This document shows, piece after piece, positions 1-49,634 of a stretch of 49,634 nucleotides of DNA (position 1 is its first letter; each line of letters opens with the position of its first letter). The notes below the pieces were generated by a model. It made no database searches. It saw only the letters and a program-made list of their open reading frames with translations, and was not told where the DNA came from. Source of the stretch: Nitrospirota bacterium (lineage in GTDB: Bacteria > Nitrospirota > Nitrospiria > Nitrospirales > Nitrospiraceae); NCBI GenBank assembly GCA_030682135.1, contig JAUXQT010000065.1:1-49634 (forward strand), in the 5' to 3' direction. A program made the position numbers and the translations under genes.

Positions 1-224
1 GCTTGGCTTAACTCGAACTGCGCCCAACGCTTCGTGGGACCCGACGAGGGGGCCGTCTGTGGGGATGATGCGGAATATGCGGGTGAGGGAGAGCCGGGAG
101 CCAACCATGCGGCGCAACAGATGCCTGCCACAATCACAAGGCTTTGGTGGTACAGCGCCTTCATAAACTGCATCCTACCGATCTCGCCGCACCCGTGCAA
201 CTCGGTGTTCCCCTAGGAGTAGGC

Positions 225-1289
225 ATGGTCCAATCGCTGGTATACAATGGATTCATGCAGGCGCTTGTGAAAACATCGGCTCAACCAGGATTGACGCTCA
301 GCACCTGCCCCGATCCACAACCGGGCCGCACCGATGCGGTCATCCGCGTGAAAGCCACGTCGCTCTGCGGGACCGATGCCCATATTTACAATTGGGATCC
401 TTGGGCCCATAGCCGCATCCACCCGCCACGGATCATCGGTCATGAAATGTGCGGCGAGGTCGTGGAAGTCGGGCCCGAGGTCACCTTGGTCAAGAGAGGG
501 GACTATGTCGCAGCCGAGTCGCACCTCACATGTGGGCACTGTTTCCAATGCCGGACCGGACAGGCGCATGTGTGCAAGAACTATCGCATCCTGGGAGTCG
601 ATCTCGACGGATCGTTTGCGGAATACGTTGTCCTGCCGGAAGCCGTGCTCTGGAAGACGTCACCCACCATTCCACCGGAACTCGCCTGCGCGCAAGAACC
701 GCTCGGCAACGCCGTCGATGCCGCCTTAGTCGAAGACCTCACGGGACAGACGGTGCTGATCACCGGCTGTGGTCCGACCGGACTCTTCGCAGCCGCCGTC
801 GCACGAACGGCCGGCGCCGCCACCATCATTGCATCGGACGTCAGCGCCTACCGCCTGGACCTTGCCAAACAGGTCGGTGTCGATCATGTGCTCAACGCCA
901 CAACTGAAACCGCCGATCGCATCGCCGCAGCCATTCGTGACATCACCGCCGGCGAAGGGGTCGATGCCTCCCTCGAAATGTCCGGAAACCCGATCGCATT
1001 ACATCAAGCCTTCAGTGCCGTGAAGAACGGCGGACGGGTCACGCTCTTCGGCATTCCGACCGGATCTGTGTCGTTCGACCTGCCGAACGAAATAATTTTT
1101 AAGGGCATCCGTGTCTATGGCGTGACAGGCCGCCGACTCTTCAAGACCTGGTATCGCTTGGCCGGGCTCTTCCAGGCCGGGCTGAATATCAAGCCGATCA
1201 TGACCCATACCTTTCCCATGAAAGACTTTGCGCAGGGGTTCGAGTTGATCAATTCAGGGCAGTGTGGAAAGGTGGTGTTACTCCCCTAA
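225..1289 (+). CDS. tdh: L-threonine 3-dehydrogenase
   Basis: Zinc-dependent medium-chain dehydrogenase that oxidises L-threonine with NAD+ to 2-amino-3-ketobutyrate, the substrate of the next gene. The catalytic zinc motif SLCGTDAHIY (Cys48) and GHE (His73-Glu74) are present. The structural zinc loop CGHCFQCRTGQAHVC (Cys103, 106, 109, 117) and the nucleotide-binding GCGPTG motif follow. I chose ATG 225 because AGGAG lies 5 bases upstream (215-219), giving 354 residues. The ATG at 255 (MQALVKTSA) matches the usual Tdh N-terminus better and would give 344 residues, but has no clear ribosome site. It is followed on the same strand by kbl, which strongly supports Tdh over other zinc alcohol dehydrogenases. 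Confidence 0.93.
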   Translation: MVQSLVYNGFMQALVKTSAQPGLTLSTCPDPQPGRTDAVIRVKATSLCGTDAHIYNWDPWAHSRIHPPRIIGHEMCGEVVEVGPEVTLVKRGDYVAAESHLTCGHCFQCRTGQAHVCKNYRILGVDLDGSFAEYVVLPEAVLWKTSPTIPPELACAQEPLGNAVDAALVEDLTGQTVLITGCGPTGLFAAAVARTAGAATIIASDVSAYRLDLAKQVGVDHVLNATTETADRIAAAIRDITAGEGVDASLEMSGNPIALHQAFSAVKNGGRVTLFGIPTGSVSFDLPNEIIFKGIRVYGVTGRRLFKTWYRLAGLFQAGLNIKPIMTHTFPMKDFAQGFELINSGQCGKVVLLP

Positions 1290-1372
1290 CGCTGAATGCT
1301 GAGCGCTGAACGATGAACCAAATTCTTTCGCTCAGCCTTCATCGTTCCTAGTTCATCGTTGTCGTCGATCAC
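1290..1372. repeat. intergenic GATGAAC-type imperfect palindrome
   Basis: The tdh-kbl gap holds repeated words of the type GCTGAACGATGAAC on one side and TTCATCGTTC / TTCATCGTT on the other, so the spacer can fold as an imperfect hairpin. A related word set occurs at 44917-44992. This looks like a member of a dispersed non-coding repeat family rather than a promoter, because the flanking genes are co-directional and functionally linked. Confidence 0.5.
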
Positions 1373-2563
1373 ATGGCCTATCACTCTCTCAAAAAAACTC
1401 TTTCAGAACGGCTTGCAGAGATCCGCGCGGCAGGCCTCTACAAATCCGAGCGGCAGATCCTCAGTCCGCAGGGGGCCGAGATTCGCGTGGCGCAAGGTGA
1501 GGTCCTCAATCTCTGCGCCAACAACTATCTGGGGCTCGCCAACCACCCTGACATCAGACAGGCCGCCGTGGAAGGGTTGCACGAACATGGCTACGGCATG
1601 GCCTCCGTCCGGTTCATCTGCGGCACGCAAGATCTCCATCTACAGCTCGAACAGACGATCAGCACCTTCCTGGGTACCGAGGACACCATCCTCTATAGTT
1701 CCTGCTTCGATGCCAACGGCGGACTCTTCGAGGTGCTGCTCGGCGAGCAAGACGCCGTCATCAGCGATGCCCTGAACCATGCCAGCCTGATCGATGGTAT
1801 CCGTCTCTGCAAGGCCACCAAACTTCGTTATGCGCATTCCGATATGGCGGACCTGGAAGCCAAGCTGCATGAAGCGGCACCCTGCCGCCTTCGCCTGATT
1901 GCGACCGATGGGGTCTTCTCCATGGATGGCGATCTCGCGAAACTCGACCGGATCGTCGAACTGGCGGAGCGGTACGATGCGGCCGTGATCGTCGACGACA
2001 GTCACGCGACCGGTGTGCTCGGACACAATGGCTGCGGCACGCCGGACCATTTCGGTGTGGCGGACCGGATCGAGATCGTCACCAGCACGTTGGGGAAAAC
2101 ATTGGGGGGGGCGACCGGCGGGTTTACGTCAGGACGAAAAGAAATCGTCGAGTTGTTGCGGCAGCGCTCACGACCCTATTTATTTTCGAATTCACTTCCC
2201 CCGGTCATCGCCGCAGCGGCTCGACGGGCCGTCATCCTCGTAGCCCAAGGCGACCAGTTGCGAGCCAGGCTGCGCGAGAACGCCGCCTTCTTCCGCGCGC
2301 AACTCACCACCCTCGGGTTCCGGCTCATTCCCGGCGAACATCCCATCATTCCGGTTATGTTGGGCGACGCCTCACTCGCGACCAGGATGGCAGAGCGGTT
2401 GCTGGAAGAAGGGATCTATGTCGTGGGATTTAGTTATCCGGTTGTGCCGGAAGGGCAAGCCAGGATTCGAGTCCAGATGTCGGCAGCCCATACCAGAGAA
2501 CAACTGGAACGAGCCAGCGCTGCTTTTGCCACAGTTGGACGGGAACTGGGCATCATTCGATGA
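1373..2563 (+). CDS. kbl: 2-amino-3-ketobutyrate CoA ligase (glycine C-acetyltransferase)
   Basis: PLP-dependent alpha-oxoamine synthase that cleaves 2-amino-3-ketobutyrate with CoA to glycine and acetyl-CoA. At 396 residues it is close to E. coli Kbl (398). Visible landmarks are the [12 protein letters not shown] segment near residues 48-59, the VDDSHATG block near 207-214 and the PLP lysine in [10 protein letters not shown] (Lys242). The ATG at 1373 gives the canonical start ([14 protein letters not shown]). It lies 83 bases behind tdh, so the two form the threonine-to-glycine pathway. Related alpha-oxoamine synthases (BioF, HemA) are less likely given the neighbour and N-terminus. Confidence 0.94.
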
Positions 2564-2565
2564 TG

Positions 2566-2648
2566 CAGGCGAGAGGCGCGTGGCAAGGGGGAGGATGGGC
2601 CTGAAATCTTACTCCCTCCCTAGCCCCTAGCCTCTTGCCCTTCGCCTT
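2566..2648. repeat. intergenic GGCGAGAGGC-type imperfect palindrome between convergent genes
   Basis: Left arm 2566-2594 (CAGGCGAGAGGC...GGCAAGG) and right arm 2611-2648 (CTCCCT...CCTCTTGCCCTTCGCC) are imperfectly complementary and fill the gap between the convergent kbl and mlaA ends. It may act as a bidirectional terminator. The same words recur at 36890-36995, so it seems to belong to a dispersed repeat family. It runs into the mlaA stop codon. Confidence 0.5.
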
Positions 2649-3522
2649 ATTCCCGGACTGCCTTCGCCCGCTTCTGCAGATAGGCATTACGAACAGCCGT
2701 GTAGAGATCGAGCGTCGCCTCTTCGACTCCCTGGTATTTTTCGAGATTTCGCGAGCGCTCATTCACGATCTCTTCGACGCGGGCGCCGAATTGGATCACG
2801 CTGGTCGTCGTCCGATTCTTATGCGCAATGATCGAAGGAACGTTCTTGACCTCGATGAGCGGGGCAACCAGCCAGTTGATCGGGTTTAAAAACACGTCGC
2901 CAACGTAGCCGGTGAAATCTCTGACGGTAAAGGGAGGCAACAGCGGCAACACCAAATAGGGGCCAGGCTTCATGCCGTAATGTCCGAGTGTTTGGCCCAT
3001 ATCTTCTTCGGGCGTCTCTAAACCCATGTCTTTGGCCACGTCGATGAGTCCCGCCCCACCGATCGTGCTGTTGACCAAGAACCGTCCGACTTCGATGCCT
3101 GCCCCCTTGAACTTGCCCTGAAACATATTGTTCAAGAGGCGCGGCGGAAAACGCAGGTTGTAATAGATGTTGCTAATACCGATCTGAACCCAGTCCGGCA
3201 AGAGAAAGTTATACCCCTTCGCGGCCGGCTTGAGCACAAATCGGTCGACCTGACGGTTGAACTCGAAGATATTGCCGTTGAACGATTCCCAGGGATCGTA
3301 CTCCTCGCCGGCTGCTTCGTCAGCTCTGGCAAATGGATCGAGGGGTTCGTCCGGAGCCGTATCTTGCTGTGCCGTAAGAACTAGCACCTGAGACTGGTCA
3401 ACGGCCGGCCTCGCATCGCTCGCCCCCTGGGTCTGTACTGTGCCGGATTTCCCCGCGCAGCCAGTAGCCAGCATCACCCCAACAGTCAGCAGACTGAACG
3501 TCAGCACACGAAAAGAACTCAT
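2647..3522 (-). CDS. mlaA: MlaA (VacJ) outer-membrane lipoprotein
   Basis: Outer-membrane component of the Mla system, which removes mislocalised phospholipids from the outer leaflet. The family core is visible: YDPWESFNGNIFEFNR, NNMFQGKFKGAGIEVGRFLVN cut short here to its first part, the EDMGQTLGHYGMKPGPYLVLP block and a following VRDF element. The start is set at 3522 (MSSFRVLTF) because GAAGGAGG lies about 8 bases upstream and a lipoprotein signal peptide with lipobox ATGC follows directly. An upstream ATG at 3645 would add 41 residues with no signal character. The mature N-terminus is a disordered linker of about 60 residues. No other mla genes are in the window, so MlaA stands alone here. 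Confidence 0.92.
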   Translation of the reverse strand: MSSFRVLTFSLLTVGVMLATGCAGKSGTVQTQGASDARPAVDQSQVLVLTAQQDTAPDEPLDPFARADEAAGEEYDPWESFNGNIFEFNRQVDRFVLKPAAKGYNFLLPDWVQIGISNIYYNLRFPPRLLNNMFQGKFKGAGIEVGRFLVNSTIGGAGLIDVAKDMGLETPEEDMGQTLGHYGMKPGPYLVLPLLPPFTVRDFTGYVGDVFLNPINWLVAPLIEVKNVPSIIAHKNRTTTSVIQFGARVEEIVNERSRNLEKYQGVEEATLDLYTAVRNAYLQKRAKAVRE

Positions 3523-3756
3523 CAGCCCGGCCTCCTTCACCCACATTGCAGGAACAAGTCTCTTTCGACCGCCAACCCCCTGCCCCTCTGAGCAGGCCTT
3601 CCGATCAACCGACGGCACTCTACCAAATGCTGGCGCGATCTCCAATCACTTCTTACGAAATTCTGGCATGGGACGCGATCGGCCTACTCTATCTCGGTCT
3701 GTCGGCCCATTTCCTCAAGTCTTACCAATCTGATGCGAGTACGGACTAGCAGGCGG

Positions 3757-4518
3757 CTAAGACCGGATGGCGGCTTGAACAAACTCCACCCACCGTCGAA
3801 AATAGGCTGCGCCACCGACCTGATAGGTGTTGTTATGATCGGCGCCCTCGATGAGATAGAAGGACTTGGGCGGCTTCGCTGCTTCAAAAACTTGCCTGCC
3901 CAATTCGAGCGGGATGATGTCGTCTCTGTCGCCGTGAATGATCAACTTCGGCAGCGAGAGCTGCGGAAGGCGATCGATCAGCTTGAAATCGGCCCCTAAC
4001 AACCAATGAACCGGCAACCCGCCGTAGTGGAACTTGGCTACCGCTTCAATGGATGGAAACACCGATTCCAGAATCAGCCCCGCAGCAGGTTTCTGAGAGG
4101 CCAGTTCCCCCGCCACAGCCCCACCGAGCGAACGCCCGAAGATGATGAGGCGTTCGGAACGGATCATTCTCGTACGAGTCAGATAGTCGTAGGCGCCTAA
4201 CGCATCCCGATAGAGCCCTTCCTCCGAAGGCCGCCCCTGGCTCCGACCATAGCCGCGATAGTCGAACAGAAACACCGACAGGCCTAACTGGTAGAGGAGC
4301 TTCAGATTTTCCAGCCGATGGATTACATTACCGGCATTGCCATGGCACCAGAGTATGACCGGACGATCTGCTTGTGCTTCGACATACCACCCGAACAGGC
4401 GCGCTCCGTCGGCAGCCTGAAACCACACCTCTTCAAGCGGCAAACCGGTCAGCCGCGCCCAGTCGCGATCTTGCCAGGGCTCAGGATGATAGACGAAAAA
4501 TTGATCGAGGAGGCTCAT
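3757..4518 (-). CDS. alpha/beta hydrolase (BEM46/YqkD-like)
   Basis: Serine hydrolase of 253 residues with the standard fold order: oxyanion segment ILWCHGNAGN (residues 55-64), DYRGYGRSQG (86-95), nucleophile elbow GRSLGG with Ser130, acid HGDRDDIIP with Asp199, and base GADHNNTY with His228. There is no convincing signal peptide, so it is probably cytoplasmic or membrane-peripheral. The family includes many esterases of unknown substrate and I do not assign one. The 234-base gap between it and mlaA (3523-3756) shows only a short ORF with a hydrophobic stretch (3627-3749, plus strand) and no ribosome site, which I do not call. Confidence 0.85.
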   Translation of the reverse strand: MSLLDQFFVYHPEPWQDRDWARLTGLPLEEVWFQAADGARLFGWYVEAQADRPVILWCHGNAGNVIHRLENLKLLYQLGLSVFLFDYRGYGRSQGRPSEEGLYRDALGAYDYLTRTRMIRSERLIIFGRSLGGAVAGELASQKPAAGLILESVFPSIEAVAKFHYGGLPVHWLLGADFKLIDRLPQLSLPKLIIHGDRDDIIPLELGRQVFEAAKPPKSFYLIEGADHNNTYQVGGAAYFRRWVEFVQAAIRS

Positions 4519-4640
4519 AGCAGCTTCGGACTCATCAATCCCCTCACCCTATCGGAACCTTCACGCGCAGGTGGTAGCCTATCTGACTGGCTGGGCATAG
4601 CCGGAACCCACCTGCGATTGTTGAGGGAGGCACCATCATG

Positions 4641-4696
4641 GCGAGAGAAACAAATAGAGCGGGAGGGACGCCGGATGACGGCGGCCCTCCCGCTCT
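4641..4696 (-). terminator. Rho-independent terminator of the small lipoprotein pair
   Basis: Inverted repeat 4656-4673 / 4679-4696 with an 18-bp stem (one mismatch) and a 5-base loop (GATGA). Read on the minus strand the stem is followed by a T-rich tract (ATTTGTTTCTCTC, 4643-4655). It sits 14 bases after the stop codon of the 4711-5043 gene, so it ends that minus-strand transcript. Confidence 0.85.
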
Positions 4697-4710
4697 TGGA
4701 ACAGGATCAT

Positions 4711-5043
4711 CTACTTTAAAGCAGGACCAACTCCCGTGCCCTGCACATGGAATATAAATCCGTCTCCAGCGGGAGTCCAAAACCATCGTTCAGAGATTAT
4801 GACATCGGCCAATCGAGTACTGCCAGATTTCTGCAGCGCGGCCGTATAGGCTCTCTCAAAGCGATGGTTTTGATTGATGGGAATGAACCCCATCAACATG
4901 AACCCGCCGCTGTGCCCGTCCGCGATTCCCGTTAATCTTTCATTCGGCCCTGGAGGATCACCGGTAATCCGCACCTGACTGGAATGACAAGCCACTGTGG
5001 TCAGTAACAAAGCGGCACCAAGAAACAGGCTGATAAGTTTCAT
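4711..5043 (-). CDS. small lipoprotein, paralogue A
   Basis: A 110-residue predicted lipoprotein of unknown function. The signal peptide MKLISLFLGAALLLTTVAC ends in lipobox TVAC, and the next residues are not Asp, consistent with outer-membrane sorting. The mature part has GPNERLTGIADGHSGG, FMLMGFIPINQNHRFERAY and ISERWFWTPAGDGFIFHVQG. It aligns along its whole length with the neighbouring 5082-5408 product. A ribosome site AAAGGAGG precedes the ATG. Recognised family features are limited to the GF-PI-QN-RFE-AY pattern typical of TRL-like or related small lipoproteins. I do not know its job. Confidence 0.8.
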   Translation of the reverse strand: MKLISLFLGAALLLTTVACHSSQVRITGDPPGPNERLTGIADGHSGGFMLMGFIPINQNHRFERAYTAALQKSGSTRLADVIISERWFWTPAGDGFIFHVQGTGVGPALK

Positions 5044-5081
5044 GTATCCTCCTTTGCCCTCAATGTAAACCTATGGGGATG

Positions 5082-5408
5082 CTATTTATTCCCAACAGCG
5101 GTTCCCTGCACGGTAAAAATGTATCCGTTTAAGACGAGCGCCCAAAACCATTGTTCGGAAATAGTGATGTCGGTCAGCCGCGTCCCTCCACCTTTCTGAA
5201 CCGCTTCCGCATAGGCGTTCTCAAAGCGAGTGTTCTGGATAATCGGAATAAATCCGAACAACATGATACCCGTGCTCGACCCCTCGGTTTGACCAAGGGC
5301 TTTCTCATTCGGCCCTATGGATGCAGAAGGCAGCTTCATCGGCGTCGATTGGCACGCCGCAGTTGACAGCAGCAGACACACACCAAGAACAATGGACGCT
5401 ACTTTCAT
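5082..5408 (-). CDS. small lipoprotein, paralogue B
   Basis: A 108-residue predicted lipoprotein, signal peptide MKVASIVLGVCLLLSTAAC with lipobox TAAC. It is paralogous to the 4711-5043 product: both share GPNE, LFGFIPI-QN-RFE-AY-A--QK-G-TRL-D--ISE-WFW and a C-terminal FxVQGTxVG. It lies 38 bases upstream of paralogue A, with which it probably shares a transcript ending at the terminator at 4641-4696. GGAGGGAT precedes the ATG. The 229-base gap upstream separates it divergently from the halogenase-like gene, and probably carries both promoters. Function unknown. Confidence 0.8.
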   Translation of the reverse strand: MKVASIVLGVCLLLSTAACQSTPMKLPSASIGPNEKALGQTEGSSTGIMLFGFIPIIQNTRFENAYAEAVQKGGGTRLTDITISEQWFWALVLNGYIFTVQGTAVGNK

Positions 5409-5637
5409 GTATCCCTCCTTACAAAATATAGGATGAGGTACCGAGAGAATTAGGAAACCTGGCGACTAGCCACTCTGGCGCGGGACGCTATCACTACAGG
5501 ATTTTCCCGTCAAGCACCCTGCTTCCGCACCGGCCCGGCCTGTCAATAAGCCGCAAGATCATCCGCGCGCAACTAGCCATTGTTTCGCCTCTTGGGTATA
5601 CTCCGCCCCACTCGATTACCATGTCATGAGGTTGCCC

Positions 5638-6993
5638 ATGTCCTCCACCCCTTCCATAGGCGCGAATACGACTCCGACCCCATGCGACGTCCTCGTGATC
5701 GGAGGCGGGCCGGCAGGCTCGACCATTTCAGCCTTACTGGCTGAACAGGGCTGGAAGGTCCAGATCCTGGAGAAGGATCCGCATCCTCGCTTCCATATCG
5801 GCGAATCGCTGCTCCCCCAAACTCTCCCGATCCTGAAGCAATTGGGTGTGTTGGCCGACGTCGAGAAGATCGGAATCGTGAAATACGGTGCGGAGATGGT
5901 CTCGCATCGTTATGGCCGGACGCAGATGTTCTACTTTTCCAAAGCCTTCGATGAATCCCAGCCCTATGCCTTTGAGGTCAAACGATCCGAATTCGACGCC
6001 ATCCTCCTGAAGAATGCCGTCGCCAAAGGCACGCAGGTCCACGAAGGTGTTCGGGCCGAGCGCGTCGAGTTTCGCCCAGGGACGACGTCACTTGTGCATG
6101 CGCAAGACAAGACCGGAAATCCCATGACCTGGGAAACCAGATTCGTGGTCGATGCGAGCGGGCGCGACACGTTTCTCTCCGCACAACTGGGTGGGAAGCA
6201 ACGCAGCCAGACCCATAACAGCGCCGCTATCTTCGGTCACTTTGAGGGTGTCGGCAGACTGCCGGGCAAAGATGAAGGCAATATCACAGCCGGCTGGCTC
6301 GATCACGGCTGGTGCTGGTTGATCCCTTTCAAAGACGGAACCACCAGCGTCGGAGTCGTCTGCTGGCCCGACTACATCAAATCGCGCACGGTTCCGCTCG
6401 ATCAATTCTTATTGGACACCCTGAGCCAATCCCCCCCCATTGCGAAGCGGATGAGTCAGGCAAAACTCCTCACGCCCGTCTATGCGGCGGCGAACTTTTC
6501 CTATCGGCGAGAGACCATGTCGGGGGACGGCTACCTCATGGTCGGCGATGCCTTCGCCTTCATCGATCCGGTCTTCTCCAGCGGCGTCCATTTAGCGCTG
6601 AACAGTGCCGTGCTTGGCGCGAAAGTCGTCGAGGCCCACCTGCGCCATTCGCCGGACTATGCGCAACGGCTCCGCGAGTTCGAGCGGATGGTACGGCGGG
6701 CCATCAATACGTTTTCATGGTTTATCCACCGCTTTACCCAGCCAGCCTTTCAATCGCTCTTCGTCTCGACCAACCGGCCGCCGAAGATCGAACGGGCCGT
6801 CTTGTCGCTCTTGGCCGGCGACGTGTACGAACAGCGACGGGCCCGGTTCCCTCTTTTCCTCTTTAAGGTTTGCTATTACACGGTTTTCATGCTGAATTGG
6901 AAAGAAAATTGGGCCGTCTCCCGGCGAAGAAAACTCGGTACGTCGACGACGGTCACCGAGGTGCAGGATTACGCCGTGAAGCAACCGTCCTAG
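5638..6993 (+). CDS. flavin-dependent halogenase-like FAD oxidoreductase
   Basis: FAD protein of 451 residues resembling flavin-dependent halogenases. The dinucleotide motif GGGPAG (residues 22-27) is followed by RFHIGESLLP. A lysine in IGIVKYGAE (about Lys82) sits where the catalytic Lys of the phenol/pyrrole halogenase branch is expected. The WxWxIP signature is intact as WCWLIP (225-230), and VGDAFAFIDPVFSSGVH (302-318) matches the FAD/product-binding block. The WxWxIP motif distinguishes halogenases from plain monooxygenases, but relatives in lipid pathways can lack halogenating activity. ATG 5638 is preferred because GAGG lies 6 bases upstream; ATG 5626 is possible. It heads the plus-strand arm. 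Halogenation of an aryl head group, as in brominated xanthomonadins, is inferred. A flavin reductase partner is not in the window. Confidence 0.8.
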   Translation: MSSTPSIGANTTPTPCDVLVIGGGPAGSTISALLAEQGWKVQILEKDPHPRFHIGESLLPQTLPILKQLGVLADVEKIGIVKYGAEMVSHRYGRTQMFYFSKAFDESQPYAFEVKRSEFDAILLKNAVAKGTQVHEGVRAERVEFRPGTTSLVHAQDKTGNPMTWETRFVVDASGRDTFLSAQLGGKQRSQTHNSAAIFGHFEGVGRLPGKDEGNITAGWLDHGWCWLIPFKDGTTSVGVVCWPDYIKSRTVPLDQFLLDTLSQSPPIAKRMSQAKLLTPVYAAANFSYRRETMSGDGYLMVGDAFAFIDPVFSSGVHLALNSAVLGAKVVEAHLRHSPDYAQRLREFERMVRRAINTFSWFIHRFTQPAFQSLFVSTNRPPKIERAVLSLLAGDVYEQRRARFPLFLFKVCYYTVFMLNWKENWAVSRRRKLGTSTTVTEVQDYAVKQPS

Positions 6994-7015
6994 GTCAATC
7001 GACAGGAGCCGCCAC

Positions 7016-8062
7016 GTGGGACAGAGTCAGACTCAGACGGCCTTCCGAAAAGACCCTTCGCTCTCGGCCTCACTGGAGCTGCCCCGCTGTGTATTTCTTG
7101 AGACGGCACAGGTGAGCTCCTGGCTGAAGACACATCGCATGAATCCGCTTGCCATCGTCTCCTTTGGCAGCCACGTCCCCGATAACTTTCCCTGTCCCGT
7201 CATTCACCTCGACCTCCCGGAGCTCGCCGGCCCCCATCGCCTTGAGGTGTGGAGCACAACGGACCAGATCAAGACCTATCGTGACGAGGGATTTTCAGCC
7301 TCGGCCAGTGGACACGTGCTCTTTGGAACGGTGACCCTCACCGAACAGCCTGGCCAACCGATCGAGACCGTGACGGAGCGCGCCTATCGCCGGCTGTTCT
7401 CTTGCTTGCACGACTTGTCCTATCAACACATTTGGCGGATCTGGAACTATTTCCCCGACATCAATGGCTTCGCCAACGGGCTTGAACGCTATCAGGGATT
7501 TTGCCTGGGCCGGCACCGTGCCCTTGCAGACATGCTGACTGGCTTCCCCCACTCACTTCCCGCAGGCACCGCCGTGGGCACCAGATCGGGCCCGTTGCAG
7601 ATCTACTTCATTGCGGGAACCCTTCCCGCGACGCACCTCGGGAATCCCCGGCAAGTCCATGCCTACGAGTATCCCCAAGATTACGGACCCCGAAGTCCGT
7701 CCTTCGCGCGGGCGACCCTGTCTCGATCTGAGGCCCATTCGCAACTCTATATTGCCGGAACGGCAAGCGTGGTCGGACATACCAGCCAACATGTGGGACT
7801 TCCAAAGCAACAGACGCTCGAAACGATCCAGAACCTCAGAGTCTTGCTCCCGCATGCTGAGGACGAAGCCCACAGACATTTCTCAGGGCCACAGAGCAAA
7901 GCCCTGTATAAAGTCTATGTGCGGGATGCAGCCCATCTCTCCGAGGTCCGCGAGGCCCTCCGCAGCTTCCCGTTATCCTCGAATCAGGTTCTCTTCCTTC
8001 AAGGAGCGCTCTGCCGCAAGGAACTGTTAGTTGAAATCGAAGGGCTCATCACCTCGGACTGA
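7016..8062 (+). CDS. chorismatase / hydroxybenzoate synthase (FkbO/Hyg5/XanB2 family)
   Basis: A 348-residue protein with the chorismatase hallmark YIAGTASVVGHTSQHVG at residues 245-261, plus FCLGRHRALAD and RPRQVHAYEYPxxYGP-like blocks typical of this family with a RidA-like fold. Family members hydrolyse chorismate. XanB2 and Hyg5 types give 3-hydroxybenzoate (and 4-hydroxybenzoate for XanB2), while FkbO types give a dihydroxycyclohexadiene carboxylate. Start is GTG 7016 with CAGGAG 7 bases upstream, 22 bases after the halogenase-like gene. XanB2 supplies the aryl starter for xanthomonadin, so its position beside an aryl-polyene synthase fits the same role. Which product it makes cannot be read from the motifs with certainty. 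Confidence 0.85.
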   Translation: MGQSQTQTAFRKDPSLSASLELPRCVFLETAQVSSWLKTHRMNPLAIVSFGSHVPDNFPCPVIHLDLPELAGPHRLEVWSTTDQIKTYRDEGFSASASGHVLFGTVTLTEQPGQPIETVTERAYRRLFSCLHDLSYQHIWRIWNYFPDINGFANGLERYQGFCLGRHRALADMLTGFPHSLPAGTAVGTRSGPLQIYFIAGTLPATHLGNPRQVHAYEYPQDYGPRSPSFARATLSRSEAHSQLYIAGTASVVGHTSQHVGLPKQQTLETIQNLRVLLPHAEDEAHRHFSGPQSKALYKVYVRDAAHLSEVREALRSFPLSSNQVLFLQGALCRKELLVEIEGLITSD

Positions 8063-8138
8063 TTCCATTCATGCGATATCCTGCATCGTCTCTTCAACAA
8101 CCGTCCCGTCTCCCCGTCATGCGCGGGAGCCATTCATA

Positions 8139-9098
8139 ATGTCCAGGGGTCGTGCCACACATCTCCATGCCGTCGATGGAAACGGACATGGGGCAATCGC
8201 TCCCCCGCAGTTTTACTTTACGATCGATTGCGATTGGGTGCCCGGCTCTCACTCAGGACTCGAGCTGCTCCTCAGCCTCTGCGATCGCTACCAGCTCAAG
8301 GGCACGATCTTCTTCGCGGGACGCTTCGCGGAAGCCTATCCGCATTTGGTCAGAAACTGTCACGACCGCGGACACCAGTTAGGCACGCATGGATGGGCCC
8401 ACGGCGGGCTGGAGGACGATGAAGATTTCCGCACGGCCAGTTACGAGCAGCAACGGGAATGGATCAGCCGCGCCACCGAGGCGGTCGAACAAGCCGCCGG
8501 GATTCGTCCAGTCGTATTCCGCGCGCCCAACCTCTCGATCGGTGAGACCACGCTCCGCGCCCTCGAACATGAAGGATATCGATGCGACTCTTCCGTTCCG
8601 GCCAGGCGATTCGACATGGGGCTTGGGCGAGTCCATTACCTGAAATATTTCTGGGCTCCACGAGATCCCTATCGGCCCTCACGGGAAAATTTGACGACAC
8701 CCGGTGAGGGGCCCTTGACCGAAGTCCCTCCCTCCTCCTGCCTGTTTCCGATCAACCTGGCGACGCTCCGCACGCTCGGCCTACCGATGATTCAACGCAT
8801 GATTCGCTGGATCGGGCGCCGATCACGCCACCTGGTCTTCTACTGTCATCCCTCGGAATTCGTCCTCGCGAAGCATCAAGTCTTTCCGGACTCCATGTCC
8901 AAGTGGAACCAGAAGGGCATGTGTCCGGCCAACCTCTCGCTGGTCGAAGATTTGATCGACCATGTCCTCGAGCGCGGCTATGCCCCCACGCATATGATGG
9001 AGGCACCGGCGCGTGAACTTGACTTGAGACCGCGAATGGGATTAAGAGCAAAGAACTTTCAGCCCAACCGGGCCTATCCAAAGGAGGGACAGCGATGA
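8139..9098 (+). CDS. NodB-type polysaccharide deacetylase
   Basis: Carbohydrate esterase family 4-like protein of 319 residues. The metal/base motif is FTIDCDW (Asp30 and Asp32) and the metal histidines are in GTHGWAHG (His84, His88). The arginine motif appears as FRAPNLS. No signal peptide or membrane segment is visible, so it likely acts on a cytoplasmic or membrane-interface substrate, as ArnD-like and PIG-L-like sugar-lipid deacylases do. ATG 8139 (MSRGRATHL) is preferred to an upstream ATG at 8031, which overlaps the chorismatase. Its stop codon overlaps the next ATG (ATGA at 9095-9098), so it is translationally coupled to the lipoprotein genes. The substrate is unknown. Confidence 0.83.
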   Translation: MSRGRATHLHAVDGNGHGAIAPPQFYFTIDCDWVPGSHSGLELLLSLCDRYQLKGTIFFAGRFAEAYPHLVRNCHDRGHQLGTHGWAHGGLEDDEDFRTASYEQQREWISRATEAVEQAAGIRPVVFRAPNLSIGETTLRALEHEGYRCDSSVPARRFDMGLGRVHYLKYFWAPRDPYRPSRENLTTPGEGPLTEVPPSSCLFPINLATLRTLGLPMIQRMIRWIGRRSRHLVFYCHPSEFVLAKHQVFPDSMSKWNQKGMCPANLSLVEDLIDHVLERGYAPTHMMEAPARELDLRPRMGLRAKNFQPNRAYPKEGQR

Positions 9099-9505
9099 AG
9101 CAGTTGCTATCTGGAATTCTTGTGGCATGTCTGGCTGTCGTGATCGTGACAGGCTGCCGAGGTGCAGGGCAAATCTACAATGTCAAAGAAGCGCCGATTG
9201 CGACATCGGCAGGTAAAGAGCTGACCTTGGATCAGGTCGGCAAGGCGATCATGGATGCAGGGATCGGACTCAAATGGATCATGGTGGTCACCAAGCCAGG
9301 GCAGATCGTCGCCACGCAAAATGCCCGAAGCCACACCGCCATCGTCGATATTGCGTACGACACCAAAACGTACAGCATGACCTATAAAGATAGCGTGAAC
9401 TTAAACTACAACGCCGAGAAACAAACCATCCACGAGGCATACAGCGGCTGGATTCGCAATCTTGATAACGCCATCAAGGGCCGGCTCGCTGCGGCAGGAA
9501 TGTAA
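9095..9505 (+). CDS. pigment-cluster lipoprotein, tandem copy 1
   Basis: A 136-residue predicted lipoprotein with signal peptide ending in lipobox VTGC. The mature domain has GKELTLDQVGKAIMDAGIGL then KWIMVVTKPGQIVAT, an HTAIVDIAYD-TYSMTYKDS strand pair and the C-terminal SGWIRNLDNAIKGRL helix. The same domain repeats in the next two genes, so this is a tandem family. GGAGG precedes the ATG, which overlaps the deacetylase stop. I do not recognise a functional name. Small outer-membrane lipoproteins of this shape could bind or shuttle a lipid or pigment, but that is only suggested by position. Confidence 0.82.
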   Translation: MKQLLSGILVACLAVVIVTGCRGAGQIYNVKEAPIATSAGKELTLDQVGKAIMDAGIGLKWIMVVTKPGQIVATQNARSHTAIVDIAYDTKTYSMTYKDSVNLNYNAEKQTIHEAYSGWIRNLDNAIKGRLAAAGM

Positions 9506-9521
9506 GCACGAAAAAGACAGG

Positions 9522-9554
9522 GTGAGGCCTGGCGACACGACTGGGCCTCATCCC
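9522..9554. other. hairpin between lipoprotein copies 1 and 2
   Basis: GGGTGAGGCC (9522-9531) and GGCCTCATCCC (about 9544-9554) can pair with one mismatch after the stop of lipoprotein copy 1. No T tract follows on the plus strand, so it is more likely an mRNA-stabilising or attenuating hairpin than a full terminator. Confidence 0.35.
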
Positions 9555-9640
9555 TCCGCAGGATAGATCATCCTCACCAGACATAATCATCCTTCGATCT
9601 CAATTCGTAGCCCAACCACAGGACGCTCAGGAGGCTAGCT

Positions 9641-10090
9641 ATGAACATCTCTCTAATTCAACTACTCCGATTAATGGCACTCACATTATTATTAATACCC
9701 ACCCTTCTTGTCACAGCCAGCTGTGTTACTGACCCTATCCTGAACATCAAGGATGCGCCCGTCAAAACTCTCTCCAACAAAGAATTACCTTTAGATCAGA
9801 TCACAAGAGCCATCGTACTGGCGGGAATGGGTCTGAAATGGCAAATGGATTTAGTGACGCCAGGCCATATCGTTGGAACATTAAATATCCGGAGCCATCA
9901 AGCAGTCGTGGATGTTACATATAACCCCAGTGCATATAGCATCCAGTACAAGAGGAGTAAGGGACTCCTGTACGGTGAGCCAAGCCAAATGGATGGACCA
10001 GAAACCAGAGAAATTCACAAAAACTATAATGGCTGGATAGAAAATCTCGACAACGCCATTCGCACTCAATTGATAGCTGTGGATCGATAA
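9641..10090 (+). CDS. pigment-cluster lipoprotein, tandem copy 2
   Basis: A 149-residue predicted lipoprotein, lipobox TASC after a long hydrophobic core. It shares the family pattern with its neighbours: ILNIKDAPVKTLSNKELPLD, AIVLAGMGLKWQMDL, a PGHIVGTLNIRSHQAVVDV block and NYNGWIENLDNAIRTQL. It has an extra loop (YGEPSQMDGPETRE) before the final helix that copy 1 lacks. The coding DNA is visibly richer in A and T than the surrounding biosynthetic genes. AGGAGG lies upstream of ATG 9641. It is most like copy 3, so copies 2 and 3 look like the more recent duplication. Confidence 0.8.
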   Translation: MNISLIQLLRLMALTLLLIPTLLVTASCVTDPILNIKDAPVKTLSNKELPLDQITRAIVLAGMGLKWQMDLVTPGHIVGTLNIRSHQAVVDVTYNPSAYSIQYKRSKGLLYGEPSQMDGPETREIHKNYNGWIENLDNAIRTQLIAVDR

Positions 10091-10117
10091 CGCTTTAGTT
10101 ATCCTGAGGAGGTTCCG

Positions 10118-10546
10118 ATGATTCGACTCATAAAAAACGGCGCAACTGTACTTGCATTGATTGTTGCAATGACTGGATGCGGCGCTCCAATTTTGAATGT
10201 GAAGGATGCCCCGGTTAAGACGCTATCGGGCAAAGAGCTGGCACTTGATCAGGTTACCAAGGCCATCGTGTTGGCAGGAATGGGATTGAAATGGGAAATG
10301 ATTGTAGCCTCACCAGGCCATATCATCGCCACGCTAAACCTGCGTGACCATCAAGCAGTCGTCGATATCCCCTATAGCACTAGCACATATAGCATTAGAT
10401 ATAAGAGCAGCGTGAATTTGACGGTTACTCCAGGCGATGAGAAGGTTCCGGGAGCCCCGCCGTATTTGATTCATGGCAATTATAACGGTTGGATAGAGAA
10501 CCTCGATAACGCCATCCGCACTCAATTCATTGCCGTTGGGCAGTAG
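10118..10546 (+). CDS. pigment-cluster lipoprotein, tandem copy 3
   Basis: A 142-residue predicted lipoprotein with lipobox MTGC. It carries the same domain as the two preceding genes: ILNVKDAPVKTLSGKELALD, AIVLAGMGLKWEM, PGHIIATLNLRDHQAVVDI and NYNGWIENLDNAIRTQF. A loop with VTPGDEKVPGAPP replaces the copy 2 loop. GAGGAGG precedes the ATG, 27 bases after copy 2. Its last 20 coding bases overlap the 3' end of the convergent glycosyltransferase gene (10527-10546), so the two arms of the cluster meet without any spacer. Confidence 0.8.
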   Translation: MIRLIKNGATVLALIVAMTGCGAPILNVKDAPVKTLSGKELALDQVTKAIVLAGMGLKWEMIVASPGHIIATLNLRDHQAVVDIPYSTSTYSIRYKSSVNLTVTPGDEKVPGAPPYLIHGNYNGWIENLDNAIRTQFIAVGQ

Positions 10547-11330
10547 ACTTCCCTTCTCTTCTCTGCCGACTACCTTCACATAGACTTTTCCCCGTGAGTG
10601 CTCGATAAAGCCCTACGGGATACATGCCTCGCGAGAGGAGCTTCCCCCCTACCATCCAGGTGATCTTCACGATGTCCCATACAGGTCTGAAATGGCTGGG
10701 GCTTGGACCCATCCGAGGCGCAACCCCGACGGCGATCATGTTGATCGGAGTACCCACTCGACTCGCTTCAATCAGGACTTCGCTTTCAAACACGAAACTT
10801 CGCGCCTTCCCATGTGCGAGATCAATATTTCTCAACAATGTCGCCGGATAGAGCCGGAACCCGGATTGCGTATCGTCGATCCATCGTCCTGCCGACCATG
10901 AGATCCAAAAATCCGCAACCCGATTGGCGCCATACCGCCAGAAAGATGTCTTCCGCTTGTCGCGCGGGCGGATTCCGACAAGAAACGCATCGGGAGCATT
11001 CACGGAAGCCGTAAGAAAGATCGGAATCTCTTCCGGCGCATGTTGCCCGTCTGCATCGAGCGTGATGATGCCAAGGGCTCCGTGGGCCAAGGCATGCTCG
11101 AATCCTCGCTGGAGGCTGCCAGCCTTTCCCCTGTTCTCTTCATGGTGTATCAGGGTGATATCCAGACCGGCCAGGGCACGAGCCGTGCCGTCGATTGAGC
11201 CGTCGTCCACGACGATGACGTTCGGACATTGCTGCCGCGCGCGCATCGCCACATCGCGCACCGTTTCCGCCTCATTGTAGGCCGGGATCACGACCCAGTA
11301 TGAACGGGCGAGGTCGCGCAGCCGCGTCAC
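10527..11330 (-). CDS. GT2 glycosyltransferase, dolichol-phosphate mannosyltransferase-like
   Basis: A 267-residue family 2 glycosyltransferase with VVIPAYNEAETV (residues 13-24), VDDGSIDGT (41-49) and the DXD motif LDADGQH (Asp92, Asp94). It resembles soluble DPM1-type enzymes and has no obvious membrane anchor. GT2 enzymes are common in aryl-polyene clusters, where they may glycosylate the head group or lipid anchor. The GTG start at 11330 forms a GTGA overlap with the ketoreductase stop, so it is the last gene of the minus-strand arm. The sugar donor and acceptor are unknown. Confidence 0.85.
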   Translation of the reverse strand: MTRLRDLARSYWVVIPAYNEAETVRDVAMRARQQCPNVIVVDDGSIDGTARALAGLDITLIHHEENRGKAGSLQRGFEHALAHGALGIITLDADGQHAPEEIPIFLTASVNAPDAFLVGIRPRDKRKTSFWRYGANRVADFWISWSAGRWIDDTQSGFRLYPATLLRNIDLAHGKARSFVFESEVLIEASRVGTPINMIAVGVAPRMGPSPSHFRPVWDIVKITWMVGGKLLSRGMYPVGLYRALTGKSLCEGSRQRREGKSTAQRQ

Positions 11331-12052
11331 GCCATGCCTCCGTTGACGCCGATGATCTGGCCTGTAATATAACCGGCGCCCTCGGACGCGAGGAACGACA
11401 CAAGCGCCGCAACGTCATCCGGCGTACCCATTCGTTTCATCGGCACCAACGTGACGACCTGCTCCGCCTTGAACGCACCGCTTGTCGCGGGCGATTCGAT
11501 CAAACCGGGAGCCACCACATTGACAGTAATGCCTCGTGATGCCACCTCGATCGCCAACGACTTGCTGGCTCCATGCAGGCCTGCCTTCGCGGCGGCATAG
11601 TTGGTCTGCCCGCGGTTGCCTGTCACGCCGGCCAGCGATGAAATCGAGACGATCCGCCCCCAGCGGGTCCCGATCATCGGCAGCAACAGCGGCTGCGTGA
11701 CGTTGAAGAATCCGTTCAGCGAAAGATCGATGACCCTCGTCCATTGTTCGTGAGACATCCCTGCCATCGGCGCATCGTCGTGGGCTCCGGCATTGTTGAC
11801 GAGGACTTGGATCGGCCCATCCTTCAGCAGGGCATTGAGTGCCTGCCTCGTGGCAGACTCATCGGTCAGGTCGAAACAGGAAACCGACGCCGACCCGTCT
11901 GTATGCCGAATCTTCTCCGCCACCTGCTCAGCCGATTCAGGATGCCGATGGGCATGCACGATGACGGCATAACCATCCGCCGCCAGCCGCTCGGCAATGG
12001 CCGAACCGATGACCCCACTGCCTCCGGTCACGAGGGCGCGTTTCCGCATCAT
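11327..12052 (-). CDS. 3-oxoacyl-ACP reductase, FabG/ApeQ-like
   Basis: Short-chain dehydrogenase of 241 residues. The cofactor motif is VTGGSGVIG (residues 8-16), followed by NNAG (86-89), the catalytic serine in SISS (about Ser139) and YAAAK (Tyr152, Lys156). In the aryl-polyene context it would reduce the beta-keto group of each ACP-bound extension product, as ApeQ does in the E. coli type system. It overlaps the dehydratase stop by ATGA and the glycosyltransferase start by GTGA. A housekeeping FabG is less likely because it sits inside the cluster. Confidence 0.88.
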   Translation of the reverse strand: MMRKRALVTGGSGVIGSAIAERLAADGYAVIVHAHRHPESAEQVAEKIRHTDGSASVSCFDLTDESATRQALNALLKDGPIQVLVNNAGAHDDAPMAGMSHEQWTRVIDLSLNGFFNVTQPLLLPMIGTRWGRIVSISSLAGVTGNRGQTNYAAAKAGLHGASKSLAIEVASRGITVNVVAPGLIESPATSGAFKAEQVVTLVPMKRMGTPDDVAALVSFLASEGAGYITGQIIGVNGGMA

Positions 12053-12492
12053 GATGGCTCACGCTTTATAAATATCGAGGCCCGCCCCGTCATCATGTTG
12101 TGGCCTCCGGATGAGATCGCAAACTGATACATGAAACTCTCGCCGCTGTCGAACAGATGCGAGGCCTCAATCGTGAGTTCTCCTGGACAGTCGTCAAGAC
12201 GGTCTACCGACAACACCACATCCTTCACCCCGCCGACATAGCCGATCAGCCCCTCCGTAGACCGCTCTCGATTCAGAAGCCCCACATGGACCCCCATCGC
12301 CTGTGCCGCATATTCCAGCCCGGTCACCGCGTCGAGGCGCCCGCCTTGCCGCAGCGGATTCGCCCCATCGCGATGCGATTGCGTGCGGCATCGAATCGTC
12401 GTGGCATCCCACGAGTCCACGAGATCGATCAGCCGCATCGCCCCGGCATGGGGAAGAAACCTGCTCAGTTCTTCTTTGCTCAATTGCGGCAT
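12049..12492 (-). CDS. hotdog 3-hydroxyacyl-ACP dehydratase, ApeP-like
   Basis: A 147-residue single-hotdog protein with the family's FLPHAGAMRLID motif at residues 13-24, giving His16 as the likely catalytic base. A TGLEYAAQAMGVH helix follows, as in FabA/FabZ relatives. In aryl-polyene systems ApeP works with a second dehydratase (ApeI type) to form the conjugated double bonds; the ApeI-like partner is at 18305-18631. The ATG at 12492 overlaps the chain-length factor gene by 13 bases, and its TGA overlaps the ketoreductase ATG. Confidence 0.85.
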   Translation of the reverse strand: MPQLSKEELSRFLPHAGAMRLIDLVDSWDATTIRCRTQSHRDGANPLRQGGRLDAVTGLEYAAQAMGVHVGLLNRERSTEGLIGYVGGVKDVVLSVDRLDDCPGELTIEASHLFDSGESFMYQFAISSGGHNMMTGRASIFIKREPS

Positions 12493-13280
12493 CGATCGAT
12501 TTCCAATACGAGCTGCTGACTCTCAAGCAGACTCACGATCACCTTCTGCGAACCGCCTGTGGCAATGGCTTTCAAGAGCGGGAGCGATCGGGCCGCAGGA
12601 TTGCCCAGTCGCACCTGCTCCAATGCAAGGTCTTGCAAATGGCTCGCCGGCTCTTGATCTGTCTCTCTGAGATGCAGCTGCATGGTCGCGAGCGCGGCGT
12701 CTGACGGCGGAGCGAACAGGAGAGCCACGGCAAAACCCGCCGAGATCGGACGCGCTTCGTTGAGCGGAGCGGGCACCGCCAAATCGTAGGCGACCAGCAA
12801 CAGAGGGCGTTGCTCTACGTGGACGAAGGTCACGGCTTCCAGCAGACCGGCCGCGAACGAGTCGTCGTAGCAGGACAGTGCCGTCGACGACTGCTGACAG
12901 GTTGTGGCGATTCCCCAATAGCCGGAGGGCGTGTTGTGGACCGATTGATGAAAGAGTGTGGGCGAAATCTCCCGCTCAGGGGTCGCCAAGGTGCGGCAGA
13001 GTGTATCGAGCACCCCCATTTCGCCCCCCGAGGATGCAAAGACCGTGGGCACCTCACGGGGACCCAGGCCAGATTGGGCAATGGCTTCTTGTGCAACCTG
13101 AACCGCCCACCGGACACAGTCGCTGCTTCTCCGCCGTTCGTTCGGTGGCAACAACGCCGCTTCAGGATCGGGCATCTCACCCGGTTGAAACGAACCATGC
13201 CCTGCCAGCACGGCACGGCCGGTCTCCCAACCGGCGAGACCAGTGGCAAGCAGGCCGATACCCTGAATCGAAACCTTCAT
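12480..13280 (-). CDS. ketosynthase chain-length factor, ApeC-like
   Basis: A 266-residue truncated thiolase-fold protein resembling ApeC, the non-catalytic partner of the aryl-polyene ketosynthases. It keeps the SVHNTPSGYWGIAT block (about residues 115-128) and SCYDDSFAAGLLEA, but the segment that would hold the catalytic cysteine reads TCQQSSTAL with no intact TACSSS-type motif and no matching histidine pair. It is therefore a chain-length factor, not an independent ketosynthase. The ATG at 13280 is coupled to the ketosynthase by TGATG; a GTG at 13283 is the alternative. It should dimerise with the 13280-14494 product. Confidence 0.85.
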   Translation of the reverse strand: MKVSIQGIGLLATGLAGWETGRAVLAGHGSFQPGEMPDPEAALLPPNERRRSSDCVRWAVQVAQEAIAQSGLGPREVPTVFASSGGEMGVLDTLCRTLATPEREISPTLFHQSVHNTPSGYWGIATTCQQSSTALSCYDDSFAAGLLEAVTFVHVEQRPLLLVAYDLAVPAPLNEARPISAGFAVALLFAPPSDAALATMQLHLRETDQEPASHLQDLALEQVRLGNPAARSLPLLKAIATGGSQKVIVSLLESQQLVLEIDRCRN

Positions 13281-14494
13281 CACAACTTTCCCAGAATTAG
13301 GCTGCAGTTGTTTCCGCCAAACCCAAAAATATTGCTCGCCACGCAGGAGAGCGAACCGATCTGGTTCTCACGAAGGATTCGACTCTTCAACGAAGGATCG
13401 ACGCGCGCACAATTGAGCGTGCCAGGAATCAATCCCTCGGTGAGACAGAGCGCGGAAATGACGGCCTCGGTGATGCCGGCCGCACCTAACGTATGGCCGG
13501 TCCAGCCTTTGGTTGAACTGCAGGCAGGCCGCGCGCCAAATATGCTATAGACGGCTTTATCCTCGACTGAGTCGTTGGCCCTTGTGGCCGTCCCGTGTAA
13601 ATTTACATATTCGATGTCTTCAGGGCGAAGCCCGGCCCTGGCCAGCGCATCCCGGATTGCGCGAATGGCACCGGCGCCTTCCGGATGGGGATGCGACATG
13701 TGATAGCCATCCGTGCTCTCTCCATAACCAAGGAGCGCCACCGCGCCACGTCTGCCGACCAACTCGCTGGATTCCAATAAGGCAAACCCCGCAGCCTCGC
13801 CCAGCGACAACCCATCGCGATCTTCGTCGCAAGGACGGCAGGGACCGGTCGAGAGCAGCTGCAGCGCAGAGAACCCATACAGGGTGGTCAAACAAAGGCT
13901 GTCGACGCCACCGACGATGGCGGCATCGCAGAGACCAGCTCGCAGCAAACGATCGGCCGTCGCAAAGACCTTCGCGCTGGAGGAACAGGCCGTCGAAACC
14001 ACCATGGCAGGCCCGCGCAACCCGAGACAGGCCTGCACGAAGTGGCCCAGCGAAAACATGTTGTGGGTATAGCGATAACGCGAGGTATACCAGTCCGGGA
14101 GCGAACCGGCTTGGCTCCTGGCCTGATAAGCATGCTCCGTCTCCAGAATGCCTGAGGTACTGGTCCCCATGACGACAGCGACACGATGAGCGCCATAACG
14201 CTGCTTCGCTTCCGCCACCGCGACCATGAACCCGTCCTGCTGCAGGCCGAGCCAGGCCAGCCGATTGTTGCGGCAATCGAATCGCTCCAATTCATTGCCG
14301 AGCGAAAAGTCTTCAAGGCCCTCGACGCGTCCAATGTAGGTCTTGAGCGTGACATCTTCGAAGTCACAGGGTTTCAACCCCGACCGCCGCCCGCGCAAGG
14401 CCTGAAGAACCGGTCCCACTCCACGGCCATTAGCTGTGACGAGGGTATAGGCGGTCAGGGTCAATGGCGTGATCGGTTGCACGTTAGCTGACAT
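13280..14494 (-). CDS. beta-ketoacyl-ACP synthase (aryl-polyene KS)
   Basis: A 404-residue FabF/KAS II-type condensing enzyme with the complete triad: Cys170 in STACSSS, His300 in NLHGTATRAND and His334 in KGWTGHTLGAAG. The FGFGGNN motif lies near the C-terminus. It would condense malonyl-ACP with the growing aryl-polyenoyl-ACP, pairing with the chain-length factor encoded directly downstream. The ATG at 14494 overlaps the exporter gene by 11 bases. It is the only catalytically complete ketosynthase in the cluster, whereas characterised aryl-polyene clusters usually carry two. Confidence 0.9.
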   Translation of the reverse strand: MSANVQPITPLTLTAYTLVTANGRGVGPVLQALRGRRSGLKPCDFEDVTLKTYIGRVEGLEDFSLGNELERFDCRNNRLAWLGLQQDGFMVAVAEAKQRYGAHRVAVVMGTSTSGILETEHAYQARSQAGSLPDWYTSRYRYTHNMFSLGHFVQACLGLRGPAMVVSTACSSSAKVFATADRLLRAGLCDAAIVGGVDSLCLTTLYGFSALQLLSTGPCRPCDEDRDGLSLGEAAGFALLESSELVGRRGAVALLGYGESTDGYHMSHPHPEGAGAIRAIRDALARAGLRPEDIEYVNLHGTATRANDSVEDKAVYSIFGARPACSSTKGWTGHTLGAAGITEAVISALCLTEGLIPGTLNCARVDPSLKSRILRENQIGSLSCVASNIFGFGGNNCSLILGKL

Positions 14495-16805
14495 GAGAAT
14501 CCTGCCCGGCTAAGAATCCCGCAAAGAGCAAACAGGTCAACGACCCACAGGCTGCCGTCAGGCCGATCGCATGCAGCACAGGAATGGTCGAACAGGCGAG
14601 GACTCCGAACACCAGCACGGTCGTGGTGCTACAGACCAGCAACCCAAAGACGGTCCTCTGCCGCTCCTCACCTTGGTCCTCCACACGATTGAAGAACAGC
14701 GCGTAATCGAGCCCCAAGCCGACCACCAGGAGTAACGTCGCGACATGAAACAGGGAGAGCGATTCACCGGACAGATTGAGAAGACCCACCACGACGATAA
14801 GCCCGGCGACAATCGGGACGAGCACACGCCAGAGCTGGGAAAGCGATTTCAATCCGATGGCTAAGGCCCCCGCAATGGCGATCGTTCCCCACCCGAGCAA
14901 ATGCACCGTTCTGTTTCGATAGTCCCTCATCAGCCGGTTGGACTCTTCCTTGAGATCCACATAGGCAACCGCCGAATCACCCCAGCCAGCCACTGTTGTG
15001 TTCAATCCCTGCCGATCGACCACCCCGCGCAGCGGCGCAATGGCCACCCAACGCCCGTGATGTTCCAGCATCAACGCCTCGATCTTCAGGCCTAACGGCG
15101 TGCCACGGAACAGGTCCCGATCGACCAATGGTTGCGTCCGAGCCTCCGAGACCTCGCCCAGGAATGGTTCGAACAGCCCTGGCGCAAACGGCAATCCCTT
15201 CACCGCCTCGCCGAGCCGATCTTTCAAATCGACAGAATTTGGCAAGGCCTGCTGCCGCTCTCGCTGCACACGATGGCTGGGCAAGTAGCGCGACACCAGG
15301 TCGTATCCCTCCAAAGCGCCTGCGTCCCGAAGACGATCCAGTTGTGGCATCACCGCTTCACTCCGCTCCAACAGATCTTCTTGCGTCGCCGCTTCGATCA
15401 CCAGGAGATCCCGCATATCCGGTGCACCGAGCGCACGTCGCAACTGCTGGTCGAGTTGCTTCTTCTCCTCCGATACCGGACTAATCTTCGCCAGATCTAC
15501 TTCCCACAGTGGCGTATCTGACCATATCAGCACGATTGTCGCAAGAACGACGGCCACCGGCACCACCATCTTCGCCTTCGACAAATACGCCATCGGCCTC
15601 AGCAGATCGGTCCGGATCTCCCGTGGGACAAAACCGGCAGGAACACAGACCGGCAATACCCATCGAGTCACCAACGCGGCAGTACCTAAACCCGCCAGAG
15701 CGAAGAGTCCCAGTTGCGCCAACGCGGGAAACCCAGCCAGCAGCAGGGAGGAAAATCCGATCGCGGTTGTGAGCACCCCGAGCCGCATCGTCGGCCAGAT
15801 CGCCCGCATGATTACTGGAGCAGAAGCCTGCTTATTCAAATGGCTGAATAAATGGATCGGGTAATCGTCGACCACACCGAGCAACGTGATCCCGAATCCT
15901 AATGTAATGCCGTGCACAAACCCGAACCAACTGTTCACCGCGACCATGCCGGCCAGAATCCCGCTTGAGAGCGGAATCAAACTGAGAAACACCAGCGTCA
16001 GCGATCGATAGCTGGCGTAAAGAAACAGAAAGACCGGTGTCGCCGCCACGACCGACAGCCACCAGACTTCCCGCTCGATCGTCCGCTGGATCTCGACCGT
16101 AAAGACCCCCGGACCGCTCATCAATAAACGGGCGGATGGTGATGGCCCATCGGCCACCCGATGAAACGAGGCCCGGATATCCCGCTGAATCGCTTCCTGC
16201 GCATCGGCATCGAACCCCGCGGCTTTGGTTTCAACGACCAACAAAGCGCGCTGGAGATCGGCCGACATCCAGACTCCGCGATGCGTGGCCGGCGATTCCC
16301 ATCCAGCCCAGGATTGGAGGATCCCGAGAAATTCTCCGGTTGGATCGGTCGGAATATAGGCCTTGATCATCGGGGCGAGAGGAGAACGTAGTTCATCGAG
16401 TCGTTGCTCAAGGGAGGCATGCAGCGAATCGGCAGAAAACGTCTCGGCCGTCACCGTCCGGCTCAGGAGATAACGCGCGCGAAACAAGACCTGCCGCTCT
16501 TCGGACGACAAGACCTGCATGCCGTTGCCCACGAAATCGATCCGGGCATGCCCTCGCAGCCCTTCGCCCAACGTCTTGCTGAGCCCGGCCAGTTCATCCG
16601 GCGGCGCCCCCTCGATGGCCAGCAGCAGCATCCGGCCGGCCAGGCCCGAGCGCACCTGCGTCAGCAACAACCGCTGCGTCGCCGTAGTGCCTTCGGGGAG
16701 CAGGTCACCCAGTTCGCTATGGACAGACAAACTGGTCCCGGTGAACCAGACGGCACCGGTGATAAGGGCGACCCAGACGAGAACTGGCCACCAGGCGGAT
16801 TTCAT
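14484..16805 (-). CDS. MMPL/RND-type exporter of the aryl-polyene cluster
   Basis: A 773-residue membrane protein with two MMPL-like halves. One N-terminal helix precedes a periplasmic loop of about 220 residues; then a group of helices includes the LGFGITLLGVVDDYPIHLF segment. The second half repeats the pattern, ending in helices with LLLVVGLGLDYALFFNR. The paired acidic GxxxDY motifs match proton-coupled RND relatives. Aryl-polyene and related lipid clusters carry such an exporter next to a LolA-like protein. The ATG forms an ATGA overlap with the LolA-like gene. It probably moves the finished lipid-linked pigment out of the inner membrane. Confidence 0.88.
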   Translation of the reverse strand: MKSAWWPVLVWVALITGAVWFTGTSLSVHSELGDLLPEGTTATQRLLLTQVRSGLAGRMLLLAIEGAPPDELAGLSKTLGEGLRGHARIDFVGNGMQVLSSEERQVLFRARYLLSRTVTAETFSADSLHASLEQRLDELRSPLAPMIKAYIPTDPTGEFLGILQSWAGWESPATHRGVWMSADLQRALLVVETKAAGFDADAQEAIQRDIRASFHRVADGPSPSARLLMSGPGVFTVEIQRTIEREVWWLSVVAATPVFLFLYASYRSLTLVFLSLIPLSSGILAGMVAVNSWFGFVHGITLGFGITLLGVVDDYPIHLFSHLNKQASAPVIMRAIWPTMRLGVLTTAIGFSSLLLAGFPALAQLGLFALAGLGTAALVTRWVLPVCVPAGFVPREIRTDLLRPMAYLSKAKMVVPVAVVLATIVLIWSDTPLWEVDLAKISPVSEEKKQLDQQLRRALGAPDMRDLLVIEAATQEDLLERSEAVMPQLDRLRDAGALEGYDLVSRYLPSHRVQRERQQALPNSVDLKDRLGEAVKGLPFAPGLFEPFLGEVSEARTQPLVDRDLFRGTPLGLKIEALMLEHHGRWVAIAPLRGVVDRQGLNTTVAGWGDSAVAYVDLKEESNRLMRDYRNRTVHLLGWGTIAIAGALAIGLKSLSQLWRVLVPIVAGLIVVVGLLNLSGESLSLFHVATLLLVVGLGLDYALFFNRVEDQGEERQRTVFGLLVCSTTTVLVFGVLACSTIPVLHAIGLTAACGSLTCLLFAGFLAGQDSHVS

Positions 16806-17437
16806 TTGGATGGTCCCCGGCGGAGCGTCATCACCGAACGGTCGCCATCAGGCGCTCGGATGGCGATGGTCGTCAGGCGCCCGTCCGATCCGGACAACAG
16901 CAGATAGTCGACCATGGATTTTCCGGCCGGATCGTAGGGACGGAGCAGCAATGTCCACTGTCGGCTGGTGCCGTCAACGGTGGTTTCATACACGTTCTTC
17001 AGCTGTGCCACATCGCCCGTGAGCGTCGCCCGAAAGGCTTCGACAAAGCTGCGTAAGGCCGGATAGTCTTCCAGTGAAATAGTTTTCTTCACATGCTTGC
17101 GTTCACTCTCGAAGGTCACCCGGTCTCCCTCGATGAGGTACCGTTCCCGGTACGGCTCCAGCACGTCCTTCTCCAGCGTCGACGGGGGCGTGAAGCGCAA
17201 CAGGCCACGCACGATCAAGGGCTCGGTGAGCAATGAAGAATAGGTCGCTTCTTCAAACGACACCGAGGGCTCCCGACCATCTTTCAGCGAGGCCACGACC
17301 TGCTCAACCGTCCAGACGTTACCCGAACGATCGCCGGGAGAAAGGGAACTCTCCGCAGTTACCTCAGCGACATTTCCTGCCAACAGCAGGACGCTAAGAA
17401 AAAAGATCCACCTAGTTTGAGTCGTTCCAAAATTCAT
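16802..17437 (-). CDS. LolA-like periplasmic carrier
   Basis: A 211-residue exported protein with a signal peptide (hydrophobic IFFLSVLLLAGNVAEVTAES) and a LolA/LolB-like antiparallel sheet pattern: an opening VEQVVASLKDGREPSVSFEE, RGLLRFTPPSTLEKDV, YLIEGDRVTFE and a C-terminal LTTIAIRAPDG. This is the 'outer-membrane lipoprotein carrier' subtype found in aryl-polyene clusters, not the housekeeping LolA. ATG 17437 (MNFGTTQTRW) lies inside the acyltransferase gene, overlapping it by 26 bases; an upstream ATG at 17494 is less likely. It probably ferries the lipidic product to the outer membrane. Confidence 0.82.
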   Translation of the reverse strand: MNFGTTQTRWIFFLSVLLLAGNVAEVTAESSLSPGDRSGNVWTVEQVVASLKDGREPSVSFEEATYSSLLTEPLIVRGLLRFTPPSTLEKDVLEPYRERYLIEGDRVTFESERKHVKKTISLEDYPALRSFVEAFRATLTGDVAQLKNVYETTVDGTSRQWTLLLRPYDPAGKSMVDYLLLSGSDGRLTTIAIRAPDGDRSVMTLRRGPSK

Positions 17438-18308
17438 AGAAGTTAAACCAGTTGTCTGGGGCACGGCGGCAAAATGCCTCAAGGCGATCGGCATACCGTT
17501 GCGTCCACTGTTGAAGGTCTATAGCTCGCTGATCGGACGACAGCTCCATCCCTTCGCTAAAGGATTCGAGATAGACCTCATAGCGGTTCCCCCCCCGGTA
17601 CAGCCCGAAGAACAGGACCACCGGAGCATGGACGACGCGGGCCAATCGCATCGCGCCGGTTGGAAACCTCGCCTGCCCCCCCAAGAAGGTACAGGCCAGC
17701 GACTGATCCTGCTGCATCACACGATCGCCCATAATCCCGACGACACCGCCTCTATCCAAACATTCTTTGACTTGCAGCATCGTGCCGGCTCCGCCAACCT
17801 GAATGACCGTCTCAGCGACGGCGGGATTCAACTCCTGAATCAGGTGACGAATCAAGGGCGCGTTCTGCTCATCCATCAGGACGCGGATCTCGATGTGCTG
17901 ACGGGACAGTCCAACGGCCCGCACCACTTCAAAGCTTCCAAGATGCGACCCCAGGAGCACACAGCCACGGCCTTTCGCCAACTCCCGGTCCAGCACCTCT
18001 AACCCATGGATCTCAATATCGAACAGATCGAACCGGCTGCGCAGAAAATAGACACGGTCCAGGATCGTTGCGGCAAAGGCAAGATAATGGCGACAGAGAT
18101 CGCGCCACGTCACCGGTCGACCGAACAGCCGCTCGCGATACTGCCCGATCGCACGTCTGGCAGACGCTGAGGCCAATAAAAAGTACAGACAGATCGGATG
18201 GAGCAAGCCCCGAGCGGTCGGACGACCCAGCGATTGCGCGATCCAAGCCATCAGCCGGATGGCCGTCGGACTCCCGCGCTCCTGCTGCTGTCGCCAGGCG
18301 AGGCTCAC
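17412..18308 (-). CDS. LpxL/HtrB-like acyltransferase
   Basis: A 298-residue lysophospholipid/lipid A-type acyltransferase. The catalytic HX4E motif is SHLGSFE with His122 and Glu127. The N-terminal segment (VSLAWRQQQERGS) and hydrophobic LLHPICLYFLLAS match the aryl-polyene subtype. It would transfer the polyenoyl chain from ACP to a membrane lipid or glycolipid. The GTG at 18308 forms a GTGA overlap with the dehydratase stop and gives the expected family N-terminus; an ATG at 18386 would add unlikely residues inside the upstream gene. Confidence 0.86.
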   Translation of the reverse strand: MSLAWRQQQERGSPTAIRLMAWIAQSLGRPTARGLLHPICLYFLLASASARRAIGQYRERLFGRPVTWRDLCRHYLAFAATILDRVYFLRSRFDLFDIEIHGLEVLDRELAKGRGCVLLGSHLGSFEVVRAVGLSRQHIEIRVLMDEQNAPLIRHLIQELNPAVAETVIQVGGAGTMLQVKECLDRGGVVGIMGDRVMQQDQSLACTFLGGQARFPTGAMRLARVVHAPVVLFFGLYRGGNRYEVYLESFSEGMELSSDQRAIDLQQWTQRYADRLEAFCRRAPDNWFNFYEFWNDSN

Positions 18309-18631
18309 GTCCGTTCCATGGGCGCCGTTGCGCCAGGCATGAACTCGATGGTGCCGGACGCCACGAGGCGTGCATCCACCCGGCAAGAAAATGTGGCCTG
18401 CCCGGCTCCCTCTTCCTCCACACGAATGGTCACAGCCTCGCCCGGCCGGAGGGGAGAAGAAAATTTCACCGTCGGCAGGCCCGTCACCACCGATGAAACA
18501 GCTAATCCCCGACGCAGGGTGTCGAGCACTTCGTTCAGCAGCACCACGCCGGGCACGACGGGATAGCCGGGGAAATGCCCCGCCAGCGATGGATGATCAT
18601 GGCCGATGGAGAGCACCCGCTCATGTACCAT
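18305..18631 (-). CDS. hotdog dehydratase, ApeI/FabZ-like
   Basis: A short 108-residue FabZ-type hotdog protein with GHFPGYPVVPGVVLL (His19 as the catalytic base). It is shorter than housekeeping FabZ and lacks its usual C-terminal part, like ApeI. It would act with the 12049-12492 protein to dehydrate 3-hydroxyacyl-ACP. ATG 18631 (MVHERVLSIGHDHP) overlaps the ligase gene by 11 bases, so it is translationally coupled. An ATG at 18811 lies wholly inside the ligase gene and is rejected. Confidence 0.83.
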   Translation of the reverse strand: MVHERVLSIGHDHPSLAGHFPGYPVVPGVVLLNEVLDTLRRGLAVSSVVTGLPTVKFSSPLRPGEAVTIRVEEEGAGQATFSCRVDARLVASGTIEFMPGATAPMERT

Positions 18632-19985
18632 GGCCCAGCCCTGCCAGCCATTGCCGGGCCAGCTCACGTACCGATTCCTGTGGTAATTTTCCGGTAGCGT
18701 TGCGAGGAAGACTGGGCACACAGACCAAGGGACGAGGGAGAAACACCGGATCGATGTGGGTCCGTAACGCGCGTTGAATCTCTTCGCTGGTTTTTCCAGG
18801 AGCCACGACAAAGGCCATCAGCCTGGTGACGAAGTCGGAGCCCTCTTCGGGCAAGAAGAACACACCGTCCTGTACCCCCTCGACCTCCAGCAGTTTTTGA
18901 TTCAAGTCGCCGAGCGAGACCCTATGGCCTGCGACATTGATCTGGTCCGCTTCCCGGCCATGCACAACGAACAGCCCCTGCGCATCGACAGTAATGCGAT
19001 CCGGCACCAGTACCGGTGCGGGAAGGTAGTCCGTCTCTACGGTCCACCCCCTCTCGCTGGATTGAAGCCGCACTCCGTCTAAGGGCCTCCAGGAATCGCC
19101 TGCCGTCGTCTGCCGCTCCGCAACACTGCCGGCTTCGGCAAATCCGAAAATTTCATGCACCTCCGTGTGAAAGTGCCGTTCAGCTTCTTGGGCCAAGCCC
19201 TGAGAAAGGGGAGCGGTGGCAGAGAGGATCAACCCGACCGGCGGCATTCTCACGCCTTCGGTCATACAGGCGCGGAGATGCAAGGGTGTGGTCACGAGAA
19301 TCCTTCGCCCCTCCACGTCGGCCAAGGCGCTCAGGATGTCGGCCGGGAAGAGCGGTCGCCCGGCATGCATGACCAATCCATGCATGATGGGCAACATGAC
19401 GGAGGCTTCAAGGCCGAACATATGTTGATGCGGAACGGTGGCCACCACCGAGGCGCGATCGCCGCTTTTGATGCCAAGCCTGGATCCGGTTGCGTGAGCC
19501 ACGGCCGTCAACGCCCCCCACGTTTTCTTGTTGGGCATCGGCTGACCTGTGCTCCCGGAGGTGAAGGCGATCGCCACAACTTGATTCAAGGGGACCAGCG
19601 GAATCTCGTTTGGCCAGGGAGCCAGGCCCTGTCGCTGTTGCATCGCGACAGACTCGATCCCGTCGATCGCATCGTCACGATCGGTCAAGGCGTAACTCTC
19701 GGGGTAATCGCCGGCGATGCGGCGAAGGGTCTGGACCGCCCGGCTTTGAGGCAGCAACGTCAACTGCCGCCGGAGAATGGCTGCGGCAAATCCCACCAGA
19801 AACTCGTAGCGGCTCGTGGCGAGATTGATGACCGTGAGCCGATTGGGCAAGGATTCAGCGAGTCGAACGACGTCGGATACAAACTGCCGCGCCGTGCGTG
19901 AACCATCCGGCTCCAGGGCCAGCACATCGTCCGGACTGTAGGGGCCGATCAAAGGGGTATCGTGCATGGCCCCACCTGCGGTCAC
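18621..19985 (-). CDS. AMP-dependent aryl-acid:ACP ligase, ApeH-like
   Basis: Adenylate-forming enzyme of about 454 residues. The phosphate loop is FTSGSTGQPMPNKK (about 141-154), with HQHMFGLEAS and FGFAEAGSV blocks and a C-terminal NATGKL segment holding the usual lysine. It should activate the hydroxybenzoate starter with ATP and load it onto the ACP encoded just upstream. The GTG at 19985 makes a GTGA overlap with the ACP stop; the ATG at 19967 (MHDTPLIGPYS), with AGGTGG upstream, is an equally plausible start and gives 448 residues. The substrate is inferred from the chorismatase in the other arm. Confidence 0.85.
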   Translation of the reverse strand: MTAGGAMHDTPLIGPYSPDDVLALEPDGSRTARQFVSDVVRLAESLPNRLTVINLATSRYEFLVGFAAAILRRQLTLLPQSRAVQTLRRIAGDYPESYALTDRDDAIDGIESVAMQQRQGLAPWPNEIPLVPLNQVVAIAFTSGSTGQPMPNKKTWGALTAVAHATGSRLGIKSGDRASVVATVPHQHMFGLEASVMLPIMHGLVMHAGRPLFPADILSALADVEGRRILVTTPLHLRACMTEGVRMPPVGLILSATAPLSQGLAQEAERHFHTEVHEIFGFAEAGSVAERQTTAGDSWRPLDGVRLQSSERGWTVETDYLPAPVLVPDRITVDAQGLFVVHGREADQINVAGHRVSLGDLNQKLLEVEGVQDGVFFLPEEGSDFVTRLMAFVVAPGKTSEEIQRALRTHIDPVFLPRPLVCVPSLPRNATGKLPQESVRELARQWLAGLGHGT

Positions 19986-20260
19986 TTCGTGCGGTTCTTC
20001 ACAATCGCGTTGGCCAACGCCCGCAGGGAGGAAAAGATGGCTTTGATGTCCGGATCGCTCGACTTGAGCTGATAGCCGTAGGTTTGTGAAATAGCCAGCG
20101 AGAGCTCCAACGCATCGATCGAGTCGAGGCCGAGCCCGTCTCCGAACAGCGCTGCGTCAGGCTGGATCGTAGCCGGATCGATCTTCAGCTTGAGCGTCTG
20201 GACGATCAACCTCGACAGCTCTTGCTCGAGCGGCTTTGATTCTGAATGCTCCATATCCAT
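19982..20260 (-). CDS. acyl carrier protein, ApeE/ApeF-like
   Basis: A 92-residue ACP with the phosphopantetheine site GLGLDSIDALEL (Ser47). Helix 1 is preceded by a short acidic tail. It starts one base after the methyltransferase stop codon (TAG, G, ATG), and its stop overlaps the ligase GTG. Characterised aryl-polyene clusters encode two ACPs; only this one is visible here. No phosphopantetheinyl transferase gene is in the window, so a chromosomal one must act on it. Confidence 0.9.
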   Translation of the reverse strand: MDMEHSESKPLEQELSRLIVQTLKLKIDPATIQPDAALFGDGLGLDSIDALELSLAISQTYGYQLKSSDPDIKAIFSSLRALANAIVKNRTK

Positions 20261-20261
20261 C

Positions 20262-21053
20262 CTAGATTCTCACGGCTCGATAGTCCCGCAAGAGTCCGTT
20301 GAATAACTCGTGCAACGAGCAATCGGTCAACCCGACCTCCCGTAACGAGCCGAGGATCGTCTCCGGTGAGACACAGAACTCGGTCGTATCCCACCAATAG
20401 GCCATCAATGTTTTCATGTCCCGATTTCCGGTCGAGGCGGCAAAGGCGGTGCCCATGACCGTCTTGATGTAAAAGCGCGACAAGGACAGCAGCAGCGGAG
20501 AGCGAGGCCGACAGATGTCTAACAACAGCACAATCCCTCCTGGCTTGAGCACACGCCGATACTCTGCAAACGCGGTTTTCAGATCGGAGACATGCCGCAT
20601 GGCATAACCCATGCTCAAAAAATCGAAGCTCTGATCGGGAAAGGGCAGCTGTTCTCCTATCCCTCGAACAAAATTCCGGCAGGGGCCCTTTTGCGCCTCC
20701 CGCAACATGCCGACGCTCGGGTCCAGCCCAACGACTCTACCAGACGGGCCAACCAATTCACGGGCACATTGCGAAACTAAACCGGGACCGCAGGCGACAT
20801 CGAGCACATGCATCCCTGGCTTCAGCCCTGCTTCCCGAAGCGCCTTTTTCCGATACCAGAGGCCGGAGCCGAATCCGGTCGCGACATCGATATTGCGGTA
20901 CTGAGAGGCCGTCCGATCGAACAGCTCGTTCAGAAACGCTTGCCGTTTCTCATCCTCGGAATAGTATCGGCGCAAGGGAGGATGGGGTGCGACAGGCACC
21001 ATCGGCACCTGAGACAGGGGACGCTCACCGGATGGGTCTATACTGACGCTCAT
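20262..21053 (-). CDS. class I SAM methyltransferase, UbiE-like
   Basis: A methyltransferase of about 263 residues with SAM motif I as LDVACGPGLVSQ and the UbiE-like pattern VVGLDPSVGML, LPFPDQSFDFLSMGYAMRHV and LKPGGIVLLLDICRP. Aryl-polyene clusters often carry such an enzyme, and some pigments have a methylated or methoxylated head group, so ring methylation is a reasonable but unproven role. ATG 21053 (MSVSIDPSG) has AGAGG about 8 bases upstream; an ATG at 21113 would add 20 residues. It is the first clear biosynthetic gene of the minus-strand arm, 74 bases after the DUF4105 gene. Confidence 0.83.
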   Translation of the reverse strand: MSVSIDPSGERPLSQVPMVPVAPHPPLRRYYSEDEKRQAFLNELFDRTASQYRNIDVATGFGSGLWYRKKALREAGLKPGMHVLDVACGPGLVSQCARELVGPSGRVVGLDPSVGMLREAQKGPCRNFVRGIGEQLPFPDQSFDFLSMGYAMRHVSDLKTAFAEYRRVLKPGGIVLLLDICRPRSPLLLSLSRFYIKTVMGTAFAASTGNRDMKTLMAYWWDTTEFCVSPETILGSLREVGLTDCSLHELFNGLLRDYRAVRI

Positions 21054-21127
21054 GATGGGCCTCTGGAAACCCGTGGTTCGCACTCTTGTAGCAGGACTCT
21101 CGGGTACGGGCAAGAGGGCGCGGCCGA

Positions 21128-23086
21128 TTAGAAGAAGGCTTGGACGGAGAACACCAGGTCATTGTCCCGGTCGCGGTGGTTATATTCCACCCGCAATGCC
21201 CAATTCTGCGAGAGCGTATAACGCGATCCGGCATACCAGCGGATATCGTCAGACTTGTCTCCGAGCGCATAACGCAGGTAGGAGCCCGACACCATCAGCT
21301 TCCAGCGATCCGTGACATCGGCCAACATTCCCACCGTTCCGCCTCCGCCGACCCGATGACGCTCTTCGTAGGCTCTGCTGTAGTTGGCTTCGGCCTCGGC
21401 AAATGCAAAATAGACTTCGCGCTTGAACAGCGCCGTTTCTGCCGCAGCCCCGAGACCGACGTTGGCCACTCCGTTGCTGCAGAGTGTACAGCCATTGTGC
21501 CGGATCGTCTGCATCCCGACATTCACCTTCCATGACGGCAGCTGCGAGAGAGAATCCATCGGAGCCAGGGAAACAATATTGATCGGACTGAACCGCTCGA
21601 CACGGGCCTGCGATTGATCGTGGTAATGGCGCAACGACAGGGACATGATCTCTATCTGTGCATCGGGCGTAAACCCCGGCTCCGGATCCAGCAGATCGTG
21701 ATAGGCTGCGCGGATGTTGGTCTCTTCAAACGCCCGATGATTCCGCCATCCGGCCCCGATCCCGATTCGACTGGTCCCATGACCCAGATCGGGCTGTTTG
21801 ACATAGGGCTCGATCGGCAGATCGCGCGGCGTCACTTTCAATTCGCTTCTCGCACGTAGAATTGTCCGATTCTTCTCTCGGAATGGACTGCCTTCCTCTC
21901 CCCCGACTGCACTATGTTGCAGCAGGTAGTCCGAGGCAGTTTCCAGCACGAAGGCTTGTCGGTCTTGTTGCAGCGCACGAAAACCCTCTGACTGCAGATT
22001 CGCGGGATTTCGAATCAGGCGATCGAACCAAACACGCTCGTCAGCCGACATTGCCGCTCGCTTGCGGCGCACCAACGTGCTTCTGGATGGGCGAGATACA
22101 ACCTCGCCGACCAATCCCGATTCTCGTACGAGCCGAACGGTATCAATGGGAATCGTGTAGACAGGAAACCGGTCGAGCAGATGGACCGACGGCTCGGCAG
22201 CCTCAAGGAGAGACAGGATATGGTATGCACAGTTTTCGCCGAAGAAAAAGTAATCGAAATAGGCATTCCCCAATTCCCAGGTATGCATCAACAGTCGCCG
22301 CACTTGCGGAGCCGTCAGATTTAACCGGTACTCCCAAATATCCCGATTATCGATGTCGCGGTATTCCTGCACTTTAAGATAATAGGGAATCGTTGAGAAG
22401 TAGCCAGGATAGACCCCGAAGATACCCTTGATGGCATATTCCACTCCGGCATCGGCGGGCAATTGTGCCGCGTAGTTGATCGTGTAGGCGAGAATGCGGG
22501 TCTGCGGCGTCTGCTCTTTCCCATCAACCCGTAGAAATGTATGGCCGAACATGGAAGACGGGTTATTCATGAAACCCGATGGGAAAATGACGGTAATCGC
22601 GTCTGCATTAAATTCATCGAACCAGCGCGTGAACCGTTCGCAGGGCTGTGGGAAAAGCCTCGTTGCGTCGAACTGAAGCTTCTCGTTGAGCCAGTGATAC
22701 CGCGCGACAAACGCGCATTGTGCCGGTTGTTTGGACCGCCCGATCAGTTCCCCTGAGAAGAACCCGGCCAGCGTCGAGGCCAACTCGGCCTGCGGGTTGG
22801 TCTTCCCCTCCGGAGAGAGAAAAAATCCTGGATCGTCTTGCATGCTCTCGGTCCCGCCAAGAAGCGTACGTCGATAGTGCAGCAATACATGCCACTCACG
22901 TTCTTCAGCAAGATGCATGGCTTCTGCGCGGCCGATGAGTTCATTGAGATAGAGGGTATGGGGAGCCTCAGCCGCCCAACTGGGTATCGTACCGAGAATG
23001 ACCAGACAGGAAACAAGGAGGAGGAGCAGGAGGAGCGGGGATCTGAAAGGCCCGTGGGGTTCCAGCTGATACAACCGGAACCCCAC
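21128..23086 (-). CDS. DUF4105 (Lnb N-terminal domain-like) exported protein
   Basis: A 652-residue exported protein with a signal peptide (LLLLLLLVSCLVILG then SWAAEAP). The DUF4105 signature is clear: MNNPSSMFGHTFLRVDG, YTINYAAQLPADAGVEYAI and FDYFFFGENCAYHILSL. The C-terminal 200 residues alternate in a beta-strand pattern and end in aromatic residues (VFSVQAFF), suggesting an outer-membrane or surface beta domain. DUF4105 and DUF3015 genes are often neighbours, as here. The start is GTG 23086, 9 bases after the DUF3015 stop. The function is unknown; its place just ahead of the pigment genes suggests shared transcription. Confidence 0.85.
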   Translation of the reverse strand: MGFRLYQLEPHGPFRSPLLLLLLLVSCLVILGTIPSWAAEAPHTLYLNELIGRAEAMHLAEEREWHVLLHYRRTLLGGTESMQDDPGFFLSPEGKTNPQAELASTLAGFFSGELIGRSKQPAQCAFVARYHWLNEKLQFDATRLFPQPCERFTRWFDEFNADAITVIFPSGFMNNPSSMFGHTFLRVDGKEQTPQTRILAYTINYAAQLPADAGVEYAIKGIFGVYPGYFSTIPYYLKVQEYRDIDNRDIWEYRLNLTAPQVRRLLMHTWELGNAYFDYFFFGENCAYHILSLLEAAEPSVHLLDRFPVYTIPIDTVRLVRESGLVGEVVSRPSRSTLVRRKRAAMSADERVWFDRLIRNPANLQSEGFRALQQDRQAFVLETASDYLLQHSAVGGEEGSPFREKNRTILRARSELKVTPRDLPIEPYVKQPDLGHGTSRIGIGAGWRNHRAFEETNIRAAYHDLLDPEPGFTPDAQIEIMSLSLRHYHDQSQARVERFSPINIVSLAPMDSLSQLPSWKVNVGMQTIRHNGCTLCSNGVANVGLGAAAETALFKREVYFAFAEAEANYSRAYEERHRVGGGGTVGMLADVTDRWKLMVSGSYLRYALGDKSDDIRWYAGSRYTLSQNWALRVEYNHRDRDNDLVFSVQAFF

Positions 23087-23095
23087 GAGACGATC

Positions 23096-23602
23096 TTACT
23101 GCGAGACCTTGGCCAACATTGGATTCGTGGCCACAGCTTCATTCAGCGCCTTCACGAGGGCAACGGGAGAGGTTTCCCCTGCCGCCACGAGTGAGGCATA
23201 CTTTTCCTGCGTCATTGCAAAAAATGCCGGCTGCTGAGCCGCTGAAATCCCCATCAAGGTCGCCAGCGAGGCGAGATGTTCGCCCCGTCCCTGAGCCATA
23301 TCCTGGGCAAGGTTTTCAAAATTCAACGATGCGAAGGCATTGACTTTCTGTTCCGCCCAGAACTTGCCGTCATTGGTGCAGCCGGAGGTGCCGCTGCTGA
23401 TTCCAAACGTCTGGTTGCCCATGAGTCCGTTCGTGGTCGCTTCCATCGTCTGGATACCAATGACCTTCTGGTGTGGATAGTTCTGCCATGCCAACTTGCC
23501 GAGACCACAACCAGGTCCGGTGTCAGGGTTGGCGGCCATTGCCAAGCCTGCCTGCATACTAAAGAGCACCGCAACCGACAGTATTAGAACTTTCTTCGAC
23601 AT
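23096..23602 (-). CDS. DUF3015 exported protein
   Basis: A 168-residue protein with a signal peptide (MSKKVLILSVAVLFSMQAGL, cleavage near AMA-AN) and the DUF3015 pattern: GPGCGLGKLAW with two cysteines, SGTSGCTND, a helical segment after NFENLAQDMAQGRGEHLASL and AQQPAFFAMTQEKY. GGAGGAGG precedes ATG 23602. DUF3015 proteins are periplasmic and of unknown role. It is the first gene of a probable transcript that continues into DUF4105 and perhaps the aryl-polyene genes. The 231-base upstream gap (23603-23833) shows no other gene and should hold its promoter. Confidence 0.87.
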   Translation of the reverse strand: MSKKVLILSVAVLFSMQAGLAMAANPDTGPGCGLGKLAWQNYPHQKVIGIQTMEATTNGLMGNQTFGISSGTSGCTNDGKFWAEQKVNAFASLNFENLAQDMAQGRGEHLASLATLMGISAAQQPAFFAMTQEKYASLVAAGETSPVALVKALNEAVATNPMLAKVSQ

Positions 23603-23833
23603 AAGTCCTCCTCCTTGTATGAGTGGATAGCTCCCCGTTGCGCATTAAATGCAACGGTCCCATTATATCCGAATTGGACAGTCCTGTTGAGATAAAATTA
23701 CTTATGGCCTCTTCGCGAACCGGCAAGCGGATGGTCGACAATTACCTCTTGGTCTACGCTGAAGCACAACCCACTTTTGCCTTATTCAAGAGCAGGCTCC
23801 GACAGGGCGCCGTGAATTGCTCGTGAACAGAAT

Positions 23834-24505
23834 TTAAAAGTTCAGCCCGATTCCACCCAGCACATAATTTGCTCGATAGTCGAAGGAGACGGCCTTCCAA
23901 TGAAACGTCGTCACCAGATGTTTGTACTCGGCAAAAAGAAATGTCTGGCCCCTCACCTCCCACTGCACTCCTCCCATAAACTGGTAGGCGAAGTTCGACG
24001 TCGAATCAAACGCTCGATTCGACCGACCGGAAAAATCCGCACCGTGCAGAATTCCGCCAGAATATCCGACACCAACGCCTCCATAGGGGCGAACCGACCC
24101 GGAGGGTTGCCTAACCATGACATTCACCATACTGTTGAGGACGGTCAGGCCAGCCGCACCCTCTGCGCTGTTACGATTCGCGGCTGATAATCTGCCCGTC
24201 GTACCGAAGTACTCCAGTTCGATCCCTAGCACTCGAGACGTGGCTTCGGGGAATACACCAACTTTGAACCCCGCCCCCAGGCTTCTATGAGCATTACTCT
24301 TACTAACTTCTTGTCCTGCAAGGTCCATCCCCTGCACCTCGGGAAATCCCCCCGCCACCGACAGACTCATATAGATATCCGCTGACTCTGCCGCATCTGC
24401 CCCAGCAAGCTCTGCTCCGTACCCATGAAACGTGAGCCCGCCCACCGCAGCTCCTGCCATCATAAGCCTGAGCAGAATCGGCATAGTGAGTCTAGCCTGC
24501 TTCAT
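23834..24505 (-). CDS. small outer-membrane beta-barrel protein
   Basis: A 223-residue protein with a signal peptide and an eight-stranded OmpA-like barrel pattern: alternating hydrophobic strands such as GLTVLNSMVNVMVRQP, VRPYGGVGVGYSGG, FAYQFMGGVQWEV, TFLFAEYKHL and a terminal GGIGLNF ending in Phe, the outer-membrane insertion signal. It resembles OprF-N or porin-family small barrels. A second protein of this type is at 39591-40328. The role is unknown. Confidence 0.8.
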   Translation of the reverse strand: MKQARLTMPILLRLMMAGAAVGGLTFHGYGAELAGADAAESADIYMSLSVAGGFPEVQGMDLAGQEVSKSNAHRSLGAGFKVGVFPEATSRVLGIELEYFGTTGRLSAANRNSAEGAAGLTVLNSMVNVMVRQPSGSVRPYGGVGVGYSGGILHGADFSGRSNRAFDSTSNFAYQFMGGVQWEVRGQTFLFAEYKHLVTTFHWKAVSFDYRANYVLGGIGLNF

Positions 24506-24601
24506 GAATAGTCGAGACCTCTCTGTTCGTGTGAGTCAACTTGAAATATTACTGCCGTATTTACACAACCTACCCTGAGCGAACAATGCGGAGCTATAAC
24601 A

Positions 24602-24640
24602 GAAATAAAAAAGCGTGGATGGCAACCCGCCACCCACGCT
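24602..24640 (-). terminator. Rho-independent terminator of the TRL-like gene
   Basis: Stem 24612-24623 / 24629-24640 (AGCGTGGATGGC with GCCACCCACGCT, one G-T pair) and a short loop. On the minus strand it is followed by TTTTTATTTC. It lies 38 bases after the stop codon of the 24678-25019 gene. Confidence 0.88.
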
Positions 24641-24677
24641 CTGGCTCCTTCGCAACAAGGGCCTACTGTGCTAACAA

Positions 24678-25019
24678 CTAATTGCCTTTGACAATTGTGC
24701 ACAATTCAACGAACGCGCCCCAGACAAATCCCCTGATATGCTCTTGGGTATAGACTGCTTTCTTGATACCGCCATTGATCATAGCTGCCTCAACGGACGT
24801 ATCGCCGGTCGCCACAATCCCCATGATGCTCGTTCCGCAGGATTTCCCGGTCTTGGTCGGAGTCGTGCCATTGTCATGCAGAATACCGCCTGAGACCGTA
24901 TCCATATAGATCCCAGCCGTCGGAGTCAGGCCGCCAGGTTGCGTATACCCGCCGATCCCACATCCGGAAATAACCGCTGCAAATGCAACCACACCCAACG
25001 AGATGAATGCTCTTTTCAT
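24678..25019 (-). CDS. TRL-like lipoprotein
   Basis: A 113-residue predicted lipoprotein, lipobox ISGC. It fits the TRL-like family: GIYMDTVSGGILHDNGT, KTGKSCGTSIMGIVATGDTS, EAAMINGGIKKAVYTQEH and a C-terminal FVELCTIVKGN. AGGGGGT precedes the ATG and a terminator follows, so it is a monocistronic unit. TRL-like proteins are small exported proteins of unknown function. The upstream gap 25020-25216 shows no gene. Confidence 0.82.
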   Translation of the reverse strand: MKRAFISLGVVAFAAVISGCGIGGYTQPGGLTPTAGIYMDTVSGGILHDNGTTPTKTGKSCGTSIMGIVATGDTSVEAAMINGGIKKAVYTQEHIRGFVWGAFVELCTIVKGN

Positions 25020-25216
25020 ATGTACCCCCTATTTAAATGGAATAATGGCTTACTGGCTTGCTACGTGGAACGAACGACGGCTAGATAAAATACTTAGTAT
25101 CACTGCGACGAATATATGTGCCGCGTCCCGAATTGTCAACGTTTCGATCAACTGCCGCAGGCGTCGAATCATGGCCTAGGTCATGCGGTAATTGCTTCGC
25201 ATGGTTCTCCGCTGAT

Positions 25217-26359
25217 TCACGGAGCGACAACCGGCTGAGACCCGAGCGACGCCTGCACCTGCTTCCATTCGAATGTAAAGGGCTCCGGGGATTTCTTCGG
25301 CAAGGCGGCCAGCTCCGCTTTCAATCGTTCGGCCCTGGCGGTGCTCATCGGATGCGTGGAAAGCCACTCCATCCGGCCCTCGTCTTTTTCCGAGAGCCGT
25401 TCAAAAAACTTGATCATGCCGGAGGGATCGATCTTCGCCCGTTGAAGCAGTTGCAATCCCTTCACGTCCGCTTCGGTCTCCTGCTCCCGGCCGAACTTGA
25501 GGGTGAGGAGTTCAACGCCGACTTGTTTCATCATCCCGACGAGACCCTGCTGATCGCCGAGCACAATCGCCACCGCTGTCATCAACCCAAGACTTTTCAC
25601 GATCCGTTCAAGCCCATGCCGCTGCAGCACGTGGTTCAACTCATGGCTCATCACACCCGCCACTTCTTCGCCACTGTCCGCTTTTTTCATGAGCCCGGTG
25701 AATACCACGACATGCCCGCCTGGCAGCGCGAAGGCATTGACGACGTCACTCTTCACCACAGTCACTTCAAACTTATAGGGATTGTTGGGAATCTGTTCAG
25801 TCAGCCGCTGCGTCATCTCTCCCAACGCTGTGACTGCCGGACCTTCTTTCATCACCTCTTGATGGGCAAGAAAGTCCCGATAGGCCGAGTCCCCCAGCTT
25901 TTGTTCCCACTCCACCGGAATCCGGCTCACGGCGACCTCGACCAGCAGATCGGCTCCGAACCAGAGGCCCAGTACCAGGGCGAGGATCGAACCGCCTACG
26001 GCAGCCCACAGGACTCGGTGACGCTGCCGCACCTGCCGCACCCGCTCGGCCGCCTGTTCAAACGGAGCGTTCAACTGATCCGGCGCGGCTTGGCGGAAGG
26101 CGCGTATCACGTCGTGATTTTTGAGATAGAGCGTCCGCTCCCCCAGTGCGTGAGCCCACTTCACTACGAGATGGTCATGGTCGAGCCCGCCTGCCGAGAC
26201 AGTGAGTGCAGAAAACAGGATAACCTCTCGCGCACCCTCGGTCCCCTCAGACTCGAAGATGATCGTGAGACCGTCCCCCTCGACCTGGACGACACAAGGA
26301 GCACCGCTGGCAGGAAACTCGTTACCGAAACAGAGCGCATTGGAAATCATAGTGGCCAT
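25217..26359 (-). CDS. M48-family zinc metallopeptidase, membrane-anchored
   Basis: A 380-residue protein with a cytoplasmic-type N-terminal domain of about 110 residues, one transmembrane helix (about 115-140, VLWAAVGGSILALVLGLWFG) and a C-terminal M48 peptidase domain. The zinc motif is HELNH (His239, Glu240, His243). The third ligand lies in REQETEADVKGLQLL, and STHPMSTARAERLK matches the family's conserved C-terminal block. It resembles BepA/Oma1-type proteases that handle envelope stress, with the catalytic domain outside the inner membrane. The ATG lies 12 bases from the end of a palindromic element (26371-26493). Confidence 0.88.
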   Translation of the reverse strand: MATMISNALCFGNEFPASGAPCVVQVEGDGLTIIFESEGTEGAREVILFSALTVSAGGLDHDHLVVKWAHALGERTLYLKNHDVIRAFRQAAPDQLNAPFEQAAERVRQVRQRHRVLWAAVGGSILALVLGLWFGADLLVEVAVSRIPVEWEQKLGDSAYRDFLAHQEVMKEGPAVTALGEMTQRLTEQIPNNPYKFEVTVVKSDVVNAFALPGGHVVVFTGLMKKADSGEEVAGVMSHELNHVLQRHGLERIVKSLGLMTAVAIVLGDQQGLVGMMKQVGVELLTLKFGREQETEADVKGLQLLQRAKIDPSGMIKFFERLSEKDEGRMEWLSTHPMSTARAERLKAELAALPKKSPEPFTFEWKQVQASLGSQPVVAP

Positions 26360-26370
26360 CTAGAATTGTG

Positions 26371-26493
26371 CGGCTGCTCAAAATGTCCGCGAACGAGGCC
26401 GCAGACGAGCAACAACCGGAGGCGTACCCCAGAGGGTACGTTGAGGATTGTCTGCGAGTTGAGAACGAAGTTGGCGGCCATTTTCAGCAGCCG
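26371..26493. repeat. 123-bp imperfect palindrome, MITE/REP-like
   Basis: Terminal inverted repeats 26371-26390 and 26474-26493 match at 18 of 20 positions. The interior is also palindromic: GCAGAC on the left pairs with GTCTGC on the right, and the centre reads GCGTACCCCAGAGGGTACG. The element starts 12 bases from the M48 gene start and ends exactly next to the stop codon of the AIM24-family gene. It fills the whole spacer. A fragment resembling its right end occurs at 44997-45020. Confidence 0.75.
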
Positions 26494-27177
26494 TTACTCG
26501 GAGACGGGGATGAATTGACGTATCCATGCTCCGAAACTTCCAGGATTCCGGCTTTGAATGTACACCAGTCCGGGACCTCGGAACCGGCAGACAAACCCTT
26601 CGCCAGAGGTGAAGCTGGCGACCCATCCAGACGTGGCTTTTTCGATATTGTAGGACGTGGTGGCAGACCAGGCCACCAAGTGGCTGTTGTCCACGATGTA
26701 TTCCTGATCCGGCTTCAACTCGATCTTGTGAATAGCTCCGAAGCTGTTCAGGACAAGCGTCCCCTTCCCGCTGATTTTTAGGATGAAGAACCCCTCGCCA
26801 CCCAGCAATCCACGGCTCAAGCTCTGCATTTTACTTTCGATCACGATCGCGTCGGCGCCTGCGAGGAAGCCGTCTTTCTGCACCATGTACTCATTGACAC
26901 CATCGAGTTCCAAGATGACGATTTCTCCCGGGACGGTCGGCGCCAGCAAGACTTCACCGGAGCCGCGGCTGGCACGCAGCGTTTGGAAGAAGAATTTCTC
27001 TCCCGTCAGGAATTTTCGCGACAGGGCTCCAAGAAACCCACCTTCCATCTTGCTTTCAATGTCGATGGTCGGTGAACAGGCCACCATCGCACCAGACTCG
27101 GCCTTGATCGACTCGCCCGCCGCCAAATCCACCCGCACCATCGGAAATGCCCCTGGATATAAGATCTCGCTCTTCAT
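26494..27177 (-). CDS. AIM24/TIGR00266 family protein
   Basis: A 227-residue protein of the AIM24 family, a beta-rich trimeric fold. Landmarks are LAAGESIKAESGAMVACSP, GGFLGALSRKFLTGEKFFFQ and GEGFVCRFRGPGLVYIQSRN. No signal peptide is present. GGGAG precedes the ATG. Bacterial members have no established function; mitochondrial AIM24 acts on inner-membrane organisation. The stop codon abuts the 123-bp palindrome. It could be co-transcribed with the M48 protease gene downstream through that element. Confidence 0.87.
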   Translation of the reverse strand: MKSEILYPGAFPMVRVDLAAGESIKAESGAMVACSPTIDIESKMEGGFLGALSRKFLTGEKFFFQTLRASRGSGEVLLAPTVPGEIVILELDGVNEYMVQKDGFLAGADAIVIESKMQSLSRGLLGGEGFFILKISGKGTLVLNSFGAIHKIELKPDQEYIVDNSHLVAWSATTSYNIEKATSGWVASFTSGEGFVCRFRGPGLVYIQSRNPGSFGAWIRQFIPVSE

Positions 27178-27327
27178 TTTTTCATTTCTCCCTTAACGCG
27201 TGACGTATTTCGAACTGGTGTCCGTTCGTTGCGTCGATGATTCTCTGGAATACCACCGGCAGTGTCAAGCAGCCAGAGGGAACGAAAGGATCAGAATTGT
27301 TTGATCACGGCAGCGAGGAGGCGTGGG

Positions 27328-30300
27328 TTACTTGGATCGGGATGGAGCAACGGAGCGGCTGTTCTCAATCGCAACCGTTTGAATTGTGGGAATGGTCGCC
27401 GCGACATCAAGGTCAAGATCGCCATCTTGGTCCTTGCCGTCTCGCCCGACACTATACATCACGCCCCTCTGCTGGTTGACCAGCATGGGAAGACCGGTAA
27501 AGGGATCGTAGTACGCTTGTCCGGCCTTTGCGAGACGCGTGAGGACATTCCCCTCTTGTGGCCCTCGTCTAATCCAAACTTGCAGGCCTGCCAGACGAAG
27601 TCGTGCTTCGGTCTCCACGATCCGTCCGACGTAGGGATCCCAAGATGGGAGCGGCTCGATGCCGATGATGTGTTCGACCGGATTCGCCACATAGTCCAAC
27701 GCGCTGACCGCGGGAGTCCGGATGAAGCTGGAGGGTTTCGGCAAGTTGGTGTAGCGCCCTTCGGCCACGGCCTTGCTCGCCGCCTCGTAGTAATCCGCAT
27801 AAGCATTGGCCCGGCGCTGCACGGGAAGAGGCATCGCCGCCGCGAGGGACACGTACAGCGGACGCTCATCGGTCTTGTCGTTCTTCAGGCTGCTCGTCAC
27901 CGTCTTCGTAGCCCACACGAAATGGCTCTGCATCGGCCACCGGAGGGAGAGTTCTACCTGATCGAGAGGACGAACGATCTTGCCAAGCCGACCGACGGCT
28001 GCCGCATCGAGGTCCTGACGATTCAAGAGTCCGGACGCGATGGCCACACCGTCCTGGACTGCCGTCGCGGCCAACATCTTGACCATCAACGTCTTCGACT
28101 GTCCCAGCGCTGAGCGCCAGGATCCCATATCGCTTTCAAGCCGTCCAAGCCCGGTGTTGAGATCTTGCGCAAACCCTTCTGCCAGATACAACCGATGGGC
28201 CAGCAGAACCTGGGCACAGTTCGGGCTCACGATTTGTCCGTACCCCGCATCTTCAAACGGCATCGACAACCATTGTTGGTACCGCTTGAGGCCAACCGCT
28301 TCTTGAGCCGTCCAGGATCGTACGGCTGCAGCCTGCGGCTTCATCTGCGCCACGGGGTTGGCACCGCGAAACCACCCTCTCAACACATTGGCAGAGGCTC
28401 CGGTGGTCGTCATCCCTGTTCCTTCATCACCGGCCATACAGGCCTGTGCCGCCTGGAGTTCCTGTCCTTCGGCTTTTTTCTCGTAACCAGCTTGGAGTGG
28501 ATCCCGCTCCGCAGACGAGCCGAAACCAAGCAGCATAAAGTACCCGTTCTTTCGTGGGTCTGTATGTGCCTGAGGGGAACTAGCCGTCAGGTTTCGATAG
28601 GCCGGGGTCGGGGGCTCTTCCATGACGAGCCAGGCCACTCCCACCCCTCCGATACCGATCACGACCAGGGCAGCACAGGCAAGCGCCATCCCCAAGCATA
28701 ATACGACCATCGATTGCGTCGTCGAAAAACAGGACCCGAGCATCGATGAGAGGCCCCTGCGGACCCGAGCCACTCTCGTCGCAAACAATGGGGACGGTCG
28801 TGACCGTGTCGTACGATCCTGCGCGGGAGCCTGGTTTTTCTGTCCCGTTGAGTCAAACAGGACATCCACCGCCGACGCAGCGACTGAGAACGCTGGTTCC
28901 GGCCTGGACTGGACAGATTCAATGCCGGAATCCTGCCACGTTGCCGGAGAGGAGGGACTAGGAGTCACAAATGTAATCGATTCACTCGCCCGCACCCATT
29001 CCGGTCTCGTATCTACTTCATGAACTACGGGCGCTACCACGGGAGCTGATGCTTCGACGACAGGAGGCGTCGCCTCAGAGGGAGCCGATTCCCAATCATC
29101 TCGCAGCGCGGCAACCGGCTCATATTCTTCTACCACCGGCTCTGGAGCTGGGGGAACGACTGGCGCTTCCCCTTTCTCCTTGTCCCAGTTTCGTTTCTTG
29201 TCAGTCGGACGGTGCGGTTGCACCTCGACTTCGCCAGTACTCCAATGTGAGGGGGTCTCTATCGGAGCCAATGGCACCGCTGGCTCCTCACCGGCTGTTT
29301 CGGAGAACGGAGGAGCCCCGGCAATCTGGACTGGTGTACTGGTTACTTCATCGTTGACTGTTGAGAGAACCTCCGGTTCTGGTAGTGCTTCCGGAATCTC
29401 CATTGAAGGTGAAGTCTCCGGAGCGGCGGCGTCCTGAAATGACATCACGGGCTGCGGATCCATGAAAAATGGGGACGATGCGGGTTCAGCCTCACGAGCC
29501 AGTTCAATGGACTCCGCCATAGGCTCTACCGGACCGGCCACCTCAGGAACGTGCGAGATCTCGAGCGAAATGGTCGAGGGCTCTTCCTGACGTGAGGACT
29601 TCTCCGACAGAAAATCCGCGACGGACTCAGAAAGCCCTGGTTCACTGATCGCTGCTGTTTCCGGGATCGATTCACGCTCTTCGTTCAAGCCAGAAGCCTG
29701 TACCGATGGAGCTGGATCTGGCTCCGTAAATGAGAATGGCGATGCTGGTGCTGCTGTGCTGACGGGATCGGCGAGCGCTGGCACCGGCACTAATTCAGGC
29801 TGAACGGATTCCGACTCCTTTACATCCTGTGAAATCGCATCTGGCTTGGAAAATGAGCCGGGCGAACTCGGCGCCGAAGTTCCCGCGCCAAACTTCCATG
29901 CGCCATCAAAAATGGAGTTCCATGAAAAGGGAACATGTGCGGATGAATCTGCGACAGAAGGGGTCAGGGCTTCAGGCTCTGGAACCGCGGGTGAATCCAC
30001 TGCACGACTCAACTCACTCGGCACCGGTGGCACAACCTCCGATTCTGGCTGAGCAACGAAGGAGAGCGTCGGCTCTTCAGGCTCTGATACCACCGCAAGG
30101 TTTACCGGTGAATCCACCACATCGCTCAACTCACTCGGCACCGATGGCTCTGATACAAACACAGAATTCACCGGCAGCGCGACCTCCAATTCTGGCTGCG
30201 CCATGAAGGAGCGCGTCGGCACCTCAGGCTCTGCTACCACCGCAGAGCTCACTGGCGAATCCACCGCATCGCCTATCTCACTCGGCATCGTCGGCTCTGG

Positions 30301-31752
30301 CGTAAACTCAGAACTCACCGGCAGCGCGACCTCCGATTCTGGCTGAACCATGAAGGAGCGCGTCGGCACGTCCAGCTCTGGTACCACCGCGGAGCTCACC
30401 GATGAATCCACCCCGGACGACTGACTCGCCTCTGGCAATTCTTGAGAAAGATTCAGACTGGCCAACTGATCGGATGCAGGCTCAGACTGTGACATGCTGG
30501 GTGAGGCAGGAAACGATTCAGCGCCAAAGAGTGGGGCCTCATCCGATTGAACAGAAGGAGCGATCGACGGCGCCGCATCTTCAATTCTGATGTTGGAATG
30601 TTCGATCTGTTCCCACGGCATGGGAGCGGACAACGCCGGCGATTCGACGGGAGAGGGGGTGGATATCCCGGTCTCCGTTGTACGCTCCTCTAAAGAGTCG
30701 GGAATTGACCCTTCTCCCACAACAGAAGGAGGCAATTCGAAAATCGGCTGCTCAATCCCAATATCACGATGTTCGGAAGAAGGCAGCTGCGGAGCTGCCA
30801 ATACCATCGGAGGGGCAGACGAGACTTCCTCAGAGCTCGGCAAGCACGACATCTCTGGTACATGCTCCTGCCCGGTGGAATCGGCTGGCAGGATTGGCTC
30901 TGTCGATTCGGACAATGGAACCAGCAGTTCCTGAGTAACAGAAGAGACAGGTGCCGCGTCTATCAGCACCTCCGGAGCTTCGATCGAGTCAATGACGGAA
31001 CTTGATGCCGCGGATAGCGGCACCTCTTCTTGATTGCCCGGAGCACGATCGCCCTGCTCCCACGACATCACACCAGAAGGACTCGCCTCTTCAGTGGGGG
31101 CAAGAGTTACATCCTGGAGCTGGGCCGTATCGACTGCTGGTAACGTCGCCGCTTCTGCAACTACCGAAGCAGACCCTAAATAATCACCGGTTTGTATGTC
31201 GAAGAGTGAGGCAAACTGAAACGCCACAGAGCTGGCCGGTGCAAGCGTTCTCACCTTGGCGTAGAGCTGAGACGGCTTCTTGGGATTGTCAGAGTCGGGA
31301 CTCTCGATGAGAATATCGATCGCCTTGCCCAATTCGGCCACCGCGGCCATAGCATCGCCCTTTTCCTCATACACATGCGCCAACTGTTCCAGAAACGGTA
31401 CGCACCGGGGTCCAGCCGCCAAGTATTCACGCAAGAGGGATTCGGCCAACCAAAAGTCTTGCCTGCCGATCGCTTCATTGGCGAGAGACTCAAATGCCTG
31501 CCGAGCCGTGACGAGACTGCCGAGTCGCAAATGCAGCGTGGCAAAGAGCCGGCGAGCTTCCGTATTGTGAGGATCAAGGGTGAGCAACTCTTTCAACGCA
31601 GCAGACGACCGGCCGTATTTGCCGGTGTTCATGTGCGTGATGGCTTCTTCGAGCAGTGCGCTCTTCTTGCTGTAGCCGACAAGACCCCGCTTCGGTGCCC
31701 GGGAGGGAGTCTTTTTGTCAGTTTTTTGAGGGGGAGTTTTATCCGTCCGCAC
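27328..31752 (-). CDS. 1474-residue TPR / low-complexity / single-TM protein
   Basis: A large protein in four parts. Residues about 30-190 are TPR-like helices (ALLEEAITHMNTGKYGRSSA, TLDPHNTEARRLFATLHLRL). About 200-1010 is Pro/Ser/Glu/Val-rich and probably disordered, with 49-residue repeats at about 448-600. About 1025-1055 is one transmembrane helix (VVLCLGMALACAALVVIGIG). The last 420 residues would be periplasmic and end in YYDPFTGLPMLV and YSVGRDGKDQDGDLDLD, like the calcium-binding tail of GspG-type pseudopilins. The start is GTG 31752, with AAGG about 8 bases upstream. It is divergent from the secretin gene, so a role in a type II secretion or pilus-like machine is possible. I do not recognise the family. 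Confidence 0.8.
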   Translation of the reverse strand: MRTDKTPPQKTDKKTPSRAPKRGLVGYSKKSALLEEAITHMNTGKYGRSSAALKELLTLDPHNTEARRLFATLHLRLGSLVTARQAFESLANEAIGRQDFWLAESLLREYLAAGPRCVPFLEQLAHVYEEKGDAMAAVAELGKAIDILIESPDSDNPKKPSQLYAKVRTLAPASSVAFQFASLFDIQTGDYLGSASVVAEAATLPAVDTAQLQDVTLAPTEEASPSGVMSWEQGDRAPGNQEEVPLSAASSSVIDSIEAPEVLIDAAPVSSVTQELLVPLSESTEPILPADSTGQEHVPEMSCLPSSEEVSSAPPMVLAAPQLPSSEHRDIGIEQPIFELPPSVVGEGSIPDSLEERTTETGISTPSPVESPALSAPMPWEQIEHSNIRIEDAAPSIAPSVQSDEAPLFGAESFPASPSMSQSEPASDQLASLNLSQELPEASQSSGVDSSVSSAVVPELDVPTRSFMVQPESEVALPVSSEFTPEPTMPSEIGDAVDSPVSSAVVAEPEVPTRSFMAQPELEVALPVNSVFVSEPSVPSELSDVVDSPVNLAVVSEPEEPTLSFVAQPESEVVPPVPSELSRAVDSPAVPEPEALTPSVADSSAHVPFSWNSIFDGAWKFGAGTSAPSSPGSFSKPDAISQDVKESESVQPELVPVPALADPVSTAAPASPFSFTEPDPAPSVQASGLNEERESIPETAAISEPGLSESVADFLSEKSSRQEEPSTISLEISHVPEVAGPVEPMAESIELAREAEPASSPFFMDPQPVMSFQDAAAPETSPSMEIPEALPEPEVLSTVNDEVTSTPVQIAGAPPFSETAGEEPAVPLAPIETPSHWSTGEVEVQPHRPTDKKRNWDKEKGEAPVVPPAPEPVVEEYEPVAALRDDWESAPSEATPPVVEASAPVVAPVVHEVDTRPEWVRASESITFVTPSPSSPATWQDSGIESVQSRPEPAFSVAASAVDVLFDSTGQKNQAPAQDRTTRSRPSPLFATRVARVRRGLSSMLGSCFSTTQSMVVLCLGMALACAALVVIGIGGVGVAWLVMEEPPTPAYRNLTASSPQAHTDPRKNGYFMLLGFGSSAERDPLQAGYEKKAEGQELQAAQACMAGDEGTGMTTTGASANVLRGWFRGANPVAQMKPQAAAVRSWTAQEAVGLKRYQQWLSMPFEDAGYGQIVSPNCAQVLLAHRLYLAEGFAQDLNTGLGRLESDMGSWRSALGQSKTLMVKMLAATAVQDGVAIASGLLNRQDLDAAAVGRLGKIVRPLDQVELSLRWPMQSHFVWATKTVTSSLKNDKTDERPLYVSLAAAMPLPVQRRANAYADYYEAASKAVAEGRYTNLPKPSSFIRTPAVSALDYVANPVEHIIGIEPLPSWDPYVGRIVETEARLRLAGLQVWIRRGPQEGNVLTRLAKAGQAYYDPFTGLPMLVNQQRGVMYSVGRDGKDQDGDLDLDVAATIPTIQTVAIENSRSVAPSRSK
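29953..30411. repeat. 147-bp in-frame tandem repeats
   Basis: Within the 1474-residue gene, units at 30265-30411 and 30118-30264 each encode 49 residues beginning VDSSVSSAVV or VDSPVSSAVV. A third unit (30001-30117) has lost 10 codons and a fourth (29953-30000) is partial. The shared core is VPTRSF, QPE-EVALPV and PSE. Length variation between strains is expected. Confidence 0.8.
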
Positions 31753-32238
31753 GCTTCAACCTTAGCAGATCATTAAAAGGTGCAATGTGGCTCCCCAAGC
31801 CACTTTGCCAAAACTTCACATCCGTGTGGAGGCTCACGCTCGCAGAGGGGCAAACCAAGCAGAGAGCTGCAATCCCAATGCCATCACAGCTTTCACCTAT
31901 AATTTGAGCGGCCCTATGTTATTGAGGAGTTAGTCGATACCGTTATTCCCCCGATTCCTATCTGGTCGTCAAAAATGAACAAGGCTGTCAGGAATCAGCA
32001 ACAGGGACTATGCCCCAGGGCAGTTTCGACGCTCAGACGGAGATGAATGAGGCACGATGAATGATCGGTAACCGAATAGACGAAGAAGCCTGATTCCATG
32101 CTCGAACACAAAGGCATCGCTGCAGTTTTGTTGTGTCGATGGCAAGCTTATGGTACCGTTCGCTATTCCCATTTTCATGCTCAACGTGATCCGGGGGATT
32201 TTTGATCCCACTCCATACGCATACGGTGTTTGTGAATC
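31753..32238. other. 486-bp divergent intergenic region without a gene
   Basis: This is the longest gene-free stretch. It separates the 1474-residue protein (minus) from the secretin (plus), so it should hold both promoters. I see a small hairpin (GTGGCT / AGCCAC, about 31785-31801) and no convincing ORF, tRNA or clear -35/-10 pair. Confidence 0.5.
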
Positions 32239-33831
32239 ATGACTTTTCTCTCTTCCGGACAGTTTAGGTGGATCAGACAGGCCTCTCTCGCCTGTGTACT
32301 GGCAGCGCTGACTGTTTCTCTGCTTCCTCTCACCCTGCGGGCCGAATCTGGCGCAAGCTCCCCCAGCCGCGTCTCCCTCGACTTCAATGACGTTGAACTC
32401 TCTGTTTTTGTTCGTTTCATTAGCGAGTTAACCGGCAAAAACTTTGTGTTGGATGATGTCGTTAAGAAAGCCGGCGGGAAAATCAGCGTGTATTCCCCGA
32501 CCAAGGTCACGCACGACCAAGCCTACAGCATGTTCGTGGCAGCGCTCGAAGTGAGCCGTCTGGCTGTCGTCCAGAAAGGCAACGTCAATCAGATCGTCGC
32601 GATGGGGGACCTTCCTCCAGAACGAGGCGCCTTCGTCTACAAACTCAAACATGCCAATGCGACCGACCTGGCCGCCATCCTGACTAATCTCGTTGCCCGA
32701 TCTCAGACCGTGGCACAGACCTCGCCGGGCACGAGACCGCTATTCAGGCCCTTGAGCGAATTCGAAGCCCCCGTTCAAGTCTTTGCGGACAAAGCCACAA
32801 ATTCGATCATCATCAGTGCGACCAAAAGCGCCTATACCAAGTTGCAATCCGTCATTCGAGACCTGGATACGCGCCGGAAGCAGGTTTTTGTCGAGGCCGT
32901 CATCCTGGAAGTGCAGGTCGATCGGCTCCGACAGATCGGAAGTGACCCTCTTCAAGTCATTGGCGTCGGCAAAAGCGGTTCCGCGCAAGGTATTGCCGGA
33001 TTCAATACTGCACCGGAAAATTTGGCCAACATTGCGCAGGCTATTAGCGGGGTGGCTGCGGGTGGGGCAACGGGTGGAGCGGTCACCGTGCTCAACACGG
33101 TCAATGTGCGGGCATTTCTTCAGCTGTTGCTGAACCTCACAGACACCAATGTCCTCTCGACACCTCAGGTACTTGCCGCAGACAATCAAAAGGCCAAAAT
33201 CGTCGTGGGTGAAAATCGTCCCTTCCCAACCGGCCAGGCCCAGGGAATCACGGGCGGCACGCTCGTCACGATCGAACGAAAGGATGTCGGCGTCACACTC
33301 GAATTCACGCCCCAAGTTTTAGAGAATGACCTGATTCGCTTGGAGATCAAGCAGGAGATTTCCGCGATCGCGGAAAATGTGTCACAAACGATCGGAAGCG
33401 GAACCTCATCCGTTCCCGTAGGACCGACCACAACTAAACGATCGATGGAAACCACCACCATTGCGAAGGATCAACAGACGATCGTCATCGGTGGACTCGT
33501 GCGGGATAATCTCGTCCTCAACGAACGAAAAGTCCCGTTCCTGGGAGATATTCCGCTCTTAGGCTGGCTCTTCCGCTTCCAAAGCCGGGCGACCGAGAAA
33601 CTTAGTCTGCTGGTGTTTCTGACCCCGACCTTGGTCAGGGACGAAGCGGACATGGTGGAGTTGAACGCCCGTAAAGCAGCTGAGCTGGGAACCCTGCAGC
33701 GTGAAAATCGAATCGAGGAACCCACGAGACTCAAGCAGGATGTTCTGGAAAAACTCGAACGTCCGAATGGGTCATCCCATCAGACCTCCCCTGGCCAAAC
33801 GCCTGTCCCCCCTCAGCCACGGCCTGAATAA
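32239..33831 (+). CDS. GspD-like secretin
   Basis: A 530-residue outer-membrane secretin. A signal peptide (hydrophobic ACVLAALTVSLLPLTLRAES) precedes an N0-like domain (about 43-115, DFNDVELSVFVRFISELTGK) and an N1-like domain (about 125-210, FVYKLKHANATDLAAIL). The secretin core follows with VLSTPQVLAADNQKAKIVVG and the late motif VPFLGDIPLLGWLFRF near residue 431. It lacks the N2-N3 repeats of E. coli GspD and is shorter. The C-terminal 60 residues are polar and low in structure. No GspE, GspF or pseudopilin genes are adjacent, so the rest of the machine must be elsewhere. The start has no evident ribosome site. Confidence 0.87.
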   Translation: MTFLSSGQFRWIRQASLACVLAALTVSLLPLTLRAESGASSPSRVSLDFNDVELSVFVRFISELTGKNFVLDDVVKKAGGKISVYSPTKVTHDQAYSMFVAALEVSRLAVVQKGNVNQIVAMGDLPPERGAFVYKLKHANATDLAAILTNLVARSQTVAQTSPGTRPLFRPLSEFEAPVQVFADKATNSIIISATKSAYTKLQSVIRDLDTRRKQVFVEAVILEVQVDRLRQIGSDPLQVIGVGKSGSAQGIAGFNTAPENLANIAQAISGVAAGGATGGAVTVLNTVNVRAFLQLLLNLTDTNVLSTPQVLAADNQKAKIVVGENRPFPTGQAQGITGGTLVTIERKDVGVTLEFTPQVLENDLIRLEIKQEISAIAENVSQTIGSGTSSVPVGPTTTKRSMETTTIAKDQQTIVIGGLVRDNLVLNERKVPFLGDIPLLGWLFRFQSRATEKLSLLVFLTPTLVRDEADMVELNARKAAELGTLQRENRIEEPTRLKQDVLEKLERPNGSSHQTSPGQTPVPPQPRPE

Positions 33832-33987
33832 GCTCCGGTCGCCGGTACAGGCACACAACAATTCGACCGCGCCGCCTTCGATATTCATCTTCGTACAAGC
33901 GGCCATGAGTTTTCTCAGAAGGCGTTGATGCGCCTAGCGCCAAACGGATCACTGTTTTGATTGTGCGGGATTGGCCGGTCAGGGGTA

Positions 33988-34065
33988 TGGGGTGAGTGAC
34001 GGGTTTCGAACCCGCGACCTCCGGATCCACAATCCGGCGCTCTAACCAACTGAGCTACACCCACC
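33988..34065 (-). tRNA. tRNA-His (GTG anticodon)
   Basis: Complete cloverleaf on the minus strand. The acceptor stem GTGGGTG pairs with CACTCAC, and the extra G-1 (34065) faces the discriminator C73 (33991), the histidine-specific identity pair. The anticodon loop TTGTGGA gives anticodon GTG (34028-34030). The T arm GCGGGTTCGAAACCCGT and an encoded CCA (33988-33990) are present. It lies 66 bases after the pyrF stop on the same strand. Confidence 0.96.
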
Positions 34066-34131
34066 ATACGGAGAAGACAGAGGGGATTCTAGCAAAGGGA
34101 GCAGGAGACCCGCAACTCACGGTTGGCCTGT

Positions 34132-34851
34132 TCAGCCTCTTGTATCGAAGGCCTTCTGCATTTCTGCAAGAATTGCAGCGGCAGCGGCGGCTGGATCCGA
34201 GGCATCTCTGATGGGCCGACCGATCACTAAATAGTCCGCCCCTGCCGAAATCGCCTGGGTCGGCGTGGTCGCCCGCGCATGGTCATCGACGCCCTTGCCG
34301 GCCGGACGCACACCGGGCGTGACGATGAGAAACCGTGGACCGACCTTGGGACGAAGGATCGCCGGTTCTTCGCCTGACGCCACGACCCCGTCACAGCCCA
34401 CTTCGGACGCCAGCAATGCACGCGCGGTGACCAACTCCTGCACGGTCCGCTGAATGCCCATCTCGCGAAGATCATTACTGTCGAAATTGGTCAATACGGT
34501 CACCGCCAACAATTTTAGCGAGGAATCTCCACGGCCCTGGACGGCTGCGGCCAGCGCTTTCCGGTTCGCATGAACCGTCAAAAACTCCACGCCCATCGAG
34601 GCGACCAATGCGGTCGCGCGACGCACCGTTTCCTCAATATCGAGGAACTTAAGATCGAGGAAGACCCGCTTGCCTCGTGCAATCAGGCGTTGAACCATCT
34701 GGGGTCCGGCGGCGGTGTAGAGCTCGAGTCCAACTTTCACGAACACAACTTGATCCTCGACTCGATCGAGCAGGCGCTCCGCCGCGTCGCTTGAAGGCAC
34801 GTCGAGCGCGAAGATGAGACGGTCACGGGCAATGATGGTTGACACAGGCAT
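34132..34851 (-). CDS. pyrF: orotidine 5'-phosphate decarboxylase
   Basis: Decarboxylates OMP to UMP in pyrimidine synthesis. A 239-residue TIM barrel with LIFALDVPS at the start, the catalytic DxKxxD array as FLDLKFLDIEETV, VTVLTNFDSNDL, VTPGVRPAG and a terminal YLVIGRPI phosphate-binding loop. The motif has Leu where most bacterial enzymes have His (KFHDI), while the catalytic Asp, Lys and Asp are intact. It is divergent from rpsT. Confidence 0.95.
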   Translation of the reverse strand: MPVSTIIARDRLIFALDVPSSDAAERLLDRVEDQVVFVKVGLELYTAAGPQMVQRLIARGKRVFLDLKFLDIEETVRRATALVASMGVEFLTVHANRKALAAAVQGRGDSSLKLLAVTVLTNFDSNDLREMGIQRTVQELVTARALLASEVGCDGVVASGEEPAILRPKVGPRFLIVTPGVRPAGKGVDDHARATTPTQAISAGADYLVIGRPIRDASDPAAAAAAILAEMQKAFDTRG

Positions 34852-34873
34852 ATCCTTTTGAAAATGGCTTACC

Positions 34874-34903
34874 TTGACGCTTGACTAAGCCGTATGGTAC
34901 AAA
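34874..34903 (+). promoter_or_regulatory. putative rpsT promoter
   Basis: TTGACG (34874-34879) and TACAAA (34898-34903) are 18 bases apart, about 30 bases before the rpsT ATG. This is the only sigma70-like pair in the pyrF-rpsT gap. A strong ribosome site (GAGGAG) sits just before the ATG at 34934. Confidence 0.4.
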
Positions 34904-34933
34904 TGCGCTTCTTTTCTACTAGAGGAGTCTACT

Positions 34934-35212
34934 ATGCCGGTTGTACATAAATCGACGATTCGCCGAGCCCGCCAAGCCGTGAAGCGGCACGACCGTAACC
35001 GTGCGACGCTGGGCACGCTCAAGACCCTGGTCAAGAAGGTCCAAGCCGCCGTGGCCGAGAAGAAGGTTGAGGATGCCACGTCGTCCCTCCGCATCGCCAC
35101 CTCAGCCCTTGGCAAGGCTGTGACGAAGGGTGTGATGAAACCCAACACGGCTTCGCGCCGGATTGCTCGCCTCACGCTCCACGTCAACTCCTTATCCGCT
35201 TCACGTTCGTAA
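34934..35212 (+). CDS. rpsT: 30S ribosomal protein S20
   Basis: A 92-residue basic helical protein that binds 16S rRNA. It matches the S20 pattern: HKSTIRRARQAVKRHDRNRA, KTLVKKVQAAV and KGVMKPNTASRRIARLT. GAGGAG precedes the ATG. Its 3' end overlaps the convergent holA gene by 29 bases (35184-35212), in a stretch rich in CGTTCG words. Confidence 0.95.
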   Translation: MPVVHKSTIRRARQAVKRHDRNRATLGTLKTLVKKVQAAVAEKKVEDATSSLRIATSALGKAVTKGVMKPNTASRRIARLTLHVNSLSASRS

Positions 35213-36299
35213 TCGTTCGCACGTTCGAAATGGTTCTGGCTCTCACCGGTTGCGGCACTTCGGCGCCACGACTCGGTGAGGGTGGACGTGTCTGTGTCTG
35301 CGCCCGATCGCACAATCGCAGCAACAGCCCTTCAAGAACTCGAACAGGCCGCCCACCACTTCCACCCTTCAGCTTGGCATCGGCGTCCAGGAGCAACCCT
35401 AGCGCCTCCTGCAAGTGTGCGTCGGGAAACTGCTCGAGAAATACTCGCACCCTGGAAGGATCCATCCGCAACGTTCGAGCGGCTTCCCCCTCACGGCCTC
35501 CCTGCCGTACCACTTCCTTCACCTTCCAGAGTCTCCGGTATTGCCAAGCCAGCGAGCCAAGAATTCTCAGTGGGGCCTCTCCTGCTTCCACATTCCTAGC
35601 CAAAATAGCTAACACCCGTCCACGGTTTCTTGCGCCGATTGCCAAGGTGAGATCAAAGACCGAGGCGCCAGGCTCTGTGCCACGCAACGTCGCCACATCG
35701 CCAGCGGTGACAGCCAGGCCTGGTGAAACATAGGCCGCCAGCTTTTCCAATTCACGCCGGACCGAATAGAGCGAGCCGCCACAGGCCTCTTTCAGCAACT
35801 CGACGGCCTCTTCGTTAAGCTGAATCCCAACCCGTTCTGCATCCTGCTTGAGCCAGGGAAGCCAATGCGCCTCTCTAAGCGGGGAGCAATCAATCGTGAC
35901 CGCAGTCTGCGTCAAGGCCTGTGTGAACTTCAGTCGCCCATCTAGCTTTGTGGCAACAAAGATCACCGTCGTAGAATCGTTCGGCTCTTTCAAATAGGGC
36001 AGGATCGCGTCGCACTCCCTGGCCGGAATTTTATCGGCCGCTTTCACCACCACCAGACGCCGAGGCGCGAATACAGCCACTTCCGAAGCGCAGGTGACAA
36101 TCTCGGACCCGCTCACGTCGTCGCCATAAAACAGATCGCAATTGAAGTCGCTTTCGCCCTCGCCCAATATCGCGGCCTTCAGCACCCCCAAGGCGACATC
36201 GCGAAGCAAGTCTTCCTCTCCGACGACCACATACAGCGGTGCCACCGTTCCTTGCGCAAGCTGCGCCTTGAGTTGCGCATGAGAAATTGCTGAAGCCAT
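35184..36299 (-). CDS. holA: DNA polymerase III subunit delta
   Basis: Clamp-loader delta subunit, 371 residues, slightly longer than usual. Visible are the N-terminal APLYVVVGEEDLLRD, VFAPRRLVVVKAADKIP, the FVATKLDGR segment and the C-terminal delta domain with GSVFDLTLAIGARNRGR-like and LRILGSLAWQYRRLWKVKE blocks. The last 20 or so residues (RTISNVRTITNVKRIRS) are encoded by a CGTTCG-rich stretch overlapping rpsT and look like read-through of a repeat. It follows lptE by 14 bases on the same strand. Confidence 0.93.
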   Translation of the reverse strand: MASAISHAQLKAQLAQGTVAPLYVVVGEEDLLRDVALGVLKAAILGEGESDFNCDLFYGDDVSGSEIVTCASEVAVFAPRRLVVVKAADKIPARECDAILPYLKEPNDSTTVIFVATKLDGRLKFTQALTQTAVTIDCSPLREAHWLPWLKQDAERVGIQLNEEAVELLKEACGGSLYSVRRELEKLAAYVSPGLAVTAGDVATLRGTEPGASVFDLTLAIGARNRGRVLAILARNVEAGEAPLRILGSLAWQYRRLWKVKEVVRQGGREGEAARTLRMDPSRVRVFLEQFPDAHLQEALGLLLDADAKLKGGSGGRPVRVLEGLLLRLCDRAQTQTRPPSPSRGAEVPQPVRARTISNVRTITNVKRIRS

Positions 36300-36313
36300 A
36301 GTTGCGATGCGAT

Positions 36314-36982
36314 CTATTTACTGCTTGTGTCCGCGCCGGTCGAGGCCGGACGCACGATCGGCTTTGCCAGCTGCCCCGATTCCAATTGGAGCAAAAAGCG
36401 AGACGCTAAGTCCTCGGCGATAAAACGGCCAGCTTGTTCCAAGGCACGATTCTGCAGAACGCGGTTAAATTGCAGATCGGGTGTCACGTAGAACTCGGAA
36501 GAACCCTTGGCCGTTTGGGCCCATACCACACGTTTCGTCCTGGTCTCCTCCACTTTGATCATCACCACCACCTCTGCGCGGCTTTCGAGTGTGGTGGTCT
36601 GACTAAAACTGAGCGTCGGAAGACTGACCGAGAGAATTTGCCCGGACAGCACGAGGTCGGCAGCTTCAGTATCTGGAACGATCTGCGCTCCGCTGCCGGA
36701 CGAAAACTCGTGGCGCAAATAGTTGGTGTAGCGGGCCTCAAGATTCGGCTCGAAACTCTTGTTCTCCAAGGTCCGGACCACCAACCGCGGTGGAGGTGAT
36801 GTGGGAGAGGCCGTCGCTGCCGCCCCCCCGATCGTCGGTCCTGCTCCCTCGACACGGAACTGATAACCGCAACCGAACAGAAAAAGACAGCAGGCGAGAG
36901 GCAAGAGGCAAGGAGTAAAAGGCACCGAGCCTGATAAACCTTTGATCCACTTCAGACGTCCGACCCATCGCCTCTCGCCCAT
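36314..36982 (-). CDS. lptE: LPS-assembly lipoprotein LptE
   Basis: Outer-membrane lipoprotein that plugs the LptD barrel. The mature part begins GCGYQFRVEG, followed by RLVVRTLENKSFEPNLE, TNYLRHEFSSGSGAQIVPD and a terminal DLASRFLLQLESG. The lipobox is LFGC at about residue 38. ATG 36982 gives a long basic leader; GTG 36925 gives a more normal signal peptide (VPFTPCLLPLACCLFLFGC). The leader is encoded by a GGCGAGAGGC-type repeat. The leuS-lptE-holA order is conserved across several phyla and supports the call. Confidence 0.85.
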   Translation of the reverse strand: MGERRWVGRLKWIKGLSGSVPFTPCLLPLACCLFLFGCGYQFRVEGAGPTIGGAAATASPTSPPPRLVVRTLENKSFEPNLEARYTNYLRHEFSSGSGAQIVPDTEAADLVLSGQILSVSLPTLSFSQTTTLESRAEVVVMIKVEETRTKRVVWAQTAKGSSEFYVTPDLQFNRVLQNRALEQAGRFIAEDLASRFLLQLESGQLAKPIVRPASTGADTSSK

Positions 36983-36993
36983 CGCCTCTCGCC
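36966..36993. repeat. 14-bp tandem duplication at the lptE start
   Basis: CATCGCCTCTCGCC occurs twice in tandem (36966-36979 and 36980-36993). The complementary words GGCGAGAGGC and GGCAAGAGGC lie at about 36892-36911, inside the lptE leader. The whole 36890-36995 stretch resembles the element at 2566-2648. Confidence 0.6.
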
Positions 36994-37007
36994 CCCTACT
37001 TCGTCCG

Positions 37008-39443
37008 CTAGATCACAAAGTTCATCAGCTTTTTTTCAATATACACAATCTTCTTGGGCTCTTTGCCCTGCAGCCATTCCCCAATCTGCGCACGAGCCAG
37101 CCCTTCAACCTGTTCACGAGTCGCGTCGACTCCGACTTCGAGCTTGGCTCGCAACTTTCCATTCACCTGGATCGGAATAGTCAACCGATCGCTGACGGTC
37201 ATGGCCGGGTCGAAGATCGGCCAGGGCTGTTGAGACACGCTTGGCTTGTGCCCCAGCACTTCCCACAACTCTTCCGCCAGATGGGGAGCGAACGGTGCCA
37301 GGATCAGGACGAAAGGCTCTAGCAAGGCCCGGGGACGCTGCTCGGCCTTCGTCATCTCGTTCGTAAACACCATCATCTGGGAGATCGCCGTATTGAACCG
37401 CAACGCCTCGATATCTTCGGTGACTTTCTTCATCGTCTGATGAAGCAATCGCTGGTGTTCGAGCGTCGGAACGGTTTCCACCACGCTGTTCGACAGATGG
37501 CCTTCTTCATTCGCCATCAGCCGCCAGGACCGTTCGAGAAACCGCGTCACCCCTTCCACGCCTCTCGTGCTCCAGGGCTTCACCGCCTCCAACGGGCCCA
37601 TGAACATTTCATAGAGCCGCACCGCATCGGCCCCGAACTGGTCCATGATCTCGACAGGATTGACGACATTGCCACGGGACTTCGACATCTTCTGATTATC
37701 TTCTCCCAGCACCATTCCCTGATGCACGAGCTTCTTGAACGGCTCCGGAGTACTGACCACGCCGATGTCGTACAGCACCTTGTGCCAAAAACGCGCATAG
37801 AGCAAATGCAACACGGCATGTTCGCTGCCGCCGATGTAGAGATCCACCGGCATCCAATACCGCTCTTTGTCGGGATCGATGAGTCGGTCCTGATTCTTCG
37901 GGTCAATGAATCGCAGATAATACCAGCAGGAGCCGGCCCATTGCGGCATCGTGTTGGTTTCACGGCTGGCCGGTGCTCCGCTGATCGGATCGGTCGTCGT
38001 GAGCCAGTCGGTGAGATTTGCGAGAGGGCTTTCGCCGCCCCCGGACGGCTTGAAGTTGTTCGTCTCCGGCAACAACAGTGGCAGCTGCTCTTCCGGAAGT
38101 GGAAGGGCCTGGCCATCCACCCATACAATCGGGAAAGGCTCGCCCCAATACCGCTGACGGGCAAACAGCCAGTCCCGCAACTTATAGTTCACGGCCTTGC
38201 GGCCCTTGCCCTGCGACTCTATCCAGGCCGTGATTTTCGGAATCGCATCGCCTGGCGTCAACCCGTTGATCGTAAAACTTCCGTCCGGCGTTGTGGAGTT
38301 GACGACGGTTCCCTTGTCGGTTGTGACGAACGCCTCTTGTTCAACCTGACCGCCCGCAATCACTTCGCGGATCGGCAAATCATAGGTTTTCGCAAACGCC
38401 CAGTCGCGCTCGTCATGCGCCGGCACAGCCATAATGGCCCCGGTCCCATAACCCATCAACACGTAGTCCGCAATCCAAATAGGCAGTCGCTCCTGGTTCA
38501 CCGGGTTGACCGCATAACCGCCAGTGAAGACCCCGGTTTTGTCCTTTTCAAGTTCCTGCCGTTGAAGATCGCTTTTTCTGGCCGCCGCCTCGCGATAGGC
38601 CGTGACCGCCGTACGGCGATCGGCGGTCGTGACGACCTCCACTAACGGATGTTCGGGAGATAGCACCATATACGTTGCGCCGAACAGGGTATCCGGCCTC
38701 GTCGTAAAGATCCGAACCCTGCCTGGAAGGCCTGCCATATCGAACTCGACTTCCGCGCCAACCGATCGGCCGATCCAATTCTTTTGCATCTCCAAGGTAC
38801 TGGCCGGCCATTCGACCAACTTCAAATCTTCGAGGAGTCGATCGGCATAAGCCGTAATTTTCAACACCCATTGACGCATCGGTTTGCGGATCACATCGAA
38901 CCCGCCGACCTCGCTCTTCCCATCGATAATTTCTTCATTGGCGAGCACCGTCCCCAGCGCGGGGCACCAGTTCACCGGCACTTCCGCCACGTAAGCCAGC
39001 CCTCGCTCGAACAGTTTCAAGAAGATCCACTGGGTCCAGCGATAATACTCAGGATCGATCGTGCTGAGCTCGCGTTCCCAGTCATAGGACAGACCGACCC
39101 GTTTCATCTGGCGCTTAAACGTGGCGATGTTCTGGGCTGTCGTGACGACCGGGTGAATACCGGTCTTCACCGCGTACTGCTCGGCAGGAAGCCCGAATGC
39201 ATCCCACCCCATCGGATGGAGCACATTGAAACCCCGCATCCGCTTGTAGCGGGACACAATATCCGTCGCGGTATAACCTTCGAGGTGGCCGACATGGAGG
39301 CCCGATCCGGAGGGGTAGGGAAACATGTCGAGACAGTAAAATTTCGGCTTGGTCCGGTCGTCAGCGACGCGAAAGGTCCGGTGTTCCTCCCAATAGGCCT
39401 GCCACTTCACTTCAAGAGACTGATGATCGTAGGTCTTGCTCAT
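37008..39443 (-). CDS. leuS: leucyl-tRNA synthetase
   Basis: Class I synthetase of 811 residues that charges tRNA-Leu. The HIGH motif is GLHVGH near residue 49 and the KMSKS motif is KMSKSRGN near 584. A CP1 editing domain with [19 protein letters not shown] is present, and a C-terminal domain ends in [20 protein letters not shown]. The start is ATG 39443 ([20 protein letters not shown]), the normal LeuS N-terminus; upstream ATGs add Cys-rich residues with no family match. It leads the leuS-lptE-holA transcript. Confidence 0.96.
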
Positions 39444-39590
39444 ACCGTGATAATCCGCAACTGTATAGAAAAAGAGGAAGGACTCTAACATAGACCTGCG
39501 GGAGCAACAAGAATCGACGTGGGGATCGCTTGCGCAACAGAAGCCCATCTTCGCTGGAAGACCGGTCCCGCGGTTCAGGGAAGAGCGTCG

Positions 39591-40328
39591 CTAAAAGTGA
39601 TAGCCGACACCGAAGATGAAGTGATGCAGATTGGCGACCGCACTGACCCCCGCATAGGGACCATCAGCCTGGCCGGCCAGATTGAAGCGGACATAGTTAT
39701 ACTTCCACTCGCCGAACACCGACACATGGTCCGTCATACGATACCGGAGGCCGACTTGCGTGTTTAATCCTACGCGGGTGCTGTACTGCGAATATGCCGT
39801 TGATCCAGGCATCGGTGACTCCTGCCGCTGATGTAAGAAGAAGACTCCCGGGCCAATCCCCACATAGGGCTCGAACGCCCCGGCCTGATATCGGGCCATC
39901 AGATTCGGCGCGACGACGATGATCCGATTCGTCGCCCCGGTTTCATCCAATAGGACTGTCCCAACACCCGGCGCTTGAAGCGTGACACGTTGTTGGGGAG
40001 TATGGGGAGTGGTCATGAAACTTTCCAGCTCCACGCCCAACCATGGCCTGGAGTCGAAATAGTGACCAAGCTTCATCCCGTACATGGGGGAGTTGTCCAA
40101 ATTCAAGTTCCCCACACTGGTGCCAGCTGGAAGCCCGATGAGTGACGGATCCGTCACTCTGCCGCGGGTCGTGTTCTGCGCCACCGTATACCCCACTTGC
40201 CCTGCGATATAGGTTTCCGCATGGGCAGAAAGTAGCGAGGCCCCCAAAATTGCGCAACCACCGACGACTCGGAACATGAGTCGTTGGCGGGCTCGCTTCT
40301 TCTCCCTGTATCCCCTTTCATACTCCAT
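39591..40328 (-). CDS. small outer-membrane beta-barrel protein
   Basis: A protein of about 245 residues with a basic N-region (REKKRARQR), a hydrophobic core ending SAHA-ET, and an eight-strand barrel pattern: TYIAGQVGYTVAQ, MYGMKLGHYF, WLGVELESFM, FEPYVGIGPGVFFLH and a C-terminal HHFIFGVGYHF ending in Phe. Start ATG 40328 has GGAG 9 bases upstream; 40343 and 40277 are alternatives. It resembles the 23834-24505 product in architecture. Function unknown. Confidence 0.78.
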   Translation of the reverse strand: MEYERGYREKKRARQRLMFRVVGGCAILGASLLSAHAETYIAGQVGYTVAQNTTRGRVTDPSLIGLPAGTSVGNLNLDNSPMYGMKLGHYFDSRPWLGVELESFMTTPHTPQQRVTLQAPGVGTVLLDETGATNRIIVVAPNLMARYQAGAFEPYVGIGPGVFFLHQRQESPMPGSTAYSQYSTRVGLNTQVGLRYRMTDHVSVFGEWKYNYVRFNLAGQADGPYAGVSAVANLHHFIFGVGYHF

Positions 40329-40453
40329 TTTGAGAAACTCCATCTACACCGTTACGACCAGACTCACGGATCAATCGTTCTGTATTACAATAGAGGCTGT
40401 AGTCTGTGTTGACCATTCCGCGATAGGAGGACGAGGCACCCCACGAAAGAACT

Positions 40454-41077
40454 ATGGGACTCTACGCCACACAGATCTTCCCCCGCCTCATGGACTGGGT
40501 CATGAGCGGCGACGAATTCCAGCAGCTCAGAAAACTATTATTACAAGACGCTCGCGGAGAGGTGTTGGAAGTCGGACTGGGGACCGGGCTCAACCTGCCT
40601 CACTACGGGGGAGACGTGTCGTGGCTGCATGCCGTAGACCCGGCGCCGCTCCTCCCCAATCGAGTCGCGCAGCGGAGTAAGTCCGTTGCCTTTCCCGTTC
40701 AGATCAAGCCGATCAGCGCAGAAACGCTCCCCTTCGACGATCGAACCTTCGACTGCGTTGTCAGTACCTGGACGCTCTGCACGATTCCCGATCCGGTGAA
40801 GGCACTCCGGGAAGTTCGTCGAGTCCTCACACATGACGGAATATTTCTGTTTCTAGAGCATGGCCGGAGCGACGATGCCAAGATTGCGGCCTGGCAAGAC
40901 CGCATGAACCCGCTTCAACGAATCATCGGCTGTGGATGCAATCTGAACCGGAAGATCGATCAACTCATCGAGCAGGCGGGGCTCGCCATCACCAAGCTGG
41001 ACCGGTTCCAGATGCAACAGGTCCCGCGATTGGGCGGGGAAATGTATCGAGGATCGGCAAGGCCTGCGCCGTTATAA
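40454..41077 (+). CDS. class I SAM-dependent methyltransferase
   Basis: A 207-residue Methyltransf_11-type enzyme. The SAM site is VLEVGLGTGLNLPHY, followed by AVDPAPLLPNR, LPFDDRTFDCVVSTWTLCTI and VLTHDGIFLFLEHG. The pattern is that of METTL7/phospholipid-type methyltransferases. Its last six bases overlap the convergent HAD gene. The substrate is unknown. Confidence 0.82.
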   Translation: MGLYATQIFPRLMDWVMSGDEFQQLRKLLLQDARGEVLEVGLGTGLNLPHYGGDVSWLHAVDPAPLLPNRVAQRSKSVAFPVQIKPISAETLPFDDRTFDCVVSTWTLCTIPDPVKALREVRRVLTHDGIFLFLEHGRSDDAKIAAWQDRMNPLQRIIGCGCNLNRKIDQLIEQAGLAITKLDRFQMQQVPRLGGEMYRGSARPAPL

Positions 41078-41767
41078 TGATTGAGAAGGATGCGGCGGGA
41101 GAGGCCCCTTCATCAAGGTCGACAAACTCTCAACCGATCGAAACGATGCAGAAAATGCCGGCGGCAGCTGCGAGCTGGACTTCGCACTGTGGACGAGATG
41201 CGCGATGCCGAACTGCCTGGCGGCCGCCAGACAGCCCTCATCATCGTCGATAAACAACGCACGTGTAGGATCGAAGCCCACCAACCGCTGGCAGGTCGGC
41301 CAATACGCAGGCCGCATTTTCAAGTAGCCCACCTCGGAGGCCGTCACGATACGCCCTACATGCCGATCGAGACCGGTCTTGGCGATTTTCACCTCCACGC
41401 CCGACTGATGCGCGTTGGTGAGGATTGTCACCCGCCGCCCCAGCGTCTTGAGTTCCCGGAGGAACGATTCTGTGCTCGGCAAAAATCCGATCATGTGGTC
41501 CAGCTCCTTGTGCATGGCCACCACATCGATGCCCACTCGCTCGGTCCAGTAGTCTAAATCGGTCCAGGCCAGCTCCCCTTCGACCGACCGATACATGGCC
41601 ATCAATCGCTCGCGGGACCCCTCGCAGGACAGCCCATGTAAGAGGGCATACCGGCGCGGCAACTCTTCCTCAAAAAAGAAGTTGTCGAAATGCCGATCCA
41701 GCAACGTGCCGTCCATGTCGAGCAGCACGTCATCGATCTCGTCCCAATTCAAATGAAATGACGTCAT
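41072..41767 (-). CDS. HAD-family 5'-nucleotidase (GMP/IMP nucleotidase YrfG-like)
   Basis: A 231-residue haloacid dehalogenase hydrolase. The nucleophile motif is LLDMDGTLLD (Asp17, Asp19), motif II is ILTNAH, the lysine lies in EVGYLKMRP and motif IV is FIDDDEGCL. The long cap with FFEEELPRRYA matches the YrfG subfamily, which dephosphorylates purine nucleotides. The start codon lies inside a perfect 14-bp palindrome. It is divergent from der. Confidence 0.83.
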   Translation of the reverse strand: MTSFHLNWDEIDDVLLDMDGTLLDRHFDNFFFEEELPRRYALLHGLSCEGSRERLMAMYRSVEGELAWTDLDYWTERVGIDVVAMHKELDHMIGFLPSTESFLRELKTLGRRVTILTNAHQSGVEVKIAKTGLDRHVGRIVTASEVGYLKMRPAYWPTCQRLVGFDPTRALFIDDDEGCLAAARQFGIAHLVHSAKSSSQLPPAFSASFRSVESLSTLMKGPLPPHPSQSL

Positions 41768-41769
41768 TT
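41756..41769. promoter_or_regulatory. perfect 14-bp palindrome in the HAD/der divergent region
   Basis: AAATGACGTCATTT is a perfect palindrome. It covers the HAD gene ATG (41765-41767) and sits 70 bases before the der ATG. It could be an operator for one or both genes, or chance. Confidence 0.3.
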
Positions 41770-41838
41770 TATTGGAGTGTACCCGACGATGGTTGTGTTT
41801 GCCAAAAATCTTATGTTACGGTCGGTACAGAAATTTCT

Positions 41839-43254
41839 ATGCCACGCACGAAAAAACCCAAAAACATCCCCGAAGAGATCGTAGCCGAAGAAACCGCAGC
41901 TGAAGAAACGGCACCGGTCCGGCAAGCCACAGCGGCTCACCCGCCTATCGTGGCCATTATCGGCCGCCCCAACGTCGGCAAATCGACGCTCTTTAATCGC
42001 ATGCTCGGCAAACGAACGGCGATTGTGGACGACGTCCCCGGTGTCACGCGAGATCGCAACTACGCCGACGGCAGCTATCGGAACCGGCCGTACCGCCTGG
42101 TCGATACAGGGGGCTTGGACCCGACCGCCTCGGAAAGCATGTTGATCCTCATCAAGCGTCAATCGGAACTCGCCATTGCAGAAGCGGATATTTTGATTCT
42201 GCTGATGGACGGCCGGACCGGACTCACGACCCCGGACCTCGCAGTCGTCCGTCTCTTGCGCGGCACGACGAAGCCCTTGTTCATCGTGGTGAATAAGATC
42301 GACACGCCCAAGGTCGAACCCCTCGTGGCGGATTTCTATCAATTAGGCACGGACACCCTCTATCCTATCTCTGCAGAACATGGCATCGGCGTATCCGACC
42401 TCCTGGACGCGCTCTATCCGCTCCTCCCGGTCCCCGATGAAAACCCTGAGAAAACGACGATGCCCCGCATTGCCGTCGTGGGACGGCCGAATGTCGGCAA
42501 ATCCACGCTGGTGAACGCCGTGCTCGGAGAAGACCGGGTGGTCGTCAGCGATGTGCCAGGGACCACCAGAGATTCGATCGACTCCATCGCCCTCCATCAA
42601 GGACGGAATTATCTCTTCACCGATACCGCCGGCATTCGTCGGCGAGGAAAAATCGACCGGGGAATCGAGGGCTACAGCGTGGTCCGATCCCACCTGGCGA
42701 TCGGACGATCCGACCTCGGAGTCTTGCTCCTCGACGCCACGGAAGGCGTCACGGAACAGGACACCAAGATTGCCGGGATCATCATCAAGCAAGGACGAGC
42801 CTGTTTCCTCATCGTGAATAAATGGGACCTCCGGGAAGGCGACAGCCAGGCCCGGCAAGAAGTCGAACAGGAACTGCATCGGCGCTTTCCCTTCCTGACA
42901 TGGGCGCCGGTCCTCTTCGCCTCCGCCGCGCATCCCGATACGCTTGGCCAGCTCTTTCCGACCATCGATCGGGTGTTCGCGGCGTTCTCCAAACGGATCC
43001 CGACCGGCGCCTTGAACAAGTTCCTCCAGGAGATTCTCACCACCCACCCCCTCCCAGTGCGGAAAGGCAAACCGACGAAGATCACGAAGTCTGCCTTCAT
43101 GACCCAGGTTGCGATACAACCACCGGTCTTCGCGTTGTTTGTCGGCCACCCGGACAACATCACGCCCTCCTATCTCCGCTTTCTCGAGAACCAAGTCCGC
43201 GAGGAATATGGATTCGAGGGAACCCCGATTCGCCTATTGGTTCGCAAAAAATAG
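41839..43254 (+). CDS. der: ribosome assembly GTPase Der (EngA)
   Basis: Tandem-domain GTPase of 471 residues that acts in 50S subunit maturation. The G1 motif GRPNVGKST occurs at about residues 41-49 and again at about 215-223; DTGG and DTAG, and VNKID and NKWD, complete the two G domains. A KH-like C-terminal domain ends in [15 protein letters not shown] 41839 ([13 protein letters not shown]) leaves an acidic extension of about 30 residues before the first G domain, rich in EEXXAEET. No ribosome site is evident. Confidence 0.95.
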
Positions 43255-43405
43255 CTGGTTCAATTTCCGCCACCGCCACACCTTCTTTGTGCGCCACCCG
43301 AGTCTGAACATCACGTTGTGATCGGTATTCGCAGGATAGTCACGCTTCCTGGAGCCCTACCATAGGTGCAACTCTTGCACAGTCCTGAAGCATTTCCCCG
43401 AAAGG

Positions 43406-43933
43406 ATGCCTGTGTCACCACTTTTTCCGGAGAGCCCGCTTCAGTGCCTGGCAGATGATGTCTTGACGGCAAACGAGGTAGGCTCACAGGGAACAGATAC
43501 GGGGCAACAACCCCTCCTCTCCTCCCCGGACTCGGGCATGATCGTGTTTTCCTCATCCGCTCGCATCCTGCATATGAATGGACCGGCTCGTGCACTCATG
43601 GCCCTGTTCGGTGATTCCCATGAGCTCTGGCCGCAAATGGCGCCTGAATCCATGCCGTCCTTCCTCACGGAATTCTGTGGCGACGTCCTGGCACAACTCC
43701 ACCGCCGAGTCGAGACTGAGGACTGGGCACAGTTCGAGATGCGCCGCATTTGTCACATGGTTACGCCGTCCCTCTTGCTCAGAGGATTCGGGGTCCCACA
43801 CTCAGCCGGTCATGAACTCCGGATTATCCTGACCCTCGACCCCTTGCGCTCCCTCCCGCACCCCGACAACAGTTCCGCACCTCTTCAACTCCTTGCCCCG
43901 ATGCCTACCGATCTCGCACGCACACAAGCATGA
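43406..43933 (+). CDS. small PAS-like protein
   Basis: A 175-residue protein with a short PAS-type core: SGMIVFSSSARILHMNGPARAL at about residues 43-64 is the typical opening strand pair and helix, given here only as a pattern. No output domain follows, so it would be a stand-alone sensor or a degenerate PAS. GTG 43412, with AAGGA 5 bases upstream, is a likely alternative start. The gene lies alone between der and the duplicated exported protein. Confidence 0.6.
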   Translation: MPVSPLFPESPLQCLADDVLTANEVGSQGTDTGQQPLLSSPDSGMIVFSSSARILHMNGPARALMALFGDSHELWPQMAPESMPSFLTEFCGDVLAQLHRRVETEDWAQFEMRRICHMVTPSLLLRGFGVPHSAGHELRIILTLDPLRSLPHPDNSSAPLQLLAPMPTDLARTQA

Positions 43934-44040
43934 GGACCGCACCGATCCGGCATCTGAGATATCGGCATTCACCTTGACTCGCCGAAGGCATCATGGTATT
44001 CGCACCAGGTGACGATGCATCGAAGAAGGACAGACCTCAG

Positions 44041-44874
44041 ATGATTGGAATCTGCCACCCATCCATTCGTAGGCTTCAGCACTGCATCCGTGACACGCTC
44101 TATGCCGCGGTAATCGTTGGCACCCTCCTGGGTCCAGTCCATGCCGAGGAGTCGCCGGCCACTCCTGCGATGACCTCGTCCCCGATCGCCGAGGCTCCAG
44201 TTGCGAGTGAACCAGCCACAATCGATCCCTCGATCACATTGCGCGGCTCCGTCTGGCGAACCAAAGCCGGAATCGTCTTTCTCAGGACCCCGATCGGACT
44301 GTTGTCCCTCAGCTCTAAAACAACGCTGAAAGATCTCAAGGCCTCGCACGAAGTACGTTTGTGGGTGCATGGGCGCCATACCGTCGTCGAGATCCGAAAA
44401 AGGGCTGACGGATCGTTAGTCCATCGCTATCTCAGCGGGCCCATGACAGCCGGAACTGGCGATCCAAAATCCTTCCAATGGTGGGGGCCCGACGGTGACC
44501 TGACCATCCAGCTCGGCACAGAGGACGAGAGGCTTTCGAGCTATCACGAGGGAGATCTGCTGACCGTCGAAGTCGACGACGCCAATAGCCTCCGAGGAGT
44601 CCACGACCTGCAGTTCGATCTCCAAATCAGCCAAGCCCCGCCGACCGGCGCCGATGCGCAACTACTCCTCTCGGGAACTGTAACCAAGCTCAAATCCAAC
44701 TTCGTCTTTATTCGCACTCCCATCGGCCTGGTCATGCTCAATTCAAAGATCGGAGTGCCTCACGTGAAGGTGGGACAACCGTTGACCATTCGTATCGACC
44801 AGGAGCATGTCACCGTCACGCTCCCCTCGACAAAACCCGCAACGCCACGATCCGGCGCTGCAACCATCCGCTGA
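44041..44874 (+). CDS. exported protein with two internal repeats
   Basis: A predicted exported protein of about 277 residues. From ATG 44041 a signal-like N-terminus (TLYAAVIVGTLLGPVHAEES) is followed by a Pro/Ala/Thr linker. Two copies of one beta-rich module follow: LRGSVWRTKAGIVFLRTPIG near the front and LSGTVTKLKSNFVFIRTPIG near the end, each leading into L-SSK or LNSK and a RLWVHG / TIRIDQ strand. A middle part has WWGPDGDLTIQLG. ATG 43993 is an upstream alternative. The module is unknown to me. Confidence 0.68.
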   Translation: MIGICHPSIRRLQHCIRDTLYAAVIVGTLLGPVHAEESPATPAMTSSPIAEAPVASEPATIDPSITLRGSVWRTKAGIVFLRTPIGLLSLSSKTTLKDLKASHEVRLWVHGRHTVVEIRKRADGSLVHRYLSGPMTAGTGDPKSFQWWGPDGDLTIQLGTEDERLSSYHEGDLLTVEVDDANSLRGVHDLQFDLQISQAPPTGADAQLLLSGTVTKLKSNFVFIRTPIGLVMLNSKIGVPHVKVGQPLTIRIDQEHVTVTLPSTKPATPRSGAATIR

Positions 44875-44916
44875 CCCTCGGCCATTACACCATTCGGCCT
44901 TGCCCGAACAACTGAA

Positions 44917-45020
44917 CGCCGAGCTCTAAGCGATGAGCGCTGACGCGAACATCGTTTTCGTGCACCGTTCATCACTCATCGTTCAACGTTTCCCGGTTGG
45001 CGGCCGTTTCAGCATCCTGC
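44917..45020. repeat. intergenic repeat fragments before the sigma factor gene
   Basis: This holds GATGAGCGCTGAC and GTTCATCACTCATCGTTCAACG words related to the 1290-1372 repeat, followed by TTGGCGGCC-TTTCAGCA (44997-45020), which matches the right end of the 26371-26493 palindrome with one indel. Two repeat families seem to meet here. Confidence 0.5.
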
Positions 45021-45069
45021 CAAGTTGGCTTGACAGGCCTCAGCCAAGCCCCTAGACTCCGCGCCAACC

Positions 45070-45690
45070 ATGCGCACCCCCGCGAAAAAGACGTCTCTTC
45101 AACGCCCCGCCACGCAAGAACCGGACGGATTTGATAAGCTCTATCGAGACCATGTCGACCTCATCTATCGATATGCACACCGGTTATGCGGCGAAACGGA
45201 GTCGGCCAAGGATCTCGTCCAAGAGACCTTTCTTAATGCCTACCGGGGACTCAAAGATTTTCGCGGCGAGGCACGGGCTTCCACCTGGCTCTATACCATC
45301 GCCTCACGGGCCTGCATACGGATGCGGCGCAAACGTAAAGGGGAACCCCAGCACGAGTTATCGCTGGAAGATTTCGTGCCCACATCGGAAGGAGAATTTC
45401 GCCTTCAGATCCCCATGGAAGGGCTCAGTCCGGAAGAGGCGCTGCAGAACAAAGAGCTCCGGCAGGCCCTCGACCAGGCGATCGACAAATTGCCGAAGAA
45501 ATATCGAATGGCCCTCGTGCTCCGCGATATGGAAGGGTTGAGCGCTAAAGAGGTCGGGTCCATCATGGGTTTGAACGAACGAGCCGTCAAATCGCGATTG
45601 CACCGGGCCCGCTTGTTTGTGCGGCGTGAACTCAGCGCCCGCGGCATCACCAACCACGATGACCACAAGTCGGGAGGCTTGGGCTCATGA
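45070..45690 (+). CDS. ECF-family RNA polymerase sigma factor
   Basis: A 206-residue sigma70 family protein with region 2 (FDKLYRDHVDLIYRYAHRL, AKDLVQETFLNAYRGL, ARASTWLYTIASRACIRM) and region 4 (LPKKYRMALVLRDMEGLSAK, GLNERAVKSRLHRAR). No region 1 or 3 is present. It overlaps the next gene by ATGA, an anti-sigma factor, so the pair is co-regulated. The regulon cannot be read from the sequence. Confidence 0.92.
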   Translation: MRTPAKKTSLQRPATQEPDGFDKLYRDHVDLIYRYAHRLCGETESAKDLVQETFLNAYRGLKDFRGEARASTWLYTIASRACIRMRRKRKGEPQHELSLEDFVPTSEGEFRLQIPMEGLSPEEALQNKELRQALDQAIDKLPKKYRMALVLRDMEGLSAKEVGSIMGLNERAVKSRLHRARLFVRRELSARGITNHDDHKSGGLGS

Positions 45691-45992
45691 CCAAGAAAAA
45701 AACAGCGGCGCCAAAAAAACGGTCCAAGCCATCGTCTCACCGCCATACGCCAGGCCAAGGCCATTGCGTGGATCTACTCCGGCAGTTATCCGCCTTTATC
45801 GACGACGAACTCCCGTCCGACATTTGCCGGGAAATACGCAAACACCTGGGCGCCTGTCCGAACTGCGAAGTCTTCATCGCCTCGCTTCGGCAGACCGTCA
45901 CACTCTGCCGACATCGCCCGGTCCCGCCGTTGAAGTCCAGCGACCGTGTGAGCATGCGCCGGGCGATCCTCGACGCCGCCAAGGCGCAGTAA
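45687..45992 (+). CDS. soluble zinc-type anti-sigma factor
   Basis: A 101-residue protein with a Lys-rich N-terminus and the zinc-binding anti-sigma motif HxxxCxxC (His53, Cys57, Cys60 in KHLGACPNC), preceded by LSAFIDDELP. No transmembrane helix follows, so it is a soluble ZAS-type regulator that should bind the sigma factor encoded just upstream. Soluble ZAS factors often sense redox change through zinc loss. Confidence 0.88.
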   Translation: MTKKKTAAPKKRSKPSSHRHTPGQGHCVDLLRQLSAFIDDELPSDICREIRKHLGACPNCEVFIASLRQTVTLCRHRPVPPLKSSDRVSMRRAILDAAKAQ

Positions 45993-46117
45993 GGGCAACG
46001 ACTTTCTCAACAGCCTACCAGGGGTGAATCGGCCTCCCTGGCCCCTTTCAGATCCTTCCAGCAGCATGGTACAGTACCGTCTTCTTCTCGACCTTTATCC
46101 TAGGGGGAGCGTACGAC

Positions 46118-47854
46118 ATGATGCGTCTGCAGATTCTCCAACATCGCCGATTCACAATCCTGTTTCTTGCTGGAACCCTGTCGATGGTCGCGGCCATGAC
46201 CGTGATCGAAACCCCATCGGCATCCGCAGCAACTGCGAAAAAATCGAAACAGTCTGCCACCGTTGCTGAAACGACGGCACAGCGTTACGCCGAAGCCATG
46301 GGCACGGGCAATACCGTCGTCGTGGGCCAACTGGACTTCGCCTGTCAGTATCCCCTCGTGACCGCGTCTCCCAAGGGCATCAAGACCTATCCGGCCGACT
46401 CCGATCCCCTCTATGACTCCTGCTGGCAAGGCCTGAAAGCCGCCCATGCGCCCACCTTGGTCCGAAGCGATGTGGGCATGGAGGTCTTGTGGCCCAGTAA
46501 TGGCGACCTGACATTTTTCAGTGAAGAGCTCAACCGCTACCCTGCCTCGGCCTTCGTGACCGACTCACTGGGCCTGACGCCTCCGGGAACCGGGTTCCAT
46601 ACTCGCATCGTCGGCAGTACAGCAGTCCCGTCGGCCTCGTTCCGCCTTCGGCCGAATGGCCCGATCGTGGCAGTGCCGACCACCTTGGTGAAGTTAGCCA
46701 TCAGCTATCAGGATCCCCTGACCGCTCCGTTGACCTACGCAGCCGGTTCGGTCAAATGGACGAATACGATCAAGCGGACCAGACGCGGACTGAAAGACAT
46801 CACGCTCCAATGGGTCGTCCTCTCCGGGCTGAAGAAACATGGCTTCGCCGGCGACATGGCGGTCGTGAACCTTCCCGTGACCAGCGGCGCCATCGCCGGG
46901 AGCGGCATCCGGGAACAAATTCCGTTCCTCACCGAAACGAGCCGCGCCCTCCCGGACTCGCAAGTCTGGTGGGGACCGACGGATCTTCCCGGTCTCTTGA
47001 CCGCCGCCGCGGCTCGCGCCGCGACCTTTCCGGAACTGCGCGACCGCGTCGCCATGTTGAATCGTGTCCTGATCATCGACCCGAACCACACCGAAGCCCT
47101 CATGGTGCTGAGCCGGCACCTCTATGCCGTCATCCTGCGCGAGGCCATTCCCTTTCACAAACTCATGGTGAAGGATCCGGCGCTGGCCTTGGTGGTCAAT
47201 GAGCATTTCTGGAACATCTACGCCCAGGCTGTGCGCATAGACCTCTCGCTGGGAATGGAGATGGGCGGGTTCGATAAACCGACGACGGCCGACTACCTCT
47301 ACCGCATGCTCTCGGCCATGAGGACCCTGGCGGATGTCCATCCGGAACAACTCGATAACCTGTTCCGGCTAGGCGTGGCCTTGCGCTGGAATCTCGACCA
47401 AGACGCTTCGATCGAAACCCATCAATCCCTGGTGAAAGCCATTCCGCCCGAGCGACGAGCCGGCAGAGCCGAAGCCCTGCTCCAACTGGCCTGGTCCCGC
47501 ATCAACAAAGTCGCCTGGAACCGCATCTTCGACGACTCGGATATTCGGACCGCCTATCAGGACGCCGATGCAGCGCTCGCAACCGCCGACCTGCCGCTCG
47601 ATAAATTCATGGCTGAATACACCAAGGCCTATAGCTTGCTGTTCACCCCTGACCGGAACAATCAGGCGCTCTTGGAGCGGCTGACGGAAGCCAAGAAATG
47701 GTTTGCTGAAATTCCCGGGCAGAATCCTGACATCTGGAACTTCTTTATCGGAGCAGAATCGTTGAAAGCGGTCCTGGATGCCGATCCCATCTTCCAGCCG
47801 ATTCTAGTCCAAGCTGAAGAAAAAAAGGCTGAAGGGCTAGCCGTAAGGCCGTAG
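46118..47854 (+). CDS. exported helical repeat protein of unknown function
   Basis: A 578-residue exported protein. The signal peptide (LFLAGTLSMVAAMTVIETPS, cleavage near SASA-AT) is followed by an N-terminal mixed domain with cysteines in DFACQYPL and YDSCWQGL. The C-terminal half is alpha-helical with TPR-like pairs (MLNRVLIIDPNHTEALMVLS, YLYRMLSAMRTLADV). GGGGAG precedes the ATG. It follows the sigma/anti-sigma pair by 125 bases and may belong to their regulon, but there is no direct evidence. I do not recognise the family. Confidence 0.7.
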   Translation: MMRLQILQHRRFTILFLAGTLSMVAAMTVIETPSASAATAKKSKQSATVAETTAQRYAEAMGTGNTVVVGQLDFACQYPLVTASPKGIKTYPADSDPLYDSCWQGLKAAHAPTLVRSDVGMEVLWPSNGDLTFFSEELNRYPASAFVTDSLGLTPPGTGFHTRIVGSTAVPSASFRLRPNGPIVAVPTTLVKLAISYQDPLTAPLTYAAGSVKWTNTIKRTRRGLKDITLQWVVLSGLKKHGFAGDMAVVNLPVTSGAIAGSGIREQIPFLTETSRALPDSQVWWGPTDLPGLLTAAAARAATFPELRDRVAMLNRVLIIDPNHTEALMVLSRHLYAVILREAIPFHKLMVKDPALALVVNEHFWNIYAQAVRIDLSLGMEMGGFDKPTTADYLYRMLSAMRTLADVHPEQLDNLFRLGVALRWNLDQDASIETHQSLVKAIPPERRAGRAEALLQLAWSRINKVAWNRIFDDSDIRTAYQDADAALATADLPLDKFMAEYTKAYSLLFTPDRNNQALLERLTEAKKWFAEIPGQNPDIWNFFIGAESLKAVLDADPIFQPILVQAEEKKAEGLAVRP

Positions 47855-47887
47855 CCTTTTCCTATCGCGTCGCGTACGTTAGAGATC

Positions 47888-48580
47888 ATGTTCAGGCTCA
47901 GCGCAAACCCATCCGTGCGCTTTCCGCCCGTTGACTCAGCATCGCCAGAAGGACTGCTCGCTGTCGGAGGCGACCTGCGACCGGAACGGTTGCTCGAAGC
48001 CTACCGTCACGGCATCTTTCCCTGGTACGACGATGACCAGCCGATCTTGTGGTGGTCGCCCGATCCCAGGACCGTCCTCTTTCCCCCCAAGCTCCACATC
48101 TCGCGCAGCCTCAAGAGCAGTCTCCGCCCCGGCATCTTCCGCGTCACATTCGATACCTGTTTTCGCGAGGTGATGACTCACTGTGCAGGACCGAGACCGC
48201 AATATCCGGACGGGGGCACATGGATCACCGCGGAGATGCTTGAAGCCTACACCCGCTTACATGAACTCGGGTACGCCCATTCGATTGAAACCTGGCAGGA
48301 CGAACAGCTGGTCGGCGGGGTCTATGGAGTCGCGATCGGTGGAGCGTTTTTCGCAGAGTCGATGTTCACGCGAACCTCCGACGCCTCGAAAGTCGCGCTG
48401 GTCTCGCTCATCCGCCAACTCCAAGCCTGGGGATTTCAACTCATGGACTGCCAGCAATCCTCACCCCATGTGATCGCCCTCGGCGCAGAAGAGATTTCCC
48501 GCCGGGAGTTTCTCAATCACCTCAATGCGGCGCTGACGATCCCAGATCGACGCGGACGCTGGCAGTTCGACATTCCATGA
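47888..48580 (+). CDS. aat: leucyl/phenylalanyl-tRNA--protein transferase
   Basis: Adds Leu or Phe from tRNA to N-terminal Lys/Arg, making N-degrons for ClpAP/ClpS. A 230-residue protein with [67 protein letters not shown] and the catalytic [18 protein letters not shown]. It lies 33 bases after the exported helical protein. Confidence 0.95.
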
Positions 48581-48687
48581 TATAAGTCGTGAGCCGGCAG
48601 CTCATTCTTATAGTTCCAACTAATTTATATTGCTGACAACTCAGTGATGTTATGTAACTCCTTATCTAATTATTATAGTTTTGAAAA

Positions 48688-49596
48688 ATGAAACTTTTTG
48701 ACACCCATGTCGTCGCCACTTTTGGCAAACGATTCCAAAGACTCGTGGAGGATGCGAAATCCCTTCCGGGAGCGTCTGAATATCTCGAACAGATGGAGAG
48801 ATATTGGCGTACCTATCAACCCTTTGCTTCCCAGGACTTCCAACATCAGTTACTGGCGGATGACGACAAATTTTACTCTCTAACTTGGGAACTGATGCTT
48901 GGGGCTACACTTTTGGAGAAAGGCTATCATCTTGAACCCAGCATAAATGACAAGAGACCTGACCTGTGCCTTATTTTGGAAGGAAAAAGAATATGGATTG
49001 AGTGCTGCTTACCAACTGGTGGCGATCCATCGAAGCCTAACAGTGTCACCGAAACGGTCTTGACCTCTGATGGAGATTTTGAGTTTCACGATGTAGACCA
49101 TGACAAAAGCGTCTTACGATGCACTCAGATACTTTCAGAAAAGAAACGACAGCACCTACGGTGGATTGCAAAAGGTGTATGTAATCAAGATGAACCTTTC
49201 CTGATTGCGCTTAACGGACGAAATCTGCAACTGAGTATTTTTAACAGTTCGCTGCCACAAATCCTCCGCGCTCTGTATGGCACTGGAGATATGTATGTTG
49301 TTCTTGACTCCAAAGATGCGGAGTACAGGGAGTCGGGATACCACTTTAAACCGCAGATTGATAAATCAGAAACCACGCCAATCTCAACAACCTTTTTCCT
49401 GGAAAAAGACAATAGTCACATCAGCGGAGTGCTATTTTCTACGAACTGGATTATGCGTTCCTCTTCAACCCCGCAATACTGTTATGTTGAAAACAGAGGT
49501 GGCTCCGGTTGGTTGGACAGCCTAGGCCATTTCTTAAGTGGTGCCTGGCGAATTACTGACTACGCGGCGGTCTGCCGTGTTGTCAGATGGTCATAG
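48688..49596 (+). CDS. orphan protein with a PD-(D/E)XK-like core
   Basis: A 302-residue protein with base composition clearly richer in A and T than the rest of the window. Residues about 55-115 have the shape of a restriction-endonuclease fold: LTWELMLGATLLEKGYHLEP, KRPDLCLILEGKRIWIECCL. The PD and the IWIEC strand match PD-(D/E)XK proteins, although the usual Lys after Glu is replaced by Cys. The C-terminal half has no recognisable motif. The AT-rich upstream gap and lack of co-directional partners suggest acquisition by transfer. Function uncertain; a defence or DNA-repair nuclease is possible. Confidence 0.6.
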   Translation: MKLFDTHVVATFGKRFQRLVEDAKSLPGASEYLEQMERYWRTYQPFASQDFQHQLLADDDKFYSLTWELMLGATLLEKGYHLEPSINDKRPDLCLILEGKRIWIECCLPTGGDPSKPNSVTETVLTSDGDFEFHDVDHDKSVLRCTQILSEKKRQHLRWIAKGVCNQDEPFLIALNGRNLQLSIFNSSLPQILRALYGTGDMYVVLDSKDAEYRESGYHFKPQIDKSETTPISTTFFLEKDNSHISGVLFSTNWIMRSSSTPQYCYVENRGGSGWLDSLGHFLSGAWRITDYAAVCRVVRWS

Positions 49597-49634
49597 TACA
49601 CCTGGTCGGGCGTCTGGCCGTCAAGCGCCTGATG

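Follow-up and report, generated by a model that had tools for sequence, protein, structure and literature searches.

Aryl polyenes fed by a chorismatase have been described before in Xanthomonas, Lysobacter and Azoarcus. In the arcuflavin cluster of Azoarcus sp. BH72 the halogenase gene arcA adjoins the chorismatase gene arcB; ArcB has a YjgF/Rid-like C-terminal half and produces both 3- and 4-hydroxybenzoate (3-HBA and 4-HBA), ArcT activates 3-HBA, and feeding of 4-fluoro-3-HBA labels arcuflavin (PMC3949708). The xanthomonadin cluster of Xanthomonas likewise holds a chorismatase gene, xanB2, together with a halogenase gene, and the 4-HBA made by XanB2 feeds ubiquinone as well (cited in PMC3949708). 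The yellow-pigment cluster of Lysobacter enzymogenes OH11 contains a chorismatase homologue (ORF5) that provides 3-HBA for an aryl polyene: deletion of the xanB2 homologue lowers pigment by ~90%, and addition of 3-HBA restores it (PMC3691225). In Hyg5, an acid protonates the chorismate methylene and an intramolecular nucleophilic attack leads via an arene oxide to 3-HBA while pyruvate is released (PMC7170507). Aryl-polyene clusters have also been predicted in Nitrospira (PMC9765116), the genus and cluster class considered here; what that paper's account of Nitrospira clusters provides is their presence, and the starter enzyme and gene anatomy come from the present analysis. Our literature search found no paper naming a chorismatase together with Nitrospira.

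We analyzed a window of 49,634 nucleotides (the whole stretch of DNA, contig JAUXQT010000065.1 of a Nitrospirota bacterium). The source genome (3.75 Mb in 113 contigs, 99.96% complete) is assigned to Nitrospira by its named matches, the closest being Nitrospira sp. RSF8 (92% identical). By sequence and predicted fold, the open reading frame at 7016-8062 is a full-length chorismatase, and we consider it very probable that this enzyme supplies, directly from chorismate, the hydroxybenzoate starter of an adjoining pathway to a yellow aryl-polyene pigment. The gene is part of a locus of ~15.5 kb made up of two convergent operons, and its own run on the + strand comprises the following features.

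5626 to 6993, + strand: halogenase-like gene, flavin-dependent (arcA-like; PF04820, E = 1.7e-27), 22 nt upstream of the chorismatase gene
7004 to 7008, + strand: Shine-Dalgarno-like AGGAG, read from the sequence, 7 nt ahead of the chorismatase GTG
7016 to 8062, + strand: chorismatase gene (XanB2/ArcB-like; PF21168, PDB matches, AlphaFold model), proposed source of the 3-HBA starter
8139 to 9098, + strand: polysaccharide-deacetylase-family gene (arcN-like; PF01522, E = 2.1e-20)
9095 to 9505, + strand: gene for a small lipoprotein-like protein, closing the run and sharing 4 nt with the end of the deacetylase gene

This run converges on a complete aryl-polyene operon, which extends on the - strand from ~21.1 to 10.5 kb.

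10527 to 11330, - strand: family 2 glycosyltransferase (arcE-like; PF00535, E = 5.7e-23)
11327 to 12052, - strand: 3-ketoacyl-ACP reductase (arcH-like; PF13561, E = 5.9e-52)
12049 to 12492, - strand: dehydratase-like small protein at the conserved arcI position (weak ApeP-like match, E = 0.21)
12480 to 13283, - strand: ketosynthase N-terminal-domain/CLF-like protein (arcJ-like; PF13723, E = 1.7e-30)
13280 to 14494, - strand: ketosynthase (arcK-like; PF02801, E = 3.7e-31; PF00109, E = 9.9e-28)
14484 to 16805, - strand: MMPL exporter (arcP-like; PF03176, E = 1.1e-14)
16802 to 17494, - strand: LolA-like carrier (arcQ-like; PF19574, E = 1.5e-20)
17412 to 18386, - strand: LpxL-like acyltransferase (arcR-like; PF03279, E = 4.6e-20)
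18305 to 18811, - strand: FabA/FabZ-like dehydratase (arcS-like; PF07977, E = 9.8e-05, just under the Pfam cut-off; FabZ NCBIfam, E = 1.9e-07)
18621 to 19985, - strand: AMP-ligase (arcT-like; PF00501, E = 1.1e-16), proposed 3-HBA loader
19982 to 20260, - strand: acyl carrier protein (arcV-like; PF00550, E = 4e-09)
20262 to 21113, - strand: methyltransferase (arcM-like; PF01209, E = 1.2e-26)

The locus thus holds the xanthomonadin/arcuflavin-type gene set (ligase, acyl carrier protein, ketosynthase and ketosynthase-like protein, ketoreductase, dehydratase, acyltransferase, LolA, MMPL, family 2 glycosyltransferase and chorismatase) when compared with Table 1 of PMC3949708, the gene at the arcI position being represented by a weak profile match only. 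The Azoarcus arc genes have about the same content (reductase, ketosynthase pair, glycosyltransferase, exporter, LolA, acyltransferase, dehydratase, ligase, acyl carrier protein, methyltransferase and the deacetylase arcN) and the same adjacency of halogenase and chorismatase, but are distributed over two unlinked loci and accompanied by a dialkylresorcinol cluster, whereas here a single locus is found, and the Pfam-annotated genes around it include none for dialkylresorcinols. As in Xanthomonas, the chorismatase gene lies in an aryl-polyene cluster that also has a halogenase gene; the Lysobacter cluster, in contrast, lacks one. The coordinates and the gene arrangement agree with the preliminary description, which had placed the chorismatase between halogenase-like and deacetylase genes facing a polyene operon.

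The 348-residue chorismatase reading frame starts at a GTG codon and matches PF21168 (FkbO_Hyg5-like_N, E = 1.4e-35). Its sole sequence matches in the PDB are Hyg5 (5ag3, E = 2.5e-42; 5a3k) and FkbO (4bps, E = 1.5e-32), in alignments spanning residues 71-345; identity to characterized enzymes is ~30-34%. An AlphaFold model built with 36 sequences (pLDDT 88.3, pTM 0.88) superimposes best on 4bps (Z = 41.1, 320 residues) and 5ag3 (Z = 40.7), with unrelated folds following at Z ~13 or less, and the C-terminal half of the model (201-348) is matched by YjgF/Rid proteins, as published for ArcB. The catalytic glutamate is kept (Glu340, corresponding to Glu334 in Hyg5) and is invariant in the 36 sequences, and the nearby Arg and Glu positions are kept as well. 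The initial assignment to the chorismatase family from the motif YIAGTASVVGH (residues 245-255) is thereby confirmed, and comparison with Hyg5, which had been proposed as a check, and with FkbO revealed no loss of catalytic residues. Our enzyme shares with Hyg5 and FkbO the fold, the catalytic Glu and the overall motif set; it differs in sequence (~30% identity), in having Ala186 at the position of Hyg5 Gly173, and in gene context, which is that of actinobacterial macrolides for the two structures.

The halogenase-like protein contains the motifs GGGPAG (at 26), WCWLIP (at 229) and FIDPVFSSG; GxGxxG and WxWxIP, both present, are what we take to be the signature of flavin-dependent halogenases. 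Adjacency of halogenase and chorismatase genes recurs in Nitrospira, Gallionellaceae and Azonexaceae, with relatives including Azonexus, Accumulibacter and Dechloromonas. The deacetylase reading frame opens at 8031 with a probable ATG near 8139, and deacetylase genes also adjoin the chorismatase in clusters without an adjacent halogenase. The lipoprotein-like gene at 9095-9505 has no Pfam match and is conserved in Nitrospira clusters; between 9095 and 10546 three small paralogues of this lipoprotein-like kind follow one another in tandem (43-65% identity), where two relatives (G017 and G009) have a single copy. In five relatives (G009, G011, G013, G017 and G022) the halogenase gene is preceded by a gene for a beta-barrel outer-membrane protein, and no recognizable copy or remnant of it was found upstream of the halogenase gene in our window (4520-5626). 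Scans for promoters and terminators returned chance-level signals only.

A genome-wide search located one chorismatase in the source genome. Neither aromatic ammonia lyases (PF00221; the same search was positive in 5 of 14 controls) nor UbiC (PF04345; the E. coli control was positive) could be detected genome-wide. A search for AMO, meant to address comammox, had no match, but the controls had none either, so that it is uninformative. Chorismatase and aryl-polyene ligase are present in an identical 12 of 32 Nitrospira genomes and both absent from the other 20 (Fisher p = 4e-9, an optimistic value given that the genomes are related). The synteny of the locus is kept in 20 or more Nitrospira and also in Gallionellaceae and Azonexaceae relatives; given this conservation across many further Nitrospira genomes, neither the reading frame nor the gene arrangement is due to chance. 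The sole chorismatase, the two negative searches and the exact co-occurrence with the ligase support the earlier suggestion of a self-contained precursor supply that does not run through an ammonia lyase.

Our main reading rests on the protein family, the predicted fold and the kept residues, on the finding of one chorismatase only in the genome, on the lack of a detectable ammonia lyase or UbiC, and on co-occurrence and synteny; from these we infer enzymatic activity, product ratio, halogenation and final pigment structure. A XanB2/ArcB-type chorismatase would convert chorismate into 3-HBA, probably with some 4-HBA, and pyruvate. By analogy with the described clusters, the AMP-ligase (18621-19985) would then activate 3-HBA onto the acyl carrier protein of the cluster, and the ketosynthase, CLF-like, ketoreductase and dehydratase set would elongate it into an aryl polyene. 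The neighboring flavin enzyme may add a halogen to the ring, or to an intermediate after loading, and either could be O-methylated by the methyltransferase. The pigment ester would finally reach the outer membrane via the acyltransferase, LolA and MMPL proteins.

The subtype of the chorismatase, and with it the starter, can be approached from marker residues, for which we rely on PMC7170507. The markers given there for Nat-hyg5 are Gly164, Gly231 and Cys318, next to the catalytic Glu325; Glu325 equals Glu334 in Hyg5, and the resulting offset of 9 places the markers at Gly173, Gly240 and Cys327, in agreement with the Hyg5 sequence. The corresponding residues in our enzyme are Ala186, Gly248 and Cys333, with Glu340 as the catalytic residue. 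A Hyg5-type (CH-II) enzyme forming 3-HBA alone would be in line with Gly248, Cys333 and the kept glutamate, that is with two of three markers, but the third is replaced by alanine, as in enzymes from proteobacterial aryl-polyene clusters. Alanine occupies this position in 49 of the 57 proteins used for our tree, among them all those from Nitrospira and Azonexaceae, and glycine occurs in Hyg5, in FkbO and in the proteins from actinobacteria and Caballeronia. A plasmid search had returned actinobacterial and Caballeronia relatives, which serve as outgroups, and no XanB2 among its matches. In the tree, which contains neither XanB2 nor ArcB, the CH-I/II proteins of actinobacteria group apart from the others (support 100/99), and the Nitrospira clade lies beside the Gallionellaceae/Azonexaceae aryl-polyene clade with moderate support (81/88). 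Our protein also scores below the curated cut-off of the FkbO/Hyg5 subfamily model (TIGR04444, 201 versus 325 bits), and we regard the Hyg5 type as possible though rather unlikely. A XanB2/ArcB-type enzyme releasing both 3-HBA and 4-HBA appears the likeliest subtype, and we hold it with moderate confidence because Ala186 is shared with the proteobacterial aryl-polyene enzymes and because of the placement in the tree; the GTAS motif does not tell the Hyg5 type from the XanB2 type.

The two remaining readings change the starter itself. As a hydrolase of the FkbO type (CH-I), the enzyme would release 3,4-dihydroxycyclohexa-1,5-diene carboxylate, a non-aromatic starter. The fold is the same (4bps, Z = 41.1), but the hydrolytic type is unlikely because FkbO has alanine at the second and third marker positions (Ala244 and Ala331), where our enzyme has Gly248 and Cys333, and the gene context is an aryl-polyene cluster rather than a macrolide one; taken as an account of the locus, we give this reading hardly any weight. 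The direct hydrolysis of chorismate in the preliminary description has to be corrected accordingly, since 3-HBA formers use the arene-oxide route and only the FkbO type, whose markers are absent, hydrolyzes (PMC7170507). Alternatively, the enzyme could mainly form 4-HBA (CH-IV-like, or a skewed XanB2), giving a para-hydroxyphenyl head group or serving another use of 4-HBA. In a genome without detectable UbiC the chorismatase may be the sole source of 4-HBA, and whether 3-HBA or 4-HBA is made cannot be predicted from an alignment alone (PMC3949708). Yet the closest characterized cluster, that of Azoarcus, starts from 3-HBA, and the distribution of the gene follows that of the aryl-polyene ligase (none of the 20 ligase-less genomes in the genus has it), so that we judge a dominant 4-HBA product improbable. 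We retain the XanB2/ArcB-type enzyme with 3-HBA as the proposed starter.

Related genomes display variation at and around this gene pair. In one of them (G011), the halogenase-chorismatase segment (L020 4073-6509, versus 5626-7730 in our window) is another allele: up to ~7.7 kb of the window it is mostly 81-97% identical to G022 and 48-77% identical to the window, and beyond this point, which lies inside the chorismatase gene, its identity to the window is 91-96%. This looks like homologous exchange of the head-group genes with a breakpoint within the chorismatase gene. In four relatives (G002, G011, G013 and G017) a second chorismatase (~50% identical) is encoded at a separate locus, not in the aryl-polyene cluster, with genes for a methyltransferase and a deacetylase after it (L027 5109-8344, L028 9120-12417, L029 7408-10727 and L031 2770-6016; the methyltransferase was Pfam-tested in three). 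It is conceivable, though we think it rather doubtful, that the halogenase-chorismatase pair is an exchangeable cassette tuning a halogenated 3-HBA-headed aryl polyene and, at the same time, that the second triplet, which relatives have and the source genome lacks, produces another aryl compound that is as yet undescribed. A divergent Nitrospira aryl-polyene cluster type (L023-L026) has no halogenase-like gene beside the chorismatase, and a DUF1207 gene lies between both operons in L023-L025. A genome from another genus of the same family (G032) has an aryl-polyene cluster (L113 1008-12779) with a deacetylase, in which the family 2 glycosyltransferase is fused to a second glycosyltransferase-like domain. 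No chorismatase, ammonia lyase or UbiC was recognizable in this genome; the PF21168 search was positive in no control but was positive in the window's genome. Because this aryl-polyene cluster lacks a recognizable supplier, another aryl source would exist in the family, and it could in principle act in the Nitrospira cluster too.

The chemistry and logic of such a pathway are known, as are the arcA-arcB arrangement and aryl-polyene clusters in Nitrospira, and the conceptual gain is modest. Less expected leads are the cassette exchange, the additional triplets that relatives carry elsewhere in their genomes and the related cluster for which no aryl supplier could be recognized. Taken together, our analysis would extend the chorismatase-fed type of aryl-polyene pathway, with genome-wide support, from Proteobacteria to Nitrospirota, and it predicts that the pigment of cluster-bearing Nitrospira has a 3-HBA head, which may be halogenated.
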